Virus record (IMG/VR): IMGVR_UViG_3300042691_045800
Span: 1-42,622 of that record
Length of the DNA stretch: 42,622 nucleotides
Origin: a virus
Direction: 5' to 3' (one strand)
The notes under the pieces were generated by a model. It had not been told where the DNA came from. It did not search any database and saw nothing but the letters and a program-made list of their open reading frames with translations. Of the stretch, positions 1-42,622 are shown piece by piece; the stretch's first letter is position 1, and every line of letters begins with the position of its first letter. Both the position numbers and the translations under genes were made by a program.

Positions 1-200
1 AATCCAGACAGAATTCCTAACAGACTCCCTGACAGAGTCCCCGACAGAATTTGCTACAGAATTCCTAGCAGAAATCCAGGCAGAATTCCTAACAGACTCC
101 CTGACAGAGTCCCCGACAGAATTCCAGACAGCTTCCCTGTCAGAAATCCAGACAGTTTCCCCGACAGAATCCATGACAGGTCTGACAGGGTCGCCGACGG
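1..200. repeat. 12-bp / 72-bp tandem repeat array (left end)
   Basis: This is the continuation of the array at the window end, with the same 12-bp units and 72-bp super-unit (starts at 2 and 74). It degenerates after about base 195, where the coding sequence changes to the non-repetitive N-terminal domain of the same minus-strand gene. Confidence 0.9.
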
Positions 201-459
201 CAACCGCAATCGCTTTCCCAATCGCGTCTTTGGTAGTTTTTTTATTTAAACAAATTGCTCTTGTTAGCCCCTGAGAAAAAGGCGATCCACACCAAACTAT
301 TTTTTTTGGCGGCTCCAGGCCTGCGTATAAATAACAATCGTTTATTGCCTTTTCAGCTTTTTCTCTATTTGCTGGCTCAGTAGACAATCCTATGTCCGTC
401 CATTTTTTAACATATAATGGGAATTTAGCTTCTTGTTCCTTTGTTAGTTTATTAACCAT
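1..459 (-). CDS. N-terminal part of tetrapeptide-repeat protein (DUF6745-like), cut by window start
   Basis: The frame is open from an ATG at 459 to base 1 (153 codons). The ATG overlaps the stop of the preceding gene in a TAATG junction. Residues 1-85 form a globular domain with KWTDIGLSTEP and PPKKIVWCGSPFSQGLTRA, a head I associate with phage and bacterial proteins of the DUF6745 group. From about residue 88 the protein becomes a four-residue repeat of the type [NDE]-[SA]-V-[GRWA]. The frame continues in the fragment at the window end if the duplicated 146 bases are merged, giving about 440 residues in total; the repeat number may be wrong if the array was collapsed in assembly. Function unknown. 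The family name is from memory and is the uncertain part; the open frame is clear. Confidence 0.75.
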   Translation of the reverse strand, partial: MVNKLTKEQEAKFPLYVKKWTDIGLSTEPANREKAEKAINDCYLYAGLEPPKKIVWCGSPFSQGLTRAICLNKKTTKDAIGKAIAVAVGDPVRPVMDSVGETVWISDREAVWNSVGDSVRESVRNSAWISARNSVANSVGDSVRESVRNSVWI

Positions 460-779
460 TAGTCTGCCACCCATCTTATTTGAGTGGGAGAATATTCTCG
501 CTGCCGAATTACCTGATAATTTCCAATCGGTAATTCAATTGCGGAATGCTCTTCATGGGTTAATTTAACCGGCATTAATATGGTTAGAAAAAAAGCATTA
601 TCCTTTTTCATTAACAAAGCATTTATACTTTTAATCACATGACGATGGCCGGTAGCTTCCCCCAAGGCTAAAACAAGACACCCCTTTTTTGATTCGCCTT
701 CAATTGCATATATTTCTTCGCAGTTATCTGGAACAGCGTCTATCTTTTTTATTAAAATATCCCCTTGTCTATATTGCAT
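459..779 (-). CDS. Conserved phage protein of unknown function, partner of the repeat protein
   Basis: The product is 106 residues, soluble, with a dense set of conserved-looking motifs: YRQGDILI at the N-terminus, GEATGHRHVI in the middle, and LTHEEHSAIELPIG followed by VIRQREYSPTQIRWVAD at the C-terminus. I recognise this as a small family often found directly upstream of DUF6745-type repeat proteins, as here. The TAA of this gene and the ATG of the repeat protein share a base (TAATG), so the two are probably translationally coupled and may act together. The His-rich GEATGHRH and THEEH motifs could bind a metal, but no activity is known to me. A good A/G-rich ribosome site (AAAAGGAAAATAT) precedes the ATG. 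Confidence 0.85.
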   Translation of the reverse strand: MQYRQGDILIKKIDAVPDNCEEIYAIEGESKKGCLVLALGEATGHRHVIKSINALLMKKDNAFFLTILMPVKLTHEEHSAIELPIGNYQVIRQREYSPTQIRWVAD

Positions 780-813
780 AATATTTTCCTTTTATTTTGT
801 TTGTTAAAATAAA

Positions 814-963
814 CTAAAGCGTTTTTCCTTTTTGTCTGTCGATTATTGCTTTATCAAATAAAACCAACTCACCGTGAACATAATCTACCACGGGAACGTC
901 TACGCCATTTATACACTTAACCAGCATATATTTGTCGCCAATACAAATAAGAGATAATTTCAT
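814..963 (-). CDS. Small protein, 49 aa, unknown
   Basis: ATG at 963 with GGAGG five bases upstream; the frame runs 49 codons to TAG at 814. The product begins MKLSLICIGDKYMLVK and contains VDYVHGELVLFDK. No known family is recognised. It fits tightly between its neighbours in the left operon, and the ribosome site is one of the best in the region, which is the main support for it being real. Confidence 0.6.
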   Translation of the reverse strand: MKLSLICIGDKYMLVKCINGVDVPVVDYVHGELVLFDKAIIDRQKGKTL

Positions 964-978
964 ATAGCCTCCATTTAT

Positions 979-1260
979 TTAATGAACGATATTGCTATTA
1001 ATTTCTTGATCACTTAAAAACTGCCTTATTCTATTCATTTCTTCGCTTAAGCTATCCCTTCTTTTAACCAGGTTAATAATGTTAAGCTCAATCTCAGCAA
1101 CTGAGGCGGCAATAGAAATAAGCGACGCAGAGTTCTCGATAATTTTTTTATCACTAGAATTTTTAATGCAATGAATAGAAAAATTGGCAACTGAATTAAC
1201 TAACTCGCACATAGTTTCAATGTGTTTTTCTACATCAAGATTTTCATCATTGTCTTTCAT
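979..1260 (-). CDS. Helical hypothetical protein, 93 aa
   Basis: The ATG at 1260 is preceded by AAAGGAG at good spacing. The product is mostly helical, with heptad-like Ile/Leu/Val spacing in residues 25-85 (SASLISIAASVAEIELNIIN, then a charged helix), suggesting a coiled-coil oligomer. No family recognised. It is part of the leftward early operon. Confidence 0.65.
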   Translation of the reverse strand: MKDNDENLDVEKHIETMCELVNSVANFSIHCIKNSSDKKIIENSASLISIAASVAEIELNIINLVKRRDSLSEEMNRIRQFLSDQEINSNIVH

Positions 1261-1277
1261 TTTATATCTCCTTTATT

Positions 1278-1384
1278 TGGTGGCAACAGGCCAAGTAATT
1301 ACGGCTATCTCTATACCTGTTCAGACGCTAGAGTAGGGTAGCGCTATTTATGTCCCCTGCGTGTCTATCCACGCCGCTGTTGCC
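1278..1384 (-). ncRNA. Possible structured RNA with tRNA-like closing stem and CCA end
   Basis: This is the only sizeable gap in the left part of the operon. On the minus strand an 8-bp perfect stem closes it (GGCAACAG at 1384-1377, CTGTTGCC at 1289-1282), followed by A and CCA at 1281-1278, the arrangement of a tRNA acceptor end. Inside are GCGTG-GATAGA-CACGC and CTCTA...TAGAG hairpins. There is no canonical T-loop (no GTTCRA) and no clear anticodon arm, so it is not called as a tRNA. It could be a decayed tRNA, a processed leader, or chance. Confidence 0.35.
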
Positions 1385-1391
1385 GTGTTAA

Positions 1392-1802
1392 TTAAGCCCT
1401 CGCCCCGTTAACTGACTTCTGGCGTGGGCGCAATCCTGTTGACTTTGGACTTTTTTCCCATACCGTTATTGTTGGCTGTTCCTCTTCTTTTTTTAAAAGA
1501 ATTGCTATTTTATAAACGCGTTGCTCACCCTGGGCAACAATTCTTTTTTTCTTAATAAGTTGAGCAACAATGCTATAAACCTGCTGGCGAGACAAAACAA
1601 TCCCTTCCATTTTATAATATGCAATCAATATATCATCGACACTGATTTCCTCCTTGATTTTAAACAACGACATAATAAAATTATACCGTTTACTAGTTTG
1701 AGAGACTTTATCTTTTTTAAGATGTTTTCTAAGATCTTCAGGCAAATCATCAGATACTTCAAAAAGATTGTGCCCAAGTATATGTTTTTTATTTTCTTTC
1801 AT
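1392..1802 (-). CDS. Possible winged-helix DNA-binding protein, 136 aa
   Basis: The ATG at 1802 has AAGGAG upstream. Residues about 40-105 look like a winged helix: helix FIMSLFKIKEE, helix SVDDILIAYYKMEG, recognition-like helix SRQQVYSIVAQLIKKKRI and a basic wing. The C-terminal 30 residues are basic and probably disordered (RPRQKSVNGARA). It lies between a structured gap and the SSB-like gene of the left operon. Fold assignment is by eye, and function (regulator or recombination accessory) is not established. Confidence 0.6.
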   Translation of the reverse strand: MKENKKHILGHNLFEVSDDLPEDLRKHLKKDKVSQTSKRYNFIMSLFKIKEEISVDDILIAYYKMEGIVLSRQQVYSIVAQLIKKKRIVAQGEQRVYKIAILLKKEEEQPTITVWEKSPKSTGLRPRQKSVNGARA

Positions 1803-1817
1803 GTTTTTTCTCCTTAA

Positions 1818-2285
1818 TTAAAATGGCAGATCATCGCTAAAGTCATCAACTTCCTGACTTACTTTGGTAGAAGCAGGCGCAAAGTCTTGTGGCTTGTCAC
1901 GGGGAATATAGTCAACAACCTCAAGCTTTGTTCGCTTCTCTCCTTCTTTGTTTTCATAATTCACGGCTTTAAATTTTGCCTCACCACTCATGCCAGAGAA
2001 ATCACGATCATTTTCTGTATTGATAAGATCAGCCCTGCCCACGGATTCCCAAAAATGTTTTCTTTTGTAATACATGCTTGCTGCTGCGGTGTCGGCAATA
2101 TAATCTATTGATTTAACGTTTTTGCCGCTACATAAAACATCAAGCGTCAAAACCTTCATATTATTGCCAGCCTTAGAAACCGATGACTTGCATTCTGAAA
2201 CACGGAACGAATATACGCCGTCTTCCAGGACATAGTTCATGTCTATTTCTTGCGCCTGTTTGTCACTGCTTATTTTCCAACCCAT
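1818..2285 (-). CDS. Single-strand DNA-binding-like protein (DUF669-type) with acidic tail
   Basis: The product has 155 residues: a beta-rich N-terminal domain (VLEDGVYSFRVSECKSSVSK, KVLTLDVLCSG) and a C-terminus ending DDFSDDLPF. The acidic tip with a final Pro-Phe is the hallmark by which SSB proteins recruit replication and repair partners. The middle (FWESVGRADLIN, SGEAKFKAVNYENKEG) matches the style of phage DUF669 proteins, in which a short-chain complex or cofactor is embedded in recombination cassettes. The neighbours upstream, a Gp157-like protein and a P-loop ATPase, complete such a cassette. The assignment to an SSB role rests mainly on the tail and context. Confidence 0.75.
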   Translation of the reverse strand: MGWKISSDKQAQEIDMNYVLEDGVYSFRVSECKSSVSKAGNNMKVLTLDVLCSGKNVKSIDYIADTAAASMYYKRKHFWESVGRADLINTENDRDFSGMSGEAKFKAVNYENKEGEKRTKLEVVDYIPRDKPQDFAPASTKVSQEVDDFSDDLPF

Positions 2286-2482
2286 AAATTTTCCTCTTGT
2301 TGCGACTGATAAGAATCAATCTTTCTGGTTAAAATAGCGATCTCTTTATTGAGCCGCTGTGCTTGAATAATCCGTTTATTTCTATCCCTAAGCATATCAA
2401 TTAACGGCTTCTCTTCCGGCATCAGCCTCAATGCCAGTTTATCTAAAAAAGACATCTTTCTTTCTGTTAACGATCTTTCCAT
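2270..2482 (-). CDS. Small helical hypothetical protein, 70 aa
   Basis: A longer frame opens at 2512 but has no ribosome site. ATG 2482 has GGGGGT upstream and gives MERSLTERKMSFLDKLALRL..., which is preferred. The product is highly charged and helical, with RNKRIIQAQRLNKEIAILTR as a likely coiled coil. It overlaps the SSB-like gene start by 16 bases, so the two are likely coupled. No family recognised. Confidence 0.55.
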   Translation of the reverse strand: MERSLTERKMSFLDKLALRLMPEEKPLIDMLRDRNKRIIQAQRLNKEIAILTRKIDSYQSQQEENLWVGK

Positions 2483-2555
2483 TATGACCCCCACATAGTT
2501 TAAAAATAGCAACTGCCATAGCAGCCAGTGAAATTAAAACCAATATTGAATGCAT
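2439..2555 (-). CDS. Small single-pass membrane protein, 38 aa
   Basis: The ATG at 2555 shares its first base with the stop of the Gp157-like gene (TAATG) and has GGAG eight bases upstream. The product has 38 residues, with a hydrophobic N-terminal segment (SILVLISLAAMAVAIF) and a short basic tail. It overlaps the start of the next gene by 44 bases in another frame. The hydrophobic segment and coupling support it, but its small size keeps confidence modest. Confidence 0.45.
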   Translation of the reverse strand: MHSILVLISLAAMAVAIFKLCGGHNGKIVNRKKDVFFR

Positions 2556-3046
2556 TATTTAATCTCCATCCTTTTTGCCTGTTCCAGTTTAGCGCCAGGG
2601 ACGGTTACATTGGCCTTTAATGCGGCTTTGATAGCGGCATTATCAACCACTTCTTCTTGACGGTAATATCGATATATGCCAGGCACTTGCTCTTCATCAA
2701 AAATCACAAGCTTCTCAGGATTATTCTTAATCTTGATATCAAACTCATCGTGTTTAATCGCCGCCATACCCATGCCTTGCATGGCTGATTTAAGATATTC
2801 CCTAAGCCGTTCCGCATGAGCTGCAACCCTGTCTTTACGAGTCTTCATGTTGTTAATGGCCTCTTCAATAGCCGCTTTATCTGCCTCCAGGTTTTTGATA
2901 TAAGCCGCCACATTGATTGCCTTGTCTTTAAACTCACCCTGAATGCCTTCCAGCGTGTCTTTAATGGCCTCTTCGGGCATTTCATCCATCAAGCTTAGCT
3001 CGTTAAGGGCCGTAAAATACTCGTCTTTTATTTGATATAGGTTCAT
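2555..3046 (-). CDS. Siphovirus Gp157-like protein
   Basis: The 163-residue product begins MNLYQIKDEYFTALNEL and has the long helical hairpin (residues 45-95: AYIKNLEADKAAIEEAINNM, then ERLREYLKSAM) followed by a beta-rich tail with KNNPEKLVIFDEEQVPG. This is the pattern of the Gp157 family (originally Streptococcus phage Sfi gp157, linked to phage resistance), common in recombination cassettes next to a P-loop ATPase and an SSB, exactly as here. Its molecular role is not firmly known. The stop overlaps the ATG of the small membrane protein downstream. Confidence 0.85.
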   Translation of the reverse strand: MNLYQIKDEYFTALNELSLMDEMPEEAIKDTLEGIQGEFKDKAINVAAYIKNLEADKAAIEEAINNMKTRKDRVAAHAERLREYLKSAMQGMGMAAIKHDEFDIKIKNNPEKLVIFDEEQVPGIYRYYRQEEVVDNAAIKAALKANVTVPGAKLEQAKRMEIK

Positions 3047-3723
3047 GCTGCTTCTCCGTGATCATGATTGCCGTAATACTCTGCAAGGCGCTCTTTCACC
3101 ATTTGTAGGTCATTATCAATATATAGACTGTCAAATAACCCCATGGGTGATTTTGCTATACGCAAACCATCATTGTCCGTTAAAAACATATACTTTCTTT
3201 CCACCACCAACGTATGCAATACAAGCGTAAACATGCCCTCAAAAGTAATTTTTTCGTCCAGCATCTTGCCTATGGTTTTGCATTTTGAGTATCCCTGTGA
3301 ATCATACTCAGAATGGGATAACACAAAACAATCCAGGCTATCTCTACAGGCAATTAGCTCGTTGGCAATTGACCATGCATTGTGACCAATCTCTGTAAAC
3401 TTGCCAAAACCCGTTTCTTTTGCGCGCCGCATAAACTCGTTGCACATCACATACTGAAAATCATCAATAATTAGCGTCTTAATATCCGGTCGCTTAGCAT
3501 TTATCAGCCTAATAACCCGAACCAAAGAGGAATAACTGTCCGAAGCATAATAATTCCCCGTTGCGCCATCAGAAGAAAGCTTTTTATAGTTTTCTCTGTA
3601 CCCCCTAAAAGGCAGCGGCTTGTCAATTATGTTGATAATAAATGTTTCTTTTGGGTCAAGCTTATGGATAGACGTGCTTTTCCCTGTTCCTGATTCGCCA
3701 ATAATTAGTGATACGTTTGCCAT
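3043..3723 (-). CDS. P-loop ATPase (Sak4/RecA-like) of the recombination cassette
   Basis: The product has 226 residues. The Walker A motif GESGTGKS is at residues 9-16 and the Walker B motif TLIIDDFQYV at about 83-92, with a sensor-like VLSHSEYD near residue 134. Size and motif spacing fit the phage Sak4-like/RecA-fold ATPases that act in single-strand annealing with a phage SSB. The gene overlaps the Gp157-like gene by four bases and is itself coupled to csrA by a TAATG junction. Whether it anneals DNA or is a more general AAA ATPase cannot be decided from sequence alone. Confidence 0.8.
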   Translation of the reverse strand: MANVSLIIGESGTGKSTSIHKLDPKETFIINIIDKPLPFRGYRENYKKLSSDGATGNYYASDSYSSLVRVIRLINAKRPDIKTLIIDDFQYVMCNEFMRRAKETGFGKFTEIGHNAWSIANELIACRDSLDCFVLSHSEYDSQGYSKCKTIGKMLDEKITFEGMFTLVLHTLVVERKYMFLTDNDGLRIAKSPMGLFDSLYIDNDLQMVKERLAEYYGNHDHGEAA

Positions 3724-3908
3724 TATGCTTTTTCCTCCTGCTCTTGAATTTTTTCGTATATCTCCTGTCGATGGACAGAAACGTTGGGTGGGGCAATGAC
3801 GCCGATCTTGGCTTGACCTTTATACGGTTGAGTGCTGCCCAAATAAACAATGGTTATGTCATTACCAATTTTTATTTGTTGACCTTTCTTCCTTCCAAGT
3901 ATTAACAT
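3723..3908 (-). CDS. csrA: CsrA/RsmA-like RNA-binding translational regulator
   Basis: The 61-residue product aligns across its length with CsrA: MLILGRKKGQQIKIG at the N-terminus, IGVIAPPNVSVHRQEIYEKI at the C-terminus, with a loop (TQPYKGQ) two residues longer than in E. coli. The RNA-contact residues Leu4, Arg6 and the Arg of VSVHR are present. CsrA dimers bind GGA-containing leader RNAs and block or stabilise mRNAs in the host cytoplasm. It is the first gene of the left operon, directly after the repressor-controlled promoter, so it would be made at once on infection or induction. Its likely use is to reprogram host or phage translation; targets are not visible. Confidence 0.92.
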   Translation of the reverse strand: MLILGRKKGQQIKIGNDITIVYLGSTQPYKGQAKIGVIAPPNVSVHRQEIYEKIQEQEEKA

Positions 3909-3945
3909 GCTCTTAATTCTCCGTTTTGTTTGTTAATCATTTGAT

Positions 3946-3974
3946 AATATAACTGTACACTATGTACGTGGCAA
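3946..3974 (-). promoter_or_regulatory. Left early promoter of the csrA operon
   Basis: On the minus strand TTGCCA (3974-3969) lies 17 bases from TATATT (3951-3946), a good sigma-70 promoter. The predicted start is near 3939, about 30 bases before the csrA ATG, with GGAG in the leader. A 13-bp palindromic operator fills the spacer, so repressor binding would exclude RNA polymerase. Confidence 0.75.
3955..3967. promoter_or_regulatory. Operator O1 (repressor/Cro site)
   Basis: GTACACTATGTAC is a perfect inverted repeat (GTACA, 3-base centre, TGTAC). Near-copies occur in the cI and cro promoters at 5019-5031 and 5086-5098. It sits in the spacer of the csrA promoter. Confidence 0.75.
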
Positions 3975-4028
3975 TAGCAATACATTGTGTTGAGTTTTTT
4001 ATAAATTTAATCAAAAAAGGAAAGTGAA

Positions 4029-4280
4029 ATGAAAAGAAGCGTATTAATTGTGGGGCTGCTGGTAGGATGTTTTGGTCTTCAGGGATGCATGGTGGCCGCA
4101 ATTGGGGCCGGAGTTGGGGCGTGGAAATATGGTAATTCTAAAAAAGTTGCCGCACAGGGAAGCTCTTATAACGAATACTTGTTGGGGATGGAAGAAATTA
4201 ACTTGAAGCGAAGTGCTGCTGGGCTGAGGCCAGAATATATTATGAGCCAAGACCAGTATATAGGGAAAACCAAGCAATAA
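4029..4280 (+). CDS. Small lipoprotein, possible superinfection-exclusion or conversion gene
   Basis: The 83-residue product has a lipoprotein signal: basic MKRS, hydrophobic VLIVGLLVGCFG, lipobox LQGC with Cys at residue 20. The mature part is about 64 residues, Gly-rich then polar (EYLLGMEEINLKRSAAGLRP). AAAGGAAAG precedes the ATG. It is a lone rightward gene between the csrA promoter and the terminator that separates it from cI, so it is transcribed apart from the lytic operons, as prophage-expressed 'moron' genes are. A TATAAA at 4000-4005 could be its -10, with a poor -35. Phage lipoproteins in such places often block receptors (for example T5 Llp); that role is inference. Confidence 0.75.
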   Translation: MKRSVLIVGLLVGCFGLQGCMVAAIGAGVGAWKYGNSKKVAAQGSSYNEYLLGMEEINLKRSAAGLRPEYIMSQDQYIGKTKQ

Positions 4281-4284
4281 AAAA

Positions 4285-4301
4285 GGGGGGCAATGCCCCC
4301 C
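4285..4301. terminator. Bidirectional rho-independent terminator
   Basis: A seven-pair GC stem, GGGGGGC-AAT-GCCCCCC, is flanked by an A-run on the left and AATTATTTTT on the right. It can terminate the lipoprotein transcript rightward and the cI transcript leftward, and lies between these convergent genes. Confidence 0.9.
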
Positions 4302-4313
4302 AATTATTTTTAG

Positions 4314-5006
4314 TTATCTCCTCAACCTTGGTTTTGACATTGTATAAACCACCACGCCTATGATCTCAATATCATCATTGAGCGGCGTAATTGGTAGGCG
4401 AGAATCTACCCCAGTCAATAGAATTTCTTGTCCATCCTGCTGATATTGGCGGAATCTAAAATCCATTGGGCCAAATTTTGCCAAAACAAAATCACCTGAT
4501 TTCAAGGGCTTATCATTGGCAACGTCAACAATAGCAATGTCGCCGCACGATAGCCCCCTTTCTGGGACTTGCATGTCGGTTAACGCATTGTTGGTAATTT
4601 CCAATGAGAAGGTGCTTTTACTTAAATCATTATAATCAGGGAAACTCATCACTTTATGATCTCCTTTTAAGACTGGATAAGCTAGCCAAGGTTCAATCTC
4701 GCTAGCAGTCAAACAAGGAATAATCATATCATTTATTTTAGAAGAAATTTCGTCTAATTTTGTAGTCATTTCGCCATTCATGCACTCCCCATATGCCAAC
4801 CACCCAGGGGTTACCCCTATCGCTTTGGCAATTTTTTGCAAATAATAATTATTTATATGTCTTTTGCACGTAAGGTAGTGACTTACTTGGCTGGTCGTTA
4901 TGCCAACCCGAGAAGCAAGGTCAAGGTAGGTAAAATGAAGCTCACTCATTCTTTCACGAAGTCTGCGGGCAATTTCAATTTGAATCAGTTTTTTTGAATT
5001 TTCCAT
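4314..5006 (-). CDS. cI-like repressor with S24-type C-terminal domain, catalytic dyad replaced
   Basis: The start ATG at 5006 gives 230 residues; a longer in-frame extension upstream would run through the promoter and is rejected. Residues 8-65 form an HTH (YLDLASRVGITTSQVSHYLT). Residues 130-225 match the LexA/CI peptidase fold (GDIAIVD, SGDFVLAKFGPMDFRFR, PITPLN, EIIGVVV). Compared with lambda CI, the nucleophilic Ser of the NSM motif is Ala141 (NNALTDM), the general-base Lys is Arg186, and no Ala-Gly cleavage site is seen in the linker. The protein should dimerise and bind operators but not cleave itself. Its promoter overlaps operator O2, so it probably controls its own synthesis. There is no ribosome site: the mRNA is likely leaderless. 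Confidence 0.9.
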   Translation of the reverse strand: MENSKKLIQIEIARRLRERMSELHFTYLDLASRVGITTSQVSHYLTCKRHINNYYLQKIAKAIGVTPGWLAYGECMNGEMTTKLDEISSKINDMIIPCLTASEIEPWLAYPVLKGDHKVMSFPDYNDLSKSTFSLEITNNALTDMQVPERGLSCGDIAIVDVANDKPLKSGDFVLAKFGPMDFRFRQYQQDGQEILLTGVDSRLPITPLNDDIEIIGVVVYTMSKPRLRR

Positions 5007-5015
5007 AATAAATAA

Positions 5016-5044
5016 ATCGTACAGGATGTAAGTGGTGTTTACAA
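5016..5044 (-). promoter_or_regulatory. Repressor promoter (PRM-like), leaderless start
   Basis: On the minus strand TTGTAA (5044-5039) is 17 bases from TACGAT (5021-5016). The expected start is only a few bases before the cI ATG at 5006, giving a leaderless or near-leaderless mRNA, as for lambda cI from PRM. Operator O2 overlaps the spacer and the -10. Confidence 0.7.
5019..5031. promoter_or_regulatory. Operator O2
   Basis: GTACAGGATGTAA resembles operator O1 (10 of 13 bases) and keeps the TACA...TGTA arms. It overlaps the -10 of the cI promoter. Confidence 0.65.
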
Positions 5045-5072
5045 CAATTTTGTTATATCTGCTTCTAAGCGA

Positions 5073-5101
5073 TTGCGAAAAGATGTAACATAGTGTAAAT
5101 T
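5073..5101 (+). promoter_or_regulatory. Right early promoter (PR-like) for cro and replication genes
   Basis: TTGCGA (5073-5078) is 17 bases from TAAATT (5096-5101). The expected start is at or next to the cro ATG at 5108, so the cro mRNA also appears leaderless. Operator O3 covers the spacer and the start of the -10. Confidence 0.65.
5086..5098. promoter_or_regulatory. Operator O3
   Basis: Read on the minus strand the site is TTACACTATGTTA, sharing the ACACTATGT core of O1. It lies in the cro promoter between -35 and -10. Confidence 0.65.
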
Positions 5102-5107
5102 TCTTGA

Positions 5108-5323
5108 ATGAATTTATTTGAATATGTCGATCAATTCCCCAAACACATGCGTCCAAACATTAAAAGAGCCTTAGCCGAAGCGCTTGGAGTCTCTGTTTCT
5201 ATGATTGATTCTGTTCGTTGGGGGCGCAGAAATTTCCATCCACGCCATGCGCGCGCCTTGGAGAAGTTCACCCGCGGCCAAATAAGCCGTGTCGATCAGT
5301 TTCCAGATATTTTCAAGAAGTAA
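5108..5323 (+). CDS. Cro-like / YdaS-type HTH repressor
   Basis: The 71-residue product is a single HTH domain. Residues 18-50 (IKRALAEALGVSVSMIDSVR) hold the helix-turn-helix, followed by WGRRNFHPRHARALEKFTRG and the C-terminal SRVDQFPDIF that is typical of YdaS/Cro-type phage regulators. It diverges from cI and should compete for the same operators to commit to lytic growth. It begins almost at the predicted transcription start with no ribosome site. The position and the size make the Cro role likely. Confidence 0.88.
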   Translation: MNLFEYVDQFPKHMRPNIKRALAEALGVSVSMIDSVRWGRRNFHPRHARALEKFTRGQISRVDQFPDIFKK

Positions 5324-5328
5324 CACAT

Positions 5329-5376
5329 GTCAGTCTCGGGGGTTTCATGGACGGCATCATTTACCCCGGGGCTGAC
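5329..5376 (+). promoter_or_regulatory. Stem-loop in the leader between cro and the initiator gene
   Basis: GTCAG (5329-5333) pairs with CTGAC (5372-5376) and, inside a three-base symmetric internal loop, CGGGG pairs with CCCCG, closing a 22-base loop. It has no U-run, so it is not a simple terminator. An antitermination or processing element is possible; this is only a structural observation. Confidence 0.4.
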
Positions 5377-5399
5377 TCCCTTTTAAAAGGATTGACAGC

Positions 5400-6203
5400 T
5401 TGCCCTACAAGATTAATGACGAAGAAATAAAGATCCTGAGGGGTAAGCCACACATAGCCAGGCTTGTATATTACGAAATGCGCTCTGTTATGGACTTTGA
5501 GACAGGCGTTGTTGGGAGATACAGAAGAATCTCTGAAAGGTTCTTTATTGAGTCGCTCGAAGTAGAAAGTTCAAACGGTATTCAGGGGTCGAAACCGACT
5601 AGAGGACAGATAAGAGCGGCGCTAAAAACCCTTGAAAAAATAGGGTTAATTGAGCCTCTAGGGGGGTATTGTTTTTTGCTTAAAATAGCCACAAGGGATG
5701 ACCAGGCGAGAAATAAACTGAGCCAGATCTCAACCAGATCTGAACCAGAAAAAAAACATGATATTTCTTTTGAATTCAATGACATACAGTGTACAGAAAA
5801 TAACATCTCAGCCAGAACTGAGCCAGATCTCAACCCACCTCCGGTAATACCGGAAGAACCGGTATATAAACATAAAAAACATTATCGTCCAAAACAGCTT
5901 GATTCACCTGACGGTGAACGACTGTTTCAAGAATTTTGGAATCTTTATCCAAGGAAGGAAGCGAAGAAGAAAACGTTGTTGGCATGGAAAAGCAAAAAGC
6001 TTGCCAAGCAGTGGGATGAGATCCGCGCCGATCTCGAAAGCCGTGAATGGCCTGACAATGCCCAATTCATCATGCTGCCCACAACCTATCTGAACGGGGA
6101 GCGTTGGAAGGATAGTGTTGCACAAAGGGCGGAGGAAGACGCTGCTGAGCAAGAGATGATGGAGCGATTAAGTAAAAAGTTGGAGGGGAAGAAATGGGAT
6201 TAG
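5400..6203 (+). CDS. Replication initiator (lambda O-like / replisome organiser)
   Basis: The start is TTG at 5400, nine bases after AAAAGGA; no upstream ATG is in frame and the residues just after it (KINDEEIKILRGKPHIARLV) look conserved. The N-terminal domain, residues 1-90, is a winged-helix type region (IARLVYYEMRSVMDFETGVVG, then GQIRAALKTLEKIGLIEPL) that would bind origin DNA. A low-complexity linker follows (residues 100-155), whose DNA carries iterons. The C-terminal domain has FQEFWNLYPRKEAKKK and FIMLPTTYLNGERWKD, the signature of phage initiator proteins that recruit the helicase loader. Length 267 fits. It overlaps the next gene by 10 bases. Confidence 0.85.
   Translation: MPYKINDEEIKILRGKPHIARLVYYEMRSVMDFETGVVGRYRRISERFFIESLEVESSNGIQGSKPTRGQIRAALKTLEKIGLIEPLGGYCFLLKIATRDDQARNKLSQISTRSEPEKKHDISFEFNDIQCTENNISARTEPDLNPPPVIPEEPVYKHKKHYRPKQLDSPDGERLFQEFWNLYPRKEAKKKTLLAWKSKKLAKQWDEIRADLESREWPDNAQFIMLPTTYLNGERWKDSVAQRAEEDAAEQEMMERLSKKLEGKKWD
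5723..5833. other. Candidate origin of replication: 11-bp iterons inside the initiator gene
   Basis: CCAGATCT/CCAGAAxx words recur with an exact 11-base period at 5723, 5734 and 5745, and again at 5812 and 5823. The two clusters are separated by about 60 bases of AT-rich DNA. Iterons plus AT-rich sequence in the linker of an O-like gene is the architecture of lambdoid origins. The encoded linker peptide is repetitive as a result (ISTRSEPE, SARTEPDL). Confidence 0.65.
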
Positions 6204-6733
6204 CCGAATATCGGTATCAGTTTGACTGGCTTTGCGAAATATTTGCCAGAAAAAAGCCGCCAGCCAAGTGGGTTGAGATGTATATGGGGATCTTGACCGA
6301 GTTTCCGATTGGTGCCGTTGAGACAGCGATTGCCAGTGTTGCCAAATCGTCCAAATCCTTTCCTTCCGCTGCCGAAGTAGAGGCGGCCTGTGTCCTTGCT
6401 AGAAACAATCTTCGGTCAACTTCGCCCAGCGCACGAAATCAGCTTCCGTGCGAATATCGCGACCCCAAAGAATCCAAAGCATCCAAAAGTTTGTGCACAA
6501 AGTTCGCGGACGATAATGACGCCACCTATTCGCGCCTACAGTTTCATGCCGTGTATTGCTCGTGGCATGGGCAGCTAGCGTATGCAAAGCTATTTCCACA
6601 AAGCACGACCGCCGATTCAGCTAGGGCTATTTTGACCACAGCGAAGAAAGAGGTGGCCGGAATACCCCAAGACATGCCTTTAAACGTCACCAGTATGGCC
6701 CAGGCAGCACGATCAGTGCTAAAGGCAGGCTAG
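6194..6733 (+). CDS. Probable replicative helicase loader (lambda P-like)
   Basis: The 179-residue product has WLCEIFARKKPPAKWVEMYM and FPIGAVETAIASVAKSSKSFPSAAEVEAAC, the style of phage P/DnaC-type loader N-terminal domains (WxxxL..., FPxxxE). GGAGGGGAAGAA precedes the ATG, and the gene overlaps the initiator by 10 bases, as O and P genes commonly do. There is no Walker motif, so it is not a DnaC ATPase. It would deliver the host DnaB helicase to the origin. The call rests on context plus weak motifs. Confidence 0.6.
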   Translation: MGLAEYRYQFDWLCEIFARKKPPAKWVEMYMGILTEFPIGAVETAIASVAKSSKSFPSAAEVEAACVLARNNLRSTSPSARNQLPCEYRDPKESKASKSLCTKFADDNDATYSRLQFHAVYCSWHGQLAYAKLFPQSTTADSARAILTTAKKEVAGIPQDMPLNVTSMAQAARSVLKAG

Positions 6734-6820
6734 GGTAGCGGCAAGAAATCAGCGTGCCGTAAAACGCTTTAAATCGCATTTAAATGATATTGTATTAAAA
6801 TTAAACAGAAGGGGGAAATG

Positions 6821-6976
6821 ATGGCAAGCAAAAAAGAACTGGAAGAGAAAATCACCGGTTTAGAAAAACAGCTTGAAAAGCTGGATCTTAAATATGTTTC
6901 GTTGTTTTACGATATATCTCGTTTGCAGAATGATCTTAGGAGATTATGGGAAGCCAGCCTTACCTACACAAAATAA
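6821..6976 (+). CDS. Small coiled-coil protein, 51 aa
   Basis: ATG at 6821 (a tandem ATG is at 6818) follows AAGGGGG. The product, MASKKELEEKITGLEKQLEK followed by LDLKYVSLFYDISRLQNDLR, is a clear heptad coiled coil. No family recognised. It is preceded by an 85-base gap with weak hairpins (AGCG...CGCT) and AT-rich DNA that could hold a promoter. Confidence 0.6.
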   Translation: MASKKELEEKITGLEKQLEKLDLKYVSLFYDISRLQNDLRRLWEASLTYTK

Positions 6977-7058
6977 TCTATTTGAGCTTATTTTTAATCA
7001 CCTCGGTTTAAGACCGGATGATTCGTTAAAACTAATCAAAAAAGGGGAAGAAGAATGA
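6930..7058 (+). CDS. Possible small protein, 42 aa, overlapping its neighbours
   Basis: ATG 6930 gives MILGDYGKPALPTQNNLFEL and ends LIKKGEEE. A longer frame from a TTG at 6873 has no ribosome site. Its 3' end overlaps the next ATG by four bases (ATGA), which suggests coupling, but 47 bases overlap the preceding gene in another frame and the start has no good ribosome site. Confidence 0.35.
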   Translation: MILGDYGKPALPTQNNLFELIFNHLGLRPDDSLKLIKKGEEE

Positions 7059-7375
7059 AAGAGGGCAGTCCAATAACGCTAGATGAGTTTTTTGAACATC
7101 TAAAACAATCGGTTCGCAAACCAGGCAAGCCAGACAAAAATGAAACGCAATTCTTCATGAAAAAAGATTTGTATGGTCGTCCCTCAGTTTATTTTCAAGA
7201 CCATGAGGGGGAGATTCAGCAGATCCTTTATTTTGAGAGAGATGAAAGCGGGCGGTTCAGGGTGAAACTCATTTGCCTGGAATATGCCGACGAAAGCACA
7301 AAGGAACAATTTTCTTTGACGCCGGATGACGATTATGTATTCAACAGTGTTTTCGGGGGCAAACCCTGGTTGTAA
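7055..7375 (+). CDS. Hypothetical phage protein, 106 aa
   Basis: The ATG has AAAAGGGGAAGAAG upstream. The product is soluble and mixed alpha/beta: ITLDEFFEHLKQSVRKPGKP, then beta-like RPSVYFQDHEGEIQQILYFE and a C-terminal FSLTPDDDYVFNSVFGGKPWL. No family recognised. It is part of the right early operon. Confidence 0.65.
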   Translation: MKEGSPITLDEFFEHLKQSVRKPGKPDKNETQFFMKKDLYGRPSVYFQDHEGEIQQILYFERDESGRFRVKLICLEYADESTKEQFSLTPDDDYVFNSVFGGKPWL

Positions 7376-7464
7376 GTATTTTGAACGAGATGCCCCTTAC
7401 CCCTTCTGATTTCTTCTTTGTATGAGGATATGATAGTGGTTGTTGGGCCAACGGGAGTTGAGTA

Positions 7465-7767
7465 ATGAGTAAATATACACAATTTGCGGAACGGATGACA
7501 CGGCTTGAGGAGCGCGCAGACCGCCAAGAAAATCAAATAGAGCTGTTATTTGAACAAAATAAAATGCTTAGGGAATATCTGGGTGTTTGTATTGCTTCAA
7601 AGCCTTTATTTCAGACCATTTTGGGCCCAGTGGTAATGGAGCGGGTCATAGAGGAAAGGGGTGTCAGTAAGATTGGCGCAATCATGGAGTTTCTTGAGGC
7701 TGAGTTCCACACAGAGCCCGCTTGCGATGAAAAGCTAACGGTGAGGGTCAAAAAAAATGGCAAGTAA
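7465..7767 (+). CDS. Coiled-coil hypothetical protein, 100 aa
   Basis: The N-terminal half (RMTRLEERADRQENQIELLF) is a strong coiled coil and the C-terminal half is globular (VVMERVIEERGVSKIGAIME). GGGAG precedes the ATG. It overlaps the next small gene by 11 bases. No family recognised. Confidence 0.65.
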   Translation: MSKYTQFAERMTRLEERADRQENQIELLFEQNKMLREYLGVCIASKPLFQTILGPVVMERVIEERGVSKIGAIMEFLEAEFHTEPACDEKLTVRVKKNGK

Positions 7768-7927
7768 AGATTTTGTTAAAAATAGATTGGATTTTTTAGA
7801 GCATCGCACAACATCGTTGATGAACATGATAGATGCTATGTGTCGTTCAATGCGCAGAGATTTTAAAATAATGGAAAAGGATGGCGAAAAATTTATTGTT
7901 TGGGAGGAGGTTAAAAATGAAGATTGA
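7757..7927 (+). CDS. Small helical protein, 56 aa
   Basis: ATG 7757 overlaps the previous gene's end. The product is MASKDFVKNRLDFLEHRTTS..., a Met/Arg-rich helix ending in KFIVWEEVKNED. The AAAGCTAACGGTGAGGG stretch gives a GAGG ribosome site. It overlaps the next start by 11 bases, continuing the chain of overlapping genes. No family recognised. Confidence 0.55.
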   Translation: MASKDFVKNRLDFLEHRTTSLMNMIDAMCRSMRRDFKIMEKDGEKFIVWEEVKNED

Positions 7928-8129
7928 GATGGGGTTGTTTGGATTTTTAACCGCAATGCTTGTAATACTGAAGGCTTGCGGAGTGATTGCGTGCTCATGG
8001 TGGTGGGTGTTCTCGCCATTATGGTTACCTTTTGCTATTTGGCTTTGTGCGGGATGTGCGTTGATAGTTTTTTATGGGGTGCTTTTCACCCTGAGAATAC
8101 TTTTTGACTGGTTTATTAAAAACCGATGA
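7917..8129 (+). CDS. Small two-pass membrane protein (SWWWV family)
   Basis: ATG 7917 has an ideal GGAGGAGG six bases upstream; the longer frame from 7881 is rejected. The 70-residue product has two hydrophobic segments: GFLTAMLVILKACGVIA and LPFAIWLCAGCALIVFYGVL. Between them is SWWWVFSPLWLPF, the conserved core of a common small phage membrane protein that databases label 'transmembrane Fragile-X-F'. Function is unknown. Confidence 0.75.
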   Translation: MKIEMGLFGFLTAMLVILKACGVIACSWWWVFSPLWLPFAIWLCAGCALIVFYGVLFTLRILFDWFIKNR

Positions 8130-8440
8130 TTAAAGTATTACAGGAAGAGTTCCCATTTATTGATGAGCCAGAACAGCGGCTCATTAGTGCTATTATTTTT
8201 CAAGCCGTTTTGGACGGGTGTAAGACACGACAGATTGATTATAATGATGAGATATTAGCGGATGGGAATGGCAATAAGGAAGCGGCTAGGCATTGGTTTA
8301 TTTGCCCGACATCATCATTTCCAATTTATTGCGAACTGGCTGGATTTGATACGGATACAGTGCGCAAACATGCGTTGATGGCATTTGAAAAATATGATGC
8401 TAATCCAGTCAACAGGGAGTCACGGCTAAATGAAAAATAA
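8126..8440 (+). CDS. Conserved phage protein, 104 aa
   Basis: It overlaps the membrane protein gene by four bases. The product has ISAIIFQAVLDGCKTR, then EAARHWFICPTSSFPIYCELAGFDTDTVRKHA, matching a recurrent phage motif of the form A..W.......F...CELAG.D...VR. Members are usually small proteins in early or replication regions; activity is unknown. Confidence 0.7.
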   Translation: MIKVLQEEFPFIDEPEQRLISAIIFQAVLDGCKTRQIDYNDEILADGNGNKEAARHWFICPTSSFPIYCELAGFDTDTVRKHALMAFEKYDANPVNRESRLNEK

Positions 8441-8774
8441 ATTTAATGCAAAAAAATGCGAGGCGGATGGCTATAGTTTTGATTCAAAAAAAGAAATGAA
8501 TTATTACCTAAGCCATTTAAAACCACGCCTACAAAGCGGTGAAATATCTGACCTGGAATTGCAGCCTTGTTATACGTTGCATCCAGGATTTAAGGATTTT
8601 CTTGGACGCAAAAGAATTGCAATAACTTATACGCCTGATTTCAAATATTATGATAAAGTTGATAAGCAATGGGTGATTGTTGATGTGAAGGGATTTCGTA
8701 CGGATGTTTATAAGATTAAGCTCAAGCTTTTTTTAAAACTGTTGCCAGAAAATACCATTTTTATTGAGGCGTAG
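8430..8774 (+). CDS. DUF1064-type phage nuclease-like protein
   Basis: The 114-residue product begins KNKFNAKKCEADGYSFDSKKEMNYY and has LQSGEISDLELQPCYTLHP, YTPDFKYYD and WVIVDVKG, then YKIKLKLFLKLLP. These are the DUF1064 signatures. The PDF...VDVKG arrangement matches a PD-(D/E)XK/VRR-Nuc-type catalytic core. Such proteins sit in phage replication regions and may act as Holliday-junction or branch nucleases in place of RusA. It overlaps the preceding gene by 11 bases. Confidence 0.85.
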   Translation: MKNKFNAKKCEADGYSFDSKKEMNYYLSHLKPRLQSGEISDLELQPCYTLHPGFKDFLGRKRIAITYTPDFKYYDKVDKQWVIVDVKGFRTDVYKIKLKLFLKLLPENTIFIEA

Positions 8775-8776
8775 AT

Positions 8777-9022
8777 ATGAACGATGAAGTAAATCATCCC
8801 GAACATTATACATCATCTAGCGCGGTATGCAGTTCGTGCGGACATGGCATAGAATGTATTGATATTACAAGGCACCTGTCTTTCAATATCGGCAACGCCA
8901 TAAAATACATCTGGCGGCATGAAAAGAAAGACGGTATTAAATCGCTCAAAAAGGCTATTTGGTATTTGAATGATCAAATTAAATTATTAGGGGGAGGCAG
9001 TGTTTCCAATGATGACAACTAA
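8777..9022 (+). CDS. DUF3310 protein
   Basis: The 81-residue product has VNHPEHYTSS, ECIDITRHLSFNIGNAIKYI, WRHEKKDGIKSLKKAIWYLN, the complete DUF3310 signature, with an inserted zinc-like CSSCGHGIEC. The family is widespread in phages, is sometimes annotated as a nucleotide kinase, and has no proven activity that I know of. Confidence 0.88.
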   Translation: MNDEVNHPEHYTSSSAVCSSCGHGIECIDITRHLSFNIGNAIKYIWRHEKKDGIKSLKKAIWYLNDQIKLLGGGSVSNDDN

Positions 9023-9158
9023 GGTTATAACAATAACTGAAAAAAATGCGCACGGCACAGCGTCGCACAGTGACATTGATTTTGCGGTTGATCCGTGGAC
9101 AATGACGATTGTTGGTGTATTGGCTGGGGTGTTATTGGTTAGGTGGTTAGTGAAATGA
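9009..9158 (+). CDS. Small membrane protein, 49 aa
   Basis: Tandem ATGs at 9009 and 9012 overlap the end of the DUF3310 gene; GGGGGAGG lies 11 bases upstream. The product has a polar N-terminus (MMTTKVITITEKNAHGTASH) and a C-terminal transmembrane segment (TIVGVLAGVLLVRWLVK). No family recognised. Confidence 0.55.
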   Translation: MMTTKVITITEKNAHGTASHSDIDFAVDPWTMTIVGVLAGVLLVRWLVK

Positions 9159-9184
9159 GTTTAAAAAATTTATAGGGGCATAAA

Positions 9185-9616
9185 ATGATTGATTGGATTG
9201 ACGTTAAAGACAGGTTGCCAGTCGCTGGGGATGGTAAGAAATATTTGGTTACTTATCAAACATATTATTCGCGCGCCCTTGAACGCTTCATATGCCGCAA
9301 AGAGCAGCAATTTGAGCTTTTGGAGTATGGCGTGGAGCATGGGGGTGTTAATTCTAAGTGGACTTTGTCTGGGGATGAATTTTTTGCAACCCATTGGGCT
9401 GAGATCAATAGCCCACAAGAGCAAACACTTGCAGATAAGCCAATTAATGATTCCTTTCGGACATTTGTCAAATTTGGATCATCGGTTCCATCTTTTGAAA
9501 TTCCTGAAGATCCGGTTGACAAAGAGCTGACCAAAGAAATTGATGAGGCGATCAATAAGGCTGCTGATAGTATTAGTAAATCGGTTAAGAAGGCTTGGAA
9601 GAAGGTATTTGGGTGA
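9185..9616 (+). CDS. DUF551-like protein with C-terminal helical extension
   Basis: Residues 1-75 match DUF551: MIDWIDVKDRLPVAGDGKKY at the start and ATHWAEINSP at the end. The remaining 65 residues are an extra acidic/basic helical tail (DKELTKEIDEAINKAAD, KKAWKKVFG). Ribosome site TATAGGGGC. Function unknown; the family is common among phage and prophage small genes. Confidence 0.75.
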   Translation: MIDWIDVKDRLPVAGDGKKYLVTYQTYYSRALERFICRKEQQFELLEYGVEHGGVNSKWTLSGDEFFATHWAEINSPQEQTLADKPINDSFRTFVKFGSSVPSFEIPEDPVDKELTKEIDEAINKAADSISKSVKKAWKKVFG

Positions 9617-9894
9617 ATAAATATATAAGAAAACCCGTCGCTGTCGAGGCGTTTCAATGGAAGGGCGATGTAAATGATTTTCCTGACGAGCGCGATTTTA
9701 TCATATGCAGCAAAGGCCACGTTTCTTATCATCCAATCACTGGTCTGCCCATTCGGCAAGAGGACGTGGCGTGGATAAGTACGCCGCATGGTATGCAAAG
9801 GATTTATTGTGGTGACTGGGTTATAAGAGATGCGGATGGTGATTGGTCTGTCTGCAAAGATCATTTTGACGCGCTGTATGAGCCTGTTTTATGA
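9613..9894 (+). CDS. Conserved phage protein (GDWI family), 93 aa
   Basis: The start is GTG 9613, overlapping the previous stop (GTGA), with AAGAAGG upstream; the earlier TTG is rejected. The product has YIRKPVAVEAFQWKG at the N-terminus, ISTPHGMQRIYCGDWVIRDA and CKDHFDALYEPV at the C-terminus. This is a very common phage family defined by ...V..GDWII.G..GE.Y.CKPDIFE..YE. Function is unknown. Confidence 0.82.
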   Translation: MNKYIRKPVAVEAFQWKGDVNDFPDERDFIICSKGHVSYHPITGLPIRQEDVAWISTPHGMQRIYCGDWVIRDADGDWSVCKDHFDALYEPVL

Positions 9895-9921
9895 TAAAAA
9901 GATATTGTTGGAGCAGAATAC

Positions 9922-10194
9922 ATGAAAGAGAAGTACCCCTCCGGTCAACCCTGTGATAATTATAGAGCAAGCATATGCTCATGGGAATTAGAATTTTCGT
10001 TTCTGACTCGTGAGCAATGCCTGAAATTTATTAATTTGTGGCTAACTGAGTTTTTGCCGCCAACCAAGATTACGTATCAAGAAAACTCGGACGACACGCA
10101 TAGTGTATTGATTGAGAACGGTGGCTGGGCGCATAATCTAACGCGATTAGCTGAGCTATTAGAATTGTGTGATTACAATGCCGGCTGTGAATGA
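9922..10194 (+). CDS. Hypothetical protein, 90 aa
   Basis: ATG 9922 with TTGGAGCAG upstream. The product is soluble: WELEFSFLTREQCLKFINLW, then TYQENSDDTHSVLIENGGWA. No family recognised. It overlaps the next gene. Confidence 0.6.
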   Translation: MKEKYPSGQPCDNYRASICSWELEFSFLTREQCLKFINLWLTEFLPPTKITYQENSDDTHSVLIENGGWAHNLTRLAELLELCDYNAGCE

Positions 10195-10432
10195 GATTGT
10201 ATATCATTGCAAGAAATGTGGTGCTTTGACCAGGTGGCAGTGCTATTTATTTGGAAAATATTTTAAGTGTAAGATTTGCTGGAGAAATCTTTCAAATAAC
10301 TATGCCGCGAGATCTCCGCGGCAATTTGAAAGAATAATGAAACATATGGATTCTTTTGACTTCAAGCAAAGCCCAGCAGAATATACGATTGATGAGCTGA
10401 AAAATGATATTTCTGACCCATTTAATGATTAA
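10178..10432 (+). CDS. Zinc-ribbon-like protein, 84 aa
   Basis: ATG 10178 is preferred over the GTG three codons upstream, though neither has a strong ribosome site. Residues 7-35 contain HCKKCGALTRWQ and FKCKICWRN, two CxxC knuckles of a zinc ribbon. The remainder is polar. It is the last gene of the right early operon; a strong promoter starts right after its stop. Confidence 0.65.
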   Translation: MPAVNEIVYHCKKCGALTRWQCYLFGKYFKCKICWRNLSNNYAARSPRQFERIMKHMDSFDFKQSPAEYTIDELKNDISDPFND

Positions 10433-10436
10433 TTAC

Positions 10437-10465
10437 TTGATTGTATAAAGTATATTTGGTATGAT
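10437..10465 (+). promoter_or_regulatory. Extended -10 promoter for the structured RNA and tRNA-Pro
   Basis: TTGATT (10437-10442) is exactly 17 bases from TATGAT (10460-10465), and TGG directly before the -10 makes it an extended -10 promoter. There is no coding frame behind it: the transcript would begin near 10472 and carry only structured sequence and tRNA-Pro. Confidence 0.75.
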
Positions 10466-10471
10466 GTGGAC

Positions 10472-10729
10472 TTCATGTTGAAATCATAGTAAAAGGCCTC
10501 GCCCGCTGCTGTTAATTATATTGCTGATTATCGGAAATATGGTTGCAGTACGGCGGGGTTGTCTCTTGCAAAAACATTCATTCTGGCCGGTGCTTGAGTG
10601 AATATCAAGGGTTGGGAGCACCCGACCGACACTGTCTGGCCTTGGCGCATACCAGGGTCAGCGGGGTTTCTTTCATATACCTTTAGTGTATAGCGAATAT
10701 TCGGGGTCGTTTAGGCGGCTCTAGCTTAT
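10472..10729 (+). ncRNA. Unidentified structured RNA upstream of tRNA-Pro
   Basis: About 255 bases without a credible open frame fold into several strong helices. CCTCGCC (10497-10503) pairs with GGCGGGG (10552-10558), extended by CTGC/GCAG. GGTGCT (10589-10594) pairs with AGCACC (10617-10622), with an alternative GGTTGGG/CCCGACC helix at 10610-10627. CTGGCCTTGG (10636-10645) pairs over ten positions with CCAGGGTCAG (10652-10661) around a six-base loop. TATAC/GTATA follows at 10676-10692. It has its own strong promoter and ends at the tRNA. It does not look like tmRNA, RNase P RNA, SRP RNA or 6S RNA. It could be a regulatory RNA or a long tRNA precursor leader. Confidence 0.6.
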
Positions 10730-10806
10730 CTGGGACTAGCTCAATCTGGTGGAGCGCCTGCTTTGGGAGCAGGAGGCTGTGGGTTCAAATCCTACGTCCT
10801 AGACCA
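10730..10806 (+). tRNA. tRNA-Pro (TGG anticodon)
   Basis: A complete cloverleaf: acceptor CTGGGAC/GTCCTAG, D-stem GCTC/GAGC, anticodon stem CCTGC/GCAGG with loop TTTGGGA (anticodon TGG), T-arm GTGGG-TTCAAAT-CCTAC, discriminator A and encoded CCA. It reads CCA/CCN proline codons. The 3' end is four bases from the end of a convergent gene. Confidence 0.96.
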
Positions 10807-10809
10807 TTT

Positions 10810-11013
10810 TCAATTATTTGCCTTTCTGCCAGGCTTGTCTGGTTTAAATGACTCTAATGAGTCGCCAACGATGATCCATAATCTGTCCGATATTTTGTAG
10901 CCCTCCAAAGCTTTGGTTTGACACAAATAACGCATGTGTGAATGAGAATACATGCGGCCCGTCTTGTTTTTTAGATAGTCAATTGCGCTGCTTATTGTGT
11001 AGTGCTTGCTCAT
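10810..11013 (-). CDS. Small HTH protein (excisionase/MerR-like fold), 67 aa
   Basis: The product MSKHYTISSAIDYLKNKTGR, then YSHSHMRYLCQTKALEGYKI and DRLWIIVGDSLESF, reads as a helix-turn-helix with a following wing (HTH_17-like). It is the last gene of the short leftward operon, convergent with tRNA-Pro. An Xis role would be natural for this fold but no integrase is visible, so a regulatory role is equally likely. Confidence 0.6.
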   Translation of the reverse strand: MSKHYTISSAIDYLKNKTGRMYSHSHMRYLCQTKALEGYKISDRLWIIVGDSLESFKPDKPGRKANN

Positions 11014-11387
11014 TCTGTTCGCCCAATTAATTCTTTTATTTGATCACATAGAGACAAAATGGCTTGCTCTCTTTTTTGTTTGTTTGAATCTTGCTCGAGA
11101 CGGGGTTTAATTATTAGTTCAACTTGCCACAGCAATTCCTTAACTACCTCTGCGTATTTTTCAAAACGACAATTTTCGTTTGCTGCAGATATTTCGTTTT
11201 TCGCCCACTGCACAGATTCGTTTATTTTTTTAAGCGCGTTTAGATACTGTTCTTCTTTTGTCATTTTCTTCTCCCCGGTGTTTGTGCTTCTGCCTTTTAC
11301 AATTGAGTCACCAAATTGCCATTTTACAATTGGGCCACCAATTTGCCATTTTTCAACTAGGTCTAAAAAACGTTTTGTTTCTGTCAT
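11010..11387 (-). CDS. Hypothetical protein with duplicated N-terminal segment, 125 aa
   Basis: The ATG at 11387 is coupled to the upstream stop by TAATG with GAGG upstream. An internal ATG at MTKEEQYLNALKK also has a fine ribosome site (GGGGAGAAG), so two forms are possible. Residues 12-32 repeat a nine-residue motif (EKWQIGGPIV, VKWQFGDSIV) encoded by a 27-bp tandem DNA repeat at 11295-11348. The C-terminal part is helical and charged. No family recognised. Confidence 0.6.
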   Translation of the reverse strand: MTETKRFLDLVEKWQIGGPIVKWQFGDSIVKGRSTNTGEKKMTKEEQYLNALKKINESVQWAKNEISAANENCRFEKYAEVVKELLWQVELIIKPRLEQDSNKQKREQAILSLCDQIKELIGRTE

Positions 11388-11722
11388 TATCTATCATCCT
11401 CTAACTGCTCATAATATTCTTGACATTTTTCATCGTCAATATTGTGACAGAACTCATCAAAAAAGCCTTCGTGGCCGCAATTTGGGCAGTTGTAAAAGCT
11501 TTCTAATTTGTTGCCGTTCATCATAACGACTTGCCCGTCTTCGTTAGTTAAAAAGACATTCCCGCTGTTGATGTTCATTGCCGCAACCATCGTTGAATCA
11601 TCAAAATCCTTTGGTATCCCCTGAGTTTCACATGCCGCCAATAATTCCATTAGCATACCTTTTTCTCTGTTGCCGAATCTAGATAGATCTGTTTTGACTA
11701 TTTCGTTTTGCTCGTTATGCAT
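11387..11722 (-). CDS. Conserved phage protein with zinc knuckle, 111 aa
   Basis: The product contains KTDLSRFGNREKGMLMELL, IPKDFDDSTMVAAMNINSG, VFLTNEDGQVVMMNGNKLE and YNCPNCGHEGFFDEF. I recognise this as a widespread small phage family (NSGYVFLTN..QVAMMNG.KLE...CP.CGHEG). A single CxxC plus downstream Cys/His could bind zinc. Function unknown. Confidence 0.8.
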   Translation of the reverse strand: MHNEQNEIVKTDLSRFGNREKGMLMELLAACETQGIPKDFDDSTMVAAMNINSGNVFLTNEDGQVVMMNGNKLESFYNCPNCGHEGFFDEFCHNIDDEKCQEYYEQLEDDR

Positions 11723-11767
11723 TTTTATTTCTCCGTTTAATTGCCCCCGAGTTAACGGGATATTGAT

Positions 11768-11932
11768 TTAATTGAACAGCATTATTATTTGTTGTCCCGC
11801 GTAAAAAATATATGCGAGCGACAATATTCCATAGCTAAAACTTGTGAATTTTCCGTCAGATCGAACGGCTAATGTAATTGATAGATTGACAATCATCAGC
11901 GAAACGAGAATGTTAAATATTGCATCAATCAT
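11768..11932 (-). CDS. Small two-pass membrane protein, 54 aa
   Basis: ATG 11932 with AAGGAA upstream. Two hydrophobic segments, IFNILVSLMIVNLSITLAV and YGILSLAYIFYAG, separated by a short charged turn (RSDGKF), predict a membrane hairpin. It was missed by length cut-offs but is well placed between two genes of the same operon. Confidence 0.6.
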   Translation of the reverse strand: MIDAIFNILVSLMIVNLSITLAVRSDGKFTSFSYGILSLAYIFYAGQQIIMLFN

Positions 11933-11962
11933 AATATTAAATTCCTTTTTTATTTAGCTTAT

Positions 11963-12148
11963 TTAACAGTATCTATTGAAAACGATTTCTGAGCATGATT
12001 TTAGTTCTTGCTCGTAAATATCAGAATTTATATAGCCGTCCTCATCTGTCCAGAGTTGTTGACGTTCATTCATTAGATTTTCGAGCTCAGCATTCATTTC
12101 AGATAATTGGCTTTTTGTATATCCCGAGGTGTTGTCTTGTGTAAACAT
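11963..12148 (-). CDS. Conserved small phage protein, 61 aa
   Basis: The product holds GYTKSQLSEMNAELENLMNE, a motif (Y...L..LNAE) common in small phage proteins, and a C-terminal acidic helix. AAAGGAG precedes the ATG at 12148. It is the first gene of the short leftward operon behind a consensus promoter. Function unknown. Confidence 0.75.
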   Translation of the reverse strand: MFTQDNTSGYTKSQLSEMNAELENLMNERQQLWTDEDGYINSDIYEQELKSCSEIVFNRYC

Positions 12149-12169
12149 TTTAAATCTCCTTTTGTTGTT

Positions 12170-12187
12170 ACAGTCGTGATTGACTGT
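12170..12187. promoter_or_regulatory. Inverted repeat at the start of the short leftward transcript
   Basis: ACAGTC (12170-12175) and GACTGT (12182-12187) are separated by six bases, at the expected transcription start. The repeat could be an operator or a 5' stabilising hairpin. Confidence 0.45.
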
Positions 12188-12195
12188 ATGAATGA

Positions 12196-12224
12196 ATAAT
12201 AGTTGATATCGATTATATTGTCAA
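12196..12224 (-). promoter_or_regulatory. Consensus sigma-70 promoter, leftward
   Basis: TTGACA (12224-12219) and TATTAT (12201-12196) are separated by exactly 17 bases on the minus strand, the closest match to consensus in the window. It drives genes 12148-10810. Confidence 0.85.
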
Positions 12225-12264
12225 TCATTTATTTCAATTATTTTCATTTATTTTGAAAAATATC

Positions 12265-12293
12265 TTGCATGTTAATAAATTATGAGATAAATA
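12265..12293 (+). promoter_or_regulatory. Late promoter 1 (terminase operon)
   Basis: TTGCAT (12265-12270), 17 bases, TAAATA (12288-12293). The 15-base string AAAAATATCTTGCAT ending at 12270 recurs exactly upstream of the scaffold/coat genes at 17520-17534. An overlapping alternative, TTGAAA-17-TAAATT (12253-12281), is also possible. Start near 12300, 20-25 bases before the first late gene. Confidence 0.65.
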
Positions 12294-12322
12294 TCATTTA
12301 TTGGTGAATAACAGCAGGCTTA

Positions 12323-12661
12323 ATGATGATTGTTTGTGAAAAATGCAAGGGGAATGGAAAAAGATTGGGCATTGGTCAGATACTGATTGATTGTAAAGCG
12401 TGCGAGGGAAGCGGACAGATAGAGAAAATTGTTGCTGTTGATAATGACAATGAAAAATTTACGGGCACTATTATTATTGATGATCCCAATTCACCCGCGA
12501 TTAAAGCTAAGACTAAAATTCCAGATGATTTTGATGTTAATGAGATTATTGAGCAAGCTAAAGCAAAGTATTCTAAGTCACAAACGAAGCGTATTGCTGA
12601 GCAGAAGAAACAGCGTGGACGCAAGAGAAAGACTGCTGAGAAGAGCGTGTTTTTTGTATGA
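12323..12661 (+). CDS. DnaJ-type zinc-finger protein, 112 aa
   Basis: The N-terminal 35 residues carry CEKCKGNGK and CKACEGSGQ, the CxxCxGxG repeats of the DnaJ central zinc domain, in one pair only. The C-terminal 40 residues are strongly basic (KSQTKRIAEQKKQRGRKRK) and probably bind nucleic acid. It opens the late operon ahead of the terminase genes; a role in packaging or late regulation is possible but not shown. It overlaps the next gene by four bases. Confidence 0.7.
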   Translation: MMIVCEKCKGNGKRLGIGQILIDCKACEGSGQIEKIVAVDNDNEKFTGTIIIDDPNSPAIKAKTKIPDDFDVNEIIEQAKAKYSKSQTKRIAEQKKQRGRKRKTAEKSVFFV

Positions 12662-12843
12662 CACAAATAACGTTCAGTCTAGATGATTTAGCTATATGTC
12701 AGAGCTGCGTTGATGATCAAACAGCTGATTGTCTGTATTGCAATAATACGCGAAGTGCAACCACTGCTGACAGAATAAATAACGGTATAGAGAATGGATG
12801 TATAAGAATTACACAATGGATTGGGAATAGACAGATTAAGTGA
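12658..12843 (+). CDS. Cys-rich hypothetical protein, 61 aa
   Basis: ATGA overlap with the previous gene. The product has CQSCVDDQTADCLYC, a possible zinc site, and a polar remainder. No family recognised. Coupling to the upstream gene supports it. Confidence 0.55.
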   Translation: MTQITFSLDDLAICQSCVDDQTADCLYCNNTRSATTADRINNGIENGCIRITQWIGNRQIK

Positions 12844-12867
12844 TTTTTATAGATTATTGGTAAATTT

Positions 12868-13182
12868 ATGGCCGCACCTAGAGGAATTGCGCAAAATCCT
12901 AAAGGCCGTCCGAAGGGCTGCAGGGATAAGCGTTTGCTATATACTGATATAAAACAGTTATTAATTGATAAAAAGTTCGATCCTGCGGCGGCTTTGGTTG
13001 AGCTTGCGCAGAATAGTAAGGACGAATCTATAAGAATCAAAGCGATGACTGAGCTATCTCGCAAATATCTCCCGGATCTCAAAGCTGTCGAGCATAAAAT
13101 GGATGACAATCAGCTTAAGTCATTGATTGAATTGAAGAAAAAAATGCTTGGCGTGCAAGAGAGGCACATTAACGATTTCTGA
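12868..13182 (+). CDS. Terminase small subunit-like protein
   Basis: The 104-residue product begins MAAPRGIAQNPKGRPKGCRD, the NP.GRPKG motif typical of phage small terminases and related DNA-binding proteins, followed by LLIDKKFDPAAALVELAQNS and IRIKAMTELSRKYLPDLKAVE. This resembles small terminase subunits of podoviruses. It lies upstream of the large subunit. It would recognise the packaging site and load the motor. Confidence 0.75.
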   Translation: MAAPRGIAQNPKGRPKGCRDKRLLYTDIKQLLIDKKFDPAAALVELAQNSKDESIRIKAMTELSRKYLPDLKAVEHKMDDNQLKSLIELKKKMLGVQERHINDF

Positions 13183-13460
13183 GAATTTGCTAATAATATA
13201 TAAATTAGCAAGCATGAAGAGAGCCGTCTTTATCTAAGTCATTGATTGTATTGGATAAATATAATTGATGCCGGTAATATCTATTATCGGAAGTATCAGG
13301 TCACGGTTTTATTTGATTTGATTTCAGGGGGGGTGGGCAGGGGGTATACCCATTTTTTTACAGGCCTTTTCATCTAATGAATTTCGCGGCCCCTATCCTA
13401 AAAAAATTTCCAAAAAATTTCCAGAAAAGTTTCCTTAAATTATTCTTAAATAAATATTAA
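13183..13460. other. Non-coding gap between terminase genes: hairpins, G-rich run, phased A-tracts
   Basis: No gene is seen. From left to right it holds a hairpin (TTGCTAAT...ATTAGCAA at about 13187-13211), a CCGGTAATA...TATTATCGG hairpin near 13273-13292, a G-rich run at 13327-13344 with four possible GGG tracts, a GGGTATACCC palindrome followed by seven T, and three A/T-tracts of the form A(4-7)TTTCC with an 11-base period at about 13401-13435. The layout suggests bent DNA and a candidate packaging or regulatory site before the large terminase gene. Confidence 0.5.
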
Positions 13461-15002
13461 ATGATCATAACTGGCGTAGAAGAAGACGATGAGTTAGCTG
13501 TCATGAAGGCCAAGATGCTGGGATCATTATTATTTTTCACGCAGACATTTTTCAAATTACGCACGGGCAGGGACTTTGCATTAAGTCAGCCTGTATCACG
13601 CGAATCACACCACATAACGATCTGTAGGGAGCTCACCCGGGTATTCAGGCTAGAGACCGCTCGCCTATTGATCAACGTGCCGCCAGGCCACTTTAAATCG
13701 ACGTTATTACAGCATTTTATTGCATGGTGCTGGGCGCATTATCCGGATTGTCAGTTTTTATATTTAAGTTATTCACACGATGAGGCGGCGAAGAATACGG
13801 CGATCATTAAGACGATTGTGAGCTTGCCGGAGTATAAGCAATTTTTTGGTGTAGAGGTGGATTCATCGTCATCGGCCAAGGATGACTTTAAGACGAACTT
13901 TGGAGGCACGATTAAGGCATTTGGTAGTGGGGGTGCGGTAACGGGTAAGGACGCGGGTTTCCCTCACGCAAATCGCTTCTCAGGGGCATTAATCATGGAC
14001 GACATGCATAAGCCAGACGAGGTGCATTCTGACACGATTCGGGAGGGGGTTATTCAGAACTATGAGGAAACCATAGCCCAGCGTATACGTGGCCCTAAAG
14101 TGGCTCAAATCTTCTTAGGGCAGCGATTACACGAATTGGATTTGGCGCAGTATTTTAAGGATGGTAAGGACGGTCATGAATGGAATCAGGTGGTATTAAA
14201 GGGCCTTGACGAGCATGAGAATGCGTTAGATGAGAACGTTAAGACGAGGGGCGAGTTGATCACGATGCGTGAGCGCAGGCCATATGTGTTTGCGTCACAG
14301 TATCAGCAGGATCCTCAGCCGGCTGGGGGTGCGATATTCAAAGAGAATTCGTTTGTTTACTTGGATGAAGAGCCAAAGATTTTAGCGACGTTTATTACGG
14401 CGGATACGGCTGAGACGGACAAGACGTATAACGACCCGAGTGTATTTTCGTTATGGGGAATTTACAAGATTAATGACACGAACACGCATGACATTGGGGT
14501 ATATGCCTTGCATTGGATGGAGTGTGTTCAGGGGTGGTGGGAGCCTAAGGACTTGCGTGACCAGTTCATGAAGTTTTATGTGACGTGTTGTCGAAACAGT
14601 GTTACGCCGAGATTTGCGGCGATTGAGAAGAAGTCGACGGGTGTGACGTTGTTATCGGTATTGCAGAGCGTTCGTGGGTTACAGACGTGGGAGATTGAGC
14701 GGACACGGGCATCGGGATCAAAGACGACACGATTTTTAGAGATACAGGACATAGTGAATCAGAAATTGATTTCGTTCACGGCGGGAGCCAAGCACGCTGA
14801 GATGTGTATTAAGCACTGTGCCAAGATTACGGCGAACGACACGCATGCGCACGATGACATAGCGGATACGATGTATGACGCCATTAAGTTAGCGCTGATT
14901 GACAAGCACATATTGGTTCAGTTTGAGGAGGAGCCAAGCAATGTTGTTGCTGAGATAGCGGCGAGTTTTAATCGAATTAATAGGATGAGGCAGGGTAGAT
15001 GA
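13461..15002 (+). CDS. Terminase large subunit
   Basis: The 513-residue product has a P-loop variant INVPPGHFKST (residues 71-81), Walker B ALIMDD (176-181), a coupling/arginine region, and a nuclease domain with first acidic residue in ITADTAETDKT (Asp315) and the late HAHDDIADT motif. It is the ATP-driven DNA packaging motor and headful or site nuclease at the portal. The size and motif order are normal. The start codon has no strong ribosome site. Its stop overlaps the portal start by four bases. Confidence 0.95.
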   Translation: MIITGVEEDDELAVMKAKMLGSLLFFTQTFFKLRTGRDFALSQPVSRESHHITICRELTRVFRLETARLLINVPPGHFKSTLLQHFIAWCWAHYPDCQFLYLSYSHDEAAKNTAIIKTIVSLPEYKQFFGVEVDSSSSAKDDFKTNFGGTIKAFGSGGAVTGKDAGFPHANRFSGALIMDDMHKPDEVHSDTIREGVIQNYEETIAQRIRGPKVAQIFLGQRLHELDLAQYFKDGKDGHEWNQVVLKGLDEHENALDENVKTRGELITMRERRPYVFASQYQQDPQPAGGAIFKENSFVYLDEEPKILATFITADTAETDKTYNDPSVFSLWGIYKINDTNTHDIGVYALHWMECVQGWWEPKDLRDQFMKFYVTCCRNSVTPRFAAIEKKSTGVTLLSVLQSVRGLQTWEIERTRASGSKTTRFLEIQDIVNQKLISFTAGAKHAEMCIKHCAKITANDTHAHDDIADTMYDAIKLALIDKHILVQFEEEPSNVVAEIAASFNRINRMRQGR

Positions 15003-17149
15003 GCAAGGCTAAGAATGAGCAGATAAAAGACAATATTCGTGATTTCCGCATGTATTTTAGGGACAACTATGAGCGATTTAACAACATGCGTAAGTTTGTA
15101 TGGGAGTCATCGCTTTCTGAGACGGATATTCAGGTCAATAGGGAGTTAGGCAAGCCCACATTAGAGTTTCCTATCCTGCCTGCGCATGTAGCGCGCCAGA
15201 GAGGCGAATTCAGCATGCAGGAGCCGAGTATAGAGGTAGGTAGCGAGAACAGCACCAAGAGCGTGGATTTGCGTCTAATGAGCTTTATTGAGGGCAATCT
15301 GCGAGAGATACTGTTTGAGTCGAACCGTGACAACATGGCTTATAACGTGTTTACGGATCAGTTAACGGGTGGTTTTAGTGCGATTAAGGTGTATACGGAG
15401 TATGCGCACGAGAAGAGCATGGATCAGAACATTCGGTTACGCAGGTGTTACGACCCGACTTTGGTGGGTTTTGACAAGTTGGCTCAGGAGTCGCACAAGG
15501 GGGATGGCAAGTATTGTTTTGAGTTATTCCCTCGTCGCAAAGAGGATTTTGAGGCGGAATATGGGACTAAATATACGAAGGACATGAAGTTCACGCGCGA
15601 CATTGAGGGGTTCAGTTGGTCGTATCGGACGGGCAATGACGACATCCTTTTGATGGGAGATTACTATGAAAAGTCTCGTTTTTATGAAAAAATAGTAAAA
15701 TTGTCGGACGGCAGCATCATGAGTGAGGACGATTATGAGCTGATGATTGCGTCCTGGTTAGAAATTGTTGCGCCGCCTGTTGTGGTTAAGTCGCGTAAGG
15801 CTGAGATGATTAGGATTGTTCGTTATTTGGTGACAGAGACGGGGATTATTGAGCGGCCTGAGAAGACGGATTATGAATATTTGCCGATCATTTTTGTGGA
15901 CGGTGATTCCATGATGATGCGCTCGAGCACGATGGGCAGTGCATATCAGTTTGCCAAGCCGTATGTGTATCACGCTGTAGGCGCACAGAAGTTGAAGAAT
16001 TATGCGGGTAACACGTGGGCGAATGAGCTGGAGAACATGGTTCAGCATAAGTTTACGGTGGCTAAGGAAGCGATTCCTGAGCAGTACAAGGATGCGTATA
16101 TCAACGTTCAGAAGGCATCGTTGTTGGTTTATAACGGTTTCTACAATAACAATCCAAACATTGCGTTAAACGGCCCTCAGCCTGTGCCACGTGTGCCTAT
16201 GCCCCCTGAGGTAGCGGAAGCGTTTACCATGTCGGACAGCATGGTGCAATCGATTCTGGGCAACTATGACGCGCAGATTGGGGATGTGAGTACGCAGGCC
16301 AGTGGTCGGGCGATTCATAACATGGCGATGCAGTCAAACAATGCGTCACGGCCTTATATTGTGAGCTACATGAAGGCGTTGAATCAAGCGGCATTAATTT
16401 GCCTGGATTTGATGCCGAAATACTACACGGGCAAGCGTTCGGTACAGATCAAGGACGTATCTGGCAAGCGTTCTGCGGTGATGATTAATGACGATCAAGA
16501 TCCGAATAGTTTGATGATGGATTTTGACCCTAAGGACATCAATATTAAGGTTGAGGCAGGCGTAAGCTTCCAGATGCAGCAACAGCATGCTTATGAATCA
16601 ATGGTGAATTTAATGCATGTTTCACCAGTAATTAATGCATTCATGAGTGAAGAGCAGGGTGTTGAAGTATTACTGGATAACATTGACATTCGTGGCATTG
16701 ACGCATTGAAGCAGGGCATACCGCCGTTCATGCAGAAACAGCAGGCTAAGCAGCAGCAGATGCAGCAGATGCAAATGCAGTTAAACCCTGAGATTACGAA
16801 GCAGAAACAATTGGCCTTGGACGCCCAGAAAATACAGTCACAGGCAACCATTGATGCGGCTAAGGTGGGCGTGGCGAAACAAGAGGCGGATACCAAGCAG
16901 ATATTGGCATTAGCGCAGATAGGTCAGGGTGCAGATCAGCACGATTTAGAGGCGGCCAGGATTGATGCTGAGCAAGCCAGAACATCGGTTGAGATGTTGT
17001 CTCAATTAGCGGACATGGATCACGGGCATAAGATGGATATTTTGAGTTTACATCATGATAACGAGCATAAGAGGGAAGAGCGTGAAATTAAGAAAGCCTC
17101 GGCAAAAACCAAAGCCAAAGGATCGGATGCTGGACTTAACGAAAAATAA
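14999..17149 (+). CDS. Portal protein (P22 gp1-like)
   Basis: The 716-residue size is close to P22 portal (725). Visible features include the N-terminal FRDNYERFNNMRKFVWES, a central KNYAGNTWANELENMVQHKF, and a long C-terminal helical barrel rich in Gln and Ala (QKQQAKQQQMQQMQMQ, then ARIDAEQARTSVEMLSQLAD). The barrel is typical of P22-like portals that act as pressure sensor. It forms the dodecameric ring at the packaging vertex. ATGA overlap with the terminase. Confidence 0.9.
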   Translation: MSKAKNEQIKDNIRDFRMYFRDNYERFNNMRKFVWESSLSETDIQVNRELGKPTLEFPILPAHVARQRGEFSMQEPSIEVGSENSTKSVDLRLMSFIEGNLREILFESNRDNMAYNVFTDQLTGGFSAIKVYTEYAHEKSMDQNIRLRRCYDPTLVGFDKLAQESHKGDGKYCFELFPRRKEDFEAEYGTKYTKDMKFTRDIEGFSWSYRTGNDDILLMGDYYEKSRFYEKIVKLSDGSIMSEDDYELMIASWLEIVAPPVVVKSRKAEMIRIVRYLVTETGIIERPEKTDYEYLPIIFVDGDSMMMRSSTMGSAYQFAKPYVYHAVGAQKLKNYAGNTWANELENMVQHKFTVAKEAIPEQYKDAYINVQKASLLVYNGFYNNNPNIALNGPQPVPRVPMPPEVAEAFTMSDSMVQSILGNYDAQIGDVSTQASGRAIHNMAMQSNNASRPYIVSYMKALNQAALICLDLMPKYYTGKRSVQIKDVSGKRSAVMINDDQDPNSLMMDFDPKDINIKVEAGVSFQMQQQHAYESMVNLMHVSPVINAFMSEEQGVEVLLDNIDIRGIDALKQGIPPFMQKQQAKQQQMQQMQMQLNPEITKQKQLALDAQKIQSQATIDAAKVGVAKQEADTKQILALAQIGQGADQHDLEAARIDAEQARTSVEMLSQLADMDHGHKMDILSLHHDNEHKREEREIKKASAKTKAKGSDAGLNEK

Positions 17150-17447
17150 ATTAATCATGCTGGCCCATGTTAAGGAGAATTGGAAGTCGGATAAGGATTT
17201 AATGCCAACATGCTGCCATGATGCGCCCTTTTGGCATACGCACAAGCTGAAGCGGATGCCTGAATCTCTTCCATGCAATGAGCAGGGTTGTGAGGGCGTT
17301 TTAAAGTTCTTCAAGCAGATTGTTGGCGAAACCTTTTCCGCATATGCCGAGCCGATGGGGTGCTATATGAATGAGTTCTTGTGTACAAAATGTGGTGTGG
17401 AACATGGTGTCAAATTCGTTGTGAAATTAGAAGCCTGTAAAGGATGA
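17127..17447 (+). CDS. Cys/His-rich hypothetical protein, 106 aa
   Basis: ATG 17127 with AAAGGA five bases upstream gives MLDLTKNKLIMLAHVKENWK; the longer frame from 17055 lies inside the portal gene and is rejected. Cys/His pairs (TCCHDAPFWHTHK, CNEQGCEG, LCTKCGVEHG) suggest one or two zinc sites. It overlaps the portal end by 23 bases. No family recognised. Confidence 0.65.
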   Translation: MLDLTKNKLIMLAHVKENWKSDKDLMPTCCHDAPFWHTHKLKRMPESLPCNEQGCEGVLKFFKQIVGETFSAYAEPMGCYMNEFLCTKCGVEHGVKFVVKLEACKG

Positions 17448-17528
17448 AATCAAAAAGAAATCGGCGAATAAGGCAGTTGCTAAACAGATTGACATTTTGT
17501 AATTTAAAAAAAATTACCAAAAAATATC

Positions 17529-17557
17529 TTGCATCCACTATATTTTAGTATTATATA
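17529..17557 (+). promoter_or_regulatory. Late promoter 2 (scaffold/coat operon)
   Basis: TTGCAT (17529-17534), 17 bases, TATATA (17552-17557), with the same upstream 15-base string as late promoter 1. The leader of about 125 bases before the scaffold start contains a small ACCC...GGGGT hairpin and no gene. Confidence 0.65.
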
Positions 17558-17689
17558 TGGTGAATATAGCCACCTGGAGCTTAGACAGGGCAAGAATTAA
17601 ACCCAATTATGGGGTAATGAATAATCGAAAACCTATGCGTTAGTTAGGGCATCAGCGTGACGGCGCGATAGTCAAAAAGAGGTTGAATT

Positions 17690-18421
17690 GTGGAAGAGAA
17701 TACGTTTGTAGAAAGTCAGAATACTGCGCCAGAGCAGGTTGCTAGCAGCGCACCAGCGCCACAGGTGGAAAATTCCCCTGGCGAGAAGATGGTGCAAATG
17801 CCGCAATCGAAGCTTGATGAAATTATTAAGGCCAGAGTAGCCAAAGAACGAGCCAAGTATGAGCAGCACGCTGCCCACCAGGGTTCGGGAATGGGTGGAA
17901 TGCCTCCGGTAGCCGCGCCAGATCAGATTCGCAAAGCTGTACACGAAGCACTGTCAAGTGAGCGTGAACAAATGCAGCAGCAGCTTAATGAGCAGGGTGC
18001 CAGAGAAGTCTTAAATACGTTTCAGTCAAAGCTTGAAGCTGGTAAGGCGAATTATCCTGATTTCGATGAAGTTGTTAACGCACTGCCCTTGGCAAGCATT
18101 CCTACGATTGTAGGTCTGGCTAGCCGTGTGGATAATACCGCAGATATTATGTATGATCTTGGTAAAAATCCTCACAAAATTGCTAATTTAGCATATTTAT
18201 CTCAATTAGACCAAAATGCCCATCAGCAATATGGGGGTCGAATTAAGTCAAATTTAGCTGAGAAAGCGTTTTATCAGTTGGCGGATTCATTAAAAAGAAA
18301 TGAGTTAGCAAAACAACAAAAGCAAGCAAACGAACCGTTGTCCCAAATTCAGCCATCCCCAACAGGGGCGGACAATGGCAAGCCATCTTATAAAGACTTA
18401 AAGCGCATGTATCGCGGATAG
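17690..18421 (+). CDS. Scaffolding protein
   Basis: GTG start at 17690 after AAAGAGG. The 243-residue product is acidic at the N-terminus, with a Pro/Ala-rich disordered region, a central helix (EQMQQQLNEQGAREVLNTFQ) and a basic C-terminus (PSYKDLKRMYRG). In P22 the basic C-terminal helix-turn-helix of the scaffold binds coat; a short basic tail is also present here. Position directly before the coat gene fits. The sequence itself is low in similarity, as scaffold genes usually are. Confidence 0.8.
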   Translation: MEENTFVESQNTAPEQVASSAPAPQVENSPGEKMVQMPQSKLDEIIKARVAKERAKYEQHAAHQGSGMGGMPPVAAPDQIRKAVHEALSSEREQMQQQLNEQGAREVLNTFQSKLEAGKANYPDFDEVVNALPLASIPTIVGLASRVDNTADIMYDLGKNPHKIANLAYLSQLDQNAHQQYGGRIKSNLAEKAFYQLADSLKRNELAKQQKQANEPLSQIQPSPTGADNGKPSYKDLKRMYRG

Positions 18422-18431
18422 TTTAAGAAGC

Positions 18432-18464
18432 CGTTCTCCGTTCCTAAGAATGAACCGGAGAACG
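18432..18464 (+). promoter_or_regulatory. Hairpin that sequesters the coat ribosome-binding site
   Basis: CGTTCTCCGTTC (18432-18443) pairs with GAACCGGAGAACG (18452-18464) with a single bulge and an 8-base loop. The only ribosome site for the coat ATG (GGAG, eight bases upstream) is in the 3' arm. Confidence 0.65.
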
Positions 18465-18468
18465 ACAC

Positions 18469-19773
18469 ATGGCTTTGCCAAACAATGCTTTACAGCAAGT
18501 CCAAACCTACCAAGAAAGTCAACTAGCCTACTTAAGCAACTACGGTTGTTTTGTCAGTACGGCGAATACCAAGTTTAAAGATTTTGAGAAGCTGGAAGCC
18601 AACTTAGGCTCTAGCGTTACCTTCGATAAACCACCACGTTACGTCACAACCAACACCCTGGTCGCTGACCTCCAGCCATCTACCCAGTTGGTTGAAACGC
18701 TTACCGTTAACCAGGCAATGACCGTGTCCTATGCGTTCAGCACACAACAATTTGTGTTCAACGTACACGATTACATGGACAAGTTTGGTAAATCAGCTGT
18801 AGAGGAATTTGCCTCTGTCGTTGAAGCTAACGTGGCCCTGAATGCCATTAGTGGTGTTGTTAATGCTGACCCAACCTCCCCTTCCTTTGGTCAGAAAAAC
18901 ACCACTAGTGGCCCCTTCCGTTTCTTTGGCAACGGCACAACCGCTATTAATAGCTTTGGTCAATTAGCCCAGATAAATGCCAATTTCCGCAACTTTGGCG
19001 CGCCCAAGGGCATGTTAAAAGTTTATCTGCCAGACACCATTGTGCCTCAGATTGTCAATACTGGTTTGCAACAGTTCGCCACGACCCGCAACAACGAATT
19101 GGCCAACTCGTGGGAAATCGGTAATTTCAATAAAGCGGAATATTACGCTTCCAACTTGTTGCCAATTCAATATGCCGGAACCTTGGGGAATGATGCAACA
19201 ACTTTGACCCTGGTCAGCACAAATGATCCAACGGGCGCAAACGTCACTCAGTTAGTCTTCAGCGGTGCGGGTACTGATTCTGATGCGATTAAGTCTGGCG
19301 ATATGGCGCAATTCCAAGATGGCGTATCAGGTAAGCCTAATATCCGATTCTTAACCTGGATTGGTCACAAGATTTCCCGTCAGCCCGTTCAATTCCGTGC
19401 AACTGCGGACGCATCTTCCAGCGGCGGCAACGTAACTGTAGACATTTATCCGCCTTTATGCTGGCAGTCCGGCAACGCTAACCAGAACTTAAGTCATGCT
19501 TTAGAAGCAGGTATGCAGGTTGAGTTTTTACCTGACCACGCTGCGGGCTTAGTAATTGCTGGCGACGCTTTATTCATGGCTATGCCTGCATTACCTGATC
19601 AGCCTCCTTACCCAACATCCAACAAATACGATGAAGAGATAGGCATTTCGATTCGTCTTACCTACGGTACATTGTTTGGACAAAACCAACAGGGCTTCAT
19701 CAATGACGGTATTTGGGGTTCTCAATTAGTTCCCGAATATTCCATGCGTATCGCCTTCCCACTTTCCCAATAA
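18469..19773 (+). CDS. Major capsid (coat) protein, P22-like
   Basis: The 434-residue size matches P22 coat (430). Residues 60-130 hold AMTVSYAFSTQQFVFNVHDY and EFASVVEANVALNAISGVVN, which correspond to the E-loop/spine helix region of the HK97 fold. Residues 225-330 (SGDMAQFQDGV, RFLTWIGHKISRQPVQF, VTVDIYPPLCWQ) read as an inserted beta-barrel I-domain as in P22. The C-terminus ISIRLTYGTLFGQNQQGFIN returns to the P-domain. It builds the icosahedral shell with the scaffold. The I-domain call is inference. Confidence 0.88.
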   Translation: MALPNNALQQVQTYQESQLAYLSNYGCFVSTANTKFKDFEKLEANLGSSVTFDKPPRYVTTNTLVADLQPSTQLVETLTVNQAMTVSYAFSTQQFVFNVHDYMDKFGKSAVEEFASVVEANVALNAISGVVNADPTSPSFGQKNTTSGPFRFFGNGTTAINSFGQLAQINANFRNFGAPKGMLKVYLPDTIVPQIVNTGLQQFATTRNNELANSWEIGNFNKAEYYASNLLPIQYAGTLGNDATTLTLVSTNDPTGANVTQLVFSGAGTDSDAIKSGDMAQFQDGVSGKPNIRFLTWIGHKISRQPVQFRATADASSSGGNVTVDIYPPLCWQSGNANQNLSHALEAGMQVEFLPDHAAGLVIAGDALFMAMPALPDQPPYPTSNKYDEEIGISIRLTYGTLFGQNQQGFINDGIWGSQLVPEYSMRIAFPLSQ

Positions 19774-19785
19774 GGAGAAGTTTTA

Positions 19786-20526
19786 ATGTTTGAATCTGTT
19801 GTTTTTGGACCAAATTTATATGTAGACAATTTAGCCATTGCCCGCGCAAGTGCCACCACCATTACTGTTGGTGTGGGTGCTTGTCGTGATTCCACCAATA
19901 CTCAAGACATTGATGTCGACACAACCATTACCATTGACGGTGCTGTTGTTGGCGTTAATGGTATTGATACGGGTGCATTAGCAAACAACACCTGGTATCG
20001 CGTGTATTTGATTGCCGATGCGCAGGGTTTTAATCCTGTTAAAGGATTGATTTCTACCAGCGCAACACCTGTGATGCCTTACGGTTATTCGTTGTTAAAA
20101 CGAGTTGGCTGGATGAAAACCAATGGTTCCGCACAATTCCTGCCTGTTTACATCAGCGGTAATTCCAAAATTAAGTTTTATCAATGGGATACACCTATTG
20201 CTGTGCTTTCTGGCGGTTCGGCTACCAGCTTTACAGCGCAAAGCTTGGCAGCAGGTATGCCACCCCAAGCTACACCTGTTTACCTTAATGCGGCATATAC
20301 CCCTGCATTAGCGGCCAATACAGCTAGTATTCGTCCCACTGGGTCTTCTGCTGCGGCATTAAGCTGTCCGGTTGAGTTGAAAGGCGTTGTCAATACCGTG
20401 CCGATTAAGGATTCCATGATCAAGTTCTTGCCTCAATTGGCTACAGGCAATCCTTCCCTGGATTACGTTGTGACTTCAAGCGATGCGTTAACGCTGACTG
20501 TTGCTGGGTTTGAGGACTACATCTAG
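19786..20526 (+). CDS. Virion structural protein, possible head decoration or fibre
   Basis: The 246-residue product is beta-rich. It has VGVGACRDSTNTQDIDVDTT, GIDTGALANNTWYRVYLIAD, ISTSATPVMPYGYSLLKRVG and then small-residue-rich strands. I know this ACADSTN...LDTG...WYHVF style from several podovirus head or fibre proteins, usually directly after the coat gene. Start AAGGAGAAGTTTTAATG. The exact site on the virion is unknown. Confidence 0.65.
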   Translation: MFESVVFGPNLYVDNLAIARASATTITVGVGACRDSTNTQDIDVDTTITIDGAVVGVNGIDTGALANNTWYRVYLIADAQGFNPVKGLISTSATPVMPYGYSLLKRVGWMKTNGSAQFLPVYISGNSKIKFYQWDTPIAVLSGGSATSFTAQSLAAGMPPQATPVYLNAAYTPALAANTASIRPTGSSAAALSCPVELKGVVNTVPIKDSMIKFLPQLATGNPSLDYVVTSSDALTLTVAGFEDYI

Positions 20527-20528
20527 TT

Positions 20529-21233
20529 ATGGCTTATACAACAACGCAGTTAATTACACGTGCCTATTATTTATCAGGTGTTGTGTCGAAGGACTTGCAA
20601 TCCGTCAGTGGATCACAGCTGACGGAGGGTTTGTTCTTATTAAATGCGTTGTTGGATACCAAAACAGCAAATCAGCGTTTAATCCCCTACTTCAATAAAT
20701 ATGAATTTGATGCGGTAGAGGAACAAGAAAAATATGAAATTCCGAATTTAGTTGAGGCGGAGTGTTTAACGTTCCACATAGGTGATGTGCGTTATTCGAT
20801 GAAGCCGCAATCGCGTGTTGATTATATGGGTTCAGCGCGTGTGAATAACGTTCAGTCGTTGCCGTATTACTGGCACATTGAACGCACAAAGGACGGTGCA
20901 GACCTGTATATGTATTTTGTGCCAAATGCAGACTACCCCTGCGAGTTGTGGGGTAAGTTTAGCTTACAAAATGTGGCGTTAGGGCAAGACCTGTCTGAAA
21001 CCTATCCCATGTTTTATTTGGAATATTTGAGATATGCGTTAGCTGAGTACATTTGCCAAGAATATAACATCACTTTCCCGCCACAAAATGCGATGAAGTT
21101 GAACGAATTTGAGCAAATCATTATTGACATCAGTCCAACCGATTACACCATGCAGAAATTGTCATCCTTGCAATTAGAGAATGGGTTCAATTGGGGAGAT
21201 GTGAATATTGGTCGTGGTTGGAGACCGAGCTAA
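20529..21233 (+). CDS. Tail accessory / head completion protein (P22 gp4-like)
   Basis: The 234-residue product starts TTQLITRAYYLSGVVSKDLQ and carries GLFLLNALLDTKTANQRLIP, typical of podovirus gp4-like adaptor proteins that ring the portal. P22 gp4 is shorter (166), so the C-terminal part is extra. It follows the coat region and precedes a gp10-like gene, the same order as in P22. Its TAA overlaps the next ATG. Confidence 0.78.
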   Translation: MAYTTTQLITRAYYLSGVVSKDLQSVSGSQLTEGLFLLNALLDTKTANQRLIPYFNKYEFDAVEEQEKYEIPNLVEAECLTFHIGDVRYSMKPQSRVDYMGSARVNNVQSLPYYWHIERTKDGADLYMYFVPNADYPCELWGKFSLQNVALGQDLSETYPMFYLEYLRYALAEYICQEYNITFPPQNAMKLNEFEQIIIDISPTDYTMQKLSSLQLENGFNWGDVNIGRGWRPS

Positions 21234-22717
21234 TGCAGAAAGGACGTTCACCGATATCAAAAGACGTGCCTTTAGAGGTAGCGGGTTCATCAACGTATGG
21301 ACGTGACCCAAAGATTTTGGCTTGTCGCACATTTAACATGATCATGAGTGACGGGTGGTTTGTTGAGTATGGTGGATTTAAGAGAATTTTAGAATTTGCC
21401 GAATCGTCTGGCCGGGGAATATTTTCAAGCACTCCTGGCAACCGAATGATTATTGTTGTTTACAATTTTGTTTATTCAATCACTGCTTCCTCGGCAAACC
21501 AGTATTTTGGATCTTTTGTAGGCGAGCTATCCACATTTTATGGTGATGTTTTTATAGATGAAAACAACACCGGTCAAATAGCCATTTGTGATCGGCATCA
21601 ATTATGGATTTATAAATACAATACGGGTGATTTTATACAGGCTACTTTGCCTGCTGGCGTAATTCCAAACTATGTTTCTCAGCAAAACGGTAGATTTATT
21701 GTACCTGATGCTTTAACAAATTTAGTTTATTTGTCAGCCATAGGAGATGGGCTTAATTTCTTTTGGTCAGCAGATGGCAATCCTGTTGCTTTGGCGATAC
21801 AAACCAAGCCAGATAGGGCTGTCGCCGCAGTAAGAGCGCCTGGAAAAGGTAATCTTTTGTTGGTTATGGGAAAGACCGTAACAGAGCTATGGGTAGATGT
21901 TGGGGGCGCATTACTGCCATATCAAAAAAGCACTTCTAGCAATATTGATTACGGCGTATTAAGTGCCGGAACAATTGCCTGCTCTGATAATTTTTGTGCT
22001 TGGTTGGGCATAAATGAAAAATCTGGCCCGGTGATTATTGTGTGTAGTGGCACAAATTCTGAAACCATTTCGACGGATGGAATTAATTATAAGTTGTCGC
22101 AAGTGGTAGAGCCTGAAAATTCATGTGGTTTCTTTGTAAAGCTGGCCGGACATTTAATTTATCAGCTTACCTTCTATGGTGATAACGATAATTTTAGTTT
22201 GATTTATGATTTTACCACGAAGAAGTTTTTTGATGTCAGCAATGAAGAAATGAATTATCACCCTGCCAGAAGGGCTGCGTTTTTTAACAACGATTATTTT
22301 TTTGTTAGTTTACGCAGCGGTGATCTATATCAGTTAAGTGCATCCTATTCAGATTATGACTATGGTGATGGGAAAATAAAAGAGATTCCCCGTGTGCGTA
22401 TTTGCAACAACATTCGCATGCCGGATTCGTCACGATTCATTGTTAATCGACTAACGTTCACCATGGAGCAGGGAACGGATTACACCTACCAACAAACAAA
22501 TCCCGATTATCAGCCAAGATTAGTATTAAGAAATTCCCGTGATGGTGGGGTTAGTTTTGGTAGTGATAGCGCAAAAGAATACCATGTTGCGGGCTTTAGA
22601 TTGAATCGTTTTGATTTTTGGAATCAGGGTTCTGCAAACGATTATGTTGCGCAGTTTCGGTTTTATGGGCGTGGCCCATGGAAATGTAATAACGGTCTAG
22701 CGAGTATTTACCAATGA
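21233..22717 (+). CDS. Packaged DNA stabilisation protein (P22 gp10-like)
   Basis: ATG 21233 lies in a TAATG junction with GGAGA upstream; the longer frame from 21191 is rejected. The 494-residue product is beta-propeller-like (WSADGNPVALAIQTKPDRAV, LLVMGKTVTELWVDVGG, RFIVNRLTFTMEQGT) with the C-terminal SRDGGVSFGSDSAKEYHVAG that typifies gp10. It forms the hub between gp4 ring and tail needle and closes the filled head. P22 gp10 has 472 residues. Confidence 0.85.
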   Translation: MQKGRSPISKDVPLEVAGSSTYGRDPKILACRTFNMIMSDGWFVEYGGFKRILEFAESSGRGIFSSTPGNRMIIVVYNFVYSITASSANQYFGSFVGELSTFYGDVFIDENNTGQIAICDRHQLWIYKYNTGDFIQATLPAGVIPNYVSQQNGRFIVPDALTNLVYLSAIGDGLNFFWSADGNPVALAIQTKPDRAVAAVRAPGKGNLLLVMGKTVTELWVDVGGALLPYQKSTSSNIDYGVLSAGTIACSDNFCAWLGINEKSGPVIIVCSGTNSETISTDGINYKLSQVVEPENSCGFFVKLAGHLIYQLTFYGDNDNFSLIYDFTTKKFFDVSNEEMNYHPARRAAFFNNDYFFVSLRSGDLYQLSASYSDYDYGDGKIKEIPRVRICNNIRMPDSSRFIVNRLTFTMEQGTDYTYQQTNPDYQPRLVLRNSRDGGVSFGSDSAKEYHVAGFRLNRFDFWNQGSANDYVAQFRFYGRGPWKCNNGLASIYQ

Positions 22718-22968
22718 GAGTGCCTACCTATACCGCCGAGATGGATCAGCAGCTTTACCACGATGTATTAAACCAGCAGTTACAGCAAAACGTTTCTCAG
22801 GATGGTTTTGTCATGCCAAGCCGGACAACCGCAGATATTGCAGCAATCGCCAGTGCTGATAATACGAATGGTCGGCCAGATGGTGCCATGTGGTACGACC
22901 AAGATTTAAAAAAGTTAGTAACAAAACAAGATGGTGTCGTTGTGCAAGTAAATACTTCGCCATTATAA
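22714..22968 (+). CDS. Small virion-associated protein, 84 aa
   Basis: ATGA overlap with the gp10-like gene. The product is polar, with GRPDGAMWYDQDLKKLVTKQ near the C-terminus, a P.G..WYD....L motif seen in small phage tail-associated proteins. It sits where P22 has its tail needle, but it is too short for that and has no coiled coil. Confidence 0.6.
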   Translation: MRVPTYTAEMDQQLYHDVLNQQLQQNVSQDGFVMPSRTTADIAAIASADNTNGRPDGAMWYDQDLKKLVTKQDGVVVQVNTSPL

Positions 22969-22991
22969 ATTAGTGATTCCGTGAGGTAGAA

Positions 22992-23558
22992 ATGGCCAGC
23001 AATCCAGCCAATGCGGCAATGCCGTATTTACAACAAGTACCCGATACCATTACGCCGTATTACCAGCCATATATTGATGCAGGTACACAGTCTTTAGGTA
23101 CGCTGCAAGATCAGTATAACACTTTGCTGACTAATCCACAGGCCATCATGCAAATGCTGGGCGGCAGTTATCAGCAATCGCCTGGCTATCAATACGACTA
23201 CAACCAATCTCAGAATGCTGCCATGAATGCGGCGGCTGCGGGTGGTTATGTGGGAACTCCTGCCAATCAGAACGAGGCGGCAAACGCTGCCTATGGCGTT
23301 AGTAACCAAGACTATTGGAATTATGTAAATCATATGACGGGTTTATATAACACAGGATTAGAGGGCGAGCAGGGCCTAAATCAAATGGGTTATGGCGCAT
23401 CAAATTCATTAGCACAGGCATTAGGACAAAACCTCAACACTGAGGCCGGATTAGCTTATGCGGGACAGGCTAACCAGAACAAGATGAATCAAGCCTCCAT
23501 GAATGCTTTAGCTCAGGCGTTAGGTGCTGCGGGTTCAGCAGCCATGATGTTTATATAA
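22992..23558 (+). CDS. Ejection protein 1 (P22 gp7-like)
   Basis: The 188-residue product is Asn/Gln/Ala/Gly-rich, with QSPGYQYDYNQSQNAAMNAA, GGYVGTPANQNEAANAAYGV and a C-terminal hydrophobic LGAAGSAAMMFI. PGYQF...AAGG repeats are typical of internal DNA transfer proteins of podoviruses. It is the first of three ejection genes and probably lines the conduit across the periplasm. Confidence 0.75.
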   Translation: MASNPANAAMPYLQQVPDTITPYYQPYIDAGTQSLGTLQDQYNTLLTNPQAIMQMLGGSYQQSPGYQYDYNQSQNAAMNAAAAGGYVGTPANQNEAANAAYGVSNQDYWNYVNHMTGLYNTGLEGEQGLNQMGYGASNSLAQALGQNLNTEAGLAYAGQANQNKMNQASMNALAQALGAAGSAAMMFI

Positions 23559-23567
23559 GGTATAGAT

Positions 23568-24827
23568 ATGCAGCAAATTAGTCCAGGTGCATGGCAAGTT
23601 GATGATTATTCTCCTTATTCAGGGTTAGCGCAATCGCTGGCTCAAGGCATGAAGTTAGGTGCAATGCCAAGACAAATGAAGCAGGAAAGCCAGCAGCGCG
23701 AGCTTCAGAACGCTTTGTCTAAAATACTTGTCCAGTATGCACCACAGAATGCTGAGGCTGACCTACAGGGCAAAATGCTTGGAAACTCTTTGAAGCAAAA
23801 CGAGGTTAATTATGCACCCCAAATGAGTCAGGCGACATTGGCGGAATTATTGGCAAGCACTCAAGGCAAGCAAATAGCCAATCAATATGCGCCACTGGAT
23901 GAGGCCATTAAAATTCAAATGGCGCAACAAAAAAGCGATAGGTTTGGGGACGCCTATCAATTATCGGTTGCATTAAAAAACATGGATCCTGCTACACGTG
24001 CGCTATGGATATCGCAAAATCAGCAAGAATATACCGATATGGTAAATACTATGGCGCAGAAAGCCTCTGCCGGAGCGACTCAGGGGACAGACAAGAACGA
24101 TTTGCTTGGCAGCATGATTGGTAAATATTTCCCTCAAGCGGCACAGGGTCAAAATGCTCCACCGCCTACAGGCAATCTTCCGATAAGCCCCAAGCAAATA
24201 GAGGCGCTTAAGCAAGCCATGCAGCAACCTGGAGGCCAACAAATGCCAGCACAGGGGCAGCCAAATCAAGGATTCCAATCAAGTCCTGAGCAAGTTCAAG
24301 CTCTAGGCCAAGCGTCATTGATGGCCGCTAATAATAAGCTAACAACTGCTGCCACACGCCGCCAAATGGAAGGCGCTATCCAGGTTGAAGACATTATTAA
24401 TGATCCCGGCCTGCAATCTAAGGCTGTTAGTGCGGCTCAATATGCTGGGGCTGCGGGTAAAGGGGACGCGGCATTAGCTGCCCTATCTCAAAAAAATCCA
24501 CAAGCCTACGAGGATTATCTTTCATTTGTAAATCAAGACATGGTTTTACTACAGAATCGCATAAAAACTCTTGATCAAATGGGGGCAACGGATTCTCAGC
24601 GTGAAGAGTTGCAGGGTCTGTATAAAAAGACCATGGATTCTCTCACCTCTAATCCAGAACAATTTATAACCCAATTCAATAACTTAGGAAAGTCATTAAA
24701 CAGGATAGCGAGCTCTGTACAAAAGTCAGCCACACCACTAGGAAGCAATAACAGGCTTCAAGGATTCAATCCAATCGGCACGGGTAAGGCACGTACTTAC
24801 AATCCAGCTACAGGGGAATTGGAATAA
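23568..24827 (+). CDS. Ejection protein 2 (P22 gp20-like)
   Basis: The 419-residue product is Gln/Ala-rich and mostly helical: AQSLAQGMKLGAMPRQMKQE, TQGKQIANQYAPLDEAIKIQ, then a Pro/Gln-rich linker and KSVNRI-like helices. It lies between gp7- and gp16-like genes and matches their composition. Its last base overlaps the next ATG (TAATG). Assignment is by position and composition. Confidence 0.7.
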   Translation: MQQISPGAWQVDDYSPYSGLAQSLAQGMKLGAMPRQMKQESQQRELQNALSKILVQYAPQNAEADLQGKMLGNSLKQNEVNYAPQMSQATLAELLASTQGKQIANQYAPLDEAIKIQMAQQKSDRFGDAYQLSVALKNMDPATRALWISQNQQEYTDMVNTMAQKASAGATQGTDKNDLLGSMIGKYFPQAAQGQNAPPPTGNLPISPKQIEALKQAMQQPGGQQMPAQGQPNQGFQSSPEQVQALGQASLMAANNKLTTAATRRQMEGAIQVEDIINDPGLQSKAVSAAQYAGAAGKGDAALAALSQKNPQAYEDYLSFVNQDMVLLQNRIKTLDQMGATDSQREELQGLYKKTMDSLTSNPEQFITQFNNLGKSLNRIASSVQKSATPLGSNNRLQGFNPIGTGKARTYNPATGELE

Positions 24828-26305
24828 TGCAGCAAATAAATATTCCTGGTGTAGGCCCTGTTAATTTTCCTCAAAGCATGTCCGATGCAGAAATTAAAGA
24901 GGCTATCCAGACAAAAATACTGCCAAAGCATGGCATGTCCGCCCCTCAATCCATGGAAAGTGTTCCACGTGGAACAAATACCGATGTTTTGTCCCAGATA
25001 GGTCGGTATGGTAAGGATTCGGCCAATACCTTTATGCAATCAGTATTGGGGGCTGGTGACGCTGTAAATAATCTCCCCCGTGCTATTGCCAATATGTTAG
25101 CGCCCAAGTCTATGCAAGCCCCCATGGTACAAACAGGCAATCCACAAAACATTGGCTATAAAACAGGCCGATTGGGCGGGGATATTGCGGCGTTTATGGG
25201 CGGCGGCGGAGTGGCTGAAGGTGCAAGAGCGGCCTCTGAAACAATTCCTTATCTAGAGAAGCTAGCTGGAATGCTCAAGACCCCCGCTGGTCAGGCGGCT
25301 GGACGAATTGGTGGCACTTCTTTTGTGGGTGCGGCTGAAAATCCTGAGAATAGGGGCGCTGGCGCAACCTTAGGTGCATTGGCTGGAGTGGGCGGGGAAG
25401 TGCTTCCTGCCGCTGCTTCTGGTGTTGGGAAAATAGCTGAAATGGCTAATCCTGTTGAATATACAAAACAGTTAGCAAGGACTATTTCTGAGCAGTATAA
25501 AAAGGCAACTGCTGAAGCATCTTCTCTTTATCAACCCGTCCTTGAGCGTCATGGGGCCGATGCTATCGATCTTAGGGATAGTGCCTATAGCAAAATAGAT
25601 AAAGACCTGATTGGGCAATATTATGATGTTGGATTAAAAGATTTACATAAACAATTTTCTAATGAGCCTACCTTTAAAAATGCGCATGATTTGCAAAGTC
25701 AATTAGGCGTTGAGATTCGTGCCATGCAGTCCAGTAAATCTGCAAATGAGGCGGCAACACGCAAAGAAATAAAGGCGCTGGATAAAGCAAGAGATGCATT
25801 GAAATCAGACATGGGCAATCACCTTGAATTGGCCGACCCCGCAATGAAGGAAATGTATAACCAGGGGGCTGCTTTATTTAAAGAGAACGTTGCGCCTTAT
25901 CGCGCAGATAACATTATTAAAAAGATTGCGGAAGGCAAGAAGGAAACCGTTTCCCCTGCGGTACTAAAAAACAGATTGACTGCAATGAAGGAAGGCGATG
26001 CTTTTGATGTTAATCACTATCTTAGTCAGGCATTAAATGGATTAACTAAAAAGGTAGAGACGGGCAAGGCTGTAAGCAATGCGGGATCACTTATAGGCGG
26101 ATTGGGTGGCGCAGGTCTTGGCACGGCAATTCATCCTGGTGTTGGCTCTGGCTTAGGCTTTATTGGCGGAGCAATGGCGGGTAAGCCAATCATGAAATTA
26201 GCAGAAAACCCCCAAGTACAGAATATTTTCTCAAAATCAAAAGGCGGATATGACGCCCTACGCCAAGCGATTATCGCGGCTGTGTTAAGTAGACAAGGAC
26301 AATAA
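24827..26305 (+). CDS. Ejection protein 3 (P22 gp16-like)
   Basis: The 492-residue product has an N-terminal VNFPQSMSDAEIKEAIQTKI, a segment found in large phage injection proteins, then Ala/Gly-rich, potentially membrane-active stretches (LGGDIAAFMGGGGVAEGA, ATLGALAGVGGEVLP, and at 410-450 SLIGGLGGAGLGTAIHPGVG). The middle is a helical, charged domain. It would be ejected with the DNA and insert in the inner membrane. Confidence 0.72.
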   Translation: MQQINIPGVGPVNFPQSMSDAEIKEAIQTKILPKHGMSAPQSMESVPRGTNTDVLSQIGRYGKDSANTFMQSVLGAGDAVNNLPRAIANMLAPKSMQAPMVQTGNPQNIGYKTGRLGGDIAAFMGGGGVAEGARAASETIPYLEKLAGMLKTPAGQAAGRIGGTSFVGAAENPENRGAGATLGALAGVGGEVLPAAASGVGKIAEMANPVEYTKQLARTISEQYKKATAEASSLYQPVLERHGADAIDLRDSAYSKIDKDLIGQYYDVGLKDLHKQFSNEPTFKNAHDLQSQLGVEIRAMQSSKSANEAATRKEIKALDKARDALKSDMGNHLELADPAMKEMYNQGAALFKENVAPYRADNIIKKIAEGKKETVSPAVLKNRLTAMKEGDAFDVNHYLSQALNGLTKKVETGKAVSNAGSLIGGLGGAGLGTAIHPGVGSGLGFIGGAMAGKPIMKLAENPQVQNIFSKSKGGYDALRQAIIAAVLSRQGQ

Positions 26306-26307
26306 CC

Positions 26308-28713
26308 ATGAGCTTAGACCCTAAATATATTATAGCGCCAGCCCTTGAACAGTATTACGTGGATAAAGACACGGGTCTTCCGCTTGCTAATGGTACGTTA
26401 GAATTTTTTTCAGATGTTAATCGATCTACGCATAAACCCATTTATACCATTAGCGGCACTGCGCCTAACTATACCTATACAGAATTGCCTAACCCATTGA
26501 CATTAAATGCAACAGGTAGCCCTGAGGATGAGGCCGGAAACAACATTATTCCGTATTACTATCCTTATGATGAAGACGGCAATGTTGAGCTTTATTATGT
26601 GGTATGTAAAAGCGAAGGGGATGATGAGCAATTCACGCGCGAGGCATGGCCTAATTTTATTGCGGATTCTCCCGATTCAAATCCCGATCAAATATATAAT
26701 TATATCCCTAATGGTCAGTTTTTGGCATATAACAACTTGCCGGAAGATGTGGTAAACAATATTCCGGCAGGGCAAATACGTCAAGCATCCACAAATATTG
26801 CTTATGGAAGATGGGTTTATGATCAATTCCCTGGCAGTACAGCAACAGATAACGTTCAAGTTGTTGAGATCCCTGCTTATGTGTCAAACCCAACCTCAAG
26901 CCCTAGGAACCAAGTTCAAATACAATGTTTTGGGGCGGATCCAAGCGATGGCTATAAAATATTTTGTATTGAATTTGAAGATGTAAATAAATTTTCTTCT
27001 AGCACTCAGTATTATACATTTGCATTTAATGCCGTTACTTATAATAGCAGTCCATTTAATGTTGAGATTGGGATATTTAAATATTATGGAAGCGGCGGCG
27101 CCCCCAGCCCGTCAACAACGACCAATTTAGTTAATTTTACTATTACCTCAACCAATACGCTGTTTCAAATACCATTTATTTTTGGTGCAAACACTGGGAC
27201 TCAAGTTGGAACAAACAATGATGATTACGTAAGAATACAAATAGAATTACCTCCAAATATTTCATTCGGTTGTCGCATGACTGATTTCATGCTGATTAAG
27301 GGTAATGTTGTAATTACAGAATTTCCGCCGCAAACCAATAGAGATATGTTGTCTAGGACATTGAATGCGCCTACTCCAGACCCTGATGGTTATGACATTG
27401 GGATGCCAATGGTTTTAACAAAAAATGGAATTATTTTTGATCATTCTCAAGTAGGGAAAATAGTTGCCTCAATCGATGAGCAGCCGTCATTCGGTGAGCT
27501 TTCTTGCATGGGTACTACTACCTACAGAACCGATTCCTATTCTTCCGATGGTATACCCTATCGCAGATTACAGCGCAAATTAGTGTCGGTTAACGGTTCA
27601 GCAAACGTAGCTAACTTGCCTAAATTTGGAACTGGCCCAGATTATATTACTGCTTATTTTGCTGGCACTACAAATACTAAATTTACGATATGCACCAACA
27701 AGCGGGGGCCGCAGGTAACAACGATAAACAATGGCACTCCGTTTTCTTTCTTTACAAACGTATTAGGCACCGATACCGATTATGGCTTTTTTGCCGCACA
27801 GTTTGATGATGGTACATTTTTATGGATTAAATGTAGAGAACAAGGGTCATGCGCAAATAACAGCAGCGGAACCGCCGGAGTGGTAATCAACACAATTCCA
27901 TATCCGTTTGAAGGCGAGCATATTGGCAACGTGGTTGTAAATCAAATTGTTGGTGTTGAGATAGATAGCTCAAATACGATTGCGCCTGGAACTTATTTCG
28001 TTGTGAACAGTCCAACCACAAAATATGTCATTTGGTTTCAAGTAGATGCATCCGGTTCTCAGCCAGTTGTTAGCGGATCTCCCGTATACATAAAAATTGA
28101 TTTACTGAGTGGATACACTTACGTTGATGTTGCTTATCAAATTTGTGCGGCATTAAATGGCTTTCAGTCAGCGACGATAACCGTAACCGCTGGAAGCACC
28201 ATTCCACCTTCTTCTTATTTTACCTTCCATGCAAACGGTCAAACATACGCCGTATGGTACAACTTAAATGGCACGGGAACGGCGCCAGTAGTTGTTAATG
28301 CGATTTTAATTCCTGTTGTATATGCAACGTCAAACACGGCGGCAAACATTCGACAATTAACGGTTGAGGCAATTAATGACCTGTATTTTGCCACGCCAAA
28401 TATGCAAGGGTTAGGTATTAAGGGTTGGACAGAAAGCGATTATTACGACAGCAATCAGGTGTTTCGTTATTCTCAAGTCCCATCAGTTTTGCCAAAAGGC
28501 ATAGGTACTCTACAGTTTGATTATGGTCTTTCATATGACACGCCAACATTGTCTGAGTTATCCCAACAGTTGCTGGATAGCACGGCAACCTCATTGGATG
28601 GTACTCCGGTTAGAGAAATAGGCCCAGCAGTAAGCACAATTCCTCAAGAATACAAGGGAACGCATCAAACAGACGTTAGAAACATGTACTTAAGCTATTT
28701 TATTAAATATTAA
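26308..28713 (+). CDS. Tail spike / receptor-binding protein with duplicated beta-domain
   Basis: The 801-residue product starts with a head-binding-type domain (ALEQYYVDKDTGLPLANGTL, GNVELYYVVCKSEG), followed by a carbohydrate-binding-like beta domain (WVYDQFPGSTATDNVQV). Two tandem domains at about 550-620 and 625-690 share the plan I.PG.YF........Y..W[FY]......G..P.V....I. The C-terminal part (LSELSQQLLDSTATSLDGTP, TDVRNMYLSYFIKY) resembles collar-type tips. It is likely the adsorption protein. No hydrolase motif is recognised. Confidence 0.75.
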   Translation: MSLDPKYIIAPALEQYYVDKDTGLPLANGTLEFFSDVNRSTHKPIYTISGTAPNYTYTELPNPLTLNATGSPEDEAGNNIIPYYYPYDEDGNVELYYVVCKSEGDDEQFTREAWPNFIADSPDSNPDQIYNYIPNGQFLAYNNLPEDVVNNIPAGQIRQASTNIAYGRWVYDQFPGSTATDNVQVVEIPAYVSNPTSSPRNQVQIQCFGADPSDGYKIFCIEFEDVNKFSSSTQYYTFAFNAVTYNSSPFNVEIGIFKYYGSGGAPSPSTTTNLVNFTITSTNTLFQIPFIFGANTGTQVGTNNDDYVRIQIELPPNISFGCRMTDFMLIKGNVVITEFPPQTNRDMLSRTLNAPTPDPDGYDIGMPMVLTKNGIIFDHSQVGKIVASIDEQPSFGELSCMGTTTYRTDSYSSDGIPYRRLQRKLVSVNGSANVANLPKFGTGPDYITAYFAGTTNTKFTICTNKRGPQVTTINNGTPFSFFTNVLGTDTDYGFFAAQFDDGTFLWIKCREQGSCANNSSGTAGVVINTIPYPFEGEHIGNVVVNQIVGVEIDSSNTIAPGTYFVVNSPTTKYVIWFQVDASGSQPVVSGSPVYIKIDLLSGYTYVDVAYQICAALNGFQSATITVTAGSTIPPSSYFTFHANGQTYAVWYNLNGTGTAPVVVNAILIPVVYATSNTAANIRQLTVEAINDLYFATPNMQGLGIKGWTESDYYDSNQVFRYSQVPSVLPKGIGTLQFDYGLSYDTPTLSELSQQLLDSTATSLDGTPVREIGPAVSTIPQEYKGTHQTDVRNMYLSYFIKY

Positions 28714-28730
28714 AAAAGAGGATTCTCTTA

Positions 28731-29081
28731 ATGCAAAACATGATCATGATTAAAGATATTACGGGCGCGGTTACTTTTGGACTGGAATTCTCTGATAACA
28801 AATACAGTGGGGTATTAACCGCTGGTTCCGAAGACACCATTACAGCGCCTCCATGCCCCAATGCTACGTATAATAAATTATTAGCCGTATTTGTTTTTGA
28901 GCCTGGATCTTTGGTTTGGGTGGCAAAAAACGACACAGCTGAAGCGCCTTCTGGTTCTGCTGGGACAACAACCTCTGAGGGCAATCCTGCTGCACGTAAA
29001 TGTAATCCTGGTGATACTCTTAGCTTTATTACAAATGACACGTCTGCCGAGTTTGGGGTGACTTTTTATGCCATTCAATAA
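28731..29081 (+). CDS. Small virion protein, 116 aa (decoration/fibre-associated)
   Basis: AAAGAGG precedes the ATG. The product has LLAVFVFEPGSLVWVAKNDT, AARKCNPGDTLSFITNDTSA and ends FGVTFYAIQ, a recurrent family of small phage structural proteins with the theme EPG..VWVA......GD.L.FIT....GVTFYA. Its place on the particle is unknown. Confidence 0.7.
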   Translation: MQNMIMIKDITGAVTFGLEFSDNKYSGVLTAGSEDTITAPPCPNATYNKLLAVFVFEPGSLVWVAKNDTAEAPSGSAGTTTSEGNPAARKCNPGDTLSFITNDTSAEFGVTFYAIQ

Positions 29082-29247
29082 TGGTTTTGACTATGGGGTA
29101 AAAGAAAGTCCATTGACCAAAAGCGTTTTTGTTCTTGGCTATGAAATTGGGCAGTTACTGCCCCCTCCGCCAAGTAATTTTATCATTACGCAGGATGGTC
29201 AGCTCATATTAACCCAAGACGGCAATAACAATTTAATTACAGAATAG
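29068..29247 (+). CDS. Small structural-type protein, 59 aa
   Basis: ATG 29068 overlaps the previous gene by 14 bases in another frame; GGGGTG is upstream. The product ends with FIITQDGQLILTQDGNNNLI, short strand repeats of (ILT)xDG type seen in phage fibre-associated peptides. It was too short for common length cut-offs, but its strands and coupling support it. Confidence 0.6.
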   Translation: MPFNNGFDYGVKESPLTKSVFVLGYEIGQLLPPPPSNFIITQDGQLILTQDGNNNLITE

Positions 29248-29260
29248 TGGAGTACAGGTA

Positions 29261-30508
29261 ATGGCAGACGGCGTTAAGTTTAGTCAGTTTCAACCAGTAG
29301 ATTCGGCGCAATCCGGCGATTTAATTGCAGGATATCGGCCAGCGGAAGGCGAAGATCCCGATGTCAACATACAGACTTCAAACGGTCAACTACTGACATT
29401 CATTCAGGATAATATTGAGATTCAGCCCATACAGGTTGCGGGGGAAGCAATTGTTAAAACGGACACTACAGACGTATTGGCGCAGGGCGCAGATAATTGG
29501 TATGTCACTGAAGACGGCGGTACAACGGACAATCTGTCTGGTTTGCCAACAATTACGGGCATTGAAGATTCCATTATTGTTGAAACATGGGATGGGTCAA
29601 CAACGCATGTGAATGTGACTGCTGGCGCTGGAATAGACATTACTAATGGCACTATCACTGCAACAGGAACACCCGCCACAGTAATTTCGTTTGGTGAAAT
29701 GTATATTGGATTACCAAACACCTTGGCAACCGATTTGGGTGGCACAAATAATTGGACAAAGGTTTATGCGGGATCAAGCGGGCTTACACCTTATGATTTG
29801 TATACTGCGGGGCAATTAAATAATTTTACTATGGTAAATGGTGCATTGATTTGTCAGGTTGATGCCTCGCAAAAGTATATTGCCCGTGTAAATGGAAGCG
29901 CGTTTTTTAGTACCGGCTCTTCTCAGCTTGTGTTTTTTGAAATATTCAAAAACGGTGGGACGTCTTTTTCAAATTCTGCATTGATGCCTGTTGCGCTAGG
30001 TGTAGGAACATCGACAACCGCAGGAACAACCTTTTCTTGTCAGGGTATTTTTGACCTTGCTCAAAATGATTATTTGACTATTTATGTTAGAAACAATAAT
30101 GGTTCGCCACAAAATCCCATCATTCATTATATGACGGTCATTATAGAGCCGTTATCTGTAGCTGGTAGCGTGGGCGAAATGCAATGGATTACAGCAACAT
30201 CCAGCACGACTATGGCCGCTAATACAGGGTATTTTACCAATAGCGTTTCTCAAGTTGTATTGACGTTGCCACCAACATTAGTAGAGGGCGAGGTTTTTGA
30301 GGTTTCGGGCGTGGGTGCTGGTGGATGGAGAATAGCGCAGCAGTCGGGTCAGCAAATTATAACCACTAACGGGCAAACAACCGTTGGCGCAAGTGGTTAC
30401 ATTGAATCTGGTGGATCATTTCCAAAAGCCAGTGCGCGCTTAGTTGCTATTGATTCAACCACATTAAAACTGGTTGAGGTCGAAGGCGCGGATATTGATG
30501 TGGTGTAA
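29261..30508 (+). CDS. Tail fibre protein A
   Basis: The 415-residue product starts VKFSQFQPVDSAQSGDLIAG, a short attachment-like segment, then GLPTITGIEDSIIVETWDGS, TAGAGIDITNGTITATGTPA, a jelly-roll-like middle (KVYAGSSGLTPYDLYTAGQL) and a C-terminal VLTLPPTLVEGEVFEVSGVG with GGWRIAQQSGQQIITTNGQT. This last unit recurs as a tip domain in many phage fibres. It is likely trimeric. Confidence 0.72.
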   Translation: MADGVKFSQFQPVDSAQSGDLIAGYRPAEGEDPDVNIQTSNGQLLTFIQDNIEIQPIQVAGEAIVKTDTTDVLAQGADNWYVTEDGGTTDNLSGLPTITGIEDSIIVETWDGSTTHVNVTAGAGIDITNGTITATGTPATVISFGEMYIGLPNTLATDLGGTNNWTKVYAGSSGLTPYDLYTAGQLNNFTMVNGALICQVDASQKYIARVNGSAFFSTGSSQLVFFEIFKNGGTSFSNSALMPVALGVGTSTTAGTTFSCQGIFDLAQNDYLTIYVRNNNGSPQNPIIHYMTVIIEPLSVAGSVGEMQWITATSSTTMAANTGYFTNSVSQVVLTLPPTLVEGEVFEVSGVGAGGWRIAQQSGQQIITTNGQTTVGASGYIESGGSFPKASARLVAIDSTTLKLVEVEGADIDVV

Positions 30509-30519
30509 GGAGATAGATC

Positions 30520-31767
30520 ATGGCGCAAACAAATCCTTTAGGGATACCCTATCCATTTGAACCTGGCGCATTGGCGGCTGGAACATATGGCATAAATATT
30601 AGTGGCAATGCGGCCACTGCTTCTGCTGCGGCTTCTGGCTCTGCCCTCGAAACTGCACTAAATGGCAAACTGAGTAGCACGCTAACATCAGCACGATTAT
30701 TTGTCGGTAATGCGTCCAATGTGGCAACAGGAGTTGCGCTGTCGGGAGATGCATCAATAACCAATACTGGCGCAATGACCGTAAGCAATGCGCGTGGATT
30801 AAGTATCAGCGGGACAGGAGCGCAAAGCGGATCAATTACAAGCACATCGTCCGAAGGTGAGGCTAATTTAACGCTCAATCGTCTTGATATTGCTTCTGCG
30901 ACTTTTACTCGATATAGGACAGCAGGGTCAAACGATTACCTGGTCGGCGTGGGTTTTGGAACAAATTATTTTGGCATTCAAAATTCTTCCCTATCTTATT
31001 TGCTTCAATTAAGCCCTACTGGAGATTTAATTGTCCCTAGTGTGACGGGAGCTGCTGTTCTAACGGGTGCGGGTGGTCAACTTTACGGAGCAATCGGTAC
31101 GACAGGTCAAGCGTTACGCATGACAAACGGGACTATTGCTGAGTTTGGTGCAATAAATTTAGCGGGTGGTTCGACGGTTGTTACTGGCACGTTACCAAAT
31201 TCTAATACAACTGCAACCGCATCTGACACGGTTTCCACTATTGCGCTAAGAGATTCTAACGGTGCTACTGCATTGCGCGGTTTGACATTTAGCAATTATT
31301 ACAAGGCGTCGACTACAACCGGGATCATGAATTTTGGCACAAATACGCTTGGATCTCCTTACGTTACATTTGGAAATAATGGCCGAGTTATCGGTATTGA
31401 GGCAACCACAGGAGATTTGATTTTTAATAGAAACATTACGTATGATGGAACTACATATCAATATTTAAATAATGGTGCTGGTGCTCAAATAGCGATGACC
31501 ACTGGCAGTGTTTTACTTAAAGCTGCAATAAGCGGAACTTCAGGTGCCACCGCAACATTGACATCTATTATGGGTATAGATGCTTCAGGGGTTTTTCTGT
31601 GCGCAACATCGCCATCTTATGGTTCAGGCACAGGGGTTGTATTTATAGGCAATAGATCCGCTGCGCCATCCACCAATCCAACTGGGGGCGGCGTTTTATA
31701 CGTAGAATCGGGTGCTTTAAGATATCGCGGTAGCAGTGGGACTGTGACCACTTTGGCCGCAGCTTAG
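30520..31767 (+). CDS. Tail fibre protein B
   Basis: The 415-residue product is Ser/Thr/Gly/Ala-rich: INISGNAATASAAASGSALE, ARLFVGNASNVATGVALSGD, LPNSNTTATASDTVSTIALR. It ends GGGVLYVESGALRYRGSSGT, a terminal motif common in phage fibres. The repeats of GA/TG type point to a triple-stranded beta fibre. It forms a pair with the preceding fibre gene; which one binds the receptor is not clear. Confidence 0.72.
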   Translation: MAQTNPLGIPYPFEPGALAAGTYGINISGNAATASAAASGSALETALNGKLSSTLTSARLFVGNASNVATGVALSGDASITNTGAMTVSNARGLSISGTGAQSGSITSTSSEGEANLTLNRLDIASATFTRYRTAGSNDYLVGVGFGTNYFGIQNSSLSYLLQLSPTGDLIVPSVTGAAVLTGAGGQLYGAIGTTGQALRMTNGTIAEFGAINLAGGSTVVTGTLPNSNTTATASDTVSTIALRDSNGATALRGLTFSNYYKASTTTGIMNFGTNTLGSPYVTFGNNGRVIGIEATTGDLIFNRNITYDGTTYQYLNNGAGAQIAMTTGSVLLKAAISGTSGATATLTSIMGIDASGVFLCATSPSYGSGTGVVFIGNRSAAPSTNPTGGGVLYVESGALRYRGSSGTVTTLAAA

Positions 31768-31790
31768 GTTTAATTAACGGGAGAAAAAAA

Positions 31791-32153
31791 ATGGGTCTTA
31801 ACTCAGATCAGACACAAAATACCTTTCAAACAACAGATGCAGAACCAGTAATTGTTATTTCATATTCATGGCCTGTTAATGCAACAGGGATTGTTCAGGT
31901 TCGTGTTATTGGTAAAGATTTAAACGGAAACGCAATTGTTGCAGAGTATCGATATGGTGTCAAACGCGCCTCTGGTAATTGTTCAATTGTGGGTGAGCCA
32001 ACAACTGTGATGCTACAAAAAGACCAGGCTTTATCAGAAGCGGGTATTGCAGTAAATACAAATGGCGCATCATTTTCTGTTGATGTCTTTGGTGTCAAAG
32101 AAACTGTTATTGAGTGGGCCGCTAAGCTCGACATCTTATATTTAAATCCATAG
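31791..32153 (+). CDS. Small virion protein, 120 aa
   Basis: The product is beta-rich: EPVIVISYSWPVNATGIVQV, VAEYRYGVKRASGNCSIVGE, SVDVFGVKETVIEWAAKLDI. The W..R.....Y style C-terminus recalls small phage tail proteins. GGGAGAAAAAA precedes the ATG. It lies between fibres and lysis genes. Confidence 0.65.
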   Translation: MGLNSDQTQNTFQTTDAEPVIVISYSWPVNATGIVQVRVIGKDLNGNAIVAEYRYGVKRASGNCSIVGEPTTVMLQKDQALSEAGIAVNTNGASFSVDVFGVKETVIEWAAKLDILYLNP

Positions 32154-32162
32154 GAAAACAAC

Positions 32163-32315
32163 ATGCATTACGTAATAGAAAAAGCTTTATTAGATACGCT
32201 CTTTTGTTTAATTGATGAGGCGGTGCATCGTCATCCCCCAAAGGTTATTCGGGATTTTATAGACAATGTAAAAGCCAATATCAAGCCAATTGAAAAAGAA
32301 GAAAAGGCTGAATAA
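32163..32315 (+). CDS. Small helical protein, 50 aa
   Basis: The product is MHYVIEKALLDTLFCLIDEA, then a basic and acidic helix ending EKEEKAE. A GGAAAACAAC site precedes the ATG at 32163. Its TAA overlaps the ATG of the next gene (TAATG), which supports expression. It belongs to the lysis region by position. Confidence 0.6.
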   Translation: MHYVIEKALLDTLFCLIDEAVHRHPPKVIRDFIDNVKANIKPIEKEEKAE

Positions 32316-32644
32316 TGAACGAAGCCGTAACCCGAGAAGAATATCGTTATCAGGATCAAATTATTCGCGACATTCAGCGCGAAGTTATTTCTGTTTCAAT
32401 GAAAATGGATTCATTTATGGATTCTCTTGAAAAAGTTTCTGGTCGGGTTGAGGAGTTGTCCGTAAAAGAAACCTTGCGTGAAGGAAAGCTTAAGGGAATT
32501 TCTGGCGCATGGGGATTGCTTGCTGGTATAATAGCACTAGCACTTTCTTTGCGCCCTGTCTTCACAGAGCTGTTTTTTTCGGAAAACAACATAAAGACTG
32601 GCGGTCAAATAAACCTTGTAGAAACCAGCGAAAACAATGGCTAA
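32315..32644 (+). CDS. Holin-like membrane protein (coiled coil plus one TM), 109 aa
   Basis: Residues 10-60 form a coiled coil (REVISVSMKMDSFMDSLEKV, VEELSVKETLREGKL) followed by one transmembrane segment, GAWGLLAGIIALALSL, and a periplasmic-type tail. This XhlA-like topology is common for lysis accessory or holin proteins. It overlaps the muramidase start by eight bases. Confidence 0.65.
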   Translation: MNEAVTREEYRYQDQIIRDIQREVISVSMKMDSFMDSLEKVSGRVEELSVKETLREGKLKGISGAWGLLAGIIALALSLRPVFTELFFSENNIKTGGQINLVETSENNG

Positions 32645-33185
32645 TTTTAAAGCAGCAATTAATTTTTTATTAGAAAATGAGGGTGGTTACAGCAATAACC
32701 CAAGCGACCCTGGCAAGGCCACTAACTTTGGCTTGTCAACCAAGTACCTTGAATCTAATCATCTTATGCAGTTTGATAAGAATGGGGACGGGAAAATAAG
32801 CCCAGAAGATATTAAAGCTATTAAGCGCCAAGATGCTATTGCTACTTACAAATCGCATTGGTGGGATAGGTATGGTTATGACCGCATTGATAATGACCTA
32901 ATTGCTACAAAGCTGTTTGATATGGCTGTAAATATGGGCCAGGTACAAGCGGTTGAGTTGATGCAGAAAAGCTTAAATCGTCAGTGTAATTCTAATAAAC
33001 CTCCGTTACTGTTAGATGGTAATATGGGAAAAAACACCATAGAGGCCATGAATACGGTTAGGGATAAAGCAAAGCTTTTGCTAGATTTTCGCAACTTTTC
33101 TATGCAATACTACCAAAAATTAATAGAAAAAAACCCAAGATTAAGCGTTTTTTTAAATGGTTGGTATAATAGGGTATACAAATGA
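32637..33185 (+). CDS. Endolysin: GH108-type N-acetylmuramidase with EF-hand-like loop
   Basis: The 182-residue product has the GH108 hallmark ENEGGYSNNPSDPGKATNFG (catalytic Glu15 in EGGY), YKSHWWDRYGYDRI, DMAVNMGQVQAVELMQKSLN and a C-terminal peptidoglycan-binding-like region (DGNMGKNTIEAMN, FRNFSMQYYQKLIEKNPR, LNGWYNRV). Between strands, residues 47-58 read DKNGDGKISPED, a complete EF-hand calcium loop (Asp1, Asn3, Asp5, Gly6, Ile8, Asp12). No signal peptide, so it depends on a holin. Calcium dependence is a prediction. Confidence 0.9.
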   Translation: MANFKAAINFLLENEGGYSNNPSDPGKATNFGLSTKYLESNHLMQFDKNGDGKISPEDIKAIKRQDAIATYKSHWWDRYGYDRIDNDLIATKLFDMAVNMGQVQAVELMQKSLNRQCNSNKPPLLLDGNMGKNTIEAMNTVRDKAKLLLDFRNFSMQYYQKLIEKNPRLSVFLNGWYNRVYK

Positions 33186-33364
33186 GATTTGCATTAAAGC
33201 ACTATTTTGAAAAGACGCCTCGAATTATCCAGATTGCATCGGACGCCGTATTAGCTGCGGCTGGGGTATATGCGGCCTTTGGAACGACGCCTAGCAATCT
33301 AATTGTTGTGTCTGCCGTTGTGTTGAAAATGCTGTCACATTGCTTTGGTGAGGGGCAAAAATAG
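33182..33364 (+). CDS. Small membrane protein, candidate holin, 60 aa
   Basis: ATGA overlap with the endolysin. The product has two hydrophobic segments (IASDAVLAAAGVYAAFG and LIVVSAVVLKMLSHCFG) with a basic N-terminus and a short tail, matching class II holin topology. It ends the late operon and overlaps a convergent small frame by 74 bases. Confidence 0.65.
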   Translation: MRFALKHYFEKTPRIIQIASDAVLAAAGVYAAFGTTPSNLIVVSAVVLKMLSHCFGEGQK

Positions 33365-33431
33365 ACCCAACGGTTGTTGAAATTATTCCAACGCATACGA
33401 CGACGCATAGCATCCACTCGTTTTTATCCAT
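33291..33431 (-). CDS. Possible last gene of the left operon, small membrane protein (46 aa)
   Basis: ATG 33431 is one base after the TGA of the SLOG gene, with AAAGAGA upstream. The product has one hydrophobic segment (WMLCVVVCVGIISTTVGSIF) and a polar tail. It overlaps the 3' end of the convergent holin candidate by 74 bases. The start context supports it; overlap and size count against it. Confidence 0.4.
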   Translation of the reverse strand: MDKNEWMLCVVVCVGIISTTVGSIFAPHQSNVTAFSTQRQTQQLDC

Positions 33432-33432
33432 A

Positions 33433-33792
33433 TCAAGTCTCTTTAATGAGATGTTCTACTATAAGTAAATTATGTTTTTTTGCGCACTTTTTCATGTTTT
33501 TTGATCCACGGCTTTTGCCGTCCCAGTATAATAATAGCGCATCTGCATAATCTGCCATTTCTTCATTCCGTTTTGGCCCAGCAGCTTTACCAAATAACTC
33601 CCATAAAGCAGGGAATTGAATTAATTTAATATTGAGTTGGTCTGCAATTTTTTCGCCAATTTTATCGACACCTGACGCCCCGCCGCTAATTATTTCTTCT
33701 GGATACCCATACAACCCGCTAAAGATATTAAATGCTTCCAAAACCCCTTGAAAATCAGTGCAAGACCTGCCGCCTGCTATAATTAGCTTCAT
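33433..33792 (-). CDS. SLOG-domain protein (YspA / DUF2493-like)
   Basis: The 119-residue product has MKLIIAGGRSCTDFQGVLEA, IISGGASGVDKIGEKIADQL, LWELFGKAAGPKRNEEMADY and ALLLYWDGKSRGSKNMKK. These are the four landmarks of YspA-type SLOG proteins: G.R.F.D, SGGA.GVD, AG..RN..M and W.G.S.GT. SLOG domains bind nucleotide-derived ligands; some are receptors of NAD-derived signals in immunity. Whether this one senses, hydrolyses or soaks up such a ligand is unknown. It ends the block with the NAD genes. Confidence 0.88.
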   Translation of the reverse strand: MKLIIAGGRSCTDFQGVLEAFNIFSGLYGYPEEIISGGASGVDKIGEKIADQLNIKLIQFPALWELFGKAAGPKRNEEMADYADALLLYWDGKSRGSKNMKKCAKKHNLLIVEHLIKET

Positions 33793-33797
33793 GGATA

Positions 33798-34016
33798 TTA
33801 TTCCTCATTCCTAATAAAATAATCCAGCTCATTCAGGCATAATAAATAACCGCAGTAAAGATGATGCAGATCATGATGAGCGGGGTACATATCTCGCAGT
33901 TCTTCTGCTTTGCAAATGTTTGCTCTTAGAAATTGAAGCAACATTTCTTTATAGTCTTGAAGCATGTCTAATGGCTCTGCAAGCGCCTCAATAGCGTTCT
34001 CTCCAACCTTACTCAT
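33798..34016 (-). CDS. Hypothetical protein, 72 aa
   Basis: ATG 34016, behind GGAAAGAG, overlaps the previous gene by eight bases; the longer frame from 34202 lies inside that gene and is rejected. The product is helical with His clusters (YPAHHDLHHLYCGYLLCLNE). No family recognised. Confidence 0.6.
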   Translation of the reverse strand: MSKVGENAIEALAEPLDMLQDYKEMLLQFLRANICKAEELRDMYPAHHDLHHLYCGYLLCLNELDYFIRNEE

Positions 34017-34470
34017 CTCTCTTTCCTCTATTAAAATGATTTTTCCCAGGTATGCCGTGCTTATCAAATAACTCAGGGTTTTCATAAGCATTCCCCAATA
34101 TAATCGGCCCAAGCAATTCAGACTCAGCCGTTTCATATTTTGACGGGGTACACAGGCCGAATCCAATGTAAGGATGAATCGTGACATCATTAAAGAATTC
34201 AATTAAAGCAACCCCTTTATTGCCGCCAATATAGGTGAGGTCATACTGAATAAAATCCGCATCATAAATAGGTATCATTTCTCCGGTAATCTTGCACCGT
34301 CCCAGCATCCCTGTGGACAGCATAATGTCAGATCTTTCATTATCAGGAATATCATATATAGGCTGATCTATACCATAAGTATCTACACGATTATTGTTAA
34401 AATCAATTTTAGAAACAAACTGTATGGTCTGTGTTGGGAAATGAAAGATCCTGGGAATATAGATTGTCAC
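34009..34470 (-). CDS. YopX-like protein, 153 aa
   Basis: The product has QFVSKIDFNNNRVDTYGI, GRCKITGEMIPIYDADFIQY, GGNKGVALIEFFNDV and ESELLGPIILGNAYENPELF. The final IGNAYENPELF with the preceding IY..D...YD pattern is the signature of YopX-type phage proteins. Function is unknown; the family is common in early regions. Confidence 0.75.
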   Translation of the reverse strand: MTIYIPRIFHFPTQTIQFVSKIDFNNNRVDTYGIDQPIYDIPDNERSDIMLSTGMLGRCKITGEMIPIYDADFIQYDLTYIGGNKGVALIEFFNDVTIHPYIGFGLCTPSKYETAESELLGPIILGNAYENPELFDKHGIPGKNHFNRGKRDE

Positions 34471-34658
34471 GGCAGCCTTCCCCCTAATTCAGTGATTTGG
34501 GATTTTAAATGTTTAATAGCGTTTAAGTGCAAAGCAAGATATGTGCTACTGCCATATTTGCAATTAAAATACATGGCTTCTTCTATTTCTTTTATTTGGC
34601 TTCTCAAAAAATTAATTCTCCTTCGGCGAGCATTCCAGTTTAATAGCCTGTTTAACAT
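34467..34658 (-). CDS. Small basic helical protein, 63 aa
   Basis: ATG 34658, with GGGGGTTGAGG upstream, gives MLNRLLNWNARRRRINFLRS; a TTG two codons earlier is also possible. The N-terminal RRRR run may bind nucleic acid. It overlaps the zinc protein before it by 47 bases and the YopX-like gene by four. No family recognised. Confidence 0.5.
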   Translation of the reverse strand: MLNRLLNWNARRRRINFLRSQIKEIEEAMYFNCKYGSSTYLALHLNAIKHLKSQITELGGRLP

Positions 34659-34800
34659 CCTCAACCCCCTTCATTAGCTTGTCTCGATAAAGTTTATTTT
34701 TCTCTGTTTCTGGCGCTTCATAAGGACACCATGCGCAGACTTCTGGCAGAACATGCGTATAATAATTTTCAGTCTTGCATTCAGGGCATCTTGTTAGCAC
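34612..34800 (-). CDS. Zinc-ribbon small protein, 62 aa
   Basis: The product has MLTRCPECKTENYY and CAWCPYE, a pair of CxxC knuckles in the first 30 residues, then a helical charged part. It is preceded by a GGAGGAGAT ribosome site. Function unknown. Confidence 0.6.
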   Translation of the reverse strand: MLTRCPECKTENYYTHVLPEVCAWCPYEAPETEKNKLYRDKLMKGVEDVKQAIKLECSPKEN

Positions 34801-34834
34801 TCTTTATCTCCTCCTTCGTTTTCTTCTTCTAGGG

Positions 34835-35110
34835 TCATGGATTCTTCTCCAAATGCTTGTTAATATCCGAGATTAAATCGTCAATCCTATTGATAGCCTG
34901 ACACCCGCAGCTTAGTTCTGTGGCAATAAGCTTTTGATAAACATGCTCGATCAATTCGCGATCCCTGCTTATGTTATAATCCAGCCTTATCTTTAATTCT
35001 TTAGCCAGCTCTACCGCCTGCTCATAGGCATCTGAAACTCGAGGGCTACGACCCATGGCTCTAATTTCAAGTCCTTCAATTAATTGATCAATCGTTCTAA
35101 TTCCGGTCAT
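34835..35110 (-). CDS. Paralogue 1 of the DREL/KHLEENP family, 91 aa
   Basis: ATG 35110 with AAGGAG upstream; the longer frame to 35164 overlaps the previous gene and is rejected. The product has MTGIRTIDQLIEGLEI and YEQAVELAKELKIRLDYN, then SRDRELIEHVYQKLIA, and ends DLISDINKHLEKNP. The DREL(I/L) motif and the KHLE(E/K)NP end recur in the genes at 35451 and 35798, so this is one of three modular paralogues. Function unknown. Confidence 0.65.
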   Translation of the reverse strand: MTGIRTIDQLIEGLEIRAMGRSPRVSDAYEQAVELAKELKIRLDYNISRDRELIEHVYQKLIATELSCGCQAINRIDDLISDINKHLEKNP

Positions 35111-35454
35111 GGATTCTCCTTTTGAGCGGCTAATGAATATTTCAATTTGGCCGGGCAAAACCATCGATCCATCACAACATGACCAATACGGTAAATTCGA
35201 TTATCATTACGTTCTATCCTGACATGAGTCCCAGGAAGGTCTTCCCAACTTTTTATTTCTAACGCTTTTAAAATACCCTTTAAAAACTCTATACCGTAAT
35301 TTGACTCGGTATCTTGTGGGCCTGTATCTAAACGTCGTCCGCCAAACCCTTGGCACCAACCGTTGCCCTCTAACACCAAAAAACACGTAAAAGTACCGTG
35401 GTCTTCAAAACCAAGTTGGGTTTTTGTAATTCTTGCGTTTACTATTTCGTTCAT
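35107..35454 (-). CDS. Conserved phage protein, 115 aa
   Basis: The product has ARITKTQLGFEDHGTFTCFL, LEGNGWCQGFGGRRLD, GILKALEIKSWEDLPGTHVR and RIGHVVMDRWFCPAKL. I recognise the pattern LGFEDHG...L...G..QGFGG..LD...........W..L.G..VR......I..IG....D.WF as a common small phage family. It also ends in ENP, like its neighbours. Function unknown. Confidence 0.78.
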   Translation of the reverse strand: MNEIVNARITKTQLGFEDHGTFTCFLVLEGNGWCQGFGGRRLDTGPQDTESNYGIEFLKGILKALEIKSWEDLPGTHVRIERNDNRIYRIGHVVMDRWFCPAKLKYSLAAQKENP

Positions 35455-35801
35455 GGGTTTTCCTCCAAATGCTTGCGAATTTGTAAAGCAATCTTAGATC
35501 TAGCGGCTAAATCGCCTCTTGAAAAATTATTAATAGAGGGCTTAGAGGGATCATCCCTGTTATTGGCGTATTCTGTTAGGTCTTGATCCCGCACATGGTC
35601 GCGCGACAAAGAAAGCAATAGCTCCCGATCTTTATTTGGCGCTCTTTTATTCCAGGCAAGATTAATATCCCGCTGGTCTGCACTTATGCGAATTCCACAC
35701 TGGTTACATTTTAGGCATTTTTCTTCACTATAGCCATGCCAATAAAGCCAGGTATCAATTTGTTTGCCGCCGCAAAACGGACACGGTTTTAATTCATTCA
35801 T
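35451..35801 (-). CDS. Lar-like zinc protein fused to the DREL/KHLEENP module
   Basis: Residues 1-55 are the Lar-type zinc domain: MNELKPCPFCGGKQI, KCLKCNQCGIRISADQRDIN, AWNKRA. Lar proteins relieve host type I restriction in Rac prophage and are common in phages. Residues 56-116 (KDRELLLSLSRDHV, IALQIRKHLEENP) are the C-terminal module shared with the neighbouring genes. The fusion suggests the module was shuffled between small proteins. A restriction-alleviation role is only by analogy. Confidence 0.72.
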   Translation of the reverse strand: MNELKPCPFCGGKQIDTWLYWHGYSEEKCLKCNQCGIRISADQRDINLAWNKRAPNKDRELLLSLSRDHVRDQDLTEYANNRDDPSKPSINNFSRGDLAARSKIALQIRKHLEENP

Positions 35802-36073
35802 GGATTTTCCTCCAGGTGCTTGCGGATTTGTAATATTATGTCAGCCTCCACAGAAGGCTTTCGACTATCAAAAACCACACATCCATCCTCATCAAGAGAA
35901 TAGTAAGCTAGCTTGATTAACAGTTCCCTGTCGCCAGGCTTGGATTCTATAGTATTTTTAAATTCCGCGACTTTCTGCGCAGCATGTATAAGCCCAGCAC
36001 TAAAATCACCATCATATTCGCCGACAGAATCTTCTAAACAAGTAATTAATTCATCTAATGTGTAAGCCTTCAT
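35798..36073 (-). CDS. Paralogue 3 of the DREL/KHLEENP family, 91 aa
   Basis: The product starts MKAYTLDELITCLEDSVGEY with IHAAQKVAEFKNTIES, has GDRELLIKLAYYSLDEDG and ends ADIILQIRKHLEENP. The last twelve residues are nearly identical to those of the Lar-like neighbour. The spacers before both genes contain the same run of bases. Coupled by a four-base overlap. Function unknown. Confidence 0.65.
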   Translation of the reverse strand: MKAYTLDELITCLEDSVGEYDGDFSAGLIHAAQKVAEFKNTIESKPGDRELLIKLAYYSLDEDGCVVFDSRKPSVEADIILQIRKHLEENP

Positions 36074-36097
36074 TATGGGTTTCCCTCCAGGTATTTA

Positions 36098-36916
36098 TTA
36101 ATTATTCTGCCCAATACCGAGGACATCATGAAAAAATTCTTTTACAAAAGGATATAGCTTTTTGCCTAATGCCTTTTTAATGGCCGCCACCTCTTCTTCG
36201 GTTCCCTCTATCTGATTTTCTTCCTCTAGGTCTTTAACATAATCCTTGCATATAGAAGATAATGAGAGCGGATAGTCCCGAATATAAGCCTCATCACTGG
36301 ATAATAGCTTCTCTAGCCTTATAGGCTGCAATAGGTGGCTTACATCCACTGTTTTTTTGGGTACATATATTTTGTTTTTAGCCTTTTTCCAGGCAACTTC
36401 TTGATTGTCAAATACCTTTTTGTAGAACTTGCCATCTATCTCGATAACTATACCTTCGGGGCGCATGAAACCATCACAGACCAATGAGCCGTTTTCTTTC
36501 AAGTCCTCAAAAACAGCAGAGATTAGTTCTTTAGAAAATAGGCCATAAAACAATACCGGAACCACAGATACTCTTGTGGGCAACTGCTTATCTTCAAACT
36601 TTCTCCAATTAAAAAGAAATAACATTCTTTCTTTTAGTCCTTCCCCAGAATTAATCCCAGGGCCAGCCCATTCGCCATAATGCCTGCCAGGCCCAAGCTT
36701 TTCAATAAACTCATCTTTGTTGGCGTAGACAAATCCTGCAAAACCATAGTGATCATTTTCAGGGAAAATCCATCTGTTTCTGGCGGCGCACGCAAGCTTC
36801 ATTTCACCGTCTTCTTCATATATGTATACCTGAGCATTTGTGCCATGGATTTTCTGTGTAATCGACATGGTTGCTTCGTCCCAGTGCGGGATTTTTTTAA
36901 ACTTCTTAAATTCCAT
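36098..36916 (-). CDS. RNA ligase, Rnl2 type
   Basis: The 272-residue product carries the ligase motifs in order: motif I TQKIHGTN with nucleotidyl Lys22, a GFAGFVY segment, motif III GRHYGEWAGPGI (Glu82), motif IV RPEGIVIE (Glu154) and motif V FYKKVF (Lys166/167). KxHGTN is diagnostic for T4 Rnl2-like ligases, which seal 3'-OH/5'-P ends in nicked RNA. In phages this repairs tRNA broken by host anticodon nucleases. It follows the NAD genes by three bases in the same operon, so it probably belongs to the anti-defence block. The C-terminal domain (about 60 residues) is shorter than in T4. Confidence 0.9.
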   Translation of the reverse strand: MEFKKFKKIPHWDEATMSITQKIHGTNAQVYIYEEDGEMKLACAARNRWIFPENDHYGFAGFVYANKDEFIEKLGPGRHYGEWAGPGINSGEGLKERMLFLFNWRKFEDKQLPTRVSVVPVLFYGLFSKELISAVFEDLKENGSLVCDGFMRPEGIVIEIDGKFYKKVFDNQEVAWKKAKNKIYVPKKTVDVSHLLQPIRLEKLLSSDEAYIRDYPLSLSSICKDYVKDLEEENQIEGTEEEVAAIKKALGKKLYPFVKEFFHDVLGIGQNN

Positions 36917-36919
36917 AGA

Positions 36920-38329
36920 TCACCTAAATTTATAATCTTTCAATACCAGCTTCAGTTCGTTGTCATCTTCATAGAATTGATCCCAGGTAACGTTCTGTTG
37001 AACCTTAAGCTCACCATCGGCATTCTTAACTACCTTTAACAAACCAGAATGACTTTTTTTTGTACCATCATCAGTTTTAGGATTCTTGGTTATGGCGCGG
37101 CCAATGCCATTGATTTCTACATAAGTGGCCTTCATTGCCCAGCCAAGACTATCTCTCGTCTGATACTGATAGGTATAAGAGCCTATTCCGAAGACAATGT
37201 TTGTGCTTGCAAAACCTTTTGCTTCGAGGCGTTTGCAAATCTCTTCGCAGCGCTCCAAAGTAATAGAATCACCGTATATAGCACCTATATGCGGATCTAG
37301 CTCTTTATAGCCCTTACTGTTAATCGTGCCACCAAAGATGTCCCATAAGCATTCTATAAGGCCCTTAAAGTCAGAATCTTGATAATCTCCCGCAAATATA
37401 TCTCCACAAATAATTTTAATTGGATCTCCACTGTCTGGCCGAATCACAACCTTCCCGTCCCTTGACATAATCTTATGTTTAAGGACTGGCAAAATATGAT
37501 CAACCACATGCCATAAGTCCCAAGTATCGCTAACAATGCTTACTATTCCTTTTGGATAGACATCCTCTATTAATCGTCGATATGTTTCATATTCGTCTTC
37601 TTTTCCACCCGCGCTCATGACGCTATGCTCTGTGGCCGGAACCGATGATAATTGAGGTAAATCCTCGTAATACTGTTCCCTCAGCATAATGGCGGGGATA
37701 GTATCAGTTCCTTTAAAGTAGTGTAAATGTGCTGCACCCGACATCATGGCTGCCTCTAATCCAAACATACCCCTAAAGCTAAAATCATGCGCCTGGTAGT
37801 CTACAAATTCTGGACAATCCGAAGTTTCGGCAGCATAACGGTCTAAGATTTTCCTGTATTGATGTGCCATGGTCGCAGAAGTACAAGGCCCCCATAACGT
37901 GCAAGAAAGGATGGTTTCTAGCGCATTTGGGAGCCAATAAAAATCAGGATGAGTGTTGAACATAACAAGCGCAGGGATTCCTTCCGGAACAACAGATCCT
38001 TCCGGCAAAGCATAAATTTCTAATGGAAGATACCCAAGCCTCCCAAGGGCTTTTATATGATCGTATGTTTTTTCGCCACCTAGCGCCTGTTGCATGAACC
38101 CAGCATAATGGTCTGCGTGTATTTTTGTATGATAAAATAAAGCACAAAATCTATTAGTTAAATATTCATTGATGAAATATTTAAGCCCAAAAAACACAGA
38201 ATAATCGATGCCAGGAATACGTGATTTTCTTGGCGTAAAATTACTGAAGACCAAGTTAGTCCCAGGAGGATATTGCTCAAAATGATTAACCTTATAAAAG
38301 TCTTTTAAGAATATTGTATTTATGTACAT
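36920..38329 (-). CDS. Nicotinamide phosphoribosyltransferase-like enzyme (Nampt/Namat candidate)
   Basis: The 469-residue product aligns with NAMPT throughout: FYKVNHFEQYPPGT at the N-terminus (FGLKYF at 47-52), HDFSFRGMFGLEAAMMSGAA then HLHYFKGTDTIPAI (catalytic-site Asp209), VPATEHSVMSAGG with the catalytic His235, VIRPDSGDP (297-303) and a late GIGSYTYQ. All the key residues are kept, so it should be active. In a NARP1-type phage pathway the enzyme joins nicotinamide to ADP-ribose-pyrophosphate and makes NAD+ directly; ordinary Nampt makes NMN from PRPP. The pairing with a Prs-like gene and absence of an NMN adenylyltransferase favour the former. It is coupled to that gene by TAATG. Confidence 0.93.
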   Translation of the reverse strand: MYINTIFLKDFYKVNHFEQYPPGTNLVFSNFTPRKSRIPGIDYSVFFGLKYFINEYLTNRFCALFYHTKIHADHYAGFMQQALGGEKTYDHIKALGRLGYLPLEIYALPEGSVVPEGIPALVMFNTHPDFYWLPNALETILSCTLWGPCTSATMAHQYRKILDRYAAETSDCPEFVDYQAHDFSFRGMFGLEAAMMSGAAHLHYFKGTDTIPAIMLREQYYEDLPQLSSVPATEHSVMSAGGKEDEYETYRRLIEDVYPKGIVSIVSDTWDLWHVVDHILPVLKHKIMSRDGKVVIRPDSGDPIKIICGDIFAGDYQDSDFKGLIECLWDIFGGTINSKGYKELDPHIGAIYGDSITLERCEEICKRLEAKGFASTNIVFGIGSYTYQYQTRDSLGWAMKATYVEINGIGRAITKNPKTDDGTKKSHSGLLKVVKNADGELKVQQNVTWDQFYEDDNELKLVLKDYKFR

Positions 38330-39156
38330 TAGATTACCCTTATTTGAGTGACTCGTGGATGATCAATGTCTTGATAGGAGTTTGTGCAATAAATATGCTC
38401 AAAATAATAATCAAGTAAAACATCTATTCCTTTCGTAAATAGACCATGATAAACAAAAAGCGAAAGCTCTATTTCCGGGAAAAGTTGTTTTAAATATTTG
38501 GCTTCAGCAATAAAGGTGGCGCCGCCATCGCAAAGATCATCAACTATCATGATCTTTATTTTGTTGTCATTTAAATTTACGGCCTCATTAATCTCTTCAA
38601 TTGATTGATCTGATAATTCAACCAAAACATTTCCATCTTTGCGTTTTTTAATGAAATGAAGAGATGGCTTAGTGCCAGAAAATTCTTTTGCTGATTCATC
38701 TCCTGATATAATCAGATAATCACCACTTACTCCAAATAAAAATTTATTTACCTGCCTATGATTACATGATGAAATTATGTCTAGATGATGCATAGTGGAT
38801 AAAGCCAACGGGATAAACGGCCACAATACCCTTATCTCTGCGGCTTTAGATTTTGCTAATATTTTCATTACCACATCTCTAAAATAATTTGGCTGACCCT
38901 CGCTAAAGGCCCTATCATCTCTGACACCAAACAAATAAGAAAACACAATACTATAATGGAAATCATTTTTATAAAGCGCCGCTTCCAGGCAAAGTAAAAC
39001 CTCCAGATCTGAAAAGTTTTTTATGCGGCAGTTAATTTCAACTGGATGTTTTTTATCTAACTTAGTTAAATCCAAAACAATGTTGCGTTGCCCGTCTGGA
39101 TATTCAAGCAGTTCAAAATATTCTGATTTATTATTTTTCAGTTTTATTTCTTGCAT
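38329..39156 (-). CDS. PRPP-synthetase-like enzyme (Prs/Adps candidate)
   Basis: The 275-residue product has the Prs active-site pieces: flexible loop SYLFGVRDDRAFSEGQPNYF (residues 73-92), a dimer/ATP region LWPFIPLALSTMHHLD, and the PRPP loop IMIVDDLCDGGATF (203-215). Phage homologues in NARP1 (called Adps) transfer pyrophosphate to ADP-ribose instead of ribose-5-phosphate. It is about 40 residues shorter than E. coli Prs, as phage copies can be. Its TAA shares a base with the Nampt-like start, so the two are made together. Sequence alone cannot separate Prs from Adps. Confidence 0.88.
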   Translation of the reverse strand: MQEIKLKNNKSEYFELLEYPDGQRNIVLDLTKLDKKHPVEINCRIKNFSDLEVLLCLEAALYKNDFHYSIVFSYLFGVRDDRAFSEGQPNYFRDVVMKILAKSKAAEIRVLWPFIPLALSTMHHLDIISSCNHRQVNKFLFGVSGDYLIISGDESAKEFSGTKPSLHFIKKRKDGNVLVELSDQSIEEINEAVNLNDNKIKIMIVDDLCDGGATFIAEAKYLKQLFPEIELSLFVYHGLFTKGIDVLLDYYFEHIYCTNSYQDIDHPRVTQIRVI

Positions 39157-39203
39157 ATTTAATCCTTACTAATAATATAACAATTTTCCTGACACCACGA
39201 AAA

Positions 39204-39270
<67 letters not shown>

Positions 39271-39280
<10 letters not shown>

Positions 39281-39438
39281 ATGCGTGAATAATATTCATC
39301 TTCTATTTCCCAGTCATCCTTAGATAAATCCTTGATTTGAATCAGTTTCCACATAAGCGGATTTTTGGGGTCAATCCATATCTTATGCTCAGGACGTTTA
39401 AACGGTTTGCCTGTTAGCCATGCTTCATTTATATACAT
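39271..39438 (-). CDS. Small DDWEIED protein A, 55 aa (possible Tad2-like)
   Basis: ATG 39438 is two bases after the stop of its paralogue. The product is MYINEAWLTGKPFKRPEHKI, then DLSKDDWEIEDEYYSRMGL. Its TAG stop is the TAG of the tRNA D-arm, so the coding end overlaps the tRNA by ten bases. The A..TGKPFKR....W...DL..DDWE plan resembles small phage proteins related to DUF2829, the family of the Thoeris inhibitor Tad2. At 55 residues it is shorter than characterised Tad2, so the link is weak. Confidence 0.6.
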
Positions 39439-39440
39439 GC

Positions 39441-39620
39441 TTAATCCTCTTTAATTTCCCAGTCGTCCGCCAGAATGTCTTCAATATATAGCCTGCTAAT
39501 CTCAGTATTTCCCAAATATAAATCCATGCCTTCATAATTATCACAAATATCATCAGCCCATTCATCATGGCTGCGTCTTTTAAATGGCTTCCCGCTCTTT
39601 CTGGCCTCAATTATGTTCAT
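39441..39620 (-). CDS. Small DDWEI protein B, 59 aa (possible Tad2-like)
   Basis: ATG 39620, with AAGGAAGATAAGAAATG just before, overlaps the previous gene by four bases. The product is MNIIEARKSGKPFKRRSHDE and ends IEDILADDWEIKED. It is a paralogue of its neighbour (GKPFKR, W, ILADDWEI). The I-LADDWE end is the common C-terminal signature of DUF2829/Tad2-type proteins. A role in sequestering NAD-derived signals would fit the nearby NAD genes, but this is inference. Confidence 0.6.
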   Translation of the reverse strand: MNIIEARKSGKPFKRRSHDEWADDICDNYEGMDLYLGNTEISRLYIEDILADDWEIKED

Positions 39621-39991
39621 TTCTTATCTTCCTTAACCAGCAGTTCGTCTAACTTCTCATTTACAATCATCATTACCTTTGCAGGTATGTTAGATTGTTT
39701 CGCCATGTGTGCGCCAGCTATTAGATAAATGGTCTGTTTGGATGGAATTAAACAGGCTGTACACAAAAAAATTATTGCCAAAATAAATCCTAAAACAGGA
39801 AATTTTACATATTTTCTTAACGGATAAGTTTTTGGTATTGAAGGGTGGTCTGCATTTTTATTTTCAGAATGAAAGATAAATGCAAAAAATACAGGCACGC
39901 TTATTACCACAGAAATGGCGGCCAAAATAGCAAAAAAACCCGTCATTTTTAGTGATACATCCGCGAAATAAATTAACCATTCAATGCTCAT
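39617..39991 (-). CDS. Membrane protein with two TM segments, 124 aa
   Basis: The product has hydrophobic segments at about 15-40 (TGFFAILAAISVVISVPVFF) and 67-87 (VLGFILAIIFLCTACLIP), then SKQTIYLIAGAHMAKQSN and a charged tail. The ...LIPSK.TMYLIA.A pattern is common in phage small membrane proteins. Function unknown. Overlaps by four bases on each side. Confidence 0.7.
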   Translation of the reverse strand: MSIEWLIYFADVSLKMTGFFAILAAISVVISVPVFFAFIFHSENKNADHPSIPKTYPLRKYVKFPVLGFILAIIFLCTACLIPSKQTIYLIAGAHMAKQSNIPAKVMMIVNEKLDELLVKEDKK

Positions 39992-40185
39992 TGCGTACCC
40001 TCCCTTCTATCATTACAATTACTATCACTGATAGCCTTTTGCAAATAATCATCATTGATCCAAAACTCCTGATCAAGTTGATTCTTTAGTTTGTACATGA
40101 GTGGCCCGCCTGCTTTTCGGCAGTCTTGAATATCAACCACCCTTCCCTTAAAAGTAAAATCTATTCTTTCTCCTAGCTGTTTCAT
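39988..40185 (-). CDS. Hypothetical protein, 65 aa
   Basis: The product begins MKQLGERIDFTFKGRVVDIQ and is beta-rich (YKLKNQLDQEFWINDDYLQK), resembling a small SH3/OB-like fold. It overlaps neighbours on both sides by four bases, which supports expression. No family recognised. Confidence 0.55.
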   Translation of the reverse strand: MKQLGERIDFTFKGRVVDIQDCRKAGGPLMYKLKNQLDQEFWINDDYLQKAISDSNCNDRREGTQ

Positions 40186-40430
40186 GTGTTAATCCTTCGG
40201 ATTTTGATTTGAGATTGCGGCAAATAAAAAATGCTGTCTTCATGTCCGCAATATCCATGAACACGTATGCGAGGCTGGGCATCAGGATGGACAATGTCAT
40301 TATCAATAAAAGCTTTAATCCAAATGGGTTGGTCTGCTTTTATTTCTTCAGGCCGAATGTACTCATCTTCTCTAAATATATTTTTTGACCCAAATATCTT
40401 TTCCGTCATTTTTTTGACTAACCCTTTCAT
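40182..40430 (-). CDS. Small protein, paralogue of the C-terminus of the gene at 41045, 82 aa
   Basis: Residues 25-82 (IRPEEIKADQPIWIKAFIDN, IVHPDAQPRIRVHGYCGHED, FYLPQSQIKIRR) correspond to the last 60 residues of the upstream gene (IKPEEIKQGLPVWIEGFIDG, IVHEDGEIRVRVIRSHKHEN, FYALASQIKLRH). A gene duplication with loss of the N-terminal part is evident. Function unknown. Confidence 0.65.
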   Translation of the reverse strand: MKGLVKKMTEKIFGSKNIFREDEYIRPEEIKADQPIWIKAFIDNDIVHPDAQPRIRVHGYCGHEDSIFYLPQSQIKIRRINT

Positions 40431-40447
40431 CTATTCGTCCTCATTAT

Positions 40448-41044
40448 TTAACAAGAGCAAGTCAGAAAGTTAGCCGTATTAACGGGTTTAACGCCTGTAA
40501 TATTTTCAAAATGCTCCCAGAATTCATCACAAATATAGTGGCCCTCAAATTCAGGATGAGACCAGAAATCCCAGCCATCTCGCTCCTTTTGGCCGCCATA
40601 ATGTTTGGCTTGCTCAATCAGCCTGGAATATGAAACGCCGAGATCGTCCGCAAATTCTTGCATCCACTTTTCTGAAACTCTTTTTTGCGCTGCTGATTCA
40701 ATGGCTATATCATCTTTTACATCGTCAAAAGCGGGATGAGTCCATACATGGCGAAGAGACGTGATCTGACGGGGCATTACTATTAGCCAAAAGCGCTGTC
40801 CTTCATACACTTCATCCGTCAGAAATGGATCAACAATACCTATTGCAGAGCCATAACCAGAAAGGTATGCCTTGCCATCTTTTCCAATTTTTATCCGGTC
40901 TCCTGGCGACAATGAATGATTCCCACAGATAACTGGCTCAACAGCCAAATGAACCGCATCACGCTTTTCGTTTTCGCCAATAATTGTGCCAAGTGTTTCT
41001 AAGGCATCAGTGAAAACTGTTCTACTGTCTATATTATTTTTCAT
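40448..41044 (-). CDS. Conserved phage protein with terminal CSC motif, 198 aa
   Basis: The product has DAVHLAVEPVICGNHSLSPG, GIVDPFLTDEVYEGQRFWLI, MPRQITSLRHVWTHPAFDD and ends NFLTCSC. This combination (HIAV.PV....L.PG......IGIVDPFL...V..G.RFW......TSLRH.WTHP, FxxCSC end) is a known conserved family in metagenomic phages. Function is unknown. Clear stop; it starts one base after the upstream gene's stop. Confidence 0.78.
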   Translation of the reverse strand: MKNNIDSRTVFTDALETLGTIIGENEKRDAVHLAVEPVICGNHSLSPGDRIKIGKDGKAYLSGYGSAIGIVDPFLTDEVYEGQRFWLIVMPRQITSLRHVWTHPAFDDVKDDIAIESAAQKRVSEKWMQEFADDLGVSYSRLIEQAKHYGGQKERDGWDFWSHPEFEGHYICDEFWEHFENITGVKPVNTANFLTCSC

Positions 41045-41584
41045 CTATTCGTCCTCGTGGCGAAGTTTTATTTGGGAGGCTAACGCATAGAAAACATTAT
41101 TCTCATGCTTGTGACTTCTAATAACGCGGACGCGAATTTCACCGTCCTCATGAACAATGTTTCCATCAATAAACCCCTCGATCCAGACAGGAAGACCTTG
41201 TTTTATTTCTTCAGGCTTAATAGGCTCATCATTTAGTGGGCGGATGTCTTTTTCTGTGACAATAGATGAAAACTCTATTAGCTCTTTACTGATCCGTCCT
41301 GTGTTTCTGGTGATCACTTCATAGTCGCCATCCGAATCGGGCAAAGACGCTATTTTGGCCTTAATCCATACCTCTTGATTAATCTTATACTTTGGCGCTG
41401 CTTTTTCTGGTTCTATTTTCGATAGATAGCATTCCTCTACTACTGCTTCCTTCATATTCATAGAATCAAAAGAAACGACATACTGCGTGTGGAAGCTGCG
41501 TTTTATAAGATAAGTTATAACGCCCTCACCAACCTCAGAAAGAATATGCTTAACCCGATCGCCCACGTTAAATTTATGTTTCAT
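41045..41584 (-). CDS. Two-domain small beta-barrel protein, 179 aa
   Basis: Residues 1-60 (MKHKFNVGDRVKHILSEVGE, YVVSFDSMNMKEAVVEECYL) look like a KOW/SH3-type barrel and 70-110 a second (KINQEVWIKAKIASLPDSDG). Residues 120-179 are the segment shared with the gene at 40182. The barrels suggest RNA, DNA or protein binding. RBS AAGGAG-like (GGAGATAAACA) precedes the ATG. It lies next to the repeat protein. Confidence 0.65.
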   Translation of the reverse strand: MKHKFNVGDRVKHILSEVGEGVITYLIKRSFHTQYVVSFDSMNMKEAVVEECYLSKIEPEKAAPKYKINQEVWIKAKIASLPDSDGDYEVITRNTGRISKELIEFSSIVTEKDIRPLNDEPIKPEEIKQGLPVWIEGFIDGNIVHEDGEIRVRVIRSHKHENNVFYALASQIKLRHEDE

Positions 41585-41612
41585 TGTTTATCTCCTGCTG
41601 TGAATTACTTTA

Positions 41613-42622
41613 TTATGTTTCAATAACGGGATTGTATGTGCCATTTTCAAATCCAAAAGTCCAGCCAACGGCCTCCTCTGCTGTTTGGCACTCTGGCGGA
41701 ACTCTCAAAAAATAATCCTTAAACGTCCCGCCTGGTTCTGCTGTAGAGTTTTTAACCTTAACCATAACCAAAGGCTCATCAGCAGTTATGTCTTTTTTAT
41801 ATAGCTCACCAAACTTATCTTTATTAATTAAGACAGCTCCGCTATCAAGCAAATACTTCTGTTGCCCATATTGATCAATCATTACTCTTTTAACTTCAGC
41901 GTTTTGCTCATTTTCTATTTGTTGGATTGTGATTTTATCTGGAGAGATAATTACATAATCAGGAACACGCACGCCATGAACCGCATATATTGCCCAGCCG
42001 TCGGGATATAAAACCGCTGGCTGAGACAATGAATGTAATCTGCCATTTTCATCTCGATTTAACAGACAATGTCTTTCAGACACCCAGCATATATTTTTAT
42101 GCGGCAAAAACCATCCGGCATTTTTTGCTAGCTCGGTCAATCCATTTAATTTTTCTGTTTGATCAGTTAAATTCAATTCATTTCTAAAAAAATCATAAAG
42201 CGCAAGCCAGCTTGCATCATGTTGACCATAACCAGAATCCTCGACAGCATCCCCGACAGCATCCCCGAAAGCATCCCAGAGAGAATCCCAGACAGAATTC
42301 GCCACAGAATCCCTAACAGAATTCCAGACAGCTTCCCTGACAGAATCCCTGGCAACTTCCCCGACAGAATTCGCCACAGAATTCCTAACAGAAATCCAGA
42401 CAGAGTCCCCGACAGCATCCCAGACAGGATCGCTGACAGCGTCCCCGACAGAATTCGCTACAGAATTCCTAGCAAAAATCCAGACAGAATTCCTAACAGA
42501 CTCCCTGACAGAGTCCCCGACAGAATTTGCTACAGAATTCCTAGCAAAAATCCAGACAGAATTCCTAACAGACTCCCTGACAGAGTCCCCGACAGAATTC
42601 CAGACAGCTTCCCTGTCAGAAA
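41613..42622 (-). CDS. C-terminal part of tetrapeptide-repeat protein (DUF6745-like), cut by window end
   Basis: The frame is open from the window end to a stop at 41613 (336 codons), with no true start inside; a GTG at 42377 is only a repeat codon. The first 125 or so residues are about 31 tetrapeptides such as NSVG, DSVR, ESVR and NSVW. A globular domain follows, with WLALYDFFRNEL, WVSERHCLLNRDENGRLH, YPDGWAIYAVHGVRVPDYVI, DEPLVMVKVKNSTAEP and FLRVPPECQTAEEAVGWTFG. This part is what recalls DUF6745. It is the continuation of the gene that starts at 459. Tetrapeptide periodicity with Val at a fixed place suggests a regular beta solenoid or rod between two domains, but that is inference. Confidence 0.75.
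   Translation of the reverse strand, partial: SDREAVWNSVGDSVRESVRNSVWIFARNSVANSVGDSVRESVRNSVWIFARNSVANSVGDAVSDPVWDAVGDSVWISVRNSVANSVGEVARDSVREAVWNSVRDSVANSVWDSLWDAFGDAVGDAVEDSGYGQHDASWLALYDFFRNELNLTDQTEKLNGLTELAKNAGWFLPHKNICWVSERHCLLNRDENGRLHSLSQPAVLYPDGWAIYAVHGVRVPDYVIISPDKITIQQIENEQNAEVKRVMIDQYGQQKYLLDSGAVLINKDKFGELYKKDITADEPLVMVKVKNSTAEPGGTFKDYFLRVPPECQTAEEAVGWTFGFENGTYNPVIET
42240..42622. repeat. 12-bp / 72-bp tandem repeat array (right end)
   Basis: The DNA is a run of 12-bp units built on gacagaattcc-like words. Each unit encodes one tetrapeptide of the repeat protein on the minus strand. A 72-bp higher-order unit starts at 42478 and again at 42550. Bases 42477-42622 match 1-146 with two substitutions. 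All length steps are multiples of 12, so copy-number changes would keep the reading frame. Confidence 0.9.

Follow-up and report, generated by a model that had tools for sequence, protein, structure and literature searches.

The closest described counterparts of the locus reported here are the NARP1 module of the Bacillus phage SPbetaL1 (134 kb), which consists of Adps followed by Namat with a one-base gene overlap, and the NrsAB pair of the Vibrio phage ICP1 (126 kb), which has both enzyme families in the same order with no gene overlap and raises NAD+ in vivo in an infected host with an NAD+-depleting defence (PMC11559045). The Namat of SPbetaL1 has been solved (PDB 9W5X and 9W5W); its use of ADPR-PP is conferred by a selectivity clamp composed of Arg40 in a loop and a helix with the motif GSx.x.x.TRD, in which positions 3 and 7 are aromatic, and this clamp is not needed in the synthesis of NMN, a reaction that Namat carries out in vitro with PRPP at roughly half the speed of human NAMPT (PMC12774641). 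Most known instances of NARP1 are in phages of at least 70 kb.

The DNA analysed, referred to as the window, comprises the 42,622 bases of an IMG/VR virus record, and its genome is P22-like as originally predicted, with a P22_portal Pfam match (E 6e-77) and families for head closure (Hc3) and DNA ejection. It encodes an Adps-Namat pair on the minus strand, with Adps first and the two genes adjoining (Table 1). The Prs-like and Nampt-like open reading frames of the original prediction are both present at exactly the coordinates it gave, as is the TAATG joint in which they have one base in common, and their matches to the PHROG families of ribose-phosphate pyrophosphokinase and nicotinamide phosphoribosyltransferase, respectively, are far above chance. 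The one-base overlap recurs in the related contig L011, also as TAATG, and in the characterised pair of SPbetaL1, there as TGATG; together with the common strand, it suggests a single transcript from which Adps and Namat would be translated together. A promoter scan returned 28 promoters, compared with 28.2 expected. An NMN adenylyltransferase, the enzyme of NARP2, had been predicted to be absent, and PF01467 indeed has no match in the record, whereas the same model is positive in 14 of 14 control genomes; a search for an RyR-domain (RyDEP) partner gave no match, and its controls gave none either. PADLOC also matched Adps with ShosT (22 bits), a hit that covers the phosphoribosyl loop alone and was set aside as non-specific. 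Elsewhere, six NARP1 loci (L100, L151, L155, L159, L160 and L167) have the reversed order, Namat then Adps, and retain a short overlap.

Table 1. Features of the Adps-Namat locus and its surroundings, numbered along the window
Feature	Position	Strand	Basis or remark
Adps-like gene, Prs fold, 275 aa, divergent clade	38329..39156	-	ORF; phrog_619 E 2e-25; AlphaFold2 pLDDT 90; Foldseek 7xmu E 3e-11; tree within Adps
Namat gene, 469 aa	36920..38329	-	phrog_448 E 8e-179; best PDB match 9w5x, 530 bits; inside Namat clade
TAATG, Adps stop TAA and Namat ATG start, base 38329 in common	38327..38331	-	
Codon 80 of Adps, Asp in ATP motif RDDR	38917..38919	-	Asp only in window and L011
Codon 114 of Adps, TTT (Phe), Mg-ATP histidine site	38815..38817	-	aligns with E. 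coli H131
VDDLCDGGAT, phosphoribosyl-binding loop of Adps, residues 205-214	38515..38544	-	
Arg37 of Namat, counterpart of SPbetaL1 Arg40 in selectivity-clamp loop	38219..38221	-	
Catalytic His235 of Namat (EHS)	37625..37627	-	
GSYTYQYQTRD, selectivity-clamp helix signature of Namat, residues 383-393	37151..37183	-	
RNA ligase, directly downstream of Namat, accessory, outside NARP1	36098..36916	-	Pfam RNA_ligase E 1e-8; phrog_548 E 6e-25
tRNA gene, anticodon CAT, accessory, 47 bases upstream of Adps	39204..39280	-	ARAGORN
Lar-like restriction alleviation protein (anti-restriction), same minus-strand block	35451-35801	-	phrog_599 E 4e-8
DUF6745 protein, same minus-strand block	41613-42377	-	Pfam E 2e-61
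HTH/S24 lambda-type repressor	4314-5156	-	

We regard the locus as a functional NARP1 pair with a remodelled ATP site in Adps, probably still rebuilding NAD+, and assign this reading a probability of roughly 0.7. Adps would transfer pyrophosphate from ATP to ADP-ribose, yielding ADPR-PP; Namat would combine ADPR-PP with nicotinamide to give NAD+ in a single step; and the NAD+ so rebuilt would undo the action of NAD+-cleaving defences. The original prediction of NARP1 stands for Namat (clamp residues, phylogeny, Adps partner, gene order, overlap and absence of an NMN adenylyltransferase) and for the assignment of the partner to the Adps family (profile, fold and tree); its description of the Nampt-like enzyme as intact does not extend to the Prs-like enzyme, in which the Mg-ATP histidine is lost.

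All available sequence tests identify the Nampt-like protein as a Namat, and it is of the standard clamp-bearing kind. Its best matches among solved structures are the two SPbetaL1 Namat entries (530 bits, versus 254 for NAMPT), and it is 54% identical to SPbetaL1 Namat and shares its clamp (Arg, aromatic, aromatic, TRD), which is complete in Arg37, Tyr385, Tyr389, Thr391, Arg392 and Asp393; the corresponding helix of ICP1 reads GSYTYQYVTRD. The predicted motifs EHS (with the catalytic histidine), GTD (residues 207-209) and RPDSGDP (residues 297-303) are all found, and the core residues at aligned positions (His235, Phe183, Arg186, Asp209, Arg297, Asp299, Asp10 and Tyr12) are all kept, as are all the catalytic and NMN-contacting residues checked. 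Aromatic residues occupy the two clamp-helix positions in 106 and 95, respectively, of 109 loci that have an Adps gene, and neither position in the eight Nampts that lack an Adps partner, namely human NAMPT and seven from phages. A tree of 97 proteins places the window protein among 89 Namats, including SPbetaL1 Namat and ICP1 NrsB, with that of L011 as its sister (99%), and the eight Nampts split off with 100% support; the window protein has the clamp aromatics that Nampts lack and does not group with human NAMPT.

By descent, as judged from profile, fold and tree, the partner is a divergent Adps. Its model has the fold of PRPP synthetase (mean pLDDT 90, pTM 0.87), with the E. coli enzyme as the top Foldseek match, and it has in common with the PRPP synthetases (E. 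coli PRPS, human PRPS1/2) the RxDR, KxR and VDDxxDxGxT motifs, the last being the predicted VDDLCDGGAT loop, and the ribose-loop Asp. Unlike these enzymes, it is without the histidine H131/H130, scores only 29.5 bits with TIGR01251 (PRPP synthetase cut-off 113; the validated Adps proteins of SPbetaL1 and ICP1, the latter named NrsA, score 106 and 98) and falls among Adps proteins in a 56-row tree in which three PRPP synthetases form a clade of their own (100/99). The window and the IMG/VR contigs L011, L012, L013, L014 and L095 (35.7-56.6 kb) constitute one Adps clade (100/100) on a long branch of 1.63 changes per column, and one Namat clade (100); this Adps clade has been found so far in small phage contigs. 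These relatives were found with an Adps alignment, a query with a single Adps or RNA ligase protein having found none. In place of the overlap of the window, gaps of 167, 427 and 1405 bases separate Adps from Namat in L012, L095 and L014. The window Adps is only about 20-25% identical to validated Adps proteins (about 20% to that of SPbetaL1), and because the structure of Adps was stated in January 2026 to be unresolved (PMC12774641), specificity for ADP-ribose is not readable from its sequence.

The Mg-ATP histidine, so called because it holds Mg-ATP in PRPP synthetases and whose counterpart with that role in human PRPS2 is H130 (PMC10227994), is the histidine of a PHS motif in 139 of 141 distinct Adps proteins and is replaced by Phe only in the window (WPFIP) and in L011 (WPFS). 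The other four members of the clade keep His114, as do NrsA of ICP1 (PHSDV) and the Adps of SPbetaL1, in which PHSDV and PDAGAAK correspond to PFIP and GDESAK of the window. The same two proteins alone have Asp80 in the RxDR ATP motif, a position taken by Ser, Gln, Ala or some other non-acidic residue in the remaining 139, and Trp112, where 128 of those 139 have Asp or Glu; as Phe114, Asp80 and Trp112 are specific to what is a single lineage, their co-occurrence is beyond statistical test. In all six members of the clade, Pro152 is replaced by Gly or Ala and Gly155 by Ser or Asn in a motif that is PDxG elsewhere. Of 16 Adps columns conserved to at least 97%, 12 match in the window, the exceptions being His114, Ser115, Pro152 and Gly155, of which the latter two are changed throughout the clade; the replacements at Ser115 and at Pro152/Gly155 vary within it. 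The set of putative catalytic residues is incomplete, with the near-invariant residues R79, D81, R82, D153, K170, R172, D206, D207, G212, T214, F215 and H237 kept. Sequencing error was rejected as the source of the histidine loss: TTT is present in two independent assemblies that differ in neighbouring codons, and it is two base changes away from the CAT of L012. Misalignment was rejected as well, the P-[HF] context being unambiguous within the clade and the profile aligning the site to E. coli H131. The loss of so conserved a histidine, which in human PRS1 shifts the product from AMP to ADP (PMC4363470), the changes at three more conserved positions, the low Adps identity and the relative G011, described below, all weigh against a functional NARP1 pair.

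Comparison of the window with L011 indicates purifying selection on both Adps (pN 0.26, pS 0.81, which is saturated; 60% amino-acid identity) and Namat (pN 0.14, pS about 0.8). The Adps/Namat ratio of dN is about 2 in every pair (2.4 for the His-bearing L012 and L013), and because the Phe-bearing pair has the same ratio as the His-bearing pairs, the Phe-bearing Adps shows no sign of relaxed constraint. In the relative G011 (contig L094, 40.4 kb), Namat is intact and bears the clamp, but Adps is reduced to a 56-residue N-terminal remnant. At positions 5119-6001 of that contig, the remnant is followed by open reading frames of 86 and 151 residues, after which comes Namat; by eye, these two frames, which occupy the place of the rest of Adps, resemble an HTH protein and an HAD-type phosphatase. 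Synthesis of NMN from PRPP may explain the survival of Namat in G011, and an unlikely extension of this idea to the window would have Adps weak or inactive and Namat acting mainly as a Nampt that makes NMN from host PRPP and nicotinamide, with a host NMN adenylyltransferase completing NAD+. Such a role would draw on the known activity of Namat with PRPP and fit the loss of the Mg-ATP histidine from Adps, but the clamp, unneeded for NMN synthesis, is fully present in the window and in G011, and Adps of the window and L011 is under purifying selection with its other catalytic residues present. The retention in G011 of a clamp that is dispensable for NMN points rather to Adps having been lost recently, or to supply from elsewhere.

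If the pair is a functional NARP1, the Phe-bearing Adps probably works with a rebuilt metal-ATP site, for which compensation by Asp80 is a candidate. We tentatively suggest that Asp80 either took over the role of the histidine or altered which phosphate group moves, a proposal that is possible rather than probable; if it is true, the window would contain a working NARP1 in which the metal or product chemistry of Adps is altered. The H130A variant of human PRS1 makes ADP instead of AMP with a similar, near-normal kcat (PMC4363470). That precedent, the replacement of His114 by Phe alongside Asp80 and Trp112 in the window and L011 only, and the clade-wide substitution of [GA]DxS for PDxG could also be accommodated by an active Adps of altered chemistry, using a different metal or nucleotide or passing just one phosphate to ADP-ribose or ribose-5-phosphate, so that the first step would differ from that of NARP1. 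We consider this improbable: the co-change belongs to one lineage and is beyond test, and a standard Namat downstream would still need ADPR-PP or PRPP. Canonical salvage, in which a Prs would convert ribose-5-phosphate to PRPP and a Nampt would convert PRPP to NMN, would suit the folds and the PRPP-synthetase-like motifs but is very improbable, as the clamp and the tree exclude Nampt for the second gene, and the first scores far below the PRPP synthetase cut-off and stands apart from PRPP synthetases in the tree. Decay of an unused module, for which the truncated Adps of G011 and the histidine loss in the window and L011 might be cited, is hardly credible when some 40% of Adps residues differ between the window and L011 and yet both reading frames are open and most of the near-invariant residues are present.

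A functional NARP1 pair would be unusual in a genome of this size, the window being that of a 42.6-kb P22-like phage. Among INPHARED records, 1,938 match Namat at the protein level, and in an even sample of 50 of these all are at least 70 kb except two short fragments of one phage and Podoviridae sp. ctKR88 (MW202524), an unstudied phage with a circular genome of 42.6 kb that is the sole small, apparently complete genome in the sample. Like the window, ctKR88 represents a small podophage whose Adps and Namat genes overlap and which encodes an RNA ligase, and its Namat is 57-59% identical; unlike that of the window, its Adps retains PHSDV and falls in a different Adps branch, and its RNA ligase gene is 6 kb from the pair. 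Namat occurs in only 2 of 21 IMG/VR records of at least 28 kb that have a related portal, some of which may be fragments, and the NARP1 module therefore looks accessory in this group. Because a scan of genome contigs with Namat gave no match, we name no host.

The neighbours of the pair include other candidate counter-defence genes. The RNA ligase was rejected as an obligate third component, since four of the six closest relatives are without it, and tRNA repair is a possible partner to NAD+ repair. A common counter-defence region combining NAD+ repair, tRNA repair and anti-restriction is plausible. In L095, four tRNA genes and a homologous RNA ligase gene lie just upstream of the pair (3360-4514), and L011 has close to its NARP1 a plus-strand gene (8670-9380) that by eye encodes an HD-domain, SpoT/Mesh1-like hydrolase. 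A second minus-strand block of the window (459-3908), beside the HTH/S24 repressor gene, encodes two proteins that are Sak4-like (an annealing protein) and Gam-like; in a circular genome, we infer, this block and the one at 33433-42418 would form a single leftward early operon of the lambdoid type. Arrays of 12-base repeats of the GACAGAATCCCT type, with a 72-base higher order, are found at both ends of the record (1-179 and 42233-42607), and are probably one array, running across the junction of a genome that is circular. Despite the lambda-type repressor, a search for a tyrosine integrase found none, either in this record or in seven relatives that carry NARP1.

The Adps-Namat pair takes up about 5% of a 42.6-kb genome, which suggests that small phages are likewise under pressure from NAD+-cleaving defences. 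A naturally occurring Adps that lacks the Mg-ATP histidine offers a ready-made test of which residues make ADPR-PP, and G011, with Namat and almost no Adps, offers a ready-made test of the usefulness of Namat alone.
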